Assembly (NCBI GenBank): GCA_920105625.2
Contig: OV050030.1
Location: forward strand, 78,519,400-78,583,399
Source: Clusia tigrina
Taxonomy: Eukaryota > Arthropoda > Insecta > Diptera > Clusiidae
Length of the DNA: 64,000 nt
Direction of reading: 5' to 3'
The translations under genes and the position numbers were made by a program. Shown one piece after another: positions 1-64,000 of this stretch (the first letter of the stretch is position 1; each line of letters starts with the position of its first letter). The notes beneath the pieces were generated by a model. It searched no databases. It was given only the letters and a program-made list of their open reading frames with translations, and was not told the origin of the DNA.

Positions 1-24
1 AATGAATAGTATTTATGTATTTAT

Positions 25-188
25 TATTATGTAAACTTTTAGGGTGTTACAGTTCCGCATTCGAGTCGACGATGGGCATTGGAATTTAGAATGCACCATC
101 GACATTTTTACAGTAAAGTAGATCAGTTGGCTTGACCAACCGACACCAATGCGAAACTGGAACACCGGAAAGGTGACTGTAATTGCTT
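25..188 (+). repeat. Partial Ty3/gypsy LTR (5' part only)
   Basis: This stretch closely repeats the 5' half of the LTR at 732-1066: the block from ATGTAAACTTTTAGGG through GTTACAGTTCCGC, TCGAGTCGACGA, the GGCTTGACCAAC motif and the GGAACACC..GAAAGGT motif occur in the same order. The later LTR parts (TATA box, poly(A) signal, tRNA primer site) are missing, so it is a truncated LTR of a related copy rather than a functional one. Its left edge is uncertain because only 24 bases lie before it. Confidence 0.7.
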
Positions 189-731
189 TTCGTAAATCTA
201 CTCGTATATATATAAAAGAAAGTGTCCGAAGCGATGTAATCCCATAACTCGAGATTGGCCGAACCGATTTTGATGATTTGTACTTTGTTGGAAAGGTATT
301 TCTCAGTATGGGTTTAAAAAAAAAAGTCGAAAAGAACTGTCAAAAACCAAAACTTCAAAATGTATTATTTTGACCATCCAGCGTGTTACGACTGGTTTTT
401 TTTCGATTTTTTTCAATTTTTTTTCCATTTTGTATTTATTGATTTTATTTTGGCAACAACCAAAACAAGAATCAAGTTTGAATGTAACATATCGTATCAC
501 AATTGAACTGTCAGATAGACACGCAACGTAACGCCATCTGTGTCTATCAATGGAGAAGCCAATTTTGTTTCATTGTTGCGAGTTAGAAACAAGCTACCTA
601 CGTGTAGTTGACTCACAGCATCGACTCCTAATAGATGCCACACTCTGTGGGATTAGCATGTGCTAAAAATTATTTAAGAATAGAACATACTTTTAGGGTT
701 CAAGTTTTTTAAGCTAAAATGGTTTGTGTAA
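189..731. other. A+T-rich debris, possibly Helitron-derived
   Basis: No gene seen. The phrase ATAACTCGAGATTGGCCGAACC near 242-263 resembles text I associate with non-autonomous fly Helitrons (recollection, not proven). Near 513-549 a 9-bp inverted repeat (GATAGACAC / GTGTCTATC) flanks a 17-base loop. A long T-rich block occupies 400-432. Confidence 0.3.
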
Positions 732-1066
732 TGTTATTATGTAAACTTTTAGGGTATTACAGTTCCGCAGTCGAGTCGACGAGGGCAGCGTAATGCACCG
801 TCGCCACTTTTGTAGTAGGTCAGTTGGCTTGACCAACTGACACCAATTAGAAGGTGCGGAACTGGAACACCAGAAAGGTCAGTTCACAGACTGAGATGAG
901 CATTAAGAAATAGTATATAAGAGTTAGTATTCTAAGAATAAATGGCTTGTGATTTAAAAACTAAAAGTGTAATGTAGTGATTTTTCTAAAGAGTGTTTTA
1001 GGATTTTCAGCCACACGCGCACAGCAGAAGGACGTCTCGAGGACAACAAGGACACCACCCCCAACA
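732..1066 (+). repeat. 5' LTR of gypsy copy A (335 bp)
   Basis: Starts TGTTATTATG and ends CCCAACA immediately before a primer-binding site, giving TG..CA ends. An internal TATATAAG (914-921) and AATAAA (937-942) are the likely promoter and polyadenylation signals. The 3' half is matched with many differences by 10535-10701 (copy B), and the 5' half by 25-188. The start is the least certain edge; TGTAAAC a few bases further in is an alternative. Confidence 0.7.
914..942 (+). promoter_or_regulatory. LTR TATA box and poly(A) signal
   Basis: TATATAAG at 914-921 is followed 16 bases later by AATAAA at 937-942. The same pair is kept in copy B (TATATAAG near 10538, AATAAA near 10560), which supports function in the U3/R part of this LTR family. 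Confidence 0.6.
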
Positions 1067-1069
1067 TTT

Positions 1070-1093
1070 TGGCGCAGCCGGTAGGATCCAACG
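1070..1093 (+). promoter_or_regulatory. Primer binding site, tRNA-Ser type
   Basis: TGGCGCAGCCGGTAGGATCC directly after the LTR is nearly complementary to the 3' end of insect tRNA-Ser including CCA, the primer used by the 17.6/297 group of fly gypsy elements (family knowledge). The first 13 bases are identical in copy B at 10705. Confidence 0.8.
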
Positions 1094-2107
1094 TCGAGGG
1101 CCAGGAAAAGAGCACACCTACGCGGGAATCCACCAACAGGATAACCATCTCAAAGGAGTTCAATGGAGGGAGCAAAAATGGTGAGTATGCTTATAGTAGG
1201 ACATTTTAGTGTTTAAGTGAATTTTGTCGTCGATTCTTCGGTGGCCGTGTGGGCGCTTTTGCACTAGGTCAATTCGAAAGAATGGTTAACGGTCAGGTTG
1301 TATAGGTTTGTTTCACTAAGATTAGGCTCATATTTTTTCTTACTTCTTGTTTCAGCATTCTCGGGGGATGTGGGACGTGTCTGTTTATTCACGGATTTTG
1401 CGTTATTGAATTGCGAAGTTGTGTATACCGGTTGGTTTGGTTCGGAAAGAACGTGCCACGGTAAAGGGTTCGTACGGTTATGATAGAGGATTTTTGTTTG
1501 TTTGTCGGTGGGGACATTTATATGACTCAATTTATATTGTTTTGAAATCAAAATAAAGATTGATTTAAATATTTGGCATTTTGAGTTTAGGGTATTAGGA
1601 GAAGAGGTGCAGACAACACGTGTTGTTGCATCAAAGTTTGTGTAGCAATGTTGAAGAAAACATTTAAATGCTACTATTACGTGGCGCATACGTTACGGGT
1701 TTTTTTTTCTTAAATAGGGATTCAAATTTCCGGGAATGAATCAAGACATTTTTTGCCTGTAAATCCAATTTCGGTTTTTGCGAAATGGGAGGATTTTTGG
1801 GAGTATTAAAGTTGGTGATTGGATATGGGGATACATGTGAGGAAAACAAGGAGTATCTGTGAGGAAGTCAAGGACCAATTTGCATTGATGGAAGGACTTA
1901 ATGGACGCCGGTAGACAGCGGAACTTTGTGATGGAAAACAAGTATAGCAGAATATGTATATAAAGATAGAAATTACGGTGGAATGTTTTTTTTAATAACT
2001 CTGTTTTGAATCATTAAGTAAGATAGAATAAAATATTGTAACAAGTTTTAACAATTTTGGATTTTTATTTGTAATTAGGATACGCCATCTGTTCTGGCAT
2101 TTGGGAT
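1094..2107 (+). other. Long 5' leader of gypsy A with candidate intron
   Basis: About 1 kb without a credible gene. A strong 5' splice donor (ATG|GTGAGTATG, GT at 1181) follows the primer site, and TTTTTATTTGTAATTAG|G ends at 2078 just upstream of ORF1, so 1181-2078 may be spliced out. Copy B keeps the donor (AAG|GTGAGTAATG at 10809) but has lost the AG at the matching acceptor near 15068. Short ORFs in both strands here look like chance. Confidence 0.45.
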
Positions 2108-3166
2108 ATGACGAAGGAAGCGCAAGGATTACTGCTGAGGCAGGAGCAAATTGGCGAAGCGATTGAAAAACTGGTCAGTAGCTTTAAGAAAGACGGCAGG
2201 TTACGTAAGGACAACCGCAAGCGAATAACACAGTTGCAAAATCTGGGGAGAGAGTTCAACAATAATCACGGGCTTTTGCTGCCTCACGCAGTTGAGTACG
2301 GCAAGGGAAAATATTTTGTGGAAAATTACGCAGACTACATAAATAGTCTGGTCAACGAATGGGCAGATACATTTAGTTCTGAATTAGAGGGACTAGGACA
2401 AGAGATTGTGAGTTTTGTTTCGCCAGACGAGGAAATAAGGAACAGATTGAAATCAATACAGTCAGAGGTGAAACTGTTTACTGGGAAAATAGTTGACCAG
2501 TTCGAAGCGAGTACGAGCAGGGAAGAAGCTCAGGAATTGTGGAGGCAGGCGAACGCCGGAGGAGCTGTGTCACCATTAGAAGTAGCGGATCAAGCCTTGA
2601 CGGCAATCCAAAAAAGGACAGAAGAAAAGTTGTTCAAATTTCATGAGAAAACAGAAGATTTGAGAGCACAAAAAGAGCATCTCGAGAATAGGGTAAAGGA
2701 ACTTTCTCGGAGATTGACGGAGACAGAGGAAGCAGCATCGCTGTTGGAAAAGGAGTGTGCGGAATTAAAAAAAGGACGGGCGACCAATAGGTCCTCACTG
2801 AATAGGGAGAGATCAAAATCAGCATCGGCTGGATTTACACAGACGGTATTGACATTGCCACCGGAAGTGCGCTGGCTGGAGTATCTAACACCAGAAGAGA
2901 TAAACCGCGTGGTAAAGCCCAGGTTAGTATTGAGTGAAGAGAGGGAAGCGGGATTTTTGTTTGGTGCATCTGAAATCGGTGTCGAGCCTTTTTCTCCAGA
3001 ACGTCCGATAACTAATAAAAATAAGGGATATCCGCCAAAAGAGCCAGAAGCAGTAACGTTACAGGAAAGTCCCAATACTATGGACAGTATTTCGCCTGTA
3101 CGAACAAACGATCTAATTAGTTTGAGTCCGTCATTGGTCAATTACCTCTCAGATCCGGGGAAGTGA
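2108..3166 (+). CDS. Gypsy ORF1: coiled-coil protein upstream of Gag
   Basis: A 352-aa charged protein preceding the Gag core in a separate frame. It has long heptad-like helical stretches (about residues 100-225, rich in E, K, L, A, Q), then a Ser/Thr/Pro-rich tail with the motifs GFTQTVLTLPPEVRW and EIGVEPFSPERP that are conserved in copies B and C. I see no zinc finger or enzyme motif. In copy C the equivalent ORF ends one base before the Gag ATG, so the separate-ORF layout looks like a family trait, not a frameshift in A. It could be the N-terminal, coiled-coil part of a split Gag. Copies B and C share long identical blocks with it (for example SREEAQELW and the VADQALTA region), though their N-termini diverge. 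Confidence 0.75.
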   Translation: MTKEAQGLLLRQEQIGEAIEKLVSSFKKDGRLRKDNRKRITQLQNLGREFNNNHGLLLPHAVEYGKGKYFVENYADYINSLVNEWADTFSSELEGLGQEIVSFVSPDEEIRNRLKSIQSEVKLFTGKIVDQFEASTSREEAQELWRQANAGGAVSPLEVADQALTAIQKRTEEKLFKFHEKTEDLRAQKEHLENRVKELSRRLTETEEAASLLEKECAELKKGRATNRSSLNRERSKSASAGFTQTVLTLPPEVRWLEYLTPEEINRVVKPRLVLSEEREAGFLFGASEIGVEPFSPERPITNKNKGYPPKEPEAVTLQESPNTMDSISPVRTNDLISLSPSLVNYLSDPGK

Positions 3167-3225
3167 ATCTAGGAACCACCCATAAAGATAGCGCTCAAGT
3201 TTTACCGGTCATAAATAAAACTAAA

Positions 3226-3828
3226 ATGGGTATAGAGGAGATTTCAAAGTCAGTGGCCAGGTTAGTACCTGTGTTTACTGGTGCAGCCTCAGAAGATTTA
3301 CGGTCAGAAGTTAACAGATTCATTCAAGGTTGTGAGCTGGCAAAGCGAAGCATAAGCCCTGATGAGTTGCAGGACTTCTTCGACTGTGTTAAGCAAAGGA
3401 TATTTGGAGACGCGTACAACCTTGTGTTGCCAAAGCAATTCGCCAGTGTGGACGAGCTTTACGGTCTTATAAGGAGAACTTATCTGAAGGAGAGAACTTT
3501 GGACGACATAACCCAAGAAATAAGAATCGGGAAGCAGCTGGCAAGTGAAGACATACGTGCCTTTGTCAGGCGTTTAGAGTCACTTCAGATGATGGCCCAG
3601 GAAATAATCAGGGATAAGTACAATGGCATTGGAGATACAGCGTTATTACACGAAGTTGACGAGTCGGTGTTGACAACTTTCGTGGTGGGGCTCCGCAACT
3701 CGGCTCTAAAGATTCATTTGCTGAATAGCAGAACAGGATCTCTGGAGGAATTAGTAGAAGAAGCGATGAGAGCACAAGTTCTCGTGGAACGGAGTACGGC
3801 TGGATTAGGCGAGGTACACAATTTGTAA
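3226..3828 (+). CDS. Gypsy Gag core (capsid), truncated by stop
   Basis: Start chosen at the ATG of MGIEEISKSVARLVPVF because the same methionine is present in copy C (51517). Motifs such as RSEVNRFIQGCELAKRS, LVLPKQFASVDELYGLI and TYLKERTLDDI are the alpha-helical capsid region of Ty3/gypsy Gag (retrotransposon Gag domain). The frame stops at 3826-3828, before the zinc knuckles; comparison with copy C indicates that the stop or frameshift is a lesion. The product would assemble virus-like particles in the cytoplasm if intact. The frame is open a little upstream, to 3163, but without a usable ATG. Confidence 0.8.
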   Translation: MGIEEISKSVARLVPVFTGAASEDLRSEVNRFIQGCELAKRSISPDELQDFFDCVKQRIFGDAYNLVLPKQFASVDELYGLIRRTYLKERTLDDITQEIRIGKQLASEDIRAFVRRLESLQMMAQEIIRDKYNGIGDTALLHEVDESVLTTFVVGLRNSALKIHLLNSRTGSLEELVEEAMRAQVLVERSTAGLGEVHNL

Positions 3829-4381
3829 AATAGACAGGGCATGTTCACCGCTGCTGTCGTGAATAGAGATGGAAGTAATTATGTCCCAAACATATACAGA
3901 GGAGCATATAATCCCGGTGTCTCCGACAGCAGAGCGGCGAATCCGAGAAATCCGTACAGGGGGCAAACACATGTTCGTTCTGCCGTAAGCAAGGTCATAC
4001 AAGGGATGAGTGCATTACACGCAAAAACACGCCCTACTGTATGGAGTGCCAAACATATGGTCATGAGGCAAATAGCAGAGTAAAAGGCAGCCAGCTACGA
4101 AGCGCCCGGTTCCACCCTTGAGGGACAGCAGGGGTAACTTCAGTAGTCCCAGAGTTAATTCAACAGAAGGAATTAACCAAGGAAGAAATCCTTTCCAAAC
4201 TGGGAGTGGTCAGCAGCGACCAAATTGGAATTCCAGAAGGGAACAAAGGATAAGCAACACCAAACAGGGGTTAAGTTGCTTCTCATGTGGACAGATGGGA
4301 CATCGGGCAGCGGAATGCAGGGATAGACAATCCCAACAAAGGAACCAGGGAAACTTACAGCGGCCCAGTCGAGGCCAATAG
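3829..4381 (+). pseudogene. Gag nucleocapsid remnant, three zinc knuckles
   Basis: Read across two or three frameshifts, this stretch encodes CSFCRKQGHTRDEC (about 3973-4014), a second knuckle starting CMECQTYGHE (about 4036) and CFSCGQMGHRAAEC (about 4276-4317): CX2CX4HX4C knuckles typical of retroelement nucleocapsids that bind genomic RNA. The second knuckle has lost its last cysteine relative to copy C (SRQC). Only the third lies in an open frame with an ATG (4118-4381, 87 aa). Broken relative to a working Gag. Confidence 0.75.
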
Positions 4382-4524
4382 ACTGGAAAGCCAAAAGAAA
4401 AGAAGTAATAATAAGGCCGGAAGTACGTGGGACTAGTAATGTAGGAACTACAATCCAAAAAAAGAAGGAGGAGCAGGAGGCTCTCCAGTATCACGAAGAG
4501 TTAGGGAGTGGATACACGTCCATA

Positions 4525-5130
4525 TTGGGAACAAAAGGACGTTGCTTCGCTATGAGCAGGATAGGTGATGCCTTCATCGAGATGCCCTGCGAGGAGGCAC
4601 TGAGTGGAAAGCTAGTGCTATTAATAGATTCAGGGGCGGACACTAGCCTCGTAAAATCTAGTGTTTTACGGAAGGGGCTAGACATTAATCAAATGGACTT
4701 AAGAACGCTTAACGGAGCGTTCGGAGGGTGCATTAGGAAATTGGGGTCGCTCAGAATACGGCACAGTGGAGTTAAGGGTATGAGTTTTAGAGTGCACGCA
4801 GTGGAAGTGGATAGGAAAGATATCCCGGCTGATGGGATAATTGGCCGCGATAATCTTTGGGGACGCACCACACTGGATGCGCTCGACAAGCAGTTATCAT
4901 TCTATGATAATAATAAGAATAGAATCCTTACTCTTCCATTAATGATATGGCAGGAAGGAACCGTGAGTAAGGTTAAGAATCGTATGGAGGTAGTGAATGC
5001 AAGGTCAACCAGAGTAGTTACTATGCATGTAAACACGAAATTTAGGACTCTTCTTTTGCACAAGCAGCAGCTAGCGGAGGGCGTATATATGGGAGAAACC
5101 ATAACGCACGTTCACAAGGGTAAGGTGTAG
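4525..5130 (+). CDS. Gypsy retropepsin (aspartic protease) fragment
   Basis: A 201-aa open frame with the catalytic motif LIDSGADTSLV (about residues 33-44), a flap-like region and the second conserved IIGRDNLWG box (about 113-121), the usual retropepsin arrangement. It would cleave the Gag-Pol polyprotein. Upstream, Gag-Pol continuity is lost. Downstream, after the HKGKV motif, about 260 bp present in copy C (the linker of about 56682-56940) has been deleted, creating the stop at 5128-5130 and separating PR from RT. Confidence 0.8.
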   Translation: MGTKGRCFAMSRIGDAFIEMPCEEALSGKLVLLIDSGADTSLVKSSVLRKGLDINQMDLRTLNGAFGGCIRKLGSLRIRHSGVKGMSFRVHAVEVDRKDIPADGIIGRDNLWGRTTLDALDKQLSFYDNNKNRILTLPLMIWQEGTVSKVKNRMEVVNARSTRVVTMHVNTKFRTLLLHKQQLAEGVYMGETITHVHKGKV

Positions 5131-5150
5131 AGCATGAGATACCTAGTAGA

Positions 5151-6458
5151 GTGGACCAAGCGCCAATTAACCAGAAACAGTACAGATTGCCACAAGCTCA
5201 CAAAGATGAGGTAAATAGGCAAGTGGAAGGAATGTTAAAAGATAACATAATTTCACCAAGTATCTCGCCTTGGAACTCACCAATAATTTTGGTACCAAAG
5301 AAGGGAGGTGCTCAGGATCAGAAGAAGTGGAGAAGGGTCGTCGATTTTAGGAAATTGAACGACGCCACTATCAAGCAAGTGTTCCCAATTCCAAGGATAG
5401 AAGAAATTCTGGATCAATTGGGGCATAGTAGATATTTTTCTACGCTTGATTTAGTGAGTGGCTACCACCAAGTTCTGGTGGATACCCAAGATAAGCAGAA
5501 AACCGCGTTCAGCACCGGTTTAGGGCATTATGAGTTTAATAGAATGCCGTTTGGATTAACAGGAGCACCGGCTACCTTCCAACGGCTAATGAACCATGTG
5601 CTAACAGGCTTACAAGGGTTAGATTGTTTTGTGTATCTGGATGATATTGTAATTTATGGGAAGAACTTGCAGCAGCATTCGCAACGCTTGTGCAAGTTGC
5701 TCCAGAAATTACGAGAACACAATTTGAAATTGAACACGGAGAAGTGTCAATTTTTGCGAAGAGAGGTGGTTTATTTAGGCCATCGTTGCTCAGAGGCAGG
5801 AGCACTGCCTGACCCGCAGAAGGTGGAATGCGTTAAAAATCTAGCGATTCCGAGAAACAAAAAGGAAGTGCAAGCATTCCTAGGACTAGTGAACTATTAT
5901 AGAAAGTTCGTGGAAGGACTAGCCGGAATTGCGTTGCCAATTAATAAGTTGCTACGTAAAGAAGCAAAGTTCGAATGGACAGAGAGATGTCAGCAAGTAT
6001 TCGAGAGGCTAAAAGAAATAATTAGCTCGCCACCAATTTTGGCATACCCCGACTTTGAGCAAACTTTTTTGTTGTCCACTGATGCTAGCAATGAAGCATT
6101 AGGGGCAGTATTGTCACAACGGGAAGTCGGTAATGACAGACCAATAGCATTCTCCAGCAGAGCGCTTAGCGACACGGGGAAAGGATACTCCACAACAGGA
6201 AAGGAATTTCTAGCCATAGTATGGGCTACGAAGAATTTTAGGGCATATCTAGTAGGTCACTCATTTAAGATATACACTGATCACCAGCTGTTGAGAGGCA
6301 TAGCCAATTTGAAAGACCAAACGTCTAGGCTAGCCAGGTTCAGACACAAATTGTCTGAGTATGATTTTGAAATCATATACAAACCCGGGAAGAAGAATCT
6401 GAAAGAAATCACAGAAGGTATCTGTAGTACAAACGAGGGCCAAAGCACGGTCAGATAA
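5151..6458 (+). CDS. Gypsy reverse transcriptase-RNase H
   Basis: A 435-aa open frame holding RT motifs in order: SPWNSPIILVPKK, VVDFRKLND, the motif-A aspartate in YFSTLDLVSGYHQV, GLTGAPATFQRLM, and the catalytic YLDDIVIYG (about residue 162-170). RNase H follows with [17 protein letters not shown], the GKEFLAIVWA helix and TDHQLLRGI. It copies the RNA genome to cDNA in the particle. The frame ends early: relative to copy C, the tether after YKPGKKNL lacks the N-A-D-A-L-S-R type motif, through a small deletion followed by a stop. The start is simply the first ATG after the PR-RT deletion. Confidence 0.88.
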   Translation: MDQAPINQKQYRLPQAHKDEVNRQVEGMLKDNIISPSISPWNSPIILVPKKGGAQDQKKWRRVVDFRKLNDATIKQVFPIPRIEEILDQLGHSRYFSTLDLVSGYHQVLVDTQDKQKTAFSTGLGHYEFNRMPFGLTGAPATFQRLMNHVLTGLQGLDCFVYLDDIVIYGKNLQQHSQRLCKLLQKLREHNLKLNTEKCQFLRREVVYLGHRCSEAGALPDPQKVECVKNLAIPRNKKEVQAFLGLVNYYRKFVEGLAGIALPINKLLRKEAKFEWTERCQQVFERLKEIISSPPILAYPDFEQTFLLSTDASNEALGAVLSQREVGNDRPIAFSSRALSDTGKGYSTTGKEFLAIVWATKNFRAYLVGHSFKIYTDHQLLRGIANLKDQTSRLARFRHKLSEYDFEIIYKPGKKNLKEITEGICSTNEGQSTVR

Positions 6459-6481
6459 GGAGAAGGCCGAGAGAAAAACGG

Positions 6482-7599
6482 ATGCTACAAGAGATGTTAG
6501 CAATGCGGGTTTCGATGCCAATGAGCAAACAGCCAGTAGTGTGGAATGGCTGGAGGATAAAAAAGATATCCAGGCTGTGTTTCCATGATTCACCTTTAAG
6601 TGGACACCAGGGATTCTGGAAAACCCATGACAGAATTAGGCGAGTATACGGATGGAAAGGTATGCTCAAGGACATTAAAAAATATATAAAGAGTTGTCCA
6701 AAATATCAGGCCAACAAAAGTTCAAGGCTGACAAAGATGCCAATGGTGTTAACTGACACACCGAAACAGCCATTTGATAAAGTTCATATGGATAATGTAG
6801 GTATTTTACCTGAGACAGTTTCGGGAAACAAGTACATATTGACGTTCCAAGATGATTTCTCAAAGTATATGGCGTGCGTGGCTATACCCGATGCTCAAGC
6901 AGGTACGGTGGCCAAGGCATTCTTTGATGAAATAATAGCACGATACAACATACCTAAGGTTTTGATAACCGACAATGGTTCCAATTTTGTATCAAAATTA
7001 TTCTCTGAAACTTGTAAAATGCTGGGAATCAAGAAGTTGCACATAACACCATATCATCCACAGGCGAATGGCACATTGGACCGTAGTCATCGACCTCTGG
7101 CCGAGTACTTGCGCAGTTTTGCCAAAGAAGACGGCTCGAATTGCTATCAATGGTTGACCACTGCAATGCATGTACACAATAATACGGTACATGTATCAAC
7201 GAAGCAAACTCCGTTCAGGACGCTCTACGGGTTTGATTTTAACATGCCAGCAAATCTGAAGCGCAAATGTGCGCCAGTGTACAATGCTGATGACCCGAAT
7301 AAAGTGCAAAAGTATCAGCTACAGCGAGCGCACGAGTTGGTCAGAGAAAACCAGGATCGTGCTAAACGAGTAGCTAGGGAAGCCTATAACAAGGTACTAA
7401 ACCCAACCGTTTTTAACGTGGGTGATCAAGTACTAATGAAGAATCAGGCTAGGAGAAACAAATTCTCACCTGTATGGATAGGTCCGTATGTAGAGCAGAG
7501 ATCCGAAGCCCAGTTACAACAGTCGTAACGATTAAGGGCAACAATAAAAAGCTACATAATAATTTGTTGAAATTATTCCACATTAGACCACGCGACTAA
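6482..7599 (+). CDS. Gypsy integrase
   Basis: Open to 7528 (348 aa), then a frameshift; the ancestral frame ends with a conserved LLKLFHIRPRD tail at 7599. The zinc domain (SGHQGFWKTH ... SCPKYQ) has lost one cysteine (CPKY for the usual CPKC). The core has the first Asp in HMDNVG, the second in ITDNGSNF, and NGTLDRSHR where integrases normally have a Glu (LERSHR), so the third catalytic residue reads Asp; copy C has the same change. The C-terminal part has the GDQVLMKN...PVWIGPYV chromatin/DNA-binding box. The frameshift near 7490 makes the C-terminus aberrant. Confidence 0.85.
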
Positions 7600-9677
7600 A
7601 GACATGTGTTAATAGTGTTTTACAAATGTTAACACAAGAGTAACAATGTAAACATATACGTGTGTGTATCAAATAACACACGCAGCGCCGATTTTCAGAG
7701 TCAATGCCAGTAAAAGTGTGCCGCTTAAACTCGGGCAAGTAAAATTGACGTAATGAAAATCTGCACTATTGCCGAATGAAGACAGTAGAGAAAAATATAT
7801 TTTTTTTGTACATATAAAATAATAATAAACGGGTTCATTGCACGTATTTAAAAAATAAAATAAAATAGTAAGACAGTCGTGGGTAAGTAATATAAAACTT
7901 AACATACATACATACGGCGGTTAATGAAATGAAAGCAGTAGCGCCGGCACCGTTGGTGAAGTAAATATATATGTATGTAACTGTAATGTACAGAATGAAT
8001 GTACGAGGGAATATTTAAAGAAGTAAGTATTCTAGTTATAGGAATGGGTATGTCCATATAAGTAAGTATGTAGGGACATATGATTAGGAATTGGGAATTT
8101 GCAGATACTGCAGCAGGCTATATGTAGATATACGAGTACATAGGTTTTAACTGTTTATTGATTAGGAAATTAGCGTATGGAAATTTGAAAAAATGTATAG
8201 TTAAATGGGGAAAATAACGTTAGCAATTAATTCTAGGTTCCCTTGAATGTATGTATGTATTCATATACGAGCTAATTATAGGATGGAAAATACAATCGTT
8301 AATGGATATATACATATCAGGCTAGAAGTAAATTTAAATAAAAAGTAATTGTATGCAATGAAAAGTTCAGTCATGCAATGGACAAATTTTTATCTTCTAT
8401 AATCTTGTTTTTGTAGGAGGAGCAAAGGGATGTGCTTGAAATTTAAATGAGTGACAACTCACATTGGAAAGAAAAGCATGGAAAAATTTTAAACAAAGCA
8501 AAACTGATGCCCTATATAGCTATGAAAACACATAGTTCAGTCCTCTTTTCCTCCAGGATACGGTAGCGAATCCGATAATGTAAGGGGAGAAGACGAGTGG
8601 ACGGCAAATTGAATGATATAGCATTCAATTATAAAAAAAGCATGTTGTAGAAATATTGTTTTTTGTTTATATATTCAGGAATAGCGTATGTTTAAGAAAA
8701 GGTTAAAAAAATTATAATCTGAGTAAAAGTTCAGATTGAAATTAAAGGTAGTTTAGAAAATATTTAGAGTTACAAAAAATTAATTATTTAAAATCAAACT
8801 TTATAATGAAATAAGTGTTATAATAAAAAAAAAAACAAAAATCATACTAAATTGGAAAATTATACCCAAGAGTATATATAGTACATATATTGTATTTATT
8901 TAAATATTATATAATTTTGAAATTCATTTATTAAATTGACATTTATTGTTCGACAAAAATTAAACATAGAAGAAATATCAAATTAAAATGTATACTAGAA
9001 AAATAAGAAAATTATTATAGCTGTTCTCTATATAGCTCTGATGATGTGGAGCGAAGCAGGAAGTTCCGGGAACAGCGGATATCGGAATACGGTGCGGACT
9101 AAAAGACCAACGTAGTATTCGGAAAGATGCGTTTTTGAAAAACAGGGATTTTTGGCAGCTATCCAAGGTTTGGGAATCCGGTTGTGACCGCAAGGATGCG
9201 AATATATTGGATTGGGGATGAATGGTGACGGATTTGTTTTTCCTTGCGAAACGGCATATTGCCGCAGCATTTGAACGCGTTGTGGATGAGTAATTGACGA
9301 GTTACGAAAAATAAGCCAGTTTCCTTGCGGAGTCATGTTTTGAATTGGACAATTTTATATTACAATGTCCACCCATTGTATCACAATCTCAACAGAATCG
9401 ATTTTGGATAAGTTGAAGATGGGTAAAAGCTTAAGGTGGGTGACTGAAACCACCACCAAATATAATAAGCAGAAGAAATTTGGCTCACGGAAGTTAATTG
9501 CTTCATTGAAGTATATGTCCAATCTAGAGTATGAACATATGGAATGTTATTTACATATGTATGAAATATGATTTAATACAAGAGGACACAGAGACGTTTG
9601 CCGGCCAATGCGCATTACAGATTCGGATTTCTTCATTGCGATTTGGTGAGTTTCTGTGAATTAAAATTGATAACGAA
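7600..9677. other. Non-coding tail of gypsy A and unassigned A+T-rich DNA
   Basis: 7600-7960 matches 59463-59860 in copy C (GTGTGTATCAAATAACACAC block, CATACATACGGC, GGTGAAGTAA), so it is gypsy 3' non-coding sequence. Beyond about 8000 I find no similarity to other parts of the window, no LTR and no gene. A short G-rich stretch 9040-9340 has a 102-codon minus-strand frame whose product I do not recognise; I do not call it. Confidence 0.5.
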
Positions 9678-10534
9678 AATATATAGTAGAACTAGCGGAT
9701 CCCGTTGCACTTCGATGGATTATTTTCATTTCATTTGAACAGTGGCGATAGAGCGATTGAGGCATTTTGCGAATTTGTTCTGTGATGCATTGTTGGTTGG
9801 CTATTGGGATTTGTCTGTAAGAAGTGGTACGTTTCTATTGTTGTTAAATTGTTTTCAAATTTTCTCTTCGGGATTTCATTGTATTGCAGTTGTTCTTTAT
9901 AATGCCACCAACGAGAAGATCTAATTTAGGCCGACGTTCAGCTGGTGCACGAGCAGTGTCGACCCATCGTGCGAGTATGAGTCAAGAAGATAGAAACATT
10001 GCGCAACAACGAAGAAATGCAAACCACGTCCAAATTCGTGCGCAAGAAACAGAAGAACAACAGCAAGCGGTAATCGATTCGCGTAGATTGGCACAACAAA
10101 ATCGTCGATTAAATCGATCTGGAAATTTATCGACGCAAAGTCGACGAATAAATAATCAAAATAGACAAGAAAGAAGAAGTGCTGGCAATGACAATTTGCT
10201 TCGAGTAGCATTCCGATATGATTATGCATTCGATTATCGATCTCTTCCTGCCGTTCAAATTGGATCAATGGCTGTAGTATGTCCACATTGCAACACATTG
10301 AAATTTCCAGGAGAAACACCTGGATTGTGTTGCCTTAGTGGAAAAGTTAAATTGCCAGCATTGCCATCGCCACCGGAACTAAACAACAAAAAATATAGTG
10401 TATCACAAAGTAGTATAAAGTATCGAATAAAGAGGATAGTTTGCTAAGAAAATTTTTTATTTAAGAAAATAATTTATTTAATGTTTAGTTTAATGGAATG
10501 TAAATTTTTTTTGTTAAGTCCTCCGGGCCACTAA
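9678..10534 (+). mobile_element. Truncated Helitron
   Basis: The left part starts near AACTAGCGGATCCCGTTGCACTTCG, wording I associate with insect Helitron 5' ends (recollection). The body encodes the N-terminal segment of a Helitron Rep/helicase protein, and the right edge reads GCCACTAA followed by T, which fits the CTRR end and A|T insertion rule. The right flank (TAGTATATAAGAG) is gypsy B LTR, so the Helitron sits in or replaced that LTR. Rep catalytic (HUH) and helicase domains are absent, so the copy is non-autonomous. The 5' TC terminus cannot be identified. Confidence 0.65.
9902..10447 (+). CDS. Helitron Rep/Hel N-terminal fragment
   Basis: Start taken at MPPTRRSNLGRRS (an in-frame ATG lies 18 bases upstream). 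The 181-aa product has a basic, Q/R-rich N-terminus with repeated RR/QNRR pairs and then the cysteine module VCPHCNTLKFPGETPGLCC followed by SGKVKLPALPSPP, the signature of animal Helitron proteins just before the Rep domain. The frame ends soon after, at SIKYRIKRIVC, where the Rep HUH nuclease and PIF1-like helicase should follow. It cannot support rolling-circle transposition alone. No neighbouring fragment of the missing domains was found in the window. Confidence 0.75.
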   Translation: MPPTRRSNLGRRSAGARAVSTHRASMSQEDRNIAQQRRNANHVQIRAQETEEQQQAVIDSRRLAQQNRRLNRSGNLSTQSRRINNQNRQERRSAGNDNLLRVAFRYDYAFDYRSLPAVQIGSMAVVCPHCNTLKFPGETPGLCCLSGKVKLPALPSPPELNNKKYSVSQSSIKYRIKRIVC

Positions 10535-10701
10535 TAGTATATAAGAGCTAGTATTTTAAGAATAAAGTTGGCTTGTTGTTTTTAAACTAAAAGTGATGTA
10601 GTGTTTTATTCTAAAGGGTGAATTTAGGTTTACAGGTACTCGAGCGCCAGGACAAGCAGCAAGAGGACCTCTCCGAGGGCAAACAAATACGGTCCCCAAC
10701 A
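10535..10701 (+). repeat. 3' part of gypsy B LTR
   Basis: Aligns in order with the second half of the LTR at 732-1066: TAGTATATAAGAG, TAAGAATAAA, GGCTTG, AAACTAAAAGTG, CCCCAACA. It ends just before the shared primer site. The U3 part is lost at the Helitron boundary. Confidence 0.7.
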
Positions 10702-10704
10702 TTT

Positions 10705-10718
10705 TGGCGCAGCCGGTC
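10705..10718 (+). promoter_or_regulatory. Primer binding site of gypsy B, tRNA-Ser type
   Basis: TGGCGCAGCCGGT follows the LTR end by three bases, identical to copy A over the first 13 bases and complementary to the tRNA-Ser 3' end. The match with tRNA decays afterwards (CTTAAGG in place of AGGATCC). Confidence 0.7.
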
Positions 10719-10868
10719 TTAAGGACCTACAGGAGGAATCCCAGGGAAAGGAACCCTGAAGCAGGGAAGCATCCTGCAACAAATTCGAAGGACCCTAAAC
10801 AATATAAAGGTGAGTAATGTGAATGTATAGTAGCGTAATTTAAGTAGATATTTCTGCGACCCTGAAGG

Positions 10869-10873
10869 CGCCG
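10869..10873 (+). repeat. Target site duplication CGCCG (left)
   Basis: CGCCG precedes the left CACAGTG and recurs at 14056-14060 after the right CACTGTG, an exact 5-bp direct repeat. Confidence 0.9.
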
Positions 10874-10906
10874 CACAGTGGGTTAGAATAGCCTGTTTTC
10901 TTGGAT
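10874..10906 (+). repeat. Transib left terminal inverted repeat
   Basis: Begins CACAGTGGGTTAGAATAGC and continues to TTCTTGGAT; the reverse complement of 14023-14055 is the same except position 20 (C here, A there). CACAGTG equals the consensus RSS heptamer. I see no clear nonamer at a 12- or 23-base spacing. Confidence 0.92.
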
Positions 10907-10960
10907 TAATTAAAAAAAAAAAATTTAAGTATCGTTAAAATTTTTTGCACCCGGTTACAG

Positions 10961-10968
10961 TATATAAA
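10961..10968 (+). promoter_or_regulatory. Transib TATA box
   Basis: TATATAAA lies about 90 bp inside the left end, with TCACTTG about 10 bases further on as a possible start region. The transposase ATG is 0.8 kb downstream, so a long 5' UTR or an unseen intron is likely. Confidence 0.45.
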
Positions 10969-11776
10969 ATTCTACATCACTTGTCGTTAAAATAAATGTC
11001 AAAAGTGCTCTGGTGTTTTTGTAGTGAAACTTCAAAGTCAAACTTCATAGAAATTTTTGTGCAAAAAAGGCTGAAAAAAGTGAAAACGTTCCCGTTGAAA
11101 ATTTTATTTATTTTAAAAAGTATTGTAAAAGTTAAAAATTTTTCAATGGAACCATCAAGTTCAGGTTATTTTGCAAATACTTCGTTAACATTTGTGTATC
11201 AAATTGTGTGTGGAAGTGATTTAGATTTAGTTATTTATATTGAAAATGCCAAAAAAATTAATATTTTTATATTTTAAATGGATATATAGTTATTATTCGT
11301 CCACATTCGTGTCATAATTTGTAGTTTATATTAAAGAGGACATAAATCTGTGTTATATTGCAAAATTTTACGCTGCCCTTTTGTGCCTTTTAGAAGCCAT
11401 GCATTGTTTAATACAAGTGTTGCAGCAGTCAAATTAGCTAAAAGTCACATTGATCTCGCGACTGGTGCTGTTGTTGTGTGTTGTGTTTTGTTGTTTTTCA
11501 TGTTACTTTTTTCTATTTATTTGTGCTCTTCTTTTCCGTATATTAATGTTGTTATTTTTGTTTCTTTTAATAATATTCTTTGTTACAATAATATTTTGTT
11601 TTTGTTTATTTTAATAATATTCTTTGTTTTGACAAATAGTGATTGTGTTGTGCAGTTTCAAGTAATCGGGTAAAAGGGATTTTTGAAAGGTTTTTTTTTG
11701 TATTAGCATTATTTTTTTTTTTATAGAAACAAGTTCGAACGTTGTTTTTTATACTCGTCGAAGCTTATTTGATATT

Positions 11777-13831
11777 ATGATGAATTCAAGCGCTCAAACA
11801 ATGAATGACAAGATGACATTTTTAGCTGAAGAAATCAAAAAACGCACCAACTGCTCTGAGGATAATATGTGTGATTTAAATAAAAGAATTGATGTTTTCT
11901 TTTATGAATTTAAATCTAGGTGGACTAGAGCGCATAGAATTGAAATGAGGTTTATTACTCAAAATAAAATCTGGTTGGAATCCTCTATTGGTTTTACTCT
12001 TGCCCCGACTGCAAAATGTGGTCGAAAAGAAATTAGTTTTACCGAGTCCAGTGGTTGGAGTAAATATAAAAAAACAAAGATTGTAAGAGACATCATGTCA
12101 TTGCCAGAGTTACTTTACGCTTCACAGGTTAAATTACAAAGCGAAGGTTATGTCGAGGAATCAAAAGTGTTGCGAGCTATATATGAAAAGTGTTGCAAGG
12201 GAATAAATTTAAGAAAAAAATTTAAACAACCACTTCCCACCTTGAAAATATCGAATACAAAAGCTTTGGCTGTTTTTGTAGAAGCTAAACTAACACGAAA
12301 TCAATACAATGTTGTTAGACAAGCTGCTCCTCAAATATTTCCCTCCTACAACAATATTCAAACTGAAAAACAAAAAACTTACCCAGAATCGACCAGCTTT
12401 AAAATAAGCGAGACCTCCGTTGAAGTAACTTTACAAAGTCTTCTTAATCACACAGCGGAGCGACTAATAGAACTTCAAGAAACTGTTATTGACTCATTAG
12501 GCATTACGAACTCGAATGTAGTATTATATTCAAAATGGGGCTTTGATGGAAGCTCTGGCCATAGCTCATACAAACAAGCCTTTCATGGATCGGATGCTAG
12601 TGATTCATCAGTTTTTTTAACCACAATTGTTCCACTTAGGGTTATGTTTGAGGAGAAGGTAATTTGGCAAAATCCACGACCGTCTTCAACTAGATTTTGC
12701 AGACCCTTGAAAATTGAATTTGCCAAAGAAACCGCATATGTGTCCATTAGTGAAAAAAAAAGAGTTGAAGAGGAAATACAGAATTTAACCTGTTCAACTG
12801 TCACGATTGGTGAGAAAGTTGTACATGTTTCCCACAAATTAATTTTGGCAATGGTAGATGGAAAAGTTTGCAATGCCTTAACAGAAACCACATCAACACA
12901 AAGGTGTTACTTATGTGGCGCTACAAGTAAGGATTTTAATAATATAGAAGCCATGATCCAAAGACCTGTACATGTAGACAATTTAAAATTTGGCCTTTCC
13001 ATTCTTCATGGCTGGATTAGATTTTTTGAATGTCTTTTGCACGTGGCATATAAAATACCTTTACAAAAGTGGCAGGCTAGAACTGATTCTGAAAAAAGAA
13101 CAGTAGCTGAAACAAAAAAAGAAATTCAGAATAAATTTAAAGAGAATATGGGATTAATAGTTGACCAACCCAAACCTGGTTTTGGAAACACGAATGATGG
13201 GAATACGGCAAGACGTTTTTTCCAAAACGCTGATAAATCTGCCGAAATAACAAAAATAGATGTTAATTTAATAAAAAAAATGCACGTGTTGCTTATTGCT
13301 GTATCCAGTGGCCATGAAATTAATAATGAAAAATTTAAAATATATGCACACAATACAGGACAACTTTTTGTTGAAACGTATCCTTGGTACAATATGCCTC
13401 CCACTTTGCACAAGTTTTTTATTCACGGACCCGAAATTGTGTCAAATGCCCTTTTACCTATTGGGCAGTTATCAGAAGAAGCGCAAGAAGCTCGAAATAA
13501 AGATTTTAAAAAATATAGGGAGTTTCATTCCCGAAAGTGCAGTCGCGAAAAATCAAACCAAGACATTTTTAATATGTTTTTGATAACCTCTGACCCAATT
13601 ATTTCAAGCATGCGAAAATTGCCTGCAAAGAAGGTTCAAAGCTTGCCAGAGGAGGCAATTGATTTAATTGTACCTGCAGCTCCGAACAAGAACTATTTCA
13701 GTGATGTTGAAGTTGCTGATGCTGCGGATGATGATAATGATGATAATGATGATGATGATAATGATGATGATGATAACGATAATGATGATGATGATGATGA
13801 TAATGATAATGATGATGATGTGGATGATTAA
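11777..13831 (+). CDS. Transib transposase (RAG1-core related)
   Basis: 684 aa with no lesion; the first of two adjacent ATGs is used. The RNase H-like DDE recombinase cuts at CACAGTG ends and joins them to G+C-rich targets in the nucleus. Visible landmarks, matched from memory to RAG1 core: catalytic Asp257 in KWGFDGSSGHS; an acidic position at Glu318 in CRPLKIEFAKET, opposite the RAG1 D708/E709 region; zinc pair Cys377/Cys380 in RCYLCG; His545 and His550 in LHKFFIHGPEI, the same spacing as the RAG1 zinc-binding histidines; catalytic Glu567 in LSEEAQEARNK, opposite RAG1 E962. Length is in the usual Transib range. The last 40 or so residues are an Asp/Asn run encoded by a GAT/AAT microsatellite, which is unusual. 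No RAG2-like partner lies nearby, as expected for Transib. Confidence 0.93.
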   Translation: MMNSSAQTMNDKMTFLAEEIKKRTNCSEDNMCDLNKRIDVFFYEFKSRWTRAHRIEMRFITQNKIWLESSIGFTLAPTAKCGRKEISFTESSGWSKYKKTKIVRDIMSLPELLYASQVKLQSEGYVEESKVLRAIYEKCCKGINLRKKFKQPLPTLKISNTKALAVFVEAKLTRNQYNVVRQAAPQIFPSYNNIQTEKQKTYPESTSFKISETSVEVTLQSLLNHTAERLIELQETVIDSLGITNSNVVLYSKWGFDGSSGHSSYKQAFHGSDASDSSVFLTTIVPLRVMFEEKVIWQNPRPSSTRFCRPLKIEFAKETAYVSISEKKRVEEEIQNLTCSTVTIGEKVVHVSHKLILAMVDGKVCNALTETTSTQRCYLCGATSKDFNNIEAMIQRPVHVDNLKFGLSILHGWIRFFECLLHVAYKIPLQKWQARTDSEKRTVAETKKEIQNKFKENMGLIVDQPKPGFGNTNDGNTARRFFQNADKSAEITKIDVNLIKKMHVLLIAVSSGHEINNEKFKIYAHNTGQLFVETYPWYNMPPTLHKFFIHGPEIVSNALLPIGQLSEEAQEARNKDFKKYREFHSRKCSREKSNQDIFNMFLITSDPIISSMRKLPAKKVQSLPEEAIDLIVPAAPNKNYFSDVEVADAADDDNDDNDDDDNDDDDNDNDDDDDDNDNDDDVDD
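13722..13828 (+). repeat. (GAT/AAT)n microsatellite coding an acidic tail
   Basis: Imperfect GAT repeats with interspersed AAT/AAC in the transposase frame give an Asp/Asn tail up to the stop codon. The shifted plus-strand frame reads as a Met/Ile run and is not a gene. Confidence 0.85.
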
Positions 13832-13915
13832 CTTTAAGATGTATAAAATGTAATGTTTAAGTTCTCATACTGTACTCCTTGCACTATATACCTACACTGA
13901 TATTTGGCATTACTT

Positions 13916-13921
13916 AATAAA
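13916..13921 (+). promoter_or_regulatory. Transib poly(A) signal
   Basis: AATAAA 85 bases after the transposase stop, well inside the right end, the first such signal after the ORF. Confidence 0.6.
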
Positions 13922-14022
13922 ATTATACTCAAATATACTTAGAAAACATTTTTTTTTACTTATTTTAATGGTATTAACTGAAAAATAAAGAAAAATTATC
14001 CTAACATAGCTTCCCTGATTTG

Positions 14023-14055
14023 ATCCAAGAAAACATGCTATTCTAACCCACTGTG
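14023..14055 (-). repeat. Transib right terminal inverted repeat
   Basis: Reads ATCCAAGAAAACATGC ... CCCACTGTG on the plus strand; 32 of 33 positions match the left repeat in inverted orientation. The copy of the CGCCG duplication follows at 14056-14060. Confidence 0.92.
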
Positions 14056-14060
14056 CGCCG

Positions 14061-15170
14061 TAGGGCTGGTCAAAGAAGTCGCAACATATAGGTGCGTTTG
14101 CGCTGTTGCACGCAACTTTGTATCGGCAACCATAAGCCGTCAGTATGATCGGACGGTCTATGTCGTCCTAGCTGTGAGGATTTTTTTTGTAGGGTAATCG
14201 AGTTGATAGGGACATTTATATTGTTTTTTTAAATTGTTTTAATTATTTGACACTGTATGCTTAGGGTATTAGGCAAAAATACTTCAAGAAGTGTTTACAA
14301 CACGGGTTGTTGCGCCAAAGTTTGAGTAGTTCCGAAACTACGATTTGCCGAAAACAAGAGAAAGAAAATATTTACTTAATATTTTGCACGGAAAAGCAAA
14401 ACAACTCAACAAAGCATTTTACTGAAATGGGGATGTGTCAGTAGTGCAACAATTATTTTTTGTGTTTGGAAATTTAGTTTGATGGAGAGAAAAATATGAA
14501 GAATAATTTCGTGAAACCAATAACATTGTCAAAATGGGTTCATAGAAAAATAGTAACAAAATCGTAAATATGTATTGTTTTAAATAATCTGTATTTACCT
14601 TCAGTAGCTGTGCAATTAATCAAGTATAATTTTTATACTTACGATTTGCGTAGCAATATTGAAGAAAAAATTTAAATGCTATTAAACGTTGCGGGTTTAT
14701 TTTTGAATATGGATTCAAATTTCCGGGAATGAATCAAGACAATTTTGCCTGTAAATTTCGGTTTTTGCGAACATATATTCTTTTCTATGGATTTTTGGGA
14801 TTATTAAAGATGGTGATAGGAAATCAAGGAGTATCTGTGAGGAAGTCAAATACCAATTTGCATTGATGGAAGGACTTAATCGACGCCGGTAGACAGCGGA
14901 TATGGAACTTGGGATGGAAAATTAGTAACGAAAGAATATATATTAAGATAGAATTTACGGTGGAATGTTTTTTAATAAATTTGTATTTAATCATTAAGTA
15001 AGATTGAATAAAATATTGGAATAAGTTGATAACAAGTTTTAAGAACTATTTGGTTTTATTTGTAATTGGGATACGCCATCTGTTCTGGCATTTGGGATGA
15101 ACAGATGGATGGAGATTTTTCCTTGAGATTGGGTTGTTCAACGGGATATTTATTGAATTAGACATAGTCT
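14061..15170 (+). other. Leader of gypsy B resumed after the Transib
   Basis: Matches the copy A leader in blocks (GGGACATTTATAT, TTAGGGTATTAGG, GATTCAAATTTCCGGGAATGAATCAAGAC, GACGCCGGTAGACAGCGGA, TTTACGGTGGAATGTTTTTT) and copy C from about 14937 on. No gene. Confidence 0.7.
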
Positions 15171-16102
15171 ATGGGACTCTCGAAAGAATAGAAGGAGTTG
15201 CTGAAATCCCAGGAAGTGGTGGGTAATGAGGTCCAGAGGTTGATTTCAAACTTCAGGAAGGACCGGAAGGATGTCAAAAACGTAAAGTACTACCACAGTC
15301 GCATCACAGAGTTGCGAGGCTTGGTGGAAAAATTTAACAGAAACCACGCAAAATTTCTGCCGCACAAGGAGGTCTGTAGGGACGACGAGTACTTTGCGAC
15401 GGGTTTTCATGGATATGTGGAAAATTTAGTGTCAGGGTGGCTTAAAGTATTCGAGACGGAATTGGCAACGATTGGGGCACCGAGTGGGTCCCCATTAAAA
15501 AGAAAAGAAGTCGCACAGGACGAGCTAAGAGCAGTAAAAATAGAGGTGAATCTTTTCACCGAGAGGGTATTCGAGCAGTTCGAAGCAACTACGAGCAGGG
15601 AAGAAGCTCAGGAATTGTGGAAACAGGCGAACGCCAGAGGAGCTGTGTCACCATTAGAAGTAGCGGATCAGGCCTTAACGGCATTCCAAAAAGGGACAAA
15701 AGAAAAGTTGTTCAAGTTTTATAAGAAAACAGAGGATTTGAGAGCACAAAAGGAGTATCTGAGAATAATGTAAAGGAACTTTCTCAGAGATTGACGGAAA
15801 CAGAGGAAGCAGCAGCGCTGTTGGAAAAGGAGTGTGCAGAATTAAAAAGAGGAAGCACGACCAATAGGACATCACCGAAAAAGGAGAGATCAAAATCATC
15901 ATCGGCTGGATTTACACAGACAGTATTGATATTGCATCCTAAAGTTCGCTGGTCGGAATATTTAACACCAGAAAAGTTAAGCCGTATGGTAAAGCCAAAT
16001 TTTTTTTTTAGTGAAGAAATTCAAGCGGAATTTTCTGAAATCGGTGTCGAGCCATTTTCTCCGGGAAGTCCGATAAATAATAAAAATCAGGGATATCCGC
16101 AT
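15171..16102 (+). pseudogene. Gypsy B ORF1 (coiled-coil protein), broken
   Basis: Equivalent of 2108-3166, closest to copy C. The natural ATG (MGLSKE) is followed by a TAG where copy C has GTG, so translation stops after seven codons. The frame is then open 15198-15776, shifts, and continues 15791-16102 with TETEEAAALLEKECAEL and EIGVEPFSPGSP. The sequence ends in the junction with the Jockey fragment, so the ORF1 C-terminus and all of Gag-Pol are missing. Confidence 0.8.
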
Positions 16103-17885
16103 TCTTATTCTTTAACTGAGGGTCATTGTTCTTAATTTCCTGGTAAGCAGGGCAACCTCTGTAGTTGGCAGTATGGTTACCAACACAATTACTGCACTTT
16201 CTAGCAGCTCTATCAGTTTTAGTCTTCGTACATTCTGATGTGGGGTGTCAATCACCACAGGCAACACATACACTAGGAATTTGTGTGCCCAAATTCTTGT
16301 CAATTTGAACATTGAACTGGGCCGTTTCATTTGCGGGGCTCCTCCACTGTAATTCTACGATGCATAAGATAGCGGAGATTATAAATACCATCCATTTTTT
16401 AAGCTGTTGGGTTTCAGGCTCCAATTCTACGCGAAACAATGTCTGAGGGATTCTGTTGCGATTTATTATATTTGTAATAGAGCGGGCAGCGAACCCTGCG
16501 TCATGTAGTGCTTCTTTGACTCCAGCAGGGGGAATATCCGATTCAAGTCCCTTTATGACAATGGTAAGGCCTTTGCTACTTTTAAGCTGATAGGTGTAGT
16601 AGCTTTTCTTTTTATCAGTGTCTAAGTTTTTTATAACCACTCTGTAATTGCTCTCACTATTAAAATTTTTGTTTCCTGGATATTTCCCGAAACAAGAGAG
16701 GTGACATGGAAATTTTGAGGACCAATGAGCTCGGTAAGCTTTGTAACTAATTTACAGGAGTTACGTTCTCGTAGGTAAATGGGAGGTGGTTTAAATACAA
16801 TATCAGGTTTGGGTGCGTCTACCTGCTCAGCACTTTGAAGTAGTGCGAAGCGATTATTACTAGAGAGTAGGCTCTCGCTAGTTTTGCTGATTTTTGCGAT
16901 GTAAGTTTTGATGCCACTCGATTTTGGGCTTCGCTTGCGCTTGTTTATAAGGATATACCTATCTAAACCAGTTTGTGATGGTCCTCTTTTCCCTGCTGGG
17001 TTGCTTGAAAAATTTTTGGTTGAGTGGTTTGCATTGATGGTTAGTGTGAGTGCATTTTCAGTATTGAAAGTGCGCTCAGCCACTGTTGGCGAATTTGTTC
17101 TAGCACGATCGGACGAGAGAGAGAGACACGTGGATGGAACCTGTTTGCACTCTTTAGTTGTGGACGCCGTTGGGCTGGGTGTTGAATATTGAGCGCTCCA
17201 AGAGGGCGCATGCGCAGAGAGTGCCAGAGATACTTTTTGACATTGGTTCAGGTTTGAATGCGAACTGCATGTACTTGCACTTGCATTGTAAAGTGCAGTC
17301 GCAATTGAACGCTGTGGAGTCTCATGAGGGCCGCTGCCCGGCCGCTCGCCGTTGTGGGAGATGCTACCTCCGCTCGCTTGTCTCTGTTTTGCAGGCAAAT
17401 ATATTGAGCGAACCACAGTCGTCATCAAACTGCTATCGACAGTCATGCCGAGAACATCCGACCTTGCATTGGAGAGAGAAGGTAACATACTGTACTCACT
17501 CAGTTGCGCGATTACCGGACGCTGCTGGGAAAGCGACTGAGGCAGATCAGGTGTTGGTGCAAGTGCAGGCACACTTTGAGAGCGCATGCGCTGAACAGGA
17601 GAGTGCACTGGGTGAGTGGGAGAGCGCAATACGCTCATCCACTGACGGCAATAGTTCCGCTTCTTTATTAGAAGCTAACAAAAATTCAAATTTTAAGTTT
17701 AAAAACTGATATTTGATATTTCGCACAAACTCCTTTTGCCAATTTCACTAACTGACTTTTATTATGCGTCTATTTCGCTGGGCTTACAACTCGAAACATT
17801 AAATTATTTCACTTTAAATCACCATATAATTGAGGAGCAACCGAAAAACACATCCGAACTCTCTTGCTTTCGTAAAGTCCAGAAC
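16103..17885 (-). mobile_element. Jockey-like LINE fragment (5' UTR and ORF1 only)
   Basis: On the minus strand this runs from a non-coding 5' part (about 17885-17640) into a Gag-like ORF1 and is cut inside ORF1 at 16102. ORF2 (endonuclease-RT) and the 3' tail are absent. Loss of the 3' end is the opposite of ordinary LINE 5' truncation, so the right side was probably removed by a later deletion or recombination that also removed gypsy B Gag-Pol. Confidence 0.75.
16110..17638 (-). pseudogene. Jockey-clade ORF1 (Gag-like nucleic-acid binding protein)
   Basis: The minus-strand frame 17638-16631 (335 aa) has a Ser/Thr/Pro-rich N-terminus, a basic KRGPSQTGLDRY...NKRKRSPK segment and the start of the PRE_C2HC region. 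A frameshift leads into 16640-16248 with KGLTIVIKGLESDIPPAGVK and ITNIINRNRIPQTLFRVEL, the RNA-binding fold next to zinc knuckles. After an in-frame TGA near 16246 the frame still encodes CSNCVGNHTANYRGC, a CX2CX4HX4C-like knuckle seen in Jockey-clade Gags. At least one frameshift and one stop. Plus-strand frames over this region are antisense shadows. Confidence 0.8.
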
Positions 17886-18565
17886 AATTTTCCACTATTA
17901 ACAATTTTTCATAACTTAAGATCTGTTTGAGATTTATGGACGAAATTTGACGGAAAGAAACATGTGGGCATTATAATGCCACCTGCAACATCGGGGCAAA
18001 CGGGGAGACACGCCCACTTTTGATATAAGGAAGTTTCGGGACTAAAATTAAAATTAGCCTACCTATTCTCTCCATCGGAATAAAAAATTTCAAAAATATA
18101 AATGGGGTCGATAATATTGTGTGTGCAGAATAGGGACATAATAATATAATTGCCACGCCTAAAATTAGCCAAGAATCATTACTAGGTTCCTATTAAATAT
18201 TTATAAATGAAACTTTGCAGGAAGATGGCAGGTACTAACATTAAACACCACACAAAGAATTGTCGTGTTATATTTACAGCCACGCCAACTATGGACATAT
18301 AACTTACGACCTACGCAATATTTTTGGGACGATATATATTAATATATATATTGCCCCTGCAAAGACATATACAAGAAATGGGGTCGATCAGATAAAGGCC
18401 ATTCCTCCCGCTAATATAATCAATTCAAGGTACTTGACCGAAAATTACCGTAGATATTCTCCTAATGATGATTTATTAAGAAAACATACCCATTGTTGAA
18501 TTCTAACGCCCAAGCAAAGGTAAAGGGTATTTCGAAGTCGGTCTAGCCTGTGTTTTACTTCGAAT
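17886..18565 (+). repeat. DINE/INE-1-like repeat, copy 1 (partial)
   Basis: Shares ordered blocks with 28640-29260: ATAACTTAAGATCTG, GAAACATGTGG/GGAACATGTGG, CACGCCCACTTT, AAAATTAAAATTAGCCTACC, GAATCATTACTAGGTTCC, ATTAAACAC, and AGTCGGTCTA near the end. The left end is cut by the Jockey fragment. The end carries AAAGGTAAAGGGTAT, like the start of copy 2. Confidence 0.7.
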
Positions 18566-19680
18566 GTGTAATTTTCGACTTTTTTCGATCCTTTCCATTT
18601 TTTCAACATTTTTTTTGTCGGTAAAAAATTTGTTCGGTGTAGTCACGCTTTTAGGTTTCTACATTTTTTGCGGCATATCGTATCCAAGTATTACTTACTT
18701 ACCATTTTAATTAATAAGTAAATATTTGAAATGATCTGATTAAATCTGGCCTGATCTGATCTAATAGTTGATCTGGTCTGATCTAGTTTACGATAGCTGG
18801 TCTGATATATGATCTAGTCTAATCAGATGGCTGGTTTGACATCTGTAGATTTTTAATTTCAGACTAAAGAAAGAGAGATAGAAAATGAATGGAAAGTAGT
18901 TGTAAAGGCAAGGAATATTTAGAAAAAGAAGTACAATAGTATAAAGTTGGGTAAAATGGATGAAGAAACTCTGTTAGAAAATGCTGTCAGACTGCTAACT
19001 CCCCAATTCGTTGTATGCAATGTGGTTGCCACGGCTAGCTCTAGTCTCCCTAGGCGCGGTTCTGAACCAGCCACACTGCGTCGAGGGAAGTAGAACTGGT
19101 CTTTACTTAACAGTCACCACTTTTCCTAAGCGCAGCCGACTCAACCAACTCCAGTAAAAGTCCCCCACCCTCGCGGTTGCGTTACTACATCAACACAAGT
19201 ACATATATCTAAATCTGATTTACCACCCCCGTTTCCCCTTTCCAAATAGAAGAGCTCACCCATGAGGCTGGATTCCCATTCTCAGAGACAACAACAAAAA
19301 AATGCTTACCGCACTAATTAAACCGAATTACAGTCTTATTTCTAATATATATATATCTATTTTTTTACATACATTCTATAAAGCTAATAGCTTATAAACA
19401 AATTATGCACTGCATAAATGAAAGTCAAATTCCTCTTCTTTTCAAAGCATTCTTTTTTCCTATCTTTATTTTTCCCCTCTTTTCCTTTAGGTAAAAAATT
19501 TCCAAATTTTGATAGTAGCTAAGCAAATAAATTTTGTTAATACGCAATTTAAATTAATTATTTCAAGCAATTTTATATATAAAAAAAAATTGTTTCTCTA
19601 TACTAGTACTTAGCTGTTGATTTTGGTGCGCGCAATTATTCTCCGCTACTTCAAATTCAACTTCTTTTTGTGATTTCCTG

Positions 19681-19681
<1 letters not shown>
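18566..19681. other. Unassigned A+T-rich DNA
   Basis: No gene or recognised element. A degenerate TCTGATCTG-type simple repeat lies at about 18732-18835. 19010-19200 is locally G+C-richer (GGTTGCCACGGC, CCAGCCACACTGCG) but I cannot assign it. Confidence 0.5.
18732..18835 (+). repeat. Degenerate TCTGATCTG tandem repeat
   Basis: The words GATCTGAT, CTGATCTGATCT, GATCTGGTCTGATCTAG, GGTCTGATA and TGATCTAGTCTAATC follow each other over about 100 bases. A decayed low-complexity array. Confidence 0.6.
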
Positions 19682-20639
<958 letters not shown>

Positions 20640-21560
20640 CTTTACTAACTTTCGGCAATATTTTGCGTTGATATTCCGCGAAAAATCGCTTAGTACAAAA
20701 TTACGTCTGTAAATTTCCTCTCCAGAGTTAACATAATCTTCCGTGCTTGCTTGTTATACTGATGAGCTCCCCTTTCATATGCAGCATGAAACTCGATCTT
20801 CATTTCATCGTGAATAAGGTCGTATTCTCCCACCTCTAAAGCTCCTAATTTCTGTGCCAAGTTATAATCAGTGTCGCTCGTGAACATATGTTGACCAAAT
20901 AGGGCAAAATAAGGCGACACCCCCGTCCCGGAGTGCACCGAACTTTAAACGCACACTCAATTTCCGTCAGATACTTGTCCCAGTCACTATGATCACTTTT
21001 AAAGTACCCCCATTCCCCATAGCATTCAACATTGACTGGTTCACTCTTTAAGAAGCATTAGCCTGGAGCGAGTATCCCGAAGTCTTCTCATGTTGCACCT
21101 TATAGCCATGAGTCCATTTTTTAAATTGTTTCCCCACAAACTGTCTCCCATTATCAGAAAAAATTACTTCCGGCACCCCAAAATTGTGAAATATCTCATC
21201 AGTCAGATACCTTAGAAGATTCTTTACTGTGGTCTTTCGCATAGCTTTCAGAAACACAAACTTCGAATAACTAAAAGCACGTAAGCGTTTTCCGCCTTTG
21301 ACCGCAAATGCTGCATTTGCTACTGGAGTCATCACAAATTGCATACCTTTTCTAAGAGTATCTTTTAAAAGCGCCGCAATAACTGCAAAATTCGCTTTAA
21401 ATCTTCTGTACCACCCTGCCGTTCCCAGAAAACCTTCTGCCCTTGGTACAGGTATTATTCTTACTGCTGATATCTTTTCCGGGCCAGTTTTTAATACTCC
21501 ATGGCATATAACCAACCCTCCTTACAGCAGAAATTCGATATCTGTAACTGTTGGACTCGG
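20640..21560 (-). pseudogene. Ty3/gypsy pol remnant (RT thumb joined to integrase)
   Basis: The minus-strand frame 21515-21048 starts in the RT connection (SAVRIIPVPRAEGFLGTAGWYRRF, then FAVIAALLKDTLRKG) and passes directly into the integrase core (KGGKRLRAFSYSKF, then YLTDEIFHNFGVPEVIFSDNG with the second catalytic Asp). RNase H and the integrase zinc domain are missing, so an internal deletion joined them. A second frame, 20938-20690, has TGVSPYFALFGQHM, the integrase box after the catalytic core. It differs from copies A-C and from BEL. It probably belongs with the long LTR at 21717-22990, also on the minus strand. Confidence 0.75.
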
Positions 21561-21716
21561 AACAAGTCGTTGCGCAAATATTTTCTTTTTATTAAAATTT
21601 ATATTTATTTACATGTACGAGTACTTGTTTATTTAAATAAAATAATACTTTTTCGTATTCTTTTGTAGTTTGTGAATGCGTTCATAGCTCTTCCTGAACG
21701 TTTTGACTTTGATTTT

Positions 21717-22990
21717 GTAACGACTCAAATCTTGCTGTGGTAATACTCACTTATGCGCAAGTGGTCGTATACAGACATTTTTTTATTTATTTACTTTTTT
21801 TTATATCGTGTTTATTGGTATAATTAACTATACAAATAACTTAATGTTAAGCTTAAAGCTAAGGTACTAACGGCTAGGGTTTTCGGCCTATATTTTATTT
21901 TATTGAAGTTGATGCGTTAAATTTCAAAAAATATTTCGGAGGATCTTAGTATTTTTATGAATATGGAGATGTTTTCGCTTGTTATGTTGGTTATTATTTC
22001 TTTTATTGTTTTATTATATTTGAGACATATCTGGTCTGTTATGTTGCATTCTGAAATGATGTGCTGGAAGGAGACGGTGGTTTGGTTGCAGATTGGGCAT
22101 AGTGGCGGGGAATACGGTGTAAATAGGTGGGAGTGGGTTAATCTCGTATGTCCTGTTCTGAAGCGGATGTACTTTTGAAGATATATTTTTGGAATATTTG
22201 AAGGATATGTTGGTGCTTTTCCGGATGGGTTATAGTTGTGTTGGTAGTTTTGCCACTCAGAAATTTATTTCTCGGAAGTTGTAGTTTTGAAAATTTGTTA
22301 TTTATATTGCTTATTGCTAAGTTTAAAATATTCAAAGTAATAACTAAATATTTGAGGGAGACCGCTGCTGTAGTTAACGCTGTGCAGTCCTGGTCTCCTG
22401 TCTCAACGGTGGTGAATTGAAAAACCACTACCACGGTTTTAACTTCGACAAGTAACTGGTTTGCTATGAAAGCGGATTGAAAAACTACAAATTCGTAGCA
22501 AACGCAGTGTTTCTGGACCGCTATGTCCGGGTGTCTCTAGTTCTTAGTGTCCGCAGTGGTGGATTGAAAAACCACTTCCAGCGTGTTAACTTCAACGAAC
22601 AAGTTCTGTTTTGCTATGAATGTGGATTGGAGAAATCCAGAATTCATAGGAAACACAGCACTTGTGTGTGTGTCCGTACGTTTGTTTGTTCCTCTGGTAG
22701 CCTCTGATGATGCGTCAACGTTTTCTTTTTCTAACTCCAGTGCTGTGAGGCAGGAAAAGAGATCATATGCCCGGTTGCAGGCGCTTTTATAGACACTTGG
22801 TGGAAACTTTTGTGTTTGCTCAAGTCACGTTGGCCGTTGCTTCGACTACTGCTTCCTGTTGCTAAGGTATTGTTGTTGTCCCCTCTTGACCTTCGGCCAC
22901 CCTCAGCGTTTTTCCGGGAAAAGTCCGGCTGTCGTTAAGCGCGTAGTAGTTGCTGCAGCACGTTGTTGTTGTTGCACGCCCTGTTGTTGT
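21717..22990 (-). repeat. Long LTR of a gypsy-like element (partial)
   Basis: Shares its end with the solo LTR at 51997-53718: TGTAACGACTC at 21718 and GGTCGTATACAGA about 45 bases on, then, in the same order, a hairpin-rich repeat zone, a minus-strand TATA box (CTATAAAAGC near 22785-22795), TTGTTGTTG tracts and TTCGGCCACC.TCAGC. The minus strand reads U3, TATA, R-U5 with GTCGTTACA at the end. It lies just upstream, in that orientation, of the gypsy pol remnant at 20640-21560. The upper boundary is approximate. Confidence 0.6.
22409..22655 (-). repeat. Two-unit hairpin repeat in the long LTR
   Basis: Each unit has a GTGGTG.ATTGAAAAACCAC hairpin (about 22409 and 22558) and then a second stem, TTTGCTATGAA...TTCGTAGCAAA in the first unit and TTTGCTATGAAT...ATTCATAGGAAA in the second. 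It lies in the R-U5 side, the same place as the 58-bp hairpin array of the solo LTR at 52327-52611. Confidence 0.6.
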
Positions 22991-23580
22991 TGCAACCATA
23001 AATATTTCCTGTTTGTGGGTAATAATATTCAAATTACCGACCTGCGATTTATCAGGGTGACAATTGCTTTTAGGGGATTTTATTGTGTGAGCAAAAGCAT
23101 TTAATAAGTTTACTCGTCAAAATTTGAAGAAATGAATTAAGAATTGAGACCGTCGTCAAGGTCGATGCACGAAAGTTGGGGCGCCGTATGTGCTTCTTGA
23201 CACTCCAGAACAGACTGGCATCTAATACGGCGTAAAGAGAGCAGCTGCCGCTGCTTCGTAGCGGCAAGCTGTCTTCCGTCGTTAGCCCGCGCCAGAATTG
23301 ACCTCCACATAAAGATGGCTTCCGCACTAATATGGTATGCACTTGCCTTGACTGTTCTCTCGCTCTCCACTGCACATCACGGGCTTTCGCACAGTACCGA
23401 ACGATGGAACGTAGATACAGGGCGACAACATAGCACCCCAAGTACCAGGCGGAAGTCACCTGAACATAAGGATTCGGAGTGAACATGTCACCAACCTTGC
23501 ATTATTGCAAGAGAAGAACATATCCACGCTGTATCCCGTTCATAACCCTCATCAATTTATGGTGGGGTGGTGTCTAGCAT
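22991..23580 (-). repeat. Probable 3' LTR of the decayed minus-strand BEL element
   Basis: Lies just downstream (minus strand) of the BEL Pol C-terminus, is non-coding, and on that strand has ACACAATAAA near 23085, a fair poly(A) signal. I cannot define the ends or find a partner LTR near 28000, so this is positional inference. Confidence 0.35.
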
Positions 23581-23657
23581 CACAGTTAGCGCAAGAGGGT
23601 TACTGGCAGGAGTAGGCGAAGTGCTGCCTAAACAGACGAAGGACAGTCGACTGGCGA

Positions 23658-24808
23658 TCACTTGATCACGACGCTCCCGATGCGATGGCCCACCTGGCGA
23701 AATATAATGCAGATGATTCGCGGAGTAGGGGTTAGCTGCTCCGATCTCCTCGTAAGACCTCGAAAGGGCGGATTAGCGCGGGTTGGTTCCCGCCTGGTCT
23801 CCTCCTGACCCTGGTTTGACACTTCCGGAACCACGCAGCCAGGCGGCGTTGACAGAGGAGTGAAGCTCGATGGGAGGTGGAATGTAGTTGACCTGGCCTG
23901 ACGAGGCGCTGTTGGGTCCGATGGGACCGACGTGGGGAGTGGAGGCTGTGGCACCGCCACATTCGAAAAACTGTCAAACTTAAAGCGGCAAATGTCATAC
24001 AGCGAGTAGCGGCCCTTGTGCATCGAGTGGCCTATGAGTAGACTATGAAAATGGCCCACCAAGGTTCGGTCATGGATTTCGCGGAGCACCCGACCATTAT
24101 CCTAGTGCATTTTTAAAGGACATCCTTGGCGGACGATAAACCGAGACAATGCCGCAAGGGAGGCAGGAGTGCTCAGAGCGGTAGTCGCCTCAAGGTGAAC
24201 TGCGCTGGTAGCGAAGCTGACAAAGATGCAGACGTACCCTTTCGTAATGTGGCATGCCCGCCATATAGTGCTTGATGTCGAACGGTCCCGCGAAATCAAC
24301 TCCAGTATGGGTTTTTACCCATTTTGAGGCTACTACCGCGACGTGAACACGTCATACGTTCAACCGAAAGAGCTGCCATGAGCTGTTGTTGCCGACGCTT
24401 CTTCCACATGTCTAACACTAGAGAATTGTGCTTTTAATGAGCGTTTTCGCTTTCGGAATCCAATATTGGGTCCGGATCAGCCGCAGCATTAGTAGATTCC
24501 CCCGTGTAGGGACACCTGATGGATGAATTTCACCATTAGACGAGTAAAGTGACCGTAGTATGGCAGAATGATTGGGTGTCTCTCTGCACCAAGCGCCCAT
24601 TTACGCGCAGAGTACCGTCGGAGTGCACGAACGTATTCAGAGCTAAAAGCGAACTGGAGGTCGTTATAGGAGCTCGTGCCGCAAGTGCGCGGTATTCCTT
24701 TGGGAAATACATTTGCTGCGCTAGCATAATAAGCCAAGTGGTCGTTTCAGCGATTTCTCCCCGAGTAATAGGGGACCTTGTCAAGAGTCGTATCCCGATG
24801 TTGCGCAT
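23658..24808 (-). pseudogene. BEL/Pao integrase and C-terminal domain remnant
   Basis: Frames from 24808 (LNTFVHSDGTLRVNGRLV), 24600 (NLLMLRLIRTQYWIPKAK, zinc domain), 24299 (CIFVSFATSAVHLEATTAL, SRFIVRQGCP, core) and 24089 (MLREIHDRTLVG). Fragmented over at least four frames; no continuous protein. Confidence 0.7.
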
Positions 24809-24847
24809 AAAGCGGCGAACAGTTGCGTATAAAGCGGCGCGCGTAAC

Positions 24848-25495
24848 TCAATACTCGGAGGACCCTAGAAAATAAGGAGAAGCGAAACATTGGGTCTTCC
24901 GCAGAAGACACATACGCCACATGACACTTTGCAGGTCGTTGCTCTTCATCGGTTTCTTACAAGTTTTCTTCCAACGGAGGGGGGCATCGTTCCCGGCCCT
25001 GCTGCTGCCAACCCCGGCCTTCCCATCACAACTTGTTGTGGAGTAGTGCATCAGGTGACACATTACTGTTAAATCTAAATCTTCTGGGTTATCGTCTGAG
25101 ATGACATGACGCCAGGTGTGCACCCCCACCTTGCGGGTAATGGCAGTGACTCTATTCGCCACGAAGACTTTCCATACGTGGGGTGGCTTCGGCAGCCATC
25201 CCAACACAAACGTGGAGTCGGACCAACAAAATAAATTGTCATCTTAGATATTAAACAGAGGTTTAAGAGGGAAAGTCAATTCTGCTGAAAGTGTCGCCCC
25301 ACATAGTTCTAAACATTGAAGAGAGATAGTCCTCAATGGAGCCACTCGCGATTTTGCCACTTGCAAATGGGTAGAGATGGAATTTTCACCTTTACACCGT
25401 ACGTAAAGGGCTGCAGCATATGAAAACTTTAAAGAGTCACAGAAGGCGTGGATCTTAATATCTCGATCAAGCGGATCGTACCCAGCGAGGCACAC
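24848..25495 (-). pseudogene. BEL/Pao RNase H remnant
   Basis: The frame from 25495 has IHAFCDSLKFSYAAALYVRC (usual D of HAFCDAS shifted by substitution), KSRVAPLRTISLQCLELCGA; the frame from 25207 starts MLGWLPKPPHVWKVFVANRV. These are the ordered RNase H and linker blocks of BEL/Pao, in two frames. Confidence 0.75.
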
Positions 25496-26640
25496 GTGCT
25501 TGGAGATTGCCTGATACTGCGTGTATCCACCTTGTTAAAGTGGTACGAGTAAGTTGCTCGTCCCAACCTATTCGATCCAACCATATCTGTTGCATCAAGA
25601 TCTTAGCGGAGATGACAATAGGAGCCAACCATCCCGCTGGGTCGAACAGCTGTGCGATGACCGACAGGACCTTACGTTTGGTGTATACGGCAACGATTGG
25701 CAAAGCTACCACATGGATATAAAACAAATCCCCCCGCACATTCCATCGAATCCCCAAAGTGGGTTTGGGCTGGTCTCCTCGAATTGGAGAAAATCCTCCC
25801 TAGCAGATGCCCTGGAGGCAAACCGGATGAAATTTCTGTGGAGTTTGCCGCCCATTTTCGCATTGAGAACCCGGCTGAATCTAAGCTCTCAGTCAGCTCA
25901 TCCCTAGTGCGGATGGCAATAGCAATATCATGTGTACCCACTAGAGCGTCATCCACGTACATTGAGTCACGAAAAACCTAAGACGCCAACGGGAATCTGC
26001 TCTCCAAGTCGTCTGCCAATGGCAAAAGTGTCCTTATTACTAGATATGGAGCACAATTCATCCCGAAAGTGACAACTTTCAATTTATAATCAGAGATCTC
26101 GCCATCGGGAGATTCCCTAAACACAATTTTTTGATATGATGTCTGGCTTGGCTCAAACAGAATCTGACGATACATCTTTTATATGTCCCCGTTCAGTACA
26201 TAGCGAAACATACGCCACTGGATTATTAGTCGCGTCAGAGCGGTTTGTAACACTGGCCCTGTGTGTAACACTTCACTCAAGCTGACCCTGTTGGAAGTCA
26301 CCTGTGAGGCATTGAACACCACGCCAAATTTGGTGGTTGTACTCTCTGGCTTAATTAATGCATGATGCGGCAAGTAATAATGAGGCACAGGAGGCACATT
26401 TGAGTACCACGGCGTCGCTCATCGGCCGGGCTCTTTACTAGCCGGGATTCATTGCGCTCAAATTGCCGAAGGGCAATATAGTGCGACGCTCTTAGAGACT
26501 TATCCGGAACAAACCCTTGTTTGAACAGCAGAGAGACCGCAGATTCCCGACGAGTACAGGTTAAGGCAGTCTTGATCAGTCTGGGAGAGCTTCTGATCTC
26601 GCGGAGGGTGTTCCATTTCCCAGAACTGTCGTAGAAGGTG
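25467..26640 (-). pseudogene. BEL/Pao reverse transcriptase remnant
   Basis: Spread over four minus-strand frames: ESTTKFGVVFNASQVTSNRVS and LNGDI near 26360-26180, VVTFGMNCAPYLVIRTL near 26075, the catalytic MYVDDALVG at 25962, and the connection domain QLFDPAGWLAPIVISAKILMQ at about 25640. Several frameshifts; non-functional. Confidence 0.8.
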
Positions 26641-26649
26641 GTCGAGAGA

Positions 26650-27233
26650 AGCAGTTTCGGACACTTGCACGCGAGTTGTGAAAGTGGATATCCGGTCATC
26701 CCGCAGAGGCCCTCTAATGATTCAACCGAATACCGTTTCTTGGGCAATTAATGACCACTTGGATGACTTTGACTCGGCTCCTCCCTATCTGCCGGACGCG
26801 ATATTTGCGCAATCTGGTAAAAAGACTTGGTATGTGGTGGGCGGGTTTGGCGCCTTAGCGGTTTGACGACCCCGTTGCGAGTCCGTATGCAGCAGAGTGT
26901 GGTGCCGCTCCCGACGGGTGGGGCACGAAAAGGAGATGGGGAAATTTGCCACTCTATGTGAAGCCGACAAACAATTCACACACAACCCGTGTTTGCGCAC
27001 CAACCCCACCGAGCTGATACGGTGGCAGCCTGGAACGCAGGAAAATTTGGCACCGAATATGCAGACCGCCTGCATACTTTGTACCCTTGCGGGGTAACAC
27101 TTACTGGATGGGTTTGCACCCGTGCAGTTCGCGGTTGATTCGGCTCAACCCTTATTTGTGATGTACTTGGGCCTTGCGATTGGAGATCCGAAATCGCCTC
27201 GAGTGTATCAAACCGCAATGACAGGGGGGTCAT
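26650..27233 (-). pseudogene. BEL/Pao nucleocapsid and protease remnant
   Basis: Frame 27075-26785 encodes CVNCLSASHRVANFP and then SCPTRRERHHTLLH, the two-part BEL zinc-binding region with some cysteines lost. The aspartic protease (DUF1758) that should follow is not recognisable, and there may be a deletion between here and the RT. Confidence 0.6.
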
Positions 27234-27371
27234 TCATCGCCTTCCATTCTGGAATAATTGCGCAACCCCTCATGGTCTGTTCCCACAGGGACAGTGTATG
27301 CTCAGGCAGCCGCATGGAGCACGGGTATACTAAAATGGCATCCCAACTCGCAACGTCGATGCCGTAAGACG

Positions 27372-28005
27372 TCAGTGCAGCGATACAATTACCGATGTCA
27401 TATTGTAGGCGTTTGAATTCTCCCCTTCTTCTCTTTTAACAGCGTCAACTCCCCACAGTGTCTTCAATTGGTCGTTGATCTGAATGTGCTTGTTGTCGGA
27501 GCGCTCCAGTAAGTTTCCCCACACTTGTGGGAACCCCGCCTCCGTTATTGGAATTTTGAACACAATTTCATGTGGCTCCCTCCGGGTCTTTGGGAACAAA
27601 TGGTAAAATTTCTCCGCATTGGAGAGCCGCTTATTGTTCATGAACAATGCTGTAAACATATCACGAAACGTTGGCCATGCGGCATAGCTCCCTTCAAAGG
27701 ACGAGATATCACAAGGGAGTACGTGGATGCTGTGCGCCAATGATAAATATGGGTCCCCTCTAGTGTAACAGGAGTTGCCTCACTTCCGCGGTCAAAATAC
27801 GAACCTGCTTTAAAGTATCAAAGCTTGACTCAAACCGCTGTCTGATTGACACTAATAGTGATTCACCGTCGTTCATGGCCCTCGCCTCGAGCATGGCAGC
27901 TATTTTAAGCGAAGCCAACCGAGGATCCAGTTCTGCTTCATCAAGTTGAAGAGATATAATGGAGTGAGTGTCCGGTGAGCACCGTTCAAAACGACTTATG
28001 AACAT
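27372..28005 (-). pseudogene. BEL/Pao Gag (DUF1759) remnant
   Basis: Two minus-strand frames. 28005-27760 carries a helical region (RFERCSPDTHSIISLQLDEAE). 27740-27372 has PCDISSFEGSYAAWPTFRDMF and FYHLFPKTRREPHEIV, the core wording of the BEL/Pao DUF1759 Gag domain that builds the particle shell. A stop and frameshift separate them. Confidence 0.75.
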
Positions 28006-28140
28006 CAGAAGTTCATCTGCCGGAGCTCAATATTGGGTTATCTACACATGAAAAGACGAATACTTCGAATCACGCAAGTGAAGAACCCGTTTGAGAGCTT
28101 TTGTGTCTGCCCTATGCTCCGACTAGGAGCTATATTTGAC

Positions 28141-28237
28141 TCTTTATACTCTTTACCTTTAAAAAAGGTAAATAGGGTATACTAATTTTGTGCTTTTGAG
28201 AGGGGTTGCAATTTCAAGAAGGAGGCGTGGTAGGTAT

Positions 28238-28274
<37 letters not shown>

Positions 28275-29260
28275 TATGATCAGAATCACTTTCTAAGCAA
28301 TTTTTATTTTGACCGTCCGTGTGCCCGTCTGTCCATCTGTCCGTCTGGCCGTCTGTGGCCACTTTTTTTCTATACCGTTAGAGTTATCTTAATGAAATTT
28401 TGCACAAATGTAGCCTGGTCAAAGATACAGAAACAGATTGCTATATGGGCCGATTTGGACAAAGATAACGCCTACCTCCCATATAAGGAACTTCTTTCAA
28501 CTTTATTAAAATAACTATAACTTTGGTCCAATTGAAGGAATCGTGACATTATTTGGCAGTTATGGAGATGTGGGTCCTACTAAACACTGTGCAAAAAGTG
28601 GGCGGTATATTTTAATTGCCACGCCCATTATTAACAAAATATTAATAACTTAAGATCTGGTAGAGTTTGACGGACGAAATTTTACGGGAAGGAACATGTG
28701 GACATTATAAAGCTATCTGCAACAATAGGGGCTCATCAGAGACAAGACACGCCCACTTTGGATATAAGGAACTTTCGGGTCTAAAATTAAAATTAGCCTA
28801 CCTATGCTCGTATTGATGCCAGCGGAATAAAAATTTGCTGAAATATACATCGGGTCCATAATAGTGTGTGTGCAGAATATGGCGATCATAATAGAACTGC
28901 CACGCCCACAATTAGCAAAAGATCATTACTGGGTTCCTATTAAAGATTTATGAACGAAATTTCACAGGAATGTTACGGGAACTAACATTAAACACTACGC
29001 AAAAATGGGCGTGTTATTTCTACAGCCACGTCCATTATTTGCATATTCGTATAACTTTCGACCTATACAATATTTTTGGACGAAATTATATATTAGTGGT
29101 TATATTGACACTGGAAAGCCATACACAAGAAATGGGGTCGATATAATCATTTCAAGGTACCCTACCAAAAATTACCGTGAATATGCTGATTTATGAACAA
29201 AACATCCTCATTGTTGAACTCGCACGCACAATAAAAGGAAGTCGGTCTAACCCGACGTCA
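28141..29260 (+). repeat. DINE/INE-1-like (Helitron-related) repeat, copy 2
   Basis: Begins with a palindromic TTTACCTTTAAAAAAGGTAAA and GGGTATACTAATTTTGTGC, contains an (AT)n run, a GTCCGTCTG-type pyrimidine/purine repeat (28314-28350) and CACGCCCA motifs, and ends near a hairpin GTCGG-TCTAAC-CCGAC at 29241-29256. This layout resembles INE-1/DINE-1 repeats of Drosophila (from memory). It matches copy 1 at 17886-18565 over its right half. No gene. Confidence 0.65.
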
Positions 29261-30396
29261 GAGTTCTGTACTCGCTTTTTATTCTTGTTATAATTTTTTC
29301 TTAGATCTAATCAGTTTAATTCGCCACTCTATCGAGGATAGGACCGACTTTTGTATGGAAAAAGTTATCGAGTAAATTATTCTCGGATGAAACGACCGAG
29401 ATTTTCTATCCTCGATAGAAAGTGCTTCCAAATTGAACATTACTTGAAAACCAACGAGATTAAAGATTACCCATGAAAATTTCCATGGGGTTTTTTATTT
29501 TTCAGCGCTTTTTTTAAACAGTGCTGCCAAGTATACCACTTACTCGTTCGCTATCTTATTCGTGCAAGTCAATTCGAGCTCGACAAAATTTACGAAATGA
29601 ATACGTCTAATGTAAACCAAATAAGGACCACGCCGAAAATATTATTTTATTACTCAATCTTTATTCTCATAAGTTGTGAAATTCGCTCTATAGACATGCT
29701 CATCAGTTGCACTATTTTAACTGATTTCTATTACATCACTTGTTATGAAATTGTATTCATCAATTTCATTATCGCTTAAGTTTTTAATTTCTCTTCCTCT
29801 ACGAGATACACATGATGGTAGATATTCGCTCAAGTGTACTGAGCATATAGCACATTCAAAGGATATTTATATCAATGAAACTTTAGCGCCTGAGAAATCA
29901 ATTCTAACAGGTTGATTAGAATTAAATTGCAATGTTGGATGATTTAAATGATTAGATTAATAGTAATATTTATTGACCTTGCAGTTATATACTTTTCTAA
30001 AATTTTCTCGAAAAGAACTGCATGTTCAATTTTGAAAGATTTCTAACGTACAATATTTGTGTTTGGGCTTTACCAGTTGACAACAGTACATTCTCTCCAG
30101 ATGTTTCTAAACGAAGGAAAATCACTAATTAAAGCTGAATTATTTTACAGGTTTTTTTTTATATAAAACAAAATATGAAAAGCAAGAAGAAAAATATGTC
30201 TGATTTGTTTCAAATAAGCATATACACTTTATTTATTATTTTTGTATAGAAGTTTCAAACATAATTGTCCGCATATAAATGTATTAAATATGTATTAAAT
30301 TTTTGTTCTCTCTTTTAATTGTATTTAAAGTTTTTCACGCCTAAGTACTTAAATATTTCCAAAAGTGGTTGTAAATTTCCAAAACTATCATCTTAT
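29261..30396. other. A+T-rich region with structured inverted repeats
   Basis: No gene. It has a compound inverted repeat at 29328-29419 and a CCCATG/CATGGG hairpin followed by T6 at 29470-29496. The remainder is A+T-rich. Confidence 0.5.
29328..29419. repeat. Compound inverted repeat
   Basis: TCTATCGAGGATAG (29328-29341) is inverted exactly at 29406-29419 (CTATCCTCGATAGA). A smaller CTCGG/CCGAG stem (29382-29400) sits inside. Confidence 0.8.
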
Positions 30397-30631
30397 TCAC
30401 TTAGGTTTCCTTTCTGATACCCAGTGAGTGCTGTCACCTGACGAATTATCCATATTAACAATACCACATTCATTTCTCCATGGTTTCGGGGGAAGATATT
30501 TTCTCTTGAATACACCTCTAGAATGAGGCAAGTGTTGACATTCAATCGTTGCTTTTGAGAGCTTTTTAATGTTTATTATCTGTACAAGCCCAGGCTTTTT
30601 TTGTACTGTTTCAGGAATAAACCTCTACCCA
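30397..30631 (-). pseudogene. Adenain/Polinton-type cysteine protease fragment
   Basis: An ATG-less minus-strand frame of about 77 codons. It carries LPHSRGVFKRKYLPPKP, then NECGIVNMD and GDSTHWV. The ECGI-VN-D...THW pattern is what I know from adenain-like proteases of Polintons/Mavericks and related adintovirus-like elements, with the THW histidine as a catalytic residue. The frame diverges straight after THWV and stops, so the downstream catalytic cysteine part is lost. No other Polinton gene (polymerase, integrase, capsid) was recognised nearby. It may be a relic of such an element or of a host-captured fragment. Confidence 0.5.
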
Positions 30632-30749
30632 GATCTATGGTTTCTGTTTAAACCTAATTTCAACAACGGTGATTGTAGCAGAGACTATAGAGACAGGACA
30701 CTTAAACGTCAAATTTACTGATTGTTTAAAAAAAAAAACACCTATGTAC
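30632..30749. other. Flank between protease remnant and hAT
   Basis: Short A+T-rich stretch without a recognised feature. Confidence 0.5.
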
Positions 30750-30757
30750 ATTGTACG
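30750..30757 (+). repeat. hAT target site duplication ATTGTACG (left)
   Basis: Repeated exactly at 33728-33735 on the other side of the element. Confidence 0.9.
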
Positions 30758-31664
30758 TAGGGTTGCCAGACGGGCCTGATTTGGCCTGATTGTCAAGTTT
30801 TTAATGCGCGTCAAGTGTCAAGTGAAAAAGTGATTTGTCAATGTTTTTTGTAAGTTAATTTTTTTTCTCAAATTTATTCTAGCTACATATGTAATAATAC
30901 TTAAAAAAAGTAAGTTTATATTTCTAAAAAACACATCGAAAGAGCATATTTTTACTATCAATACAACTAAGGACTAATATGATACATATTTTTTTCTGTG
31001 CAATTATAATTTTAAAAATATAGTTCTCTTTAGGTATGTACAATTATAATAAAAGTGCCAACACTGATATTTACCCCATTACTCAACACTGGTAAATTGA
31101 CAACATTGAACAGCTGAGTTGCAATACGTACATTGAAGTTTTTGGAAATAAAAAGTGAGTTTATATTTTTGTTTGTTAATTTGTTTTAACGAGTATATTA
31201 TTTGCAGAATATTCTATTGTGATACGTTGGATTAGTGAAAATATAACAAAACTGCTAGAAGGTAACGAAGATGCTGGACCATCAAAAAAACCAAGATATA
31301 CTGTTTACTTGGATAGATGGCATGTGGCACCAAAATATTCCAATTTGTCATAGTATAGAAAGATCTGGCATCACTCAAAAACATGAATTACAAAATGGAA
31401 GTGTGGCAATCACATGAATGAGACCAACGATTGCATCAGCCAAACTGAAGTAAAATCAACGTGCTTTTTTCATAAGAAAATCTTGACTACCTTCTATTAA
31501 ATAAACATATCTATAAGTATACATTTAAATATATCCTTGTTTTATTAACACTATAACACAATTGGATACAAAAGAAAGATTAATACACTGCAATTATAAA
31601 TTATAAATTATGTCAGACAGAAATTTCAATAAAATATGAAGGGAGCTGGGCATTAAATAGACAT

Positions 31665-32330
31665 ATGAAAACTAAAAAACATGCCAAAATCGTATTGTCG
31701 CAAAAAATGTACCGGAGCATTTCGAAATTCACTGTTTCAGCAGAAACTACAATTGAAACACAAATTGCACGGGCTGAACTATTATGTGTATTTCATAACG
31801 TATTACACGGCCTCAGCTATAACAGCTTAGATTGCCAAATGAAAATGAGTTCTACTATATACTGCGAAAGTAAAATTGCCAACAAAATAACATGTGGACG
31901 TACAAAATCATCAGCTATAACAAGAAATGTTTTGGGTCCATATTCGCAGGAAAAAGTTGCTAAAGCCTTAAAAAAATGTTTGTATTATTCCGTAAGTGGC
32001 GATGCTTCAAATATCGGTAACGTAAAAACCTATCCGTATGCTGTACAATATTTTGATCCCGAAACTGGGATACGTAAACAAATTTTAGATTTTTACGAAG
32101 ATCCTGATGAAGCATCTAAGGATATATTTGGTAATATTATTAGAATTACAAATGTTAATAAATTAAAAATTGAACAAATTACATCGTATAGTGCTGATAA
32201 CGCAAATGTTAATTACGGTTTATATAATTCTGTATTTCAAAAACTTAAAAATGAAAATAGCCAAATTATAGAAGCAAATTGCAATTGCCATATAATTAAT
32301 AATTGTATAAAAATGCTCTTAACGCTTTAA
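31665..32330 (+). pseudogene. hAT transposase, N-terminal part
   Basis: 221 aa from the first ATG, but the frame is open upstream, where LCQTEISIKYEGSW and LNRHMKTKKH look like a degenerate BED-type zinc finger, so the true protein probably began earlier. The catalytic-domain blocks YSVSGDASNIGN (first Asp), SYSADNANVNYG (second Asp) and ANCNCHIINNCIK are the normal order for hAT transposases of the ZMYM/KIAA1586-like type. The frame is lost in an A run near 32310, one base short relative to the downstream frame. Confidence 0.85.
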
Positions 32331-33289
32331 CTGTTGACGTCGAAAACATTGTAATCAAAATATATAATGAATTTAGCTCTTCGGCTGGGACTACAAACAA
32401 ATTAAAACAATGTTTTGAATTTGCAAACATCGAGTACAAAAATCTCCTTCGACATGTGCCTACAAGATGGCTTTCACTTCTGCCAGCAATTGACCGTTTG
32501 TTATATTGTTGGTCGGCAGTAAAAAGATATTTTCTACAGAAAGGCAAGAAAAATTGTCGAAAAGTTCTTTGGGAATTCGTAGCACATGCAATTTCCGACA
32601 TAGAACTTACAAATGAAGATGTTGAATGCACAATTGAAGGTTTATCCGAGGCATATTTATATTTCATTCATAATGTGATGCACGAGTTCCAAGCTGCTAC
32701 ATTAGTTTTAGAAAGTGACTCCTGCACAATTGTAGAACTACATAACGTAATGGCCAATCTTATGAACAGTATTCAAAGCCGTATGAATGATAATTTTTAT
32801 GGAAGCAAAGTTGCTACAATTATGAAATCCCTTTCCCCTGATGAAATAAGTACTTTCAAGTTCGAAGCAAATGAGTTTCTTAAGAGAGCTACCAGTTATT
32901 TAGCTGAACGGTATGATTTTGGAGAAACATCAATATACAATCAAATTTCCTGTTTAAATATAAAAAAGTACCTTCTGACTTGGAATAAGCTGTTAGAGCT
33001 TCCGAAATTATTAGGTATTTCAAATGACATTGACAATGATAAACTGTATGCCGATTACTGTGTTCTTCGAGAAGTTTACGATATTTTACCAAAAGATATA
33101 CCAAATTATAGAATATGGTCATATTTTTTCAAAAAGTGTGCAGAAAGCAATCTTCAAAATTTAAAAAAGTTGATCTCATTTGTGTTTTCTATCCCAATAA
33201 GCAATGCCTTTTGTGAAAAAGCATTTAGTGTTCTAAATAATTTATATACCAAAGATAGGAATAGAATGTCCTTCGATCTAATAAAATAA
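32303..33289 (+). pseudogene. hAT transposase, C-terminal part
   Basis: 328 aa continuing the preceding frame after a one-base shift (ALNALTVDVENIVIKIY onward). It contains the hAT motif HVPTRWLSLLPAIDR with the conserved RW and, at its end, the dimerisation region SIPISNAFCEKAFSVLNNLY with the catalytic Glu. There is no internal stop. A single indel is the only obvious lesion besides the uncertain N-terminus. Confidence 0.87.
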
Positions 33290-33735
33290 TTAAAATTAAT
33301 AAGAATAAATTTTAATGAGGATTGCAAAAATCTTTCAAACATTTTTAACAACACCCGATGGTAGAGAATTAATTAATTCTGTATCTAAGAATACGAAATA
33401 TATGTGGCAAAATAAATAGAACCTATATTTTTTTCTTAAGATAGTACTTATATTTTTTTTTAAATAACGCCTAAGTTTTCTTTAAAATATATAAAGACTG
33501 AATTTTTATTGTTATATTGTTTTTTGTTTCTTTTACATTGTTTCTGTTATTTTTACTTTTTATGATATTTTTGTTTTTATTCTAATAATTTTTATGAAAG
33601 AAAAATAATAAAAAATTAAATAAAAACCAATAGTATGAGTGTTTTTATTTGTCAAGTTTTTTTTTCAAAATCAAGTTTTTTTTTGGTCAATGTCAAGCTT
33701 TTTGGCAAATTGGATCTGGCAAGCCTAATTGTACG

Positions 33736-34059
33736 TGAGTTCACAGCGTTATGAACGGTAAAAAGGAGTTACCTACTATTAAAAATTTTAAAACCTTAAG
33801 CGTAGAAAATTTAAAAATGAAGCAATTTTGATAAATAAGGTTTAAATTATACAGATTTACTTATTAATATAATTAAATAACTTTTTTACATAATTTCTGC
33901 TTAAATGTATATAATATAAATTTTTATCTAAGCACAATTAATTATTTGTAGGTCTGTGTGGTATTTTCCACACCACCTGTGAGGTATGCCACTTAAGTAT
34001 TATTGGAGTAACAATATGTTGACATTTTTTTTTTTTGAAATAAGTAATTACCTATTAAA
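33736..34059. other. Intergenic spacer, A+T-rich
   Basis: Contains a T12 run near 34027. GTGTGGTATTTTCCACACCACC (33957-33978) has a self-complementary core. No gene seen. Confidence 0.5.
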
Positions 34060-34064
34060 TAAGT

Positions 34065-34492
34065 TGTAATAAGCCACTGTTAAATTAAGAAAAATGCAGC
34101 TCTGAAATGATGCAGCTCTCGTATCTTTATTACCTTTTATACTATAATTATTATACTTACGTCAATCATACATTATGCATTTATATGTCAATTCTGCTTT
34201 ACATCCGGAAATTCTTTTTCTTTTAAACATATCTTTCGTAAAAAGCAGAAGTAGTTGCGCATAACTTGCGTCATATTTTCATAAATGAAAAGCTGATGGT
34301 TTGAAACCAAAAAGTAAGAGTTAATATACTTTACTTATATACAATTTCTTTAATCAATTAACTATGTATTATTTTAAGGAATTAAAACATAAGGTTGCGT
34401 CACAAGTTGACAATAAAGAAATAATTGCATTTCACTGAAATTAACCTGTGTTGAAAATCAATTCAAGCCATCACGAGCTACTGTTGCGGACA
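34065..34492 (+). repeat. BEL LTR 1
   Basis: TGTA...GACA, 428 bp. AATAAA at 34412-34417. Its first 13 bases (TGTAATAAGCCAC) differ from TGTAGCCGCCAC in LTR2 and LTR3; the rest is nearly identical. Confidence 0.85.
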
Positions 34493-34626
34493 AATTTTTA
34501 ATTCTTTTTGTGATCTATTCTCTATCTTGCCTGGTGGATTTACTGACGCTGGAGATTGTAGTCCCTAACTGAAAGTTTATACGGCTGCCAATACCAACAT
34601 AACCTCAGCCACACGTAAGTACCCAT

Positions 34627-36936
34627 ATGGACCCTCCATTACAGCACGGTCAACCACACAATACAGGCGTCTTGCCACAAAACGTCCAACAAATATGTCA
34701 GCTTTGCCACGAACAACTTGCTGATATCGTGGTAAGTTGCAAGTCATGTCAAAAGCCATACCATACAACTTGCGCAAAGGTCTCAAGCCCACAAGGGTCA
34801 TGGCTATGTCAATTTTGCAACACAAACTTTACGCACTCTGCTTCAAGCACACATTCGTCGTTGGCGTCAAGAGACTCCGTTAGCAGAAGGAAAGCCCTTG
34901 AGCTAAAAAGGTTAGAAGAAGAGCGTGAGCTGTCTATGAGACGCGATCAGGAATACCTGCAGAAAAAATATAAAATTCTTCATGAGATTGAAGAAGAAGA
35001 AGATGCCGATAATCCGTTTCTAACAGCTTCGAAACAAATTACCCAAGAAGCAAATGCCATAGTCCCACCGCCGAACCTAACCTCATTTAATGCATCTGTG
35101 CATGTGCCAGTCATACCAAGTGCCAGTCATCATAGCGTCCCTATTATGACTACCGCCGCAGACAATCCACCTGTAAACCATTTATATGAACAAACCAATA
35201 TCGCAAATGCACGACCTTTTAATTTGATTTGTCCGAGTTTTCCATTGCACTCAACAGTAAATCAAAATGTGAATCAACCACGTCTAATTTATTCACAAAA
35301 TATTAATAATACACAGCAGTCTCAATCATTTATTAATCACGAGCAGACGGAAACATCTCAGCCACCACCATTACAGCGAACAACTCTGGGGAACAGACTA
35401 AGACCTGACCAATTACATGCTCGCCAAACTGTGCCTAAGGATTTGCCCACTTTCTCTGGTTGCCCCGAGGAATGGCCTTTGTTTAGCTCGACTTATGACT
35501 GGTCTACAGAAGTCTGCGGGCTGACGGATGCAGAAAATTTGATAAGACTCCAAAGATCCCTGCGTGGTGAAGCATTAGAGGCTGTTAAAAGAATTCTTAT
35601 TCATCCATCATGTGTACCACACGCTATTTCCACATTGAAATTATTGTACGGTCAGCCAGACAAGATTCTGTTTTCTCTGAAAAATAAAATAAAAACATTA
35701 CCACAAGTTAACCTAAACAAAATGGAAACAATAATCAACTTTGCGATCCAAGTAAAAGGTCTCCAATCAACTATTGAAGCCTCTGGACTCATTGATGAGT
35801 TGAATAATTCATCGCTGCTCCAGGAACTAGTCTCAAAATTACCACCGTATTACCAAATAACTTGGGGTTCAATAAAATTAAGTCTTCAGCAAAATAATCA
35901 ACAAGCAAATTTATCAGAATTTGCCAATTGGATATTTGACATTGGACTGTCAGCTAGCACTGTTAACATTGAAAATAATATGACGGTTGATCCTGTTAAT
36001 AATCGTAAACAAAAGAACGTTTTTTGCAATACACACACAGAAACTAATAAAAAGAAATGTCTGGTTTGCAGCAGTGATTGTAAAACTGTTACAAGCTGTA
36101 AAAAGTTTATGTCAGCTGATCGCAAAGATAGATGGAATTATGTTAACAGATTAGAGTTGTGCAAGCACTGCTTACGAAAACATTCAGGAATATGTTACAA
36201 CAGAGATAAAAACTGTAATGTAGAAGGCTGTCAATTTAAACATCATAATCTTCTTCATAAGTATCAAAGCAACAATACACCACAAGAAAACAATGAGAAA
36301 GAAAAGTACAGCAGTAATGTTCAAAATGTAAACGCACATGATACTCAAAAACAAAAAATTCTCTTTAAAGTAATTCCGATAAGAATTTATGGAAACAACA
36401 ACAAATTCATTTCTACATATGCGTTTTTAGATGACGGCTCTTCAATTAGCTTAATAGATGAGGAAATAATAAAACAATTGGATTTAGAAGGGGAAGCTGA
36501 ACAACTATGTTTAAAATGGACTGCAAATGTAGAAAGAATTGAAGAAAACTCTCAACGTTTAACAGTGCAGGTGTCTGGTAATAACAGCAAAAGTTTTGGT
36601 GTCGATGTTCGCACAGTAAAGGGACTTTCATTACCTAAACAAACACTCGATTATGAAAATCTAAACAGAAAATTTAATCATTTAAAAGGGTTACCAGTTG
36701 ATAGTTATTATGCCGCTACACCAAAAATTCTTATTGGACTTAACAATATAAATATCGCATTAGCGAATAAAATCAAGGAGGGTGGAAAAAATGAACCAAT
36801 TGCTATTAAAACCGCATTGGGTTGGGCAGTTTTTGGACCTTGTGGTAGCAGCCAACCTGTACAATACAATCTGCATATTTGTGAGTGTTTGGAGACAGAT
36901 GACCAAATAAATCAATTGGTAAAAAGTTTTTTTTAG
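34627..36936 (+). CDS. BEL unit 1 Gag-protease with N-terminal PHD finger
   Basis: 769 aa. Residues 24-64 form a C4HC3 PHD-type finger (C24, C27, C38, C41, H46, C49, C61, C64, with W59 two before the last pair). A coiled coil (about 85-125) follows, then the DUF1759 Gag domain (from DLPTFSGCPEEWPLF, about 275-430), cysteine/histidine knuckles (KKCLVC through EGCQFKHHNLLHK, about 475-545) and the DUF1758 aspartic protease with YAFLDDGSSISLID (about 600). It forms the particle, packages RNA and cleaves the polyprotein. It ends at TAG right after a run of eight T; one base less and it would read on into Pol. Most BEL elements encode one continuous Gag-Pol, so this is either a one-base lesion or a shift site. 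Confidence 0.93.
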   Translation: MDPPLQHGQPHNTGVLPQNVQQICQLCHEQLADIVVSCKSCQKPYHTTCAKVSSPQGSWLCQFCNTNFTHSASSTHSSLASRDSVSRRKALELKRLEEERELSMRRDQEYLQKKYKILHEIEEEEDADNPFLTASKQITQEANAIVPPPNLTSFNASVHVPVIPSASHHSVPIMTTAADNPPVNHLYEQTNIANARPFNLICPSFPLHSTVNQNVNQPRLIYSQNINNTQQSQSFINHEQTETSQPPPLQRTTLGNRLRPDQLHARQTVPKDLPTFSGCPEEWPLFSSTYDWSTEVCGLTDAENLIRLQRSLRGEALEAVKRILIHPSCVPHAISTLKLLYGQPDKILFSLKNKIKTLPQVNLNKMETIINFAIQVKGLQSTIEASGLIDELNNSSLLQELVSKLPPYYQITWGSIKLSLQQNNQQANLSEFANWIFDIGLSASTVNIENNMTVDPVNNRKQKNVFCNTHTETNKKKCLVCSSDCKTVTSCKKFMSADRKDRWNYVNRLELCKHCLRKHSGICYNRDKNCNVEGCQFKHHNLLHKYQSNNTPQENNEKEKYSSNVQNVNAHDTQKQKILFKVIPIRIYGNNNKFISTYAFLDDGSSISLIDEEIIKQLDLEGEAEQLCLKWTANVERIEENSQRLTVQVSGNNSKSFGVDVRTVKGLSLPKQTLDYENLNRKFNHLKGLPVDSYYAATPKILIGLNNINIALANKIKEGGKNEPIAIKTALGWAVFGPCGSSQPVQYNLHICECLETDDQINQLVKSFF
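36927..36934 (+). other. T8 run at the Gag-Pol frame change (unit 1)
   Basis: AAAAAGTTTTTTTTAGC: Gag-PR reads ttt ttt tag, whereas Pol is open in the +1 frame through the same run and continues as EGLGINYQN. The same run is at 43129-43136 in unit 2. Confidence 0.85.
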
Positions 36937-39900
36937 CATTGAAGGTCTAGGTATTAATTATCAAAATTTGAAGACCACTAAAGAGGATGAAAGATCGTTG
37001 CAACTTTTAAATAATTTTACCAAACAGCGAGATGATGGTCATTATGAAACTAGTCTGCTGTGGCAAAATGATAAAACATTCTTGCCAAATAATTATCAAA
37101 TGGCAAAAAGTAGACTTTTATGCCTCGAAAAGCAAGTAAGAAAAAATAGTGATCTTCATGCAGTTTATGATGAAACAATTAAAGAATACCTCAACAAAGG
37201 TTATATCACCAAAATTGATATAAATACTTCGGCTGAAAGAGTCTGGTATCTCCCCACGTTTCCTGTATTTAATAAGAATAAACCAGGCAAATGTCGGATT
37301 GTATGGGATGCTGCCGCAAAGTTTAATGGGATTTCGTTAAATTCCATGCTTTATAAAGGCCCAGACATGTTAGCTTCATTACAAGCGATACTTTTTCAGT
37401 TTAGAGAACGGTCTGTAGCCATTTGTGGTGACATCGAGCAAATGTTTCACCAGGTTTTCATGCGTGAAGAAGACCGACATGTTCAGCGTTTTTTGTGGCG
37501 TAATTGCGATGCTAACAAAGAACCTAATGTTTACCTCATGAACGTTATGATATTTGGAGCCTCATGTGCTCCGAGTATCTCCCAATACGTGAAAAATATA
37601 AACGCCTCCAAATATGAAAATAAATTTCCACAAGCTGCTTCTGCCATAAAAAACAACCATTACGTAGATGATTTTCTGTACTCTGCCGATACAGTAGAAC
37701 AAGCCGTTAATATAGCAAAGGAAGTTAAGTATATTCAACTGCAAGCTGGCTTCAACCTTAGAAATTGGGTTTCGAATAAAATCGAAGTAGTAAACCAAAT
37801 AGAAAAACCACGTCACGTGAATGAAAAGCAATTAAATATGGGGTCAGATAAGGAAACTGAAAAAGTTTTAGGTGTTTTTTGGAACCCAACAGATGATGCC
37901 ATCGTATTTAAAATTTCACCACATATTCTAAGCAACGATATTGTTCGTCTCAATAAAGCTCCCACAAAACGACAAATTTTAAGAATCTTAATGACAGTTT
38001 ACGACCCCCTGGGATTAGTTGGTAATTTTGTTATGTACCTTAAAATTATTTTACAAGAAATTTGGAGAAGCGGCGTCAGCTGGGACGAGCCAGTTAAGGA
38101 AGAACCACTTGTTAAGTGGGACAAATGGTTAAAGTATCTTCCCGATTTAGAAAAAGTTAACATTCAGCGTTGCTATTTAAAATCAATCGTTGATTACACC
38201 GATGCATACATAGAGCTTCATACATTTGTGGATGCGAGTGAAAGCGGGTATGCAGCAGTAGCTTATTTTCGTATAGTGAGTAATAATAACATCGTTTGCT
38301 CGCTAGTGGGATCTAAAACCCGTGTTGCCCCTTTGAAAATCACATCAATACCTCGTTTGGAGTTAATGGCTGCACTCATCGGCTGTCGTTTCGCCAACAA
38401 CATTTTAAAAAATCACACGATCTCCATAAATAAAAAATATTATTGGTCTGACTCGAAGACAGTAATCAGTTGGTTACAAAATGGTAATAAAAAGTATCAC
38501 CAATTTGTCTCTTTGCGTATTAGCGAAATTTTGGATACTACGGATCTGCAAGATTGGCATTGGATTCCGGGAAAGCACAACGTTGCCGATGAAGCAACAA
38601 AGTGGGCTAAAAAACCCGACATCTCTTTCGAAAGTCGGTGGTTTAAGGGGCCTGATTTCCTTTTAACACCTAAAAGTGAATGGCCAAGCTATGAAACAAA
38701 GTTAGAATCATGTGATTCAGAGGTAGTCGAATGTGTTCATGTTCATGATATAGAAGAAATGGTTATAAACATAAATCGTTTTTCCAACTGGAATAGATTG
38801 TTGAGGACCACTGCATATGTGATTCGTTTTTGTGATGCTGTTCAACAAAAAGCAAAATCTAAGAGTGAACTTGAGTCTACTGAACTTGCCAGAGCAGAAA
38901 ATTTATTGTTTCGTCTTGCACAACATGAAATTTACCATGAAGAAATTCATCTTTTAAAATCAAAGAAAAAATTATCTAAGTCAAGCTCATTGTACAAACT
39001 TACTCCAAAATTGGATGAAAACCAAATCCTTCGTGTAGAAGGCCGAATAGATAGAGCTATTGTTCCTGAGGAAACCAAATCCCCTATAATTTTACCTAGG
39101 GGTATTCGCATTACACAACTGTTAATTATGAATTTTCATATAAATTACAAACACCTCAATCACGAAACCGTGATAAACGAATTGAGGCAGCGATTTTATA
39201 TTCCTCGGCTAAGAGCGGTTTTCAAAAATTCATTGAAGCAGTGCCAAATGTGTAAAATAAAGAAAGCTGTTCCAAACTTTCCTCAAATGGCGAAGTTACC
39301 AGAAGCCCGATTGGCAGCGTTTTGTCGTCCTTTTACATATACAGGTGTGGATTACTTTGGCCCAATTATGGTGACGGTTGGCCGACATACAGAAAAGAGG
39401 TACGGTGCTTTGTTTACATGTCTTACGGTAAGGGCTGTCCATATAGAGGTTGTCAACACTCTAAATACTTCATCGTGTATAATAGCAATTAGATATTTTA
39501 TATGTCGTCGCGGAACACCGAGGGAGTTCTTTAGTGACAACGGGACGAATTTTGTTAGCGCAGAAAGGGAAATTCGAGAAGCCGTGGAAGAAGTTGATAA
39601 AAACAAACTAGTACATGTTTTTACTACGGCTACAACAAAATGGAACTTTATCCCACCCTCGTCTCCGCATATGGGAGGGGCCTGGGAGAGGCTCGTAAGG
39701 TCGGTAAAAAACGTTTTTTATAGTATTTCACATACTCGCACACCAAGCGATGAGCTACTTCGGGGAATGCTAGCTGAAGTAGAAAACATAATTAATTCCC
39801 GACCATTGGTTTACGTTCCGATTGAACACGAAAATGCAGAAGCAATAACGCCAAATCACCTGCTGGTGTATTCATCAAATGGTATGAAACCGTTAGCGAC

Positions 39901-40228
39901 ATACGACGACAGCGGCGTGGCACTTAAGCATAACTGGCTCGCTTCTCAACAGTATGCAGAGATATTTTGGCGCAAGTGGGTAAAAGAGTACTTGCCATCT
40001 TTAACGCTTAGAACGAAGTGGCATGAAAAGACTAAGCCGTTGCAAGTTGGTGACTTAGTTATTGTGGTTGACCCGTCGAGTCCAAGAAACGTGTGGCCAA
40101 GAGGTAAAATTGTAGAAACTACTATGGCAAATGATGGGCAGGTACGAAAGGCGAGGGTCCTAACTACAAGTGGAGTAATTGTGCGCCCTGCAACAAGATT
40201 GGCGGTATTGGATGTGTCCTCTATTTAG
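36935..40228 (+). CDS. BEL unit 1 Pol: RT, RNase H, integrase
   Basis: Open frame of about 1097 codons, entered from the T8 run; no standard ATG is needed if read as Gag-Pol (first in-frame near-start is a TTG at 36968). RT has IVWDAAAKFNGISLN, CGDIEQMFHQV and the catalytic HYVDDFLYS (about residue 233 counting from 36968). RNase H has LHTFVDASESGYAAV, LELMAALIG and YWSDSKTVISWLQ. Integrase has the zinc domain (NFHINYKHLNHET ... CQMCKIKK), core residues in TGVDYFGP, FFSDNGTNF and GAWERLVRSV, and a DUF5641 tail (VGDLVIVVDPSSPRNVWPRG). All catalytic residues are present. No stop or frameshift inside. Confidence 0.93.
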   Translation, partial: SIEGLGINYQNLKTTKEDERSLQLLNNFTKQRDDGHYETSLLWQNDKTFLPNNYQMAKSRLLCLEKQVRKNSDLHAVYDETIKEYLNKGYITKIDINTSAERVWYLPTFPVFNKNKPGKCRIVWDAAAKFNGISLNSMLYKGPDMLASLQAILFQFRERSVAICGDIEQMFHQVFMREEDRHVQRFLWRNCDANKEPNVYLMNVMIFGASCAPSISQYVKNINASKYENKFPQAASAIKNNHYVDDFLYSADTVEQAVNIAKEVKYIQLQAGFNLRNWVSNKIEVVNQIEKPRHVNEKQLNMGSDKETEKVLGVFWNPTDDAIVFKISPHILSNDIVRLNKAPTKRQILRILMTVYDPLGLVGNFVMYLKIILQEIWRSGVSWDEPVKEEPLVKWDKWLKYLPDLEKVNIQRCYLKSIVDYTDAYIELHTFVDASESGYAAVAYFRIVSNNNIVCSLVGSKTRVAPLKITSIPRLELMAALIGCRFANNILKNHTISINKKYYWSDSKTVISWLQNGNKKYHQFVSLRISEILDTTDLQDWHWIPGKHNVADEATKWAKKPDISFESRWFKGPDFLLTPKSEWPSYETKLESCDSEVVECVHVHDIEEMVININRFSNWNRLLRTTAYVIRFCDAVQQKAKSKSELESTELARAENLLFRLAQHEIYHEEIHLLKSKKKLSKSSSLYKLTPKLDENQILRVEGRIDRAIVPEETKSPIILPRGIRITQLLIMNFHINYKHLNHETVINELRQRFYIPRLRAVFKNSLKQCQMCKIKKAVPNFPQMAKLPEARLAAFCRPFTYTGVDYFGPIMVTVGRHTEKRYGALFTCLTVRAVHIEVVNTLNTSSCIIAIRYFICRRGTPREFFSDNGTNFVSAEREIREAVEEVDKNKLVHVFTTATTKWNFIPPSSPHMGGAWERLVRSVKNVFYSISHTRTPSDELLRGMLAEVENIINSRPLVYVPIEHENAEAITPNHLLVYSSNGMKPLATYDDSGVALKHNWLASQQYAEIFWRKWVKEYLPSLTLRTKWHEKTKPLQVGDLVIVVDPSSPRNVWPRGKIVETTMANDGQVRKARVLTTSGVIVRPATRLAVLDVSSI

Positions 40229-40267
40229 GAGTATGACTTCGAGAGCCTCTCGTCATACTGCAGGGGG

Positions 40268-40694
40268 TGTAGCCGCCACTGTTAAATTAAGAAAAATGCA
40301 GCTCTGAAATGATGCAGCTCTGGTATCTTTATTACCTTTTATACTATAATTATTATACTTACGTCAATCATACATTATGCATTTATATGTCAATTCTGCT
40401 TTACATCCGGAAATTCTTTTTCTTTTAAACATATCTTTCGTAAAAAGCAGAAGTAGTTGCGCATAACTTGCGTCATATTTTCATAAATGAAAAGCTGATG
40501 GTTTGAAACCAAAAAGTAAGAGTTAATATACTTTACTTATATACAATTTCTTTAATCAATTAACTATGTATTATTTTAAGGAATTAAAACATAAGGTTGC
40601 GTCACAAGTTGACAATAAAGAAATAATTGCATTTCACTGAAATTAACCTGTGTTGAAAATCAATTCAAGCCATCACGAGCTACTGTTGCGGACA
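40268..40694 (+). repeat. BEL LTR 2 (shared between the two units)
   Basis: TGTAGCCGCCAC...GACA, 427 bp, preceded by the polypurine tract GCAGGGGG (40260-40267). It is the 3' LTR of unit 1 and the 5' LTR of unit 2. Confidence 0.92.
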
Positions 40695-40828
40695 AATTTT
40701 TAATTCTTTTTGTGATCTATTCTCTATCTTGCCTGGTGGATTTACTGACGCTGGAGATTGTAGTCCCTAACTGAAAGTTTATACGGCTGCCAATACCAAC
40801 ATAACCTCAGCCACACGTAAGTACCCAT

Positions 40829-43138
40829 ATGGACCCTCCATTACAGCACGGTCAACCACACAATACAGGCGTCTTGCCACAAAACGTCCAACAAATATGT
40901 CAGCTTTGCCACGAACAACTTGCTGATATCGTGGTAAGTTGCAAGTCATGTCAAAAGCCATACCATACAACTTGCGCAAAGGTCTCAAGCCCACAAGGGT
41001 CATGGCTATGTCAATTTTGCAACACAAACTTTACGCACTCTGCTTCAAGCACACATTCGTCGTTGGCGTCAAGAGACTCCGTTAGCAGAAGGAAAGCCCT
41101 TGAGCTAAAAAGGTTAGAAGAAGAGCGTGAGCTGTCTATGAGACGCGATCAGGAATACCTGCAGAAAAAATATAAAATTCTTCATGAGATTGAAGAAGAA
41201 GAAGATGCCGATAATCCGTTTCTAACAGCTTCGAAACAAATTACCCAAGAAGCAAATGCCATAGTCCCACCGCCGAACCTAACCTCATTTAATGCATCTG
41301 TGCATGTGCCAGTCATACCAAGTGCCAGTCATCATAGCGTCCCTATTATGACTACCGCCGCAGACAATCCACCTGTAAACCATTTATATGAACAAACCAA
41401 TATCGCAAATGCACGACCTTTTAATTTGATTTGTCCGAGTTTTCCATTGCACTCAACAGTAAATCAAAATGTGAATCAACCACGTCTAATTTATTCACAA
41501 AATATTAATAATACACAGCAGTCTCAATCATTTATTAATCACGAGCAGACGGAAACATCTCAGCCACCACCATTACAGCGAACAACTCTGGGGAACAGAC
41601 TAAGACCTGACCAATTACATGCTCGCCAAACTGTGCCTAAGGATTTGCCCACTTTCTCTGGTTGCCCCGAGGAATGGCCTTTGTTTAGCTCGACTTATGA
41701 CTGGTCTACAGAAGTCTGCGGGCTGACGGATGCAGAAAATTTGATAAGACTCCAAAGATCCCTGCGTGGTGAAGCATTAGAGGCTGTTAAAAGAATTCTT
41801 ATTCATCCATCATGTGTACCACACGCTATTTCCACATTGAAATTATTGTACGGTCAGCCAGACAAGATTCTGTTTTCTCTGAAAAATAAAATAAAAACAT
41901 TACCACAAGTTAACCTAAACAAAATGGAAACAATAATCAACTTTGCGATCCAAGTAAAAGGTCTCCAATCAACTATTGAAGCCTCTGGACTCATTGATGA
42001 GTTGAATAATTCATCGCTGCTCCAGGAACTAGTCTCAAAATTACCACCGTATTACCAAATAACTTGGGGTTCAATAAAATTAAGTCTTCAGCAAAATAAT
42101 CAACAAGCAAATTTATCAGAATTTGCCAATTGGATATTTGACATTGGACTGTCAGCTAGCACTGTTAACATTGAAAATAATATGACGGTTGATCCTGTTA
42201 ATAATCGTAAACAAAAGAACGTTTTTTGCAATACACACACAGAAACTAATAAAAAGAAATGTCTGGTTTGCAGCAGTGATTGTAAAACTGTTACAAGCTG
42301 TAAAAAGTTTATGTCAGCTGATCGCAAAGATAGATGGAATTATGTTAACAGATTAGAGTTGTGCAAGCACTGCTTACGAAAACATTCAGGAATATGTTAC
42401 AACAGAGATAAAAACTGTAATGTAGAAGGCTGTCAATTTAAACATCATAATCTTCTTCATAAGTATCAAAGCAACAATACACCACAAGAAAACAATGAGA
42501 AAGAAAAGTACAGCAGTAATGTTCAAAATGTAAACGCACATGATACTCAAAAACAAAAAATTCTCTTTAAAGTAATTCCGATAAGAATTTATGGAAACAA
42601 CAACAAATTCATTTCTACATATGCGTTTTTAGATGACGGCTCTTCAATTAGCTTAATAGATGAGGAAATAATAAAACAATTGGATTTAGAAGGGGAAGCT
42701 GAACAACTATGTTTAAAATGGACTGCAAATGTAGAAAGAATTGAAGAAAACTCTCAACGTTTAACAGTGCAGGTGTCTGGTAATAACAGCAAAAGTTTTG
42801 GTGTCGATGTTCGCACAGTAAAGGGACTTTCATTACCTAAACAAACACTCGATTATGAAAATCTAAACAGAAAATTTAATCATTTAAAAGGGTTACCAGT
42901 TGATAGTTATTATGCCGCTACACCAAAAATTCTTATTGGACTTAACAATATAAATATCGCATTAGCGAATAAAATCAAGGAGGGTGGAAAAAATGAACCA
43001 ATTGCTATTAAAACCGCATTGGGTTGGGCAGTTTTTGGACCTTGTGGTAGCAGCCAACCTGTACAATACAATCTGCATATTTGTGAGTGTTTGGAGACAG
43101 ATGACCAAATAAATCAATTGGTAAAAAGTTTTTTTTAG
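40829..43138 (+). CDS. BEL unit 2 Gag-protease with PHD finger
   Basis: 769 aa, identical in translation to the unit 1 protein at 34627-36936, including the PHD finger (residues 24-64), DUF1759, zinc knuckles and DUF1758 protease, and it ends after the same T8 run. Its promoter would be LTR2, which is shared with the end of unit 1. Confidence 0.93.
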   Translation: MDPPLQHGQPHNTGVLPQNVQQICQLCHEQLADIVVSCKSCQKPYHTTCAKVSSPQGSWLCQFCNTNFTHSASSTHSSLASRDSVSRRKALELKRLEEERELSMRRDQEYLQKKYKILHEIEEEEDADNPFLTASKQITQEANAIVPPPNLTSFNASVHVPVIPSASHHSVPIMTTAADNPPVNHLYEQTNIANARPFNLICPSFPLHSTVNQNVNQPRLIYSQNINNTQQSQSFINHEQTETSQPPPLQRTTLGNRLRPDQLHARQTVPKDLPTFSGCPEEWPLFSSTYDWSTEVCGLTDAENLIRLQRSLRGEALEAVKRILIHPSCVPHAISTLKLLYGQPDKILFSLKNKIKTLPQVNLNKMETIINFAIQVKGLQSTIEASGLIDELNNSSLLQELVSKLPPYYQITWGSIKLSLQQNNQQANLSEFANWIFDIGLSASTVNIENNMTVDPVNNRKQKNVFCNTHTETNKKKCLVCSSDCKTVTSCKKFMSADRKDRWNYVNRLELCKHCLRKHSGICYNRDKNCNVEGCQFKHHNLLHKYQSNNTPQENNEKEKYSSNVQNVNAHDTQKQKILFKVIPIRIYGNNNKFISTYAFLDDGSSISLIDEEIIKQLDLEGEAEQLCLKWTANVERIEENSQRLTVQVSGNNSKSFGVDVRTVKGLSLPKQTLDYENLNRKFNHLKGLPVDSYYAATPKILIGLNNINIALANKIKEGGKNEPIAIKTALGWAVFGPCGSSQPVQYNLHICECLETDDQINQLVKSFF

Positions 43139-46100
43139 CATTGAAGGTCTAGGTATTAATTATCAAAATTTGAAGACCACTAAAGAGGATGAAAGATCGT
43201 TGCAACTTTTAAATAATTTTACCAAACAGCGAGATGATGGTCATTATGAAACTAGTCTGCTGTGGCAAAATGATAAAACATTCTTGCCAAATAATTATCA
43301 AATGGCAAAAAGTAGACTTTTATGCCTCGAAAAGCAAGTAAGAAAAAATAGTGATCTTCATGCAGTTTATGATGAAACAATTAAAGAATACCTCAACAAA
43401 GGTTATATCACCAAAATTGATATAAATACTTCGGCTGAAAGAGTCTGGTATCTCCCCACGTTTCCTGTATTTAATAAGAATAAACCAGGCAAATGTCGGA
43501 TTGTATGGGATGCTGCCGCAAAGTTTAATGGGATTTCGTTAAATTCCATGCTTTATAAAGGCCCAGACATGTTAGCTTCATTACAAGCGATACTTTTTCA
43601 GTTTAGAGAACGGTCTGTAGCCATTTGTGGTGACATCGAGCAAATGTTTCACCAGGTTTTCATGCGTGAAGAAGACCGACATGTTCAGCGTTTTTTGTGG
43701 CGTAATTGCGATGCTAACAAAGAACCTAATGTTTACCTCATGAACGTTATGATATTTGGAGCCTCATGTGCTCCGAGTATCTCCCAATACGTGAAAAATA
43801 TAAACGCCTCCAAATATGAAAATAAATTTCCACAAGCTGCTTCTGCCATAAAAAACAACCATTACGTAGATGATTTTCTGTACTCTGCCGATACAGTAGA
43901 ACAAGCCGTTAATATAGCAAAGGAAGTTAAGTATATTCAACTGCAAGCTGGCTTCAACCTTAGAAATTGGGCTTCGAATAAAATCGAAGTAGTAAACCAA
44001 ATAGAAAAACCACGTCACGTGAATGAAAAGCAATTAAATATGGGGTCAGATAAGGAAACTGAAAAAGTTTTAGGTGTTTTTTGGAACCCAACAGATGATG
44101 CCATCGTATTTAAAATTTCACCACATATTCTAAGCAACGATATTGTTCGTCTCAATAAAGCTCCCACAAAACGACAAATTTTAAGAATCTTAATGACAGT
44201 TTACGACCCCCTGGGATTAGTTGGTAATTTTGTTATGTACCTTAAAATTATTTTACAAGAAATTTGGAGAAGCGGCGTCAGCTGGGACGAGCCAGTTAAG
44301 GAAGAACCACTTGTTAAGTGGGACAAATGGTTAAAGTATCTTCCCGATTTAGAAAAAGTTAACATTCAGCGTTGCTATTTAAAATCAATCGTTGATTACA
44401 CCGATGCATACATAGAGCTTCATACATTTGTGGATGCGAGTGAAAGCGGGTATGCAGCAGTAGCTTATTTTCGTATAGTGAGTAATAATAACATCGTTTG
44501 CTCGCTAGTGGGATCTAAAACCCGTGTTGCCCCTTTGAAAATCACATCAATACCTCGTTTGGAGTTAATGGCTGCACTCATCGGCTGTCGTTTCGCCAAC
44601 AACATTTTAAAAAATCACACGATCTCCATAAATAAAAAATATTATTGGTCTGACTCGAAGACAGTAATCAGTTGGTTACAAAATGGTAATAAAAAGTATC
44701 ACCAATTTGTCTCTTTGCGTATTAGCGAAATTTTGGATACTACGGATCTGCAAGATTGGCATTGGATTCCGGGAAAGCACAACGTTGCCGATGAAGCAAC
44801 AAAGTGGGCTAAAAAACCCGACATCTCTTTCGAAAGTCGGTGGTTTAAGGGGCCTGATTTCCTTTTAACACCTAAAAGTGAATGGCCAAGCTATGAAACA
44901 AAGTTAGAATCATGTGATTCAGAGGTAGTCGAATGTGTTCATGTTCATGATATAGAAGAAATGGTTATAAACATAAATCGTTTTTCCAACTGGAATAGAT
45001 TGTTGAGGACCACTGCATATGTGATTCGTTTTTGTGATGCTGTTCAACAAAAAGCAAAATCTAAGAGTGAACTTGAGTCTACTGAACTTGCCAGAGCAGA
45101 AAATTTATTGTTTCGTCTTGCACAACATGAAATTTACCATGAAGAAATTCATCTTTTAAAATCAAAGAAAAAATTATCTAAGTCAAGCTCATTGTACAAA
45201 CTTACTCCAAAATTGGATGAAAACCAAATCCTTCGTGTAGAAGGCCGAATAGATAGAGCTATTGTTCCTGAGGAAACCAAATCCCCTATAATTTTACCTA
45301 GGGGTATTCGCATTACACAACTGTTAATTATGAATTTTCATATAAATTACAAACACCTCAATCACGAAACCGTGATAAACGAATTGAGGCAGCGATTTTA
45401 TATTCCTCGGCTAAGAGCGGTTTTCAAAAATTCATTGAAGCAGTGCCAAATGTGTAAAATAAAGAAAGCTGTTCCAAACTTTCCTCAAATGGCGAAGTTA
45501 CCAGAAGCCCGATTGGCAGCGTTTTGTCGTCCTTTTACATATACAGGTGTGGATTACTTTGGCCCAATTATGGTGACGGTTGGCCGACATACAGAAAAGA
45601 GGTACGGTGCTTTGTTTACATGTCTTACGGTAAGGGCTGTCCATATAGAGGTTGTCAACACTCTAAATACTTCATCGTGTATAATAGCAATTAGATATTT
45701 TATATGTCGTCGCGGAACACCGAGGGAGTTCTTTAGTGACAACGGGACGAATTTTGTTAGCGCAGAAAGGGAAATTCGAGAAGCCGTGGAAGAAGTTGAT
45801 AAAAACAAACTAGTACATGTTTTTACTACGGCTACAACAAAATGGAACTTTATCCCACCCTCGTCTCCGCATATGGGAGGGGCCTGGGAGAGGCTCGTAA
45901 GGTCGGTAAAAAACGTTTTTTATAGTATTTCACATACTCGCACACCAAGCGATGAGCTACTTCGGGGAATGCTAGCTGAAGTAGAAAACATAATTAATTC
46001 CCGACCATTGGTTTACGTTCCGATTGAACACGAAAATGCAGAAGCAATAACGCCAAATCACCTGCTGGTGTATTCATCAAATGGTATGAAACCGTTAGCG

Positions 46101-46430
46101 ACATACGACGACAGCGGCGTGGCACTTAAGCATAACTGGCTCGCTTCTCAACAGTATGCAGAGATATTTTGGCGCAAGTGGGTAAAAGAGTACTTGCCAT
46201 CTTTAACGCTTAGAACGAAGTGGCATGAAAAGACTAAGCCGTTGCAAGTTGGTGACTTAGTTATTGTGGTTGACCCGTCGAGTCCAAGAAACGTGTGGCC
46301 AAGAGGTAAAATTGTAGAAACTACTATGGCAAATGATGGGCAGGTACGAAAGGCGAGGGTCCTAACTACAAGTGGAGTAATTGTGCGCCCTGCAACAAGA
46401 TTGGCGGTATTGGATGTGTCCTCTATTTAG
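43137..46430 (+). CDS. BEL unit 2 Pol: RT, RNase H, integrase
   Basis: Same length and domain order as the unit 1 Pol. The only amino-acid change I see is LRNWASNK here against LRNWVSNK in unit 1 (codon GCT/GTT at about 43971 and 37769), just after the RT palm; Ala/Ser-like residues are common at this place in BEL RTs, so unit 2 may keep the better form. Uninterrupted, with all catalytic motifs. Confidence 0.93.
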   Translation, partial: SIEGLGINYQNLKTTKEDERSLQLLNNFTKQRDDGHYETSLLWQNDKTFLPNNYQMAKSRLLCLEKQVRKNSDLHAVYDETIKEYLNKGYITKIDINTSAERVWYLPTFPVFNKNKPGKCRIVWDAAAKFNGISLNSMLYKGPDMLASLQAILFQFRERSVAICGDIEQMFHQVFMREEDRHVQRFLWRNCDANKEPNVYLMNVMIFGASCAPSISQYVKNINASKYENKFPQAASAIKNNHYVDDFLYSADTVEQAVNIAKEVKYIQLQAGFNLRNWASNKIEVVNQIEKPRHVNEKQLNMGSDKETEKVLGVFWNPTDDAIVFKISPHILSNDIVRLNKAPTKRQILRILMTVYDPLGLVGNFVMYLKIILQEIWRSGVSWDEPVKEEPLVKWDKWLKYLPDLEKVNIQRCYLKSIVDYTDAYIELHTFVDASESGYAAVAYFRIVSNNNIVCSLVGSKTRVAPLKITSIPRLELMAALIGCRFANNILKNHTISINKKYYWSDSKTVISWLQNGNKKYHQFVSLRISEILDTTDLQDWHWIPGKHNVADEATKWAKKPDISFESRWFKGPDFLLTPKSEWPSYETKLESCDSEVVECVHVHDIEEMVININRFSNWNRLLRTTAYVIRFCDAVQQKAKSKSELESTELARAENLLFRLAQHEIYHEEIHLLKSKKKLSKSSSLYKLTPKLDENQILRVEGRIDRAIVPEETKSPIILPRGIRITQLLIMNFHINYKHLNHETVINELRQRFYIPRLRAVFKNSLKQCQMCKIKKAVPNFPQMAKLPEARLAAFCRPFTYTGVDYFGPIMVTVGRHTEKRYGALFTCLTVRAVHIEVVNTLNTSSCIIAIRYFICRRGTPREFFSDNGTNFVSAEREIREAVEEVDKNKLVHVFTTATTKWNFIPPSSPHMGGAWERLVRSVKNVFYSISHTRTPSDELLRGMLAEVENIINSRPLVYVPIEHENAEAITPNHLLVYSSNGMKPLATYDDSGVALKHNWLASQQYAEIFWRKWVKEYLPSLTLRTKWHEKTKPLQVGDLVIVVDPSSPRNVWPRGKIVETTMANDGQVRKARVLTTSGVIVRPATRLAVLDVSSI

Positions 46431-46469
46431 GAGTATGACTTCGAGAGCCTCTCGTCATACTGCAGGGGG

Positions 46470-46896
46470 TGTAGCCGCCACTGTTAAATTAAGAAAAATG
46501 CAGCTCTGAAATGATGCAGCTCTGGTATCTTTATTACCTTTTATACTATAATTATTATACTTACGTCAATCATACATTATGCATTTATATGTCAATTCTG
46601 CTTTACATCCGGAAATTCTTTTTCTTTTAAACATATCTTTCGTAAAAAGCAGAAGTAGTTGCGCATAACTTGCGTCATATTTTCATAAATGAAAAGCTGA
46701 TGGTTTGAAACCAAAAAGTAAGAGTTAATATACTTTACTTATATACAATTTCTTTAATCAATTAACTATGTATTATTTTAAGGAATTAAAACATAAGGTT
46801 GCGTCACAAGTTGACAATAAAGAAATAATTGCATTTCACTGAAATTAACCTGTGTTGAAAATCAATTCAAGCCATCACGAACTACTGTTGCGGACA
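46470..46896 (+). repeat. BEL LTR 3
   Basis: Same start and length as LTR2, preceded by the same GCAGGGGG tract. Differs from LTR1 and LTR2 at CACGAACTAC (A for G). Followed by TAAGT, the right half of the target duplication. Confidence 0.92.
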
Positions 46897-46901
46897 TAAG
46901 T

Positions 46902-48390
46902 ATTAACAAATTTATGCTTTCAATATATTGAGTATAATTCCTAATATTAGTAATGATCAAAATTGTCAAATGGCAAAATATTTAAAGAAGGTGATATTTG
47001 TACTTTTTGGCGTAAGAATAGTAGTTACATTTTATCGAACGACAACCCTAAATATGATTTTCTACGTTTCTCCACTGCTTTGTTTATCATTAGCGAGAAA
47101 TCTGAGTTCGTTTGTTTATCATTAGTTCTGAAAAAGATCAGCCACACTACTACAGTTTTGCAGTTAACAAGAACATATGTATGCACTTAATACGAGATAT
47201 TGAAGTTTATAAAATTTACTTCAAACATGAACATCATATACTATGTCAATGCGGAAAATCAGTGTTCATAGATATGTATGCACATATTCATGTACGTACA
47301 AGTGGTTTAATTTGTTATAAAACGTGATTACAGTATTTCAAGCTGATCTGACAAAGTAAAAAAAAAATCGTTTAAAACCCTGATTTTGTTGAATGTACCC
47401 TTAATCTAAAAATTATTTAGATACATTTTCTGATGGAATGGGCAATAGACGCACATATGAATATTAAAATATTAACACTAATTTTAGTAAAATTGGTTTT
47501 TTGTGCATAATTATTCTTTCTTCGGATAGACTCAAAAAATGTTTGATCACATGCTGCTAACGCGAAAATATGAAATATAAGATCGAAAGAGTAAATTGTG
47601 CTGATATTTGTCCATACTGAAAATATTGACATATCTAAAACTTCATGACAAATTGAATTCTAATTCTGCTTCACTTTATATTTAAAGAAGCCACACCGCA
47701 CATCATACAACAAAAACTCAAATCCAGACAAAAAGGCGCTTTATTTTCATTTCATTCTTTTTATGGCACAATTCGCTACCTGACAAATGATCAGAATACA
47801 AATATGTGCATACATACTCGTATGTACATTGATCTGTATGTGTGGATGTACATATAACACATTGGTGTTATTAAAGTTAAAAAAATATTTTTTATTGGTG
47901 CTATGCACCCTCTGGTGCAGCCATGAAGTTTTGCTGTGCAATTCGATGGTGGCTTTTTTGGGGATAAAACAATAAATTAAATAAATACATATTATTATTT
48001 ATTAATTTTATACACCAATTTATTCTTTTTTTTACTAATTTACAATATAAATTTTAAAAATATTCCCATAATTAGTTATAATGCCTCGTCTTCCATTGCT
48101 ATGATTGAAATTCGTTTTCATTCCAATTCCAACAAATAAATAAATAACATTTTTGCATTCATATCCATACACACATATGCATGCCGTAAACATGAAAGCA
48201 AACATACAAACATTCGCACATGCAGTAATCACACACGCTCATATAGAACGCAAACAACAGAATGTGTATCTATGGACATGTTTTGCCTTTGCATTGCCGA
48301 GCACACTTCGGGTTTTGGTCCAATAAGCAGCCACGGTTTTTTAACTCACTTCGCTGAGTGAAGAGAGCAATGAGTGAAGAGAGCAATAAC
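46902..48390. other. Unassigned A+T-rich DNA right of the BEL dimer
   Basis: Several 60-75 codon frames on both strands, none recognisable. TTTGTTTATCATTAG occurs twice (47080-47125), and CATATGTA/GTATGTACA words recur around 47170-47840. No RNA gene or transposon ends identified. Confidence 0.5.
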
Positions 48391-48691
48391 GTCTTATAGT
48401 ATATCGAGCCCTAACCGCCAAAAAGACGTAAGCACCATGATTATCGATTTTTGTTTTTTGATAAAAATCGATAGTTTTCGATCATTCGCATCATCTGACA
48501 AAATACCATAGCTGTAAAATGAACCGTTATAATTTTACAGCGAAAACAATTTAGACGTATGTACATATTTCGTTTGTTTACATATTTTGTTACAACGAAG
48601 TGGTGCTTACGTATTTTTTCGATTCAACATATTAGTTTTGATTAGCGGCAAAATCGCAAAATATTTTACTTTTTATCAGTGATTGTGCAAT

Positions 48692-50268
48692 ATGGAATTG
48701 TGTCAACAAGTGGTAAGTGCACTGGGTTGTTTTTGTAAATATATTTCGATAAATTTCATTTTATATTTTGGTGTTGTAAAACTTTGTTTCAGATTGCATC
48801 CAAAAATGGTCTTGTTCCATACAGCGATACTGATTCTAATCATTCTTCTGAGCAAAAAACTTATTCACAAACAGAATCCGAAAATGATATTGAAGAAGAG
48901 ACATGTGTGGGCAAAAGAGGTTACAGAAACAAAAGAATATTACCTAAGAGATTACAAAATAAAAAACAACGTGATACTAGTGTTCAGCCGAATCCTTGTA
49001 TAAATAAAAAGTGTGGAAATCTTTGTGATGATAAGTTCACCGAGTCAGATCGGTTAGCAATAAATGAACATTTTTGGGGCTTCGGCAACAAAATTAGACA
49101 AAAAGACTGGCTCCTTCCGTGTATAACACGGTTATCCGTCCGAAGACGAAGAGGTGATAGTAACAGAAGGCAATATACATATAATTATGTCATTAATTAT
49201 AATGATAATACTATTAAAGTGTGCCAACAGTTTTTGCTGAAAACGCTCCACATATCGGAAAAAATGTTAAGATTGGGTAGAAACAATGCGAGTGGTTTGA
49301 AAAGTTTTAGTGAGAATAAAAAAAAATCCACGCCTCATATTAAGTCTGACGAGTCCAAGGTTGCACTTTTAAAATCATTTATTGAACAATTGCCAGCAGT
49401 TCCCTCGCATTATTGTCATAATAAAAGTAACAAGCTGTATCTTCCTCAAGAATTTCGCAATATAAAAGGATTATATGATTGCTATACCAAGCATTTAAAT
49501 AATATTAATCAGGAGTCGTCACTGTTATCCTTAAGAGTCTTCCGAAATGTTTTTACAAATAGTTTTCATATCGGTTTTCACTTGCCTAAAAAAGACAAAT
49601 GCGTAACTTGTGAAAATTACAAAAACCTGGGCAGCGAAACACAAAACCATTTAAAGCAAACTGAAGAATACCAAACACACATAAGAAACAAAGATAAATG
49701 TAAAGAAATCTTTTTAGAGGATCAAAAACAAAGTAAAGCCAATTCGTCCTTCCTATGTGCTAGCTTTGATCTCCAAAAGGTTTTAAATACACCCCATGGA
49801 AAAAGCATAACATTATTTTATTCTCGAAAGTATGCATACTATAATGAAAGCGTGTATGAAAATGGCACCAGAAATGGTTATTGTTTTTTGTGGGGAGAAG
49901 CTGACGGAAAAAGAGGATCTAATGAAATTTCCACTGTGGTCTTTGAGTATTTGCAAATTGTCGACGAAAGAAGAACTCACTCTTCAGTAAGCCTTTACTG
50001 TGACAGCTGTGCTTGTCAAAATCGGAATAAAGCTATGCTTTCCACATTAGTATTTTTTCTTACAATTTCGAATTTTATACACAACATAAAAATTACGTAT
50101 TTGTTACCTGGGCATACTATGATGCCAGTTGACTCTATACACAGCACTATTGAGGCATTTACTCGCGATAAAACTATTTGGGCCCCTAGTGAATGGTATA
50201 CCATGATTTCAAACGCAAGAACTAATCCCGAAAATTATAAATGCGTTATAATGAATAATTCTGATTAA
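48692..50268 (+). CDS. DUF7869-type DDE-like transposase, one intron
   Basis: Exon 1 48692-48712 encodes MELCQQV; an 80-bp intron 48713-48792 (GTAAGT...TTTGTTTCAG) leads in phase 0 into exon 2, 48793-50268; total 498 aa. Motifs: a Cys-rich start (CINKKCGNLCDDKF), basic linker, CVTCENY, then SFDLQKVLNTPHG, LYCDSCACQNRN, LLPGHTMMPVDSIHSTIE. The Asp/Asp/Glu spacing of these three blocks looks like a DDE nuclease. I recall this pattern from insect and cnidarian proteins labelled DUF7869 and thought to come from DNA transposons; the superfamily is unclear to me. The frame is free of lesions, but family members continue past this C-terminus, and the stop coincides with the gypsy C junction, so the end is probably truncated. 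A host gene is the alternative. Confidence 0.65.
48713..48792 (+). other. Short intron of the DUF7869-type gene
   Basis: CAAGTG|GTAAGT at 48713 and TTTGTTTCAG|ATT ending 48792; 80 bp, phase 0, a usual fly intron size. Without splicing, exon 2 has no ATG near its start. Confidence 0.75.
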
Positions 50269-50470
50269 TATATATTAAGATATAATTTACGGTGGAATGT
50301 TTTTTAATAAATTTGTATTTAATCATTAAGTAAGATTGAATAAAATATTGGAATAAGTTGATAACAAGTTTTAACAACTATTTGGTTTTATTTGGGATGA
50401 ACAGATGGATGGAGATTTTTCCTTGAGATTGGGTTGTTCAACGGGATATTTATTGAAATAGGCATAGACC

Positions 50471-51515
50471 ATGGGACTCTCGAAAGAAGTGAAGGAGTTG
50501 CTGAAATCCCAGGAAGTGGTGGGTAATGAGGTCCAGAGGTTGATTTCAAACTTCAGGGAGGACCGGAAGGATGTCAAAAACGTAAAGTACTATCACAGAC
50601 GCATCACATAGTTGCGAGGCTTGGTGGAAAAATTTAACAGCAACCACGCAAAATTACTGCCGCACAAGGAGGTCTGTAGGGACGACGAGTGCTTTGCGAC
50701 GGGTTTTCATGGATATGTGGAAAATTTAGTGTTCGAGACGGAATTGGCAACGATTGAGGCACCGAGTGGGTCCCCATTAAAAAGAAAAGAAGACGCACAG
50801 AACGAGTTAAGAGCAGTAAGAATAGAGGTGAATCTTTTCACCGAGAGGGTATTCGAACAGTTCGAAGCAACTACGAGCAGGGAAGAAGCTTAGGAATTGT
50901 GGAAACAGGCGAACGCCAAAAGAGCTGTGTCACCATTAGAAGTAGCGGATCAAGCCTTAACGGCAATTCAAAAAGGGACAAAAGAAAAGTTGTTCAAGTT
51001 TCATAAGAAAGCAGAGGATTTGAGAGTACAAAAGGAGTATCTTGAGAATAAGGTAAAGGAACTTTCTCAGAGATTGACGGAAACAGAGGAAGCGTGCAGA
51101 ATTAAAAAAAGGGCGCACGACCAATAGGACATTATCGAAAAAGGAGAGATCAAAATCAGCATCGGCTGGATTTACACAGACAGTATTGATATTGCCTCCT
51201 GAAGATCGCTGGCCGGAATATTTAACACCAGAAGGGATAAGCCGCATGGTAAAGCCAAGTTTATTTTTTAGGGAAGAAATCCAAGCGCTATTTTCTGAAA
51301 TCGGTGTCGAGCCATTTTCTCCGGGAAGACCGATAAATAATAAAAATCAGGGATATCCGCAAACAGAGCCAGAAGCAGTAGAAGTGCAGCAAAATCCCAA
51401 TACTGTTGGCAGTACGTCACCTGTACGAGCAAGCGCTCGAAGATTAGTCAGTTTGAGTCCGTCACTGGTCAAGCACGTCGCAGATCCGGGAGAAGTGAAA
51501 AACAAGAATAAGTAA
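50471..51515 (+). pseudogene. Gypsy C ORF1 (coiled-coil protein)
   Basis: ATG at 50471 (MGLSKEVKELLKSQ). It is stopped by TAG near 50608 and again at 50891 (SREEA then stop), with a small deletion at 51080-51110, then open to 51515, ending GEVKNKNK one base before the Gag ATG. The same coiled-coil and GFTQTV/EIGVEPFSPGRP blocks as copy A are present. This is the best view of the natural ORF1-Gag spacing in the window. Confidence 0.8.
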
Positions 51516-51516
51516 A

Positions 51517-51845
51517 ATGGGTATAGAGTAGATTTCAAAGGCAGTGTCAAGGCTAGTACCTGTGTTTACTGGTGCTGTTTCAGAAGATTTACGGTCAGAA
51601 CTCAACAGGTTCATTCAAGGTTGCCAACTTGCAAAGCGAAGCATAGGCCCTGATGCGCTGCAGGACTTCTTCGACTGTGTTAAGCAAAGGTTATTTGGAG
51701 ATGCATACAAACTTGTGCTGCCAAAGCAATTCGCCAGTGAAAACGAGCTTTATGGCCTTCTAAAGAGAACTTATTTAAAGGAGAGAACTCTGGAAGACAT
51801 ATCATAAGAGAATCGGGAAGCAGAGTACGGCCGGTTTGGGGGAGG
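51517..51845 (+). pseudogene. Gypsy C Gag core, truncated
   Basis: Starts ATGGGTATAGAG followed at once by TAG, then SRLVPVFTGAVSEDLRSEL and LPKQFASENELYGLLKRTY as in copy A. After LKERTLEDIS a stop and a deletion of about 250 bp jump to the end of the Gag core (GLGEVHMF), close to the duplicated mariner-flank segment. Confidence 0.75.
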
Positions 51846-51996
51846 TACATATGTTTGAAAACAGAAGGCCGGTTTAACTGCCGCTGTCATGGATAGAGAG
51901 GGAAGTAATTCAGTTCCAAACATATACGAGGTTTGATCAAAAAATAACCGTTATTTTAAATTTTTCCAAAAAGTATTTATTTATTCATCAACAACT

Positions 51997-53718
51997 TGTA
52001 ACGACTCTATTTCGGCTGGGGTAAAACTCAGCGGGTTCCAGGGGTCGTATACAGAAATTAATGTTTAAAGCCGGTGTGTACTTACATGTGGTTTATTTAA
52101 TTCATTTATTTAATTATAATTGTTTATAATTTGATTTATATTAATTTATTAGTTTGAAAATGATTTTACTCTGCTAATTAACTTAAATAACTTGTTTAAT
52201 TAAATTAGTTTAAATAGTTTTATTTTGCTTAACTTATTCAAATTTGGTTTTGTTCTAATTTAAATTACCTAAATAATTAGACTTGCTAGTCGCTTGGGGC
52301 CTCGTCTGTGTGGTCGCTGTTGGCAATGCTAGTCTCCGCGAGAATCGGTAGGACCATAAACTCGCGGTTCTGTACGTTAGTATATGTCACCACGAGAATC
52401 GGTAGAACCATAAACTCGTGGGGCGGTCTTAGCGTTAGTATAAGTCACCACGAGAATCGGTAGAACCATAAACTCGTGGGGCGGTCTTAGCGTTAGTATA
52501 TGTCACCACGAGAATCGGTAGAACCATAAACTCGTGGGGCGGTCTTAGCGTTAGTATATGTCACCACGAGAATCGGTAGAACCATAAACTCGTGGGGCGG
52601 TCTTAGCGTTAGTATAAGTCTTGTGTAAAAGTATACTTTACCTTGGTGCTACTGGTGCTGGAGTTTTGCTGCTGCTGGATCGGAGTGTGTCTTGTCTGCC
52701 TGATGCCGAATGAAAGAAAGAGACTGGGTTGCCAGTTGCTCTTGCTTTTATGCTCCAGGTTTAGTGTAGATCATCCAATAGTTGTTGTTGTGCGGGAACT
52801 GTAGTTTGTTGTGGCATGTTGCTACAGTTTCCCGCATTGTTCTTTTTGTTTGAATTTGACCTTGGGCCACCTTCAGCACATTGTTGTTTTTTTCTCGCTG
52901 TTGTTCTTGTAAGTTTTTGCCCCTGGGCCACCTTCAATATTGTGTTGTTGTTGTGATGATTTACCTTGTTGTTGTTCCTTGTGTTGTTTGTTGTTGTTGC
53001 TATTTGTCCTTCGGCCACCTTCAGCACTTTGTTGATATTTTTTTATTGATGGCTTAAAATAGTTAAAAATATTAAAACATTGGATATTTAATTTTTGCTT
53101 CTCCTCTTTATGCTTTGTCCGGCCTGTTGGTGTGCTTAGCGATCGGTCTGTCGTGTTCCACTTTGTGCTTGGCCTTCGTGTTTGGGTGTTGTTAGTGGGT
53201 TAATTTTCCGAACTAATGCAGTCGGCAACTTCTGTCGCGATCTCTTGTAAGTTTCTAACATTGCGTTAGGCACTGTTGTTGTAAATTCATATTATTTTAA
53301 CTGTGGTCAGCCGGTTGCACAATTGTTTGTGTGATATTCTCCTGTGTTATCTTGCGTTGTTGACTTCGTTGTATGTTTTTCGTCGCTTATCACAGGGTTC
53401 CACTGTCTGACTTAATTGTGGCTGTGGTCTTCTGTCCTCCCAATGCAGAGTATAACACTTGTTGTTGGCAGCATTACTATGGTGGGAGGTGTCTTAGACT
53501 CACTTGTATGATGGCTGCTGCACTAAATATGATGGCGGTTGTGTATGTGCTTTTTAGCAATACAGGTGGGAGGAGCCAAAGTCTTAGGACTATTAACGTG
53601 TATATTTTAGGGTTGGTTGTTTAAGCACTTGGCCCCTATTTTAAATATACACGTTTGGGGCGTTATGGCAAAACTAAATATGTAGGGGCAAATTTAAGCC
53701 TAAAATTTGCTCCTTACA
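51997..53718 (-). mobile_element. Solo LTR (1722 bp) of a long-LTR gypsy-like element
   Basis: Ends TGTAACGACTC and CTCCTTACA (TG..CA with matching 5-bp tips), flanked by the 4-bp duplication AACT (51993-51996, 53719-53722), and the uninterrupted target is present at 53985-53995. On the minus strand a CATAAAAGC TATA box (near 52745) precedes a CAGTCTC start region, dividing U3 from R-U5; a hairpin array occupies R-U5. No coding sequence. The related LTR at 21717-22990 lies beside gypsy pol debris in the same orientation, hence the family call. Osvaldo/Ulysses-type elements of flies have LTRs of this length (memory). Confidence 0.8.
52327..52611 (-). repeat. 58-bp tandem repeat, five units, each a hairpin
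   Basis: Units at 52380, 52438, 52496 and 52554 are nearly identical; a divergent first unit lies at 52327-52379. Each has CCACGAG ... CTCGTGG around a 19-base loop. The first unit has CCGCGAG ... CTCGCGG, a paired change that keeps the stem. Confidence 0.9.
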
Positions 53719-53926
53719 AACTATCTTGTCCCCTTCAAAGTAATTCCCCTCAGATATAATACACTTATGTCAGCGTTTTTTCCAATCCTCGAAACACTTT
53801 TGAAACGCTTTTTTTGGTATCGCCAACAGCTCCTGTTTCGATTTTACATATGTTTGAAAACAGACAGGCCGGTTTAACTGCCGCTGTCATGGATAGAGAG
53901 GGAAGTAATTCAGTTCCAAACATATA

Positions 53927-55238
53927 CGAGGTTTGATCAAAAAATAACCGTTATTTTAAATTTTTCCAAAAAGTATTTATTTATTCATCAACAACTATAT
54001 TGTCCCCTTCAAAGTAATTCCCCTCAGATATAATACACTTATGCCAGCGGTTTTTCCAATCCTCGAAACACTTCTGAAACGCTTTTTTTGGTATCGCCAA
54101 CAGCTCCTGTTTCGATTTTTCTTTTATCTCCTCAATCGTAGCAAAACGCTTTCCTTTCATCAGTGTCTTCAGTTTTGGAAAGAGGAAAAAGTCAGCGGGT
54201 CCAAGTCCGGTGAATACGGTGGTTGAGGCATGATAACGGTTTTATTTTTGGCCAAAAAATTACGCACAAGCATCGATGTGTGAGCTGGTGCTTTATAATG
54301 GTGCAAAAACCATGATTGGTTTTTCCACAATTCTGGGCGTTTCTGAAGAATTGCTTCTCGCAAACGGCGAATAACTTCAAGGTAGTATTCTTTGGTGACC
54401 GTACGACCTTGTGGAAAGAATTCATGATGCACCACGCCATTGCAATCAAAGAAAACTGTCAGCAAAACCTTTACGTTCGTCCGATTTTGTCGTGCTTTTT
54501 TCGGTCTTGGCTCATCTGGACGTTTCCATTGGGATGATTGGGCTTTGGTTTCAATGTCATAGCCATACACCCACGATTCGTCACCAGTTATGATCTTTTT
54601 GCGGAAATCTGGATCGTTGTTGACGATGTTCAACAGCTCCTGAGCGATGTCCATGCGACGTTGTTTTTGCTCAAAATTTAGCAATTTTGGAACAATCTTC
54701 GCTGCCGCACGTTTCATGCCTAAAACATCCGTAAAAATTGCTTGGCATGAGCCGAACGATATGCCAACATCATCAGCAACCTGTCTGATAGTGCTTCGAT
54801 GATTATCCAAAATCACTGCGTCAATGTTTTCATCGGTTGTTGACGTGCTCGGGCGACCAGGACGAGCATCGTCATTGACATCTTCTCGCCCTTCCTTAAA
54901 CCGGTTATACCACAATTGAACTTGTGTTCTGCTCATAGTAGACTCGCCAAAGGCCACAGTCAATATTTCAAATGTCCATGCGTATTTAATTTCATTTTTT
55001 ACACAAAACTGAATACAGTTTCTTTGATCCATTTTTTTCGAATAGTACAAAATCGAAGAGCACACCAAAACACGACTAACATTTTTATCTGTCAAAAACA
55101 AACTGACAATCCAAAATGGTTGGTATTGCCAACATATATAACAGACATGTGTACCAACAGAACAGAAAAAAAATGCGAACATCGAACATACGTAACTCAC
55201 GAAATTTGAAAATAACGGTTATTTTTGATCACACCTCG
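53927..55238 (-). mobile_element. mariner transposon (1312 bp), defective
   Basis: Terminal repeats CGAGGTTTGATCAAAAAATAACCG (left) and its near-inverse ending TTGATCACACCTCG (right), flanked by TA duplications (53925-53926, 55239-55240). It sits inside the Gag region of gypsy C, whose uninterrupted version is seen in copy A (CATATACAGAGG near 3895). Coding strand is minus. Confidence 0.92.
53985..55032 (-). pseudogene. mariner transposase, inactivated
   Basis: Start at 55032 (MDQRNCIQFCVKNEIKYAW); the frame is also open upstream but outside the usual protein. Paired helix-turn-helix DNA-binding region first (VQLWYNRFKEGREDV, RPGRPSTSTTDENID), then the nuclease with ITGDESWVYGYD (first Asp). 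The second catalytic site reads LHHYKAPAHTS where mariners have HDN-AP-H, so the Asp is replaced by Tyr. After YSPDLDP a one-base deletion near 54200 shifts the frame, the open frame ending at 54169 while the other frame still encodes ADFFLFPKLKTLMKGKRFA. Thus two independent lesions remove activity. Cut-and-paste into TA was its ancestral role. Confidence 0.92.
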
Positions 55239-55240
55239 TA

Positions 55241-55800
55241 CAGAGGGGCGTATAATCCCGGTGTCTCCGCCAACAGAGCCGCGAATCCGAGAAATCCGCA
55301 CAGGGAGTTTGTACAGAGGGCACCCACACGTCCGTTCTGCCGTAAGCAAGGTCATACAAGGGATGAGTGCATTACACGCAAAAACACGCCCTATTGTATG
55401 GAGTGCCAAACATATGGTCATGATGCAAGTAGACAGTGCCAAGTAGACACTAAATGGAATCAGAGTAGAAGGCAGCCAGCTACGAGGCGCCCGGATCCAC
55501 CTTTGAGGGACGGCAGCGGTGGTAGTCCCCGAGTTAATTCAACGGAAGTAATTAACCAAGGAAGTAATCAACACTGGGAGTGGTCAGCAGCGACCAAATT
55601 GGAATTCCAGAAGTGAACCAATGATAAGCAACACCCAACAGGGGTTGAGATGCTTGTCATGTGGACAAATGGGACACCGGGCAGCGGAATGCAGGGATAG
55701 ACAATCCAAAAAAAGGAACCAGGGAAACTTCCAGCGGCCCAGTCGAGGCCAGTAGACTGGAAAGCCAAAAGAAAAGATGTAATAGTTACGCCGGAAGTCC
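55241..55800 (+). pseudogene. Gypsy C Gag nucleocapsid, zinc knuckles
   Basis: Continues the Gag interrupted by the mariner. In the frame 55116-55616 it reads TRPFCRKQGHTRDEC, CMECQTYGHDASRQC, and, after a frameshift, CLSCGQMGHRAAEC near 55652: three CX2CX4HX4C-like knuckles, with the first Cys of knuckle 1 lost (RPFC). This copy shows the second knuckle intact, unlike copy A. Confidence 0.75.
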
Positions 55801-55802
55801 GT

Positions 55803-56977
55803 GTGACTGGTAATGTAGGAATTACAGTCCAGGAGAAGGAGGAGCAAGAGGCTCTCCAATACCACGTATCGAGTAATGTGAGAACAATGGCTCAAGATAC
55901 GGAGGAGCAAGAGGCTCTCTGGGGAAAAATTTTTGATTGCGTTTTGATTTGGGTAAGTGTGAGAATTCTAGTACTTAGGTTAAGTTTTAATAAGGTTAGA
56001 AAATATAGGCCAATCGCCGCGAACGCAGTACGAGAGGATAACTGCTTTACATGGAGAAAAAAATTTGAAGAGTTAGGAAGTGGATACGCGTCCATGTTGG
56101 GAACAAAAGGACGTTGTTTCGTTATGAGCAGGATAGGTGACGCCTTCATCGAGATACCCTGCAAGGAAGCAGCTAGTGGAAAGCTAGTGTTTTTGGTAGA
56201 TTCGGGGACGGACACCAGCCTCGTAAAATCTACTGTTTTACGGAAAGGGCTGGATATTAATCAAATGGATGTAAAAACGCTTAATGGAGCGGTTGCATGG
56301 GATCGCTCAGAATAGGGCACAGTGAATTTAAGGGCATGAGTTTTAGGGTGCACGCAGTGGAATTGGATCGGGAAGGTATCCCGGCCGATGGGATAATTGG
56401 CCGCGAGAATCTTTGGGGCCGCACCATACTGGTTGCGCTCGAGAAGCAGTTATCGTTTTATGATTAAAATAAGAATAGAATCCTCAGTCTTCCATTGAAG
56501 TCATGGCAGGAAGGAACCGTGAATAGGGTTAAGAATTGTATAGAGGTAGTAAATGGAAGATCGACCAGAGTAGTTACTATGCATGTAAACACGAAACTTA
56601 GGACTGTTGTTTTGCACAAGCAGCAGTTAGCGGAGGGCGTATATATGGGAGAGACCATAACGCACGTTGACAAGGGTAAGGTGGACGCTTGCATACTGAA
56701 TGCATCAAAAGAGGACTACTATATAAATAAGGATTTTAGGCCTAAGCTCACTAGTTACGATAATTTTAAAGAACCGAATTATATATCGGTTAATCAGATT
56801 AAGCAGGTAGATATAAGAAAAAGGATGGAGAGGGTGCTAGAATCACTGAAGTTAGACCCAAGCGAAAATTCAGAAGAGAATTCATCAATAGAAGTCATTT
56901 GTACGTCATTCCATGACATATTTTTGCTGGAAGGAGACCAGCTGACGTATACACAAGAGGTAGAGCATACCTACTAG
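55803..56977 (+). pseudogene. Gypsy C protease and PR-RT linker
   Basis: Frame 55803-56315 (170 aa) has FLVDSGTDTSLVKS, the retropepsin Asp-Ser-Gly motif, and then frameshifts. The IIGRENLWG box follows near 56393, a stop at 56464-56466, and frame 56495-56977 holds HKQQLAEGVYMGETITHV and a linker (KRMERVLESLKLDPSENSEE) that copy A has deleted. The linker leads to the RT start with only a stop between. Confidence 0.75.
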
Positions 56978-56978
56978 A

Positions 56979-57861
56979 GTGGATCAACCACCATTTAACC
57001 AGAAACAGTACAGATTGGCACAAGCACACAAAGATGAGGTAAACAGGCAAGTAGAAGGAATGATAAAGGATAACATAATTTCACCGAGTATCTCGCCTTG
57101 GAACTCACCAATAATTTTAGTACCAAAGAAGGGAGGTGCTCAAGGTCAAAAGAAGTGGAGGATGATCGTTGTTTTTAGGAAATTGAACGACACCACTATC
57201 AAACAGGTGTTCCCGATACCAAGGATAGAAGAAATTCTGGATCAATTGAGACACAGTAGATATTTTTCTACACTTGATTTAGCGAGTGGCTACCACCAAG
57301 TTCTAGTGGATACCCAAGATAAGCAGAAAACCGCGTTCAGCAGTGGTTTAGGGCATTATGAGTTTAACAGAATGCCGTTTGGATTAACAGGAGCACCGGC
57401 TACCTTCCAACGGCTGATGAAACATGTGCTAACAGGCTTGCAAGGGTTAGATTGTTTTGTGTATCTGGATGATATTGTAACTTATGGGAAGAACATTCAC
57501 AACGCTTGTGCAAGGTGCTCCAGAAATTACGAGAACACAATTTGAAATTGAACACGGAGAAGTGTCAATTTTTGCGAAGAGAGGTGGTTTACTTAGGCCA
57601 TCGTTGCCTGACCCGCAGAAGGTGGAATGCGTTAAAAATTTAGCGATTCCGAGAATTAGAAACGAAGTGCAAGCATTCCTAGGACTAGTGAACTATTACA
57701 GAAAGTTCGTAGAAGGACTAGCCGGAATTGCGTTGCCGATTAATAATTTGCTACGAAAAGAAGCAAAGTTCGAATGGACAGAGAGGTGTCAGCAAGCATT
57801 CGAGAGGCTAAAAGAGATTATTAGCTCGCCACCGATTTTAGCGTACCCCGACTTTGAGTAA
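56979..57861 (+). pseudogene. Gypsy C reverse transcriptase
   Basis: RT motifs in the first frame (188 aa): SPWNSPIILVPKK, YFSTLDLASGYHQV, GLTGAPATFQRLM, YLDDIVTYG. VVDFRKLN is changed to VVFRKLN-type wording (D to V) and the frame shifts just after YLDD through a small deletion. The second frame (57484-57861) continues the thumb and connection, PDPQKVECVKNLAIP, LGLVNYYRKFVEG, and ends at a TAG in PDFE. Lesions: at least one frameshift, one stop, two small deletions. Confidence 0.82.
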
Positions 57862-58270
57862 ACTTTTTTGTTGACCACTGATGCTAGCAATGAAGCATTG
57901 GGTGCAATATTGTCACAAGGGGATGTCGGTAATGACCGACCAATAGCATTCGCAAGCAGGGCGCTGAGCGATTCAGAGAAGAGATACTCCACAATAGAGA
58001 AGGAATTTCTAGTCATAGTAGAATTTTAGGTCGTATCTGCTAGGGCGCCCATTTAAAATATATACTGATCACCAGCCGTTGAGAGGCATAGCCAATTTGA
58101 AAGACCAAACCTCTAGGCTAGCCAGGTTCAGACACAAATTGTCTGAGCATGATTTTGAAATCATATACAAACCTGGGAAAAGAATCTAAATGCGGATGCG
58201 CTCAGCAGAGTACAGCAGGCACAGAAGGTATCAGAAGTTCAAACGAGGGCCAAAGCAAAGTCAGAGAAGG
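57862..58270 (+). pseudogene. Gypsy C RNase H and tether
   Basis: Encodes [16 protein letters not shown] and KEFLVIV in one frame, then a 15-bp deletion relative to copy A, TDHQPLRGIANLKDQTSRL, and after a frameshift NADALSRVQQAQKVSE, the tether that copy A lacks. Non-functional. Confidence 0.75.
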
Positions 58271-58272
58271 AG

Positions 58273-59462
58273 ATGGCAGGGAGAAGTCAAGAGGATAAAA
58301 GTGATGCGACAAGAGCTGCGAATAATAAGAGTCGTCAAATGAATATACGAACAGCCAGTAGTGTGGAGTGGGTGGAGGATGACAAAGATATCCAGGCTGT
58401 GTTAAAGAGTTTTCATGATTCACCTCTAGGTGGACACCAGGGATTCTGGAAAACCCATGACAGAATTAGGCGAGTATACGGATGGAAAGGTATGCTCCGA
58501 GACATAAAAAAGTATATAAAGAGTGGTCGAAATTGTTAGGCCAACAAAAGTTCTAGGCTGACAAAGATGCCAATGGTGTTAACTGACACACCAAAACAGC
58601 CATTTGATAAAGATCATATGTATATTGTAGGTATTTTACCTGAGACAGTTTTGGGAAAAAAATACATTTTGACGTTCCAAGATGATCTCTCAAAGTATAT
58701 GGCGTGCGTGGCTATACCCGATGCTGAAGCAAGTACGGTGGCCAAGGCATTCTTTGACGAAATTATAGCACGGTACAACATATCTAATGTCTTGATAGCC
58801 GACAATGGTTAAAATTTTGTATCGAAACTATTCTCAGAAACGTGTAAAATGCTGGGATTCAAGAAATTGCATATAACACCATATCATCCACAGGCGAATG
58901 GCTCATTGGACCGTAGTCATCGACCTCTGGCCGAGTACTTGCGTAGTTTTGCCAAGGAAGACGGCTAGAATTGGGATCAATGGTTTACTACTGCAATGCA
59001 TGTACACAATAATACAGAGCATGTATCACCGAAGCAAACTCCGTTCAGGACACTCTACGGGTTTGATTTTAACATGCCAGCAAATCTGAAGCGCAAATAT
59101 GCGCCAGTGTACAATGCTGATGACCCGAATAAAGTGCAAAAGTATCAGATACAGCGAGCGCACGAATGGTTACAGAAAACCAGGATTATTCTAAACGAGT
59201 AGCCAGGGAAGCCTATAACAAGGTACGAAACCCAGTAATCTTTCATGTGGGTGACCAAGTACTAATGAAGAATCAGGCTAGAAGAAACAAATTCTCACCT
59301 GTTTGGATAGGTCCGTATGTAGTAGCAGAGATCCGCAGCCAGTCGTAACAATTAAGGGCACAGCACAGGGCATTCGCACAACAGTCGTAACAATTAAGGG
59401 CAAGCATATAAAGCTACATAATAATTTATTGAAATTGTTCCACATGAGACCACATGATTAAA
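58273..59462 (+). pseudogene. Gypsy C integrase
   Basis: Frame 58273-58539 has the zinc domain start (GGHQGFWKTHDRIRR); its CPKC box is destroyed (GRN-C then stop). Frame 58567-58812 has the core up to VLIADNG followed by TAA, then LHITPYHPQANGSLDRSHR (Asp again at the third catalytic place, as in copy A), and the C-terminal box GDQVLMKNQARRNKFSPVWIG. The tail near 59300-59400 carries a short tandem duplication (CAGTCGTAACAATTAAGGGCA twice). Confidence 0.8.
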
Positions 59463-59862
59463 TACATATGTTAATAGTATTTTACAAGAGTGAACACAAG
59501 AAAAACAACATAAACAAACTGATATCGCGTACGTGTGTATATCAAATAACACACACAGCTCCGATTTTCAAAGTCAATGCCAGCAGAAGTGTGTCAAATA
59601 AACTCGGGCCAGTAAAATTGACGTAATGTAAATATGCTTTTTAGGCACTGTAGCCGAATGAAGCACCGTAGAGAAAAATATTTTTTTAAAAATATTAAAT
59701 AATAATTCAAAATAAAATCATAAGACAATCGTGGGTAAGTAATATAAAACTTAACTTAAAATACATATGTACATACATACGGCAGTTTATTCACTGAAAT
59801 TCGACGCGTAAGCGTTAACGCCAAGCAACGGAACCGCTGGTGAAGTAAGTATATATATATAT
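59463..59862 (+). other. Non-coding tail of gypsy C
   Basis: Matches 7600-7960 of copy A in blocks (GTGTGTATATCAAATAACACACAC, CATACATACGGCAG, GGTGAAGTAAGTATATATAT). No gene. Confidence 0.65.
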
Positions 59863-60771
59863 TGTTATTAATTGAATTATTATTTGAAATTCATATGTAG
59901 GTTATATTCATGTGAACGGGGCTTAATGCATTCGTTAATCATAAGTAAAAATGTATTGTATTTTTGTCTAGTTTGCACCTCAATGTAACTTAGTTTGTAC
60001 TTTGACCTTTGGGAAAGACGTTTTGCCGCCAAGTAAAGTAAATCCGTTTTGCTTAAACGGGTTTGCTTTATTAGGTAGTCAATCGAGCAAGTCGCCGGAG
60101 GTCAAAAAAGGAGTAAGTTAATTTGTCTTTATATTTTATATTTTCTATATATATATGTATGAATTTTTACGAATGTAGAAAAATAAACAAAAGAATTTAG
60201 CAGTCATCGTGCCTGTGTTCGGAACTTATTTGAGGGTGACTGCAAGAGTTCAATTTTCTAGACCTCTACGCTCGGATCGTCGACAACTTTATTTTTTCCT
60301 TTTAGGAAATTTAGCCGTGCCATCAACAAGTATTAAGCCTCTACTGAAAAAGCTGTTGCTGTCATACCTACTTGCCGTGAAACTCATATTTTCTTATGTG
60401 GAAAGTTGGCCGTACCGCCAATATATTCATCAAGTAAGTTTATAATATTAAAAAAACATTTATTGCCACTGCTGCCACGCAAATTGCCGAAGCGTAAATA
60501 TTAAGCCGATGCTGCAAAGTACTCCACACGCTGATACAGTTGCCGCCGTTACAGTCACTGCCGCTACCAAAATTCTGCCGTTAACCGCAACTGCAATAAC
60601 TGAACAAGTAGAAGGGTCAGCCACTGATTTCTCTGTCGCCGTTGATGTCATCATTTCAACATCCAAACAGAAGCAGTAGTCGCGTAAATAAAGGAGTAGC
60701 ACCTGTACGTTTTGACGCGACAAGAATGCCATTAAATAGAACGCCGCCAAATACGTCGTCGCAAGCGCTTA
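59863..60771 (+). other. Probable BEL LTR and leader, with Gag deletion
   Basis: Non-coding. AATAAA at about 60181 may be the LTR poly(A) signal, and CCTTTTAG near 60298-60305 a splice acceptor. The LTR end is not defined (CGACA near 60280 is one option), and the 3' LTR lies outside the window. Gag coding resumes only at the zinc region, so the capsid domain is deleted or captured elsewhere. Confidence 0.4.
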
Positions 60772-61272
60772 GTGCCGCTACGTAACGTAAGTAACTGCCG
60801 TAAATTTGCACAACTGGTCTTAGAAGAGAAATGGAACAAGATCAAAGAATTAAAACTATGTTTCGCGTGCTTGAAGATGGGACATCAGATGATTCGATGC
60901 TTTACACGTGAAAGATGTGGCATTAGTGGGTATCAAAGAACGCATCATACACTGCTACATGGCGAGTCAAGGCAAATTGTACAGTCAAACATATCGGAGC
61001 CATCAGCATCAATAATAGCCACTTCACAACAGGAGAATAGGAATTGCCGTGCAGATTCCGAAAAAACTAGCGACGGGGTTCTATTCCAGATTATACCTGT
61101 GAAAATATATGGGAAGAATAAAATAATCAACACATATGCTTTCGTGGACGATGGAGCGAACGTTAGCATGATCGAAAGGAGCCTGGCGGAAGAACTAGAT
61201 ATACATGGTCGGGAGGACACCCTAGACCTGCATTGGTTAAATAATGAAATAATAAGCGAAAAGCTGAAATAG
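60772..61272 (+). pseudogene. BEL nucleocapsid and protease fragment
   Basis: 166 aa. Knuckle region LKLCFACLKMGHQMIRC then CGISGYQRTHHTLLH, followed by the DUF1758 aspartic protease with TYAFVDDGANVSMIE near residues 121-135. The first codons probably do not represent the true start because Gag is truncated. Stop at 61270-61272 by frameshift within the protease. Confidence 0.8.
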
Positions 61273-61292
61273 TAGACATTGTCATTAGTGGA

Positions 61293-62397
61293 GTGGCGGA
61301 GGACTCTATAAAATACCAGATAAGCAAAGTGTTCACCTCATCAAGTCTATCATTGCCTACCCAAAGATTCAAAGCCAGTGAGGTGATAAAAGAGAATCCG
61401 TATCTAAGCAATTTGCCGATCGAAAGCTATAATGGTCAGCCAAAAATCATTATCAGTCTCATACACTCATTTTTAACAGTACCAATAGAGACCCCATATA
61501 GCCAACAGAGTCCTGGGCCTATTGCCGTTAAAACCAGATTGGGTTGGATGGTGTATGGGCCAGTTAACACCAATGATAAGCCATGCATTAAGCGGTCATT
61601 CCATATACAAAAAAAATTACTCTTATGCTGAAATCGATGCAGTCAAAGAGATGAATGATAGGATGAAACAATATTTCGACATGGAAACATTTGGAATAAA
61701 ACCAGACACGAAATTGATGCAATCCAAAGATGAAAAGAGGGCACTTGAAATATTACAAAAAACAACAAAAAGGAAGGGCGAACGATATGAGGCGGGGTTG
61801 TTGTGGAAAGAGGATTCTTTTTCATTCCCTAACAGTCTGGCGATGGCAATGAAAAGATTAGAAAGTGTTGAAAGAAAGATGAGGCAGGACTTAGAATATG
61901 CAACTGAATACAGAAAGAAAATAAACCATTATATAGAAGATGGATATGCAAGAAGACTTAAACCGGGAGAAGAAAAAATCTGTCCATCCAAATCATTTTA
62001 TCTACCACATTTCGGAGTTAGAAATCCAAATAAAAATGATATAAGAATCGTATTTGATGCCGCAGCTGAAATAAATAATATCTCTTTAAATAAAGCTTTA
62101 TTATCCGGCCCAGACTTAAACCAACCATTGATAGCTATTCCCTTTAAATTCAGAGAAGCACCGATTGCTGTATGTGGCGATATAAAAGAGATGTTTCATC
62201 AGGTGTTAATAAATGAAAGATATCAACAATATCAGCGATTTCTTTGGAGAGATGGAAACCCCACAAAACCCGTGGAAGTGTTTGTGATGGAGAAGATGAT
62301 ATTTGGTGCTACGTGTTCTCCGACAATTGCTCAATATATAAAAACAAAAATGCTGAAGACTATTCCAGTGAGATACCACGAGCCGTCGAAGGCATAA
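61293..62397 (+). pseudogene. BEL protease end and RT, N-terminal part
   Basis: Frame 61293-61631 ends the protease/linker (YLSNLPIESYNGQPKIIISL, AVKTRLGWMVYGP). A frameshift leads into 61522-62397 with the linker (KRKGERYEAGLLWKED) and RT fingers and palm: IRIVFDAAAEINNISLN, VCGDIKEMFHQVL, KMIFGATCSPTIAQYIK. It then shifts frame just before the YVDD box. Confidence 0.82.
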
Positions 62398-62399
62398 TA

Positions 62400-62963
62400 A
62401 AACGACACTACGTTGATGATTATGTAGATTGCTTTGAGATAGAAGAAATGGCAATCCGGGTCGTCGGCGAAGTCATACGTATTCACAACGCTGGAGGATT
62501 CGAGCTGAGAAATATAATTTCAAATTCACCGAAAGTTGAAAGAGCGTTTGGTAGCACGAACACTGCCATAAAAGAAGATGTAGCTATTGACGGCCGCGTG
62601 GACCGTATACTGGGCATGTTTTGGCGTTCAAAGGCCGATGAACTGGTGTTCGTATTCCAATTGGATAAGGTGCCACAACAAATAGTAAACTTCCATAGGA
62701 AACCAACCAAGCGTGAAGTACTTAACGTCGTAATGTCCATCTTTGATCCACTTGGATTTCTGGGAAACTTTACGGTGACAGGAAAATTATTTATGCAAGC
62801 GATATGGAGGAGGGGCATAGGATGGGATGATCCAATACCCGACGAACTGTTTGAGCGATGGAAGGCCTGGCTGGTGGAGTTAAAACAAGTGGAAAACTTT
62901 CGGATTCAACGCTGTTACCTGACAAATTTCGACAATATTGCCCTGGACCTGCACTTTTCGTAG
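62400..62963 (+). pseudogene. BEL RT, C-terminal part
   Basis: Open frame 62244-62963, with authentic BEL sequence from about 62355: RHYVDDYVDCFE (catalytic box), GGFELRNIISN, RILGMFWRSKADELVF, KREVLNVVMSIFDPLGFLGN. A one-base shift at the start of RNase H (HFS stop) ends it. Confidence 0.82.
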
Positions 62964-64000
62964 ACGCAAGTGAGGAGGCATGTGCAGTCGTAGCGTACGT
63001 GAGAGCACAAACGCCTAGAGGTATAGAGCTTGCATTCGTAGCAGCAAAGAATAGTTGTGCTCCGACACGATACCATTCAGTCCCGAAGTTGGAACTGCAA
63101 GCAGCCGTTATGGGCGTACGACTGAAGGATATCGTAGTAAAATGCCATTCAATACAGTTTAATAAAATTTATTTTTGGAGCGATTCGCACACTGTAATAA
63201 GATGGATCAGAGCTGATCATCGGGTTTACAAACAATACGTTGCAAATAGGGTCGCCGAGATATTGGAAAGCAGTCAAGTGGAAGATTGGTTTTGGTGCCC
63301 AGGGGAACTAAACCCAGCAGATGAAGCAACGCGTGCATCATTTACAAGGCGAAGCAAGGCAACAGGTAGATGGAAAAATGGCCCGGAATTTTTGCTAAAA
63401 AGTAAAGAAGAATGGCCGAGTCAACTACTTATGAAAACTACTATGGACAGAAGCGAAGATGAATTGCGAGCCAACCATATCTTATTGATAGCCAGGCAAG
63501 TAAAAGCAATTGTACCAAGTATTAATCGATTTTCAAATTATAGACGTTTGAAGAGAACTATGTCGTGGATATTTCGCTACGTCCACAACTTAAAAACAAA
63601 GGCTACCCAACGAGTACTACAGAAGGGTGAACTCATCGCCGAAGAAGAGTTGGCAGCTGAAAATCATCTCCGTAAAGTTGCTCAAATAAAAATATTTGCT
63701 GATGAGCATGCTAGTCTATATCAAAAAGGCGTGGTTCAAGTAACGAGCCAAATTAAATCGTTAAACCCGTTTGTTGCTGAAGATGGTCTGTTACGAGTTG
63801 GAGGAAGGATCGAAAGAGCCACTTGGATACACGTCGACGCCAGGCACCCGATAATACTTCCAAAGGAGCATCCGCTCACACGTTTGATAGTTGACTACTA
63901 TCATCGGAAGTTTAATCACATTAACGTCTCAACGGTTATCAATGAAATAAGACAACGCTTCTGGATTCCGTCGATAAGACGAGTAGTGAATGGAGTCCAA
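62957..64000 (+). CDS. BEL RNase H and integrase zinc domain, open to window end
   Basis: Uninterrupted for about 347 codons: FVDASEEACAVVAYV (RNase H Asp), KLELQAAVMGVRL, FWSDSHTVIRWI, PADEATRAS, then linker (NHILLIARQVKAIV, RRLKRTMSWIFRYV) and integrase zinc-domain wording (VDYYHRKFNHINVSTVINEI, RQRFWIPSIRR). The integrase core lies beyond the window. There is no start codon of its own; it is the continuation of Pol after a one-base shift. Confidence 0.8.

Follow-up and report, generated by a model that had tools for sequence, protein, structure and literature searches.

The question raised by this locus is whether a stretch of fly DNA bounded by CACAGTG ends is a complete, working Transib transposon, and what it shares with RAG1, the enzyme that builds antibody genes, to which Transib is related by shared ancestry. 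The sequence analysed (64 kb of a Clusia tigrina contig, hereafter the window) carries what is very probably an intact, autonomous cut-and-paste DNA transposon of the Transib type, belonging to the HzTransib-like insect group. The anatomy, homology, predicted fold and open reading frame provide the direct basis for this assignment; the steps of the reaction are taken from HzTransib and RAG1, and relatives suggest that the gene has two exons, that an NBD-like domain may bind the ends and that the acidic tail may act as a modulator. The boundaries of the element are as follows.

10874..14055, forward strand: whole Transib element, 3182 bp, defined by its TIRs, TSD and transposase
10869..10873, unstranded: left copy of the TSD CGCCG, exact match to 14056-14060
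14056..14060, unstranded: right copy of the TSD CGCCG, exact match to 10869-10873
10874..10906, forward strand: left TIR, 33 bp, starting with the heptamer CACAGTG, 32/33 identical to the right end
14023..14055, reverse strand: right TIR, 33 bp, starting with the heptamer CACAGTG, from the inverted-repeat search and comparison with the left end

The first-pass annotation had described a complete, apparently intact Transib with an exact CGCCG duplication and 33-bp TIRs matching at 32 positions, and the TIRs, the TSD and an HzTransib-homologous transposase with an undamaged frame bear this description out. By chance, a single pair of 33-mers would agree this well with a probability near 1.5e-17 (27% chance match per position). 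A search with the terminal 19 bases that tolerated three mismatches gave just two hits in the 64-kb window, one at each end of the element (0.02 occurrences expected), and revealed no second Transib copy there. Both TIRs start with a CAC heptamer and the TSD is 5 bp long and GC-rich (CGCCG twice), in line with the GC-rich target preference of Transib given in excerpts of PMC8289069.

The ends had also been called RSS-like, which holds for the heptamer CACAGTG at both ends and fails for the nonamer. The best nonamer match was 6/9 (either strand, spacers 5-45), a score reached by 1352 (left) and 1803 (right) of 2000 shuffles. With the spacer restricted to 11-13 or 22-24 the match was at most 5/9 in the forward and 6/9 in the reversed orientation. 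A true RSS-type signal, composed of heptamer and nonamer at a 12- or 23-bp spacer, was therefore rejected: the heptamer is exact, the nonamer is not above chance, and since shuffled sequences score equally well the likeness is limited to the heptamer. According to the available part of PMC8289069 the TIRs of most Transib families, including those of HzTransib, are symmetric and show the heptamer with little or no similarity to the nonamer; Transibs with nonamers are described in the accessible text of PMC8355894. The TIRs of the element studied here are symmetric. PMC9435367, in the part available, distinguishes Subgroup I Transibs without symmetric TIRs from Subgroup II, characterized by TIR symmetry, a CTT2 tail and loss of the alpha11-alpha12 region of ZnB.

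The element lies within the remains of an LTR retroelement, pieces of which were recognized on both sides of it.

10533..10717, forward strand: fragment from the LTR/leader start of the retroelement entered by Transib, 77% match to 909-1082
14645..16100, forward strand: further leader sequence downstream and a presumed gag region, from the same LTR-element lineage, matches to 1637-2107 and 2464-3035

Both segments have their counterparts, on one strand and in unchanged order, in another LTR-element copy at 909-3035 (14645-15098 matches 1637-2107 at 77%, and 15542-16100 matches 2464-3035 at 84%). Since Transib lies within the LTR element, it is probably the younger of the two insertions. The part of this copy at 900-2110, the only comparable one in the window, has no Transib; its leader is too diverged to serve as a clean empty site, and the junction aligns poorly (26/60 identical columns on the left and 19/60 on the right).

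The surroundings are rich in other repeats. Copies or pieces of the Gypsy-type LTR lineage occupy about 1-7976, 10533-16101 and 50267-59860, with longer matches 77-89% alike and broken by other insertions. Two Pao-type LTR elements stand in tandem at 34073-46906 and have the middle LTR in common; the match is 99.91% between 40275-46906 and 34073-40703 and 98.8% between 46477-46906 and 34073-34501. The tandem could be either a recent product of LTR-LTR recombination or an assembly duplication. On the reverse strand, 54172-55218 holds a 349-codon frame for a mariner/Mos1-like transposase (Pfam Transposase_1) that may be dead, because it reads HHYKAPAH in place of the usual mariner/Mos1 motif HHDNAPAH. 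A 509-codon open frame at 48739-50265 lies among repeats and has a DUF7869 match (E 2.7e-10); two overlapping open frames at 31584-33286, the second with a hAT dimerization domain, possibly represent a frameshifted hAT transposase; and an array of the dinucleotide TA (about 125 copies, 97% matches) extends over 19682-19930.

The coding part of the Transib element was analysed with the help of the starts of related proteins.

10961..10967, forward strand: TATA-like box TATATAA, possible promoter (motif only)
11146..11164, forward strand: predicted exon 1, MEPSSS and the first base of the next codon, matching the MEPSSSG and MDPSTSG starts of relatives P0028 and P0004
11165..11726, forward strand: predicted intron of 562 bp, GT...AG with a T-rich acceptor (sequence only)
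11727..13831, forward strand: predicted exon 2 including the stop codon, giving a putative spliced protein of 707 aa
11777..13831, forward strand: 684-aa ORF from the ORF list, starting at an internal ATG of the predicted longer protein
13916..13921, forward strand: AATAAA poly(A) signal, with a second one at 13984 (motif only)

The ORF 11777-13831 comprises 684 codons with no stop or frameshift, so the transposase without lesion of the first-pass annotation stands as far as the frame is concerned; its N-terminus is probably incomplete. The 684-aa ORF starts inside a conserved N-terminal domain, and a 707-aa protein encoded by two exons is therefore probable. Relative P0028 starts with MEPSSSGTSNKLLF and P0004 has MDPSTSGTMSNTFF after some residues; the window carries ATGGAACCATCAAGTTCAG at 11146-11164, followed directly by GT, and a T-rich AG acceptor ends at 11726. 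Joining of the predicted exons gives MEPSSSETSSNVVFYTRRSLFDIM and the 707-aa protein. The predicted splice donor, GTTATT, is weak, and in relatives P0002, P0006 and P0007 the frames as listed appear to stay open across the same acceptor position. Residue numbers below refer to the 684-aa ORF.

12230..13678, forward strand: Transib/RAG1-type catalytic core, residues 152-634, from the HzTransib match
12545..12547, forward strand: catalytic Asp D257, aligned with HzTransib D126
12857..12859, forward strand: catalytic Asp D361, aligned with HzTransib D225
13487..13489, forward strand: catalytic Glu E571, aligned with HzTransib E436 and RAG1 E962
12905..12916, forward strand: predicted zinc ligands C377 and C380, Cys in 120/120 of the best 120 of 857 relatives
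13409..13426, forward strand: predicted zinc ligands H545 and H550, His in 118/120 and a gap in 2 of the best 120 of 857 relatives

By alignment the catalytic triad is D257, D361 and E571. The triad of HzTransib has been given as D126, D225 and E436 (PMC6941560, available in part); the shift of 17 that converts chain numbers into protein numbers was derived from the triad itself, and this single value fits all three residues. The glutamate E962 of mouse RAG1 is the second Glu of SEGNES (full-length chain 6oem_A, segment from 953), and the position of E962 aligns with E571 in the alignment of the zebrafish RAG1 chain. Of the landmarks previously matched to the RAG1 core, D257, C377, C380, H545 and H550 were placed correctly, D361 had been missed and Glu567 had been taken for the catalytic glutamate. 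E567 is conserved (Glu in 119 of the best 120 of 857 relatives, a gap in one), but HzTransib E436 and mouse RAG1 E962 align with E571, four residues further on, where the same relatives have E in 118, D in one and a gap in one. D257 is kept in 119 of these 120 and replaced by N in one.

The structurally solved protein closest to this core is HzTransib of Helicoverpa zea (PDB 6pqn, 6pqx and others), the only Transib among the PDB matches, with identity at 207 of 472 aligned positions. Its solved chain, 497 residues long, aligns with residues 152-631 in one comparison and 155-636 in another and extends at most 17 residues beyond, so it lacks the N-terminal domains and the long tail. The structure paper reportedly describes a C-terminal tail. 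HzTransib has already been characterized biochemically and structurally (accessible part of PMC6941560; PDB 6pqn and others). Features of the Transib superfamily found here are an HzTransib homologue that keeps the DDE residues and the predicted CCHH zinc ligands, and a single transposase gene among the listed ORFs. In Pfam no Transib family was named for the transposase; RAG1 scored below the cut-off and two weak matches in the acidic tail appeared compositional.

Directly in front of the DDBD a further domain was recognized.

12020..12193, forward strand: RAG1 NBD-like domain at residues 82-139, with GRK where most relatives have GRP, and helices thereafter

We consider, with moderate confidence, that this N-terminal domain, missing from the solved HzTransib chain, resembles the nonamer-binding domain of RAG1. 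A single-sequence hhalign comparison with the mouse NBD gave a probability of 0.2% over 14 aligned columns, and the domain profile gave 2.1% against RAG1L, 5.5% against RAG1 and 12.1% against both; the real score was reached by 3/200, 2/200 and 0/200 column shuffles, respectively. In Foldseek the RAG1 rows, with E 4.1-7.6 and probability 0.30-0.41, stood in a list together with Dps and other proteins at 0.03-0.07 and one designed protein at 0.38; the VIA alignment covered just Foldseek's 30 top-ranked chains. NBD homology as a new discovery was discarded, as it had been stated for Transib before in the available text of PMC9435367. Contrary statements, that Transib has no identifiable domain besides the core and that the RAG1 N-terminal region occurs in no Transib, are found in the accessible parts of PMC4411706 and PMC8355894, respectively.

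The other end of the protein is strongly acidic.

13703..13828, forward strand: acidic C-terminal tail rich in Asp and Asn (about residues 643-684), encoded mainly by GAT and AAT, from composition, pLDDT <50 and tandem repeat

Counted from residue 634 on, the tail has 51 residues and a net charge of -28; disorder is predicted (pLDDT <50) at residues 645-684. Tails of at least 15 residues are present in 101 of the best 120 of 857 relatives. In 83 of the 101 the net acidic fraction is at least 0.25, compared with 10 of 5050 core windows of the same length. Relative to the core, Asp is enriched 5.0-fold and Glu 2.2-fold, and Lys and Arg fall to about a fifth. Since its codons are mostly GAT and AAT, repeat expansion may have lengthened the tail of this copy. 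No mention of an acidic tail was found in the excerpts of the Transib literature surveyed. In the available part of a preprint (PMC11844651) the acidic hinge and PHD of RAG2 are described to inhibit target DNA binding, and by analogy one might guess at a similar inhibitory role for the Transib tail. A more far-reaching and rather doubtful proposal is that the tail, acidic in 83 of the best 120 of 857 relatives and present here in an extended Asp/Asn form, would act as a built-in brake or DNA mimic limiting target capture. It would be an ancestral counterpart, within a single protein, of the acidic hinge by which RAG2 holds transposition in check in vertebrates. If so, the structural work on HzTransib would have used a chain devoid of the acidic tail.

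Homologous proteins were numerous: 857 passed the E-value threshold, and the best 120, ranked by score, were listed. Of these, 114 are near full length, covering 90% or more of residues 40-634, and in 111 of the 114 all seven DDE and CCHH residues are kept. The earlier statement that intact Transibs are few does not agree with these figures; ranking by score makes the sample lean to intact proteins, and even so the abundance of intact relatives speaks against it. The nearest named relative in this list is LOC108364163, an uncharacterized protein of Rhagoletis zephyria (P0003), with 64% identity over 87%, which is consistent with the fly setting of the element. It forms one clade with our protein, P0002 and P0006 (support 94/76, slightly short of the 95/80 threshold) and has the GRK variant in common with it; the annotated protein begins inside the N-terminal domain and was compared as a protein only. 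In viral contigs three pattern matches were obtained, none confirmed, and the 19-base end had no match; in prokaryote genomes none of 71 pattern matches was confirmed. Transib-like proteins have been reported from bacteria (PMC9435367, available in part).

An NBD-like domain and CACAGTG ends would also suit a RAGL-type (ProtoRAG-like) transposon standing nearer to RAG1 than to Transib, and RAG1 and RAG1L share with our element the RNase H-type DDE core, the CAC heptamer and, as far as the moderate evidence goes, an NBD-like domain directly before the DDBD. However, the family profile scores (605.8 bits for HzTransib, 50.6 for amphioxus RAG1L and at most 38 for vertebrate RAG1) and the ends, with a nonamer not above chance, depart from that class, which is defined by the RAG1L-RAG2L gene pair. 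The single-ORF search revealed no RAG2-like partner: no other listed ORF in the element exceeds 107 aa, which leaves no room for RAG2L as a single ORF. The RAGL class was rejected, and we regard such an origin as extremely improbable. It is also very unlikely, if slightly less so, that the host has domesticated the gene and that the ends are mere remnants. The protein does appear constrained, but ends would be superfluous to a domesticated gene, and here neither the TIRs nor the TSD show damage; the element is also situated inside LTR-element sequence among other transposons.

The alternative deserving most weight is a complete copy that has died or been silenced, either as a fixed insertion with an open frame or through a subtle lesion (e.g. 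C201T) blocking transposition. In 107 columns the conservation among the other 114 near-full-length rows is 95% or higher, and the protein departs at two of them (C201T and A528G), altering two otherwise near-invariant positions; the end branch of this copy is longish (0.56, with a median of 0.33) and a second copy is absent from the 64-kb window. Against this, two or more departures at the same columns occur in 40 of 114 near-full-length relatives, the 684 codons run without stop or frameshift, the TSD is perfect and the TIRs agree at 32 of 33 positions. We judge an inactive copy possible and clearly the less likely reading; it overlaps with the preferred one, that of an intact autonomous Transib, whose claim concerns an intact copy and not present activity. 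The pattern of conservation fits selection on the transposase until recently, and the copy has probably been active in the recent past.

In the mechanism proposed for the intact Transib the transposase would bind the symmetric TIRs, with the N-terminal NBD-like domain as the putative end binder, and would nick at the CAC of the heptamer. The D257/D361/E571 site would then close the flanking DNA as hairpins, and the excised element would be inserted into a GC-rich 5-bp target, giving the CGCCG duplication; the landing site would be the leader of the older LTR retroelement. The acidic tail may play a modulating role.

As intact Transib copies are common, this one is a fine example and not an unexpected find, and with so many full-length relatives (114 of the best 120 of 857) it is one good choice among others. 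An undamaged relative with an NBD-like domain, an acidic tail and its own ends would offer a natural system for probing these modules, and may bear on the origin of NBD end binding and of restraint by an acidic segment before RAG1/RAG2.
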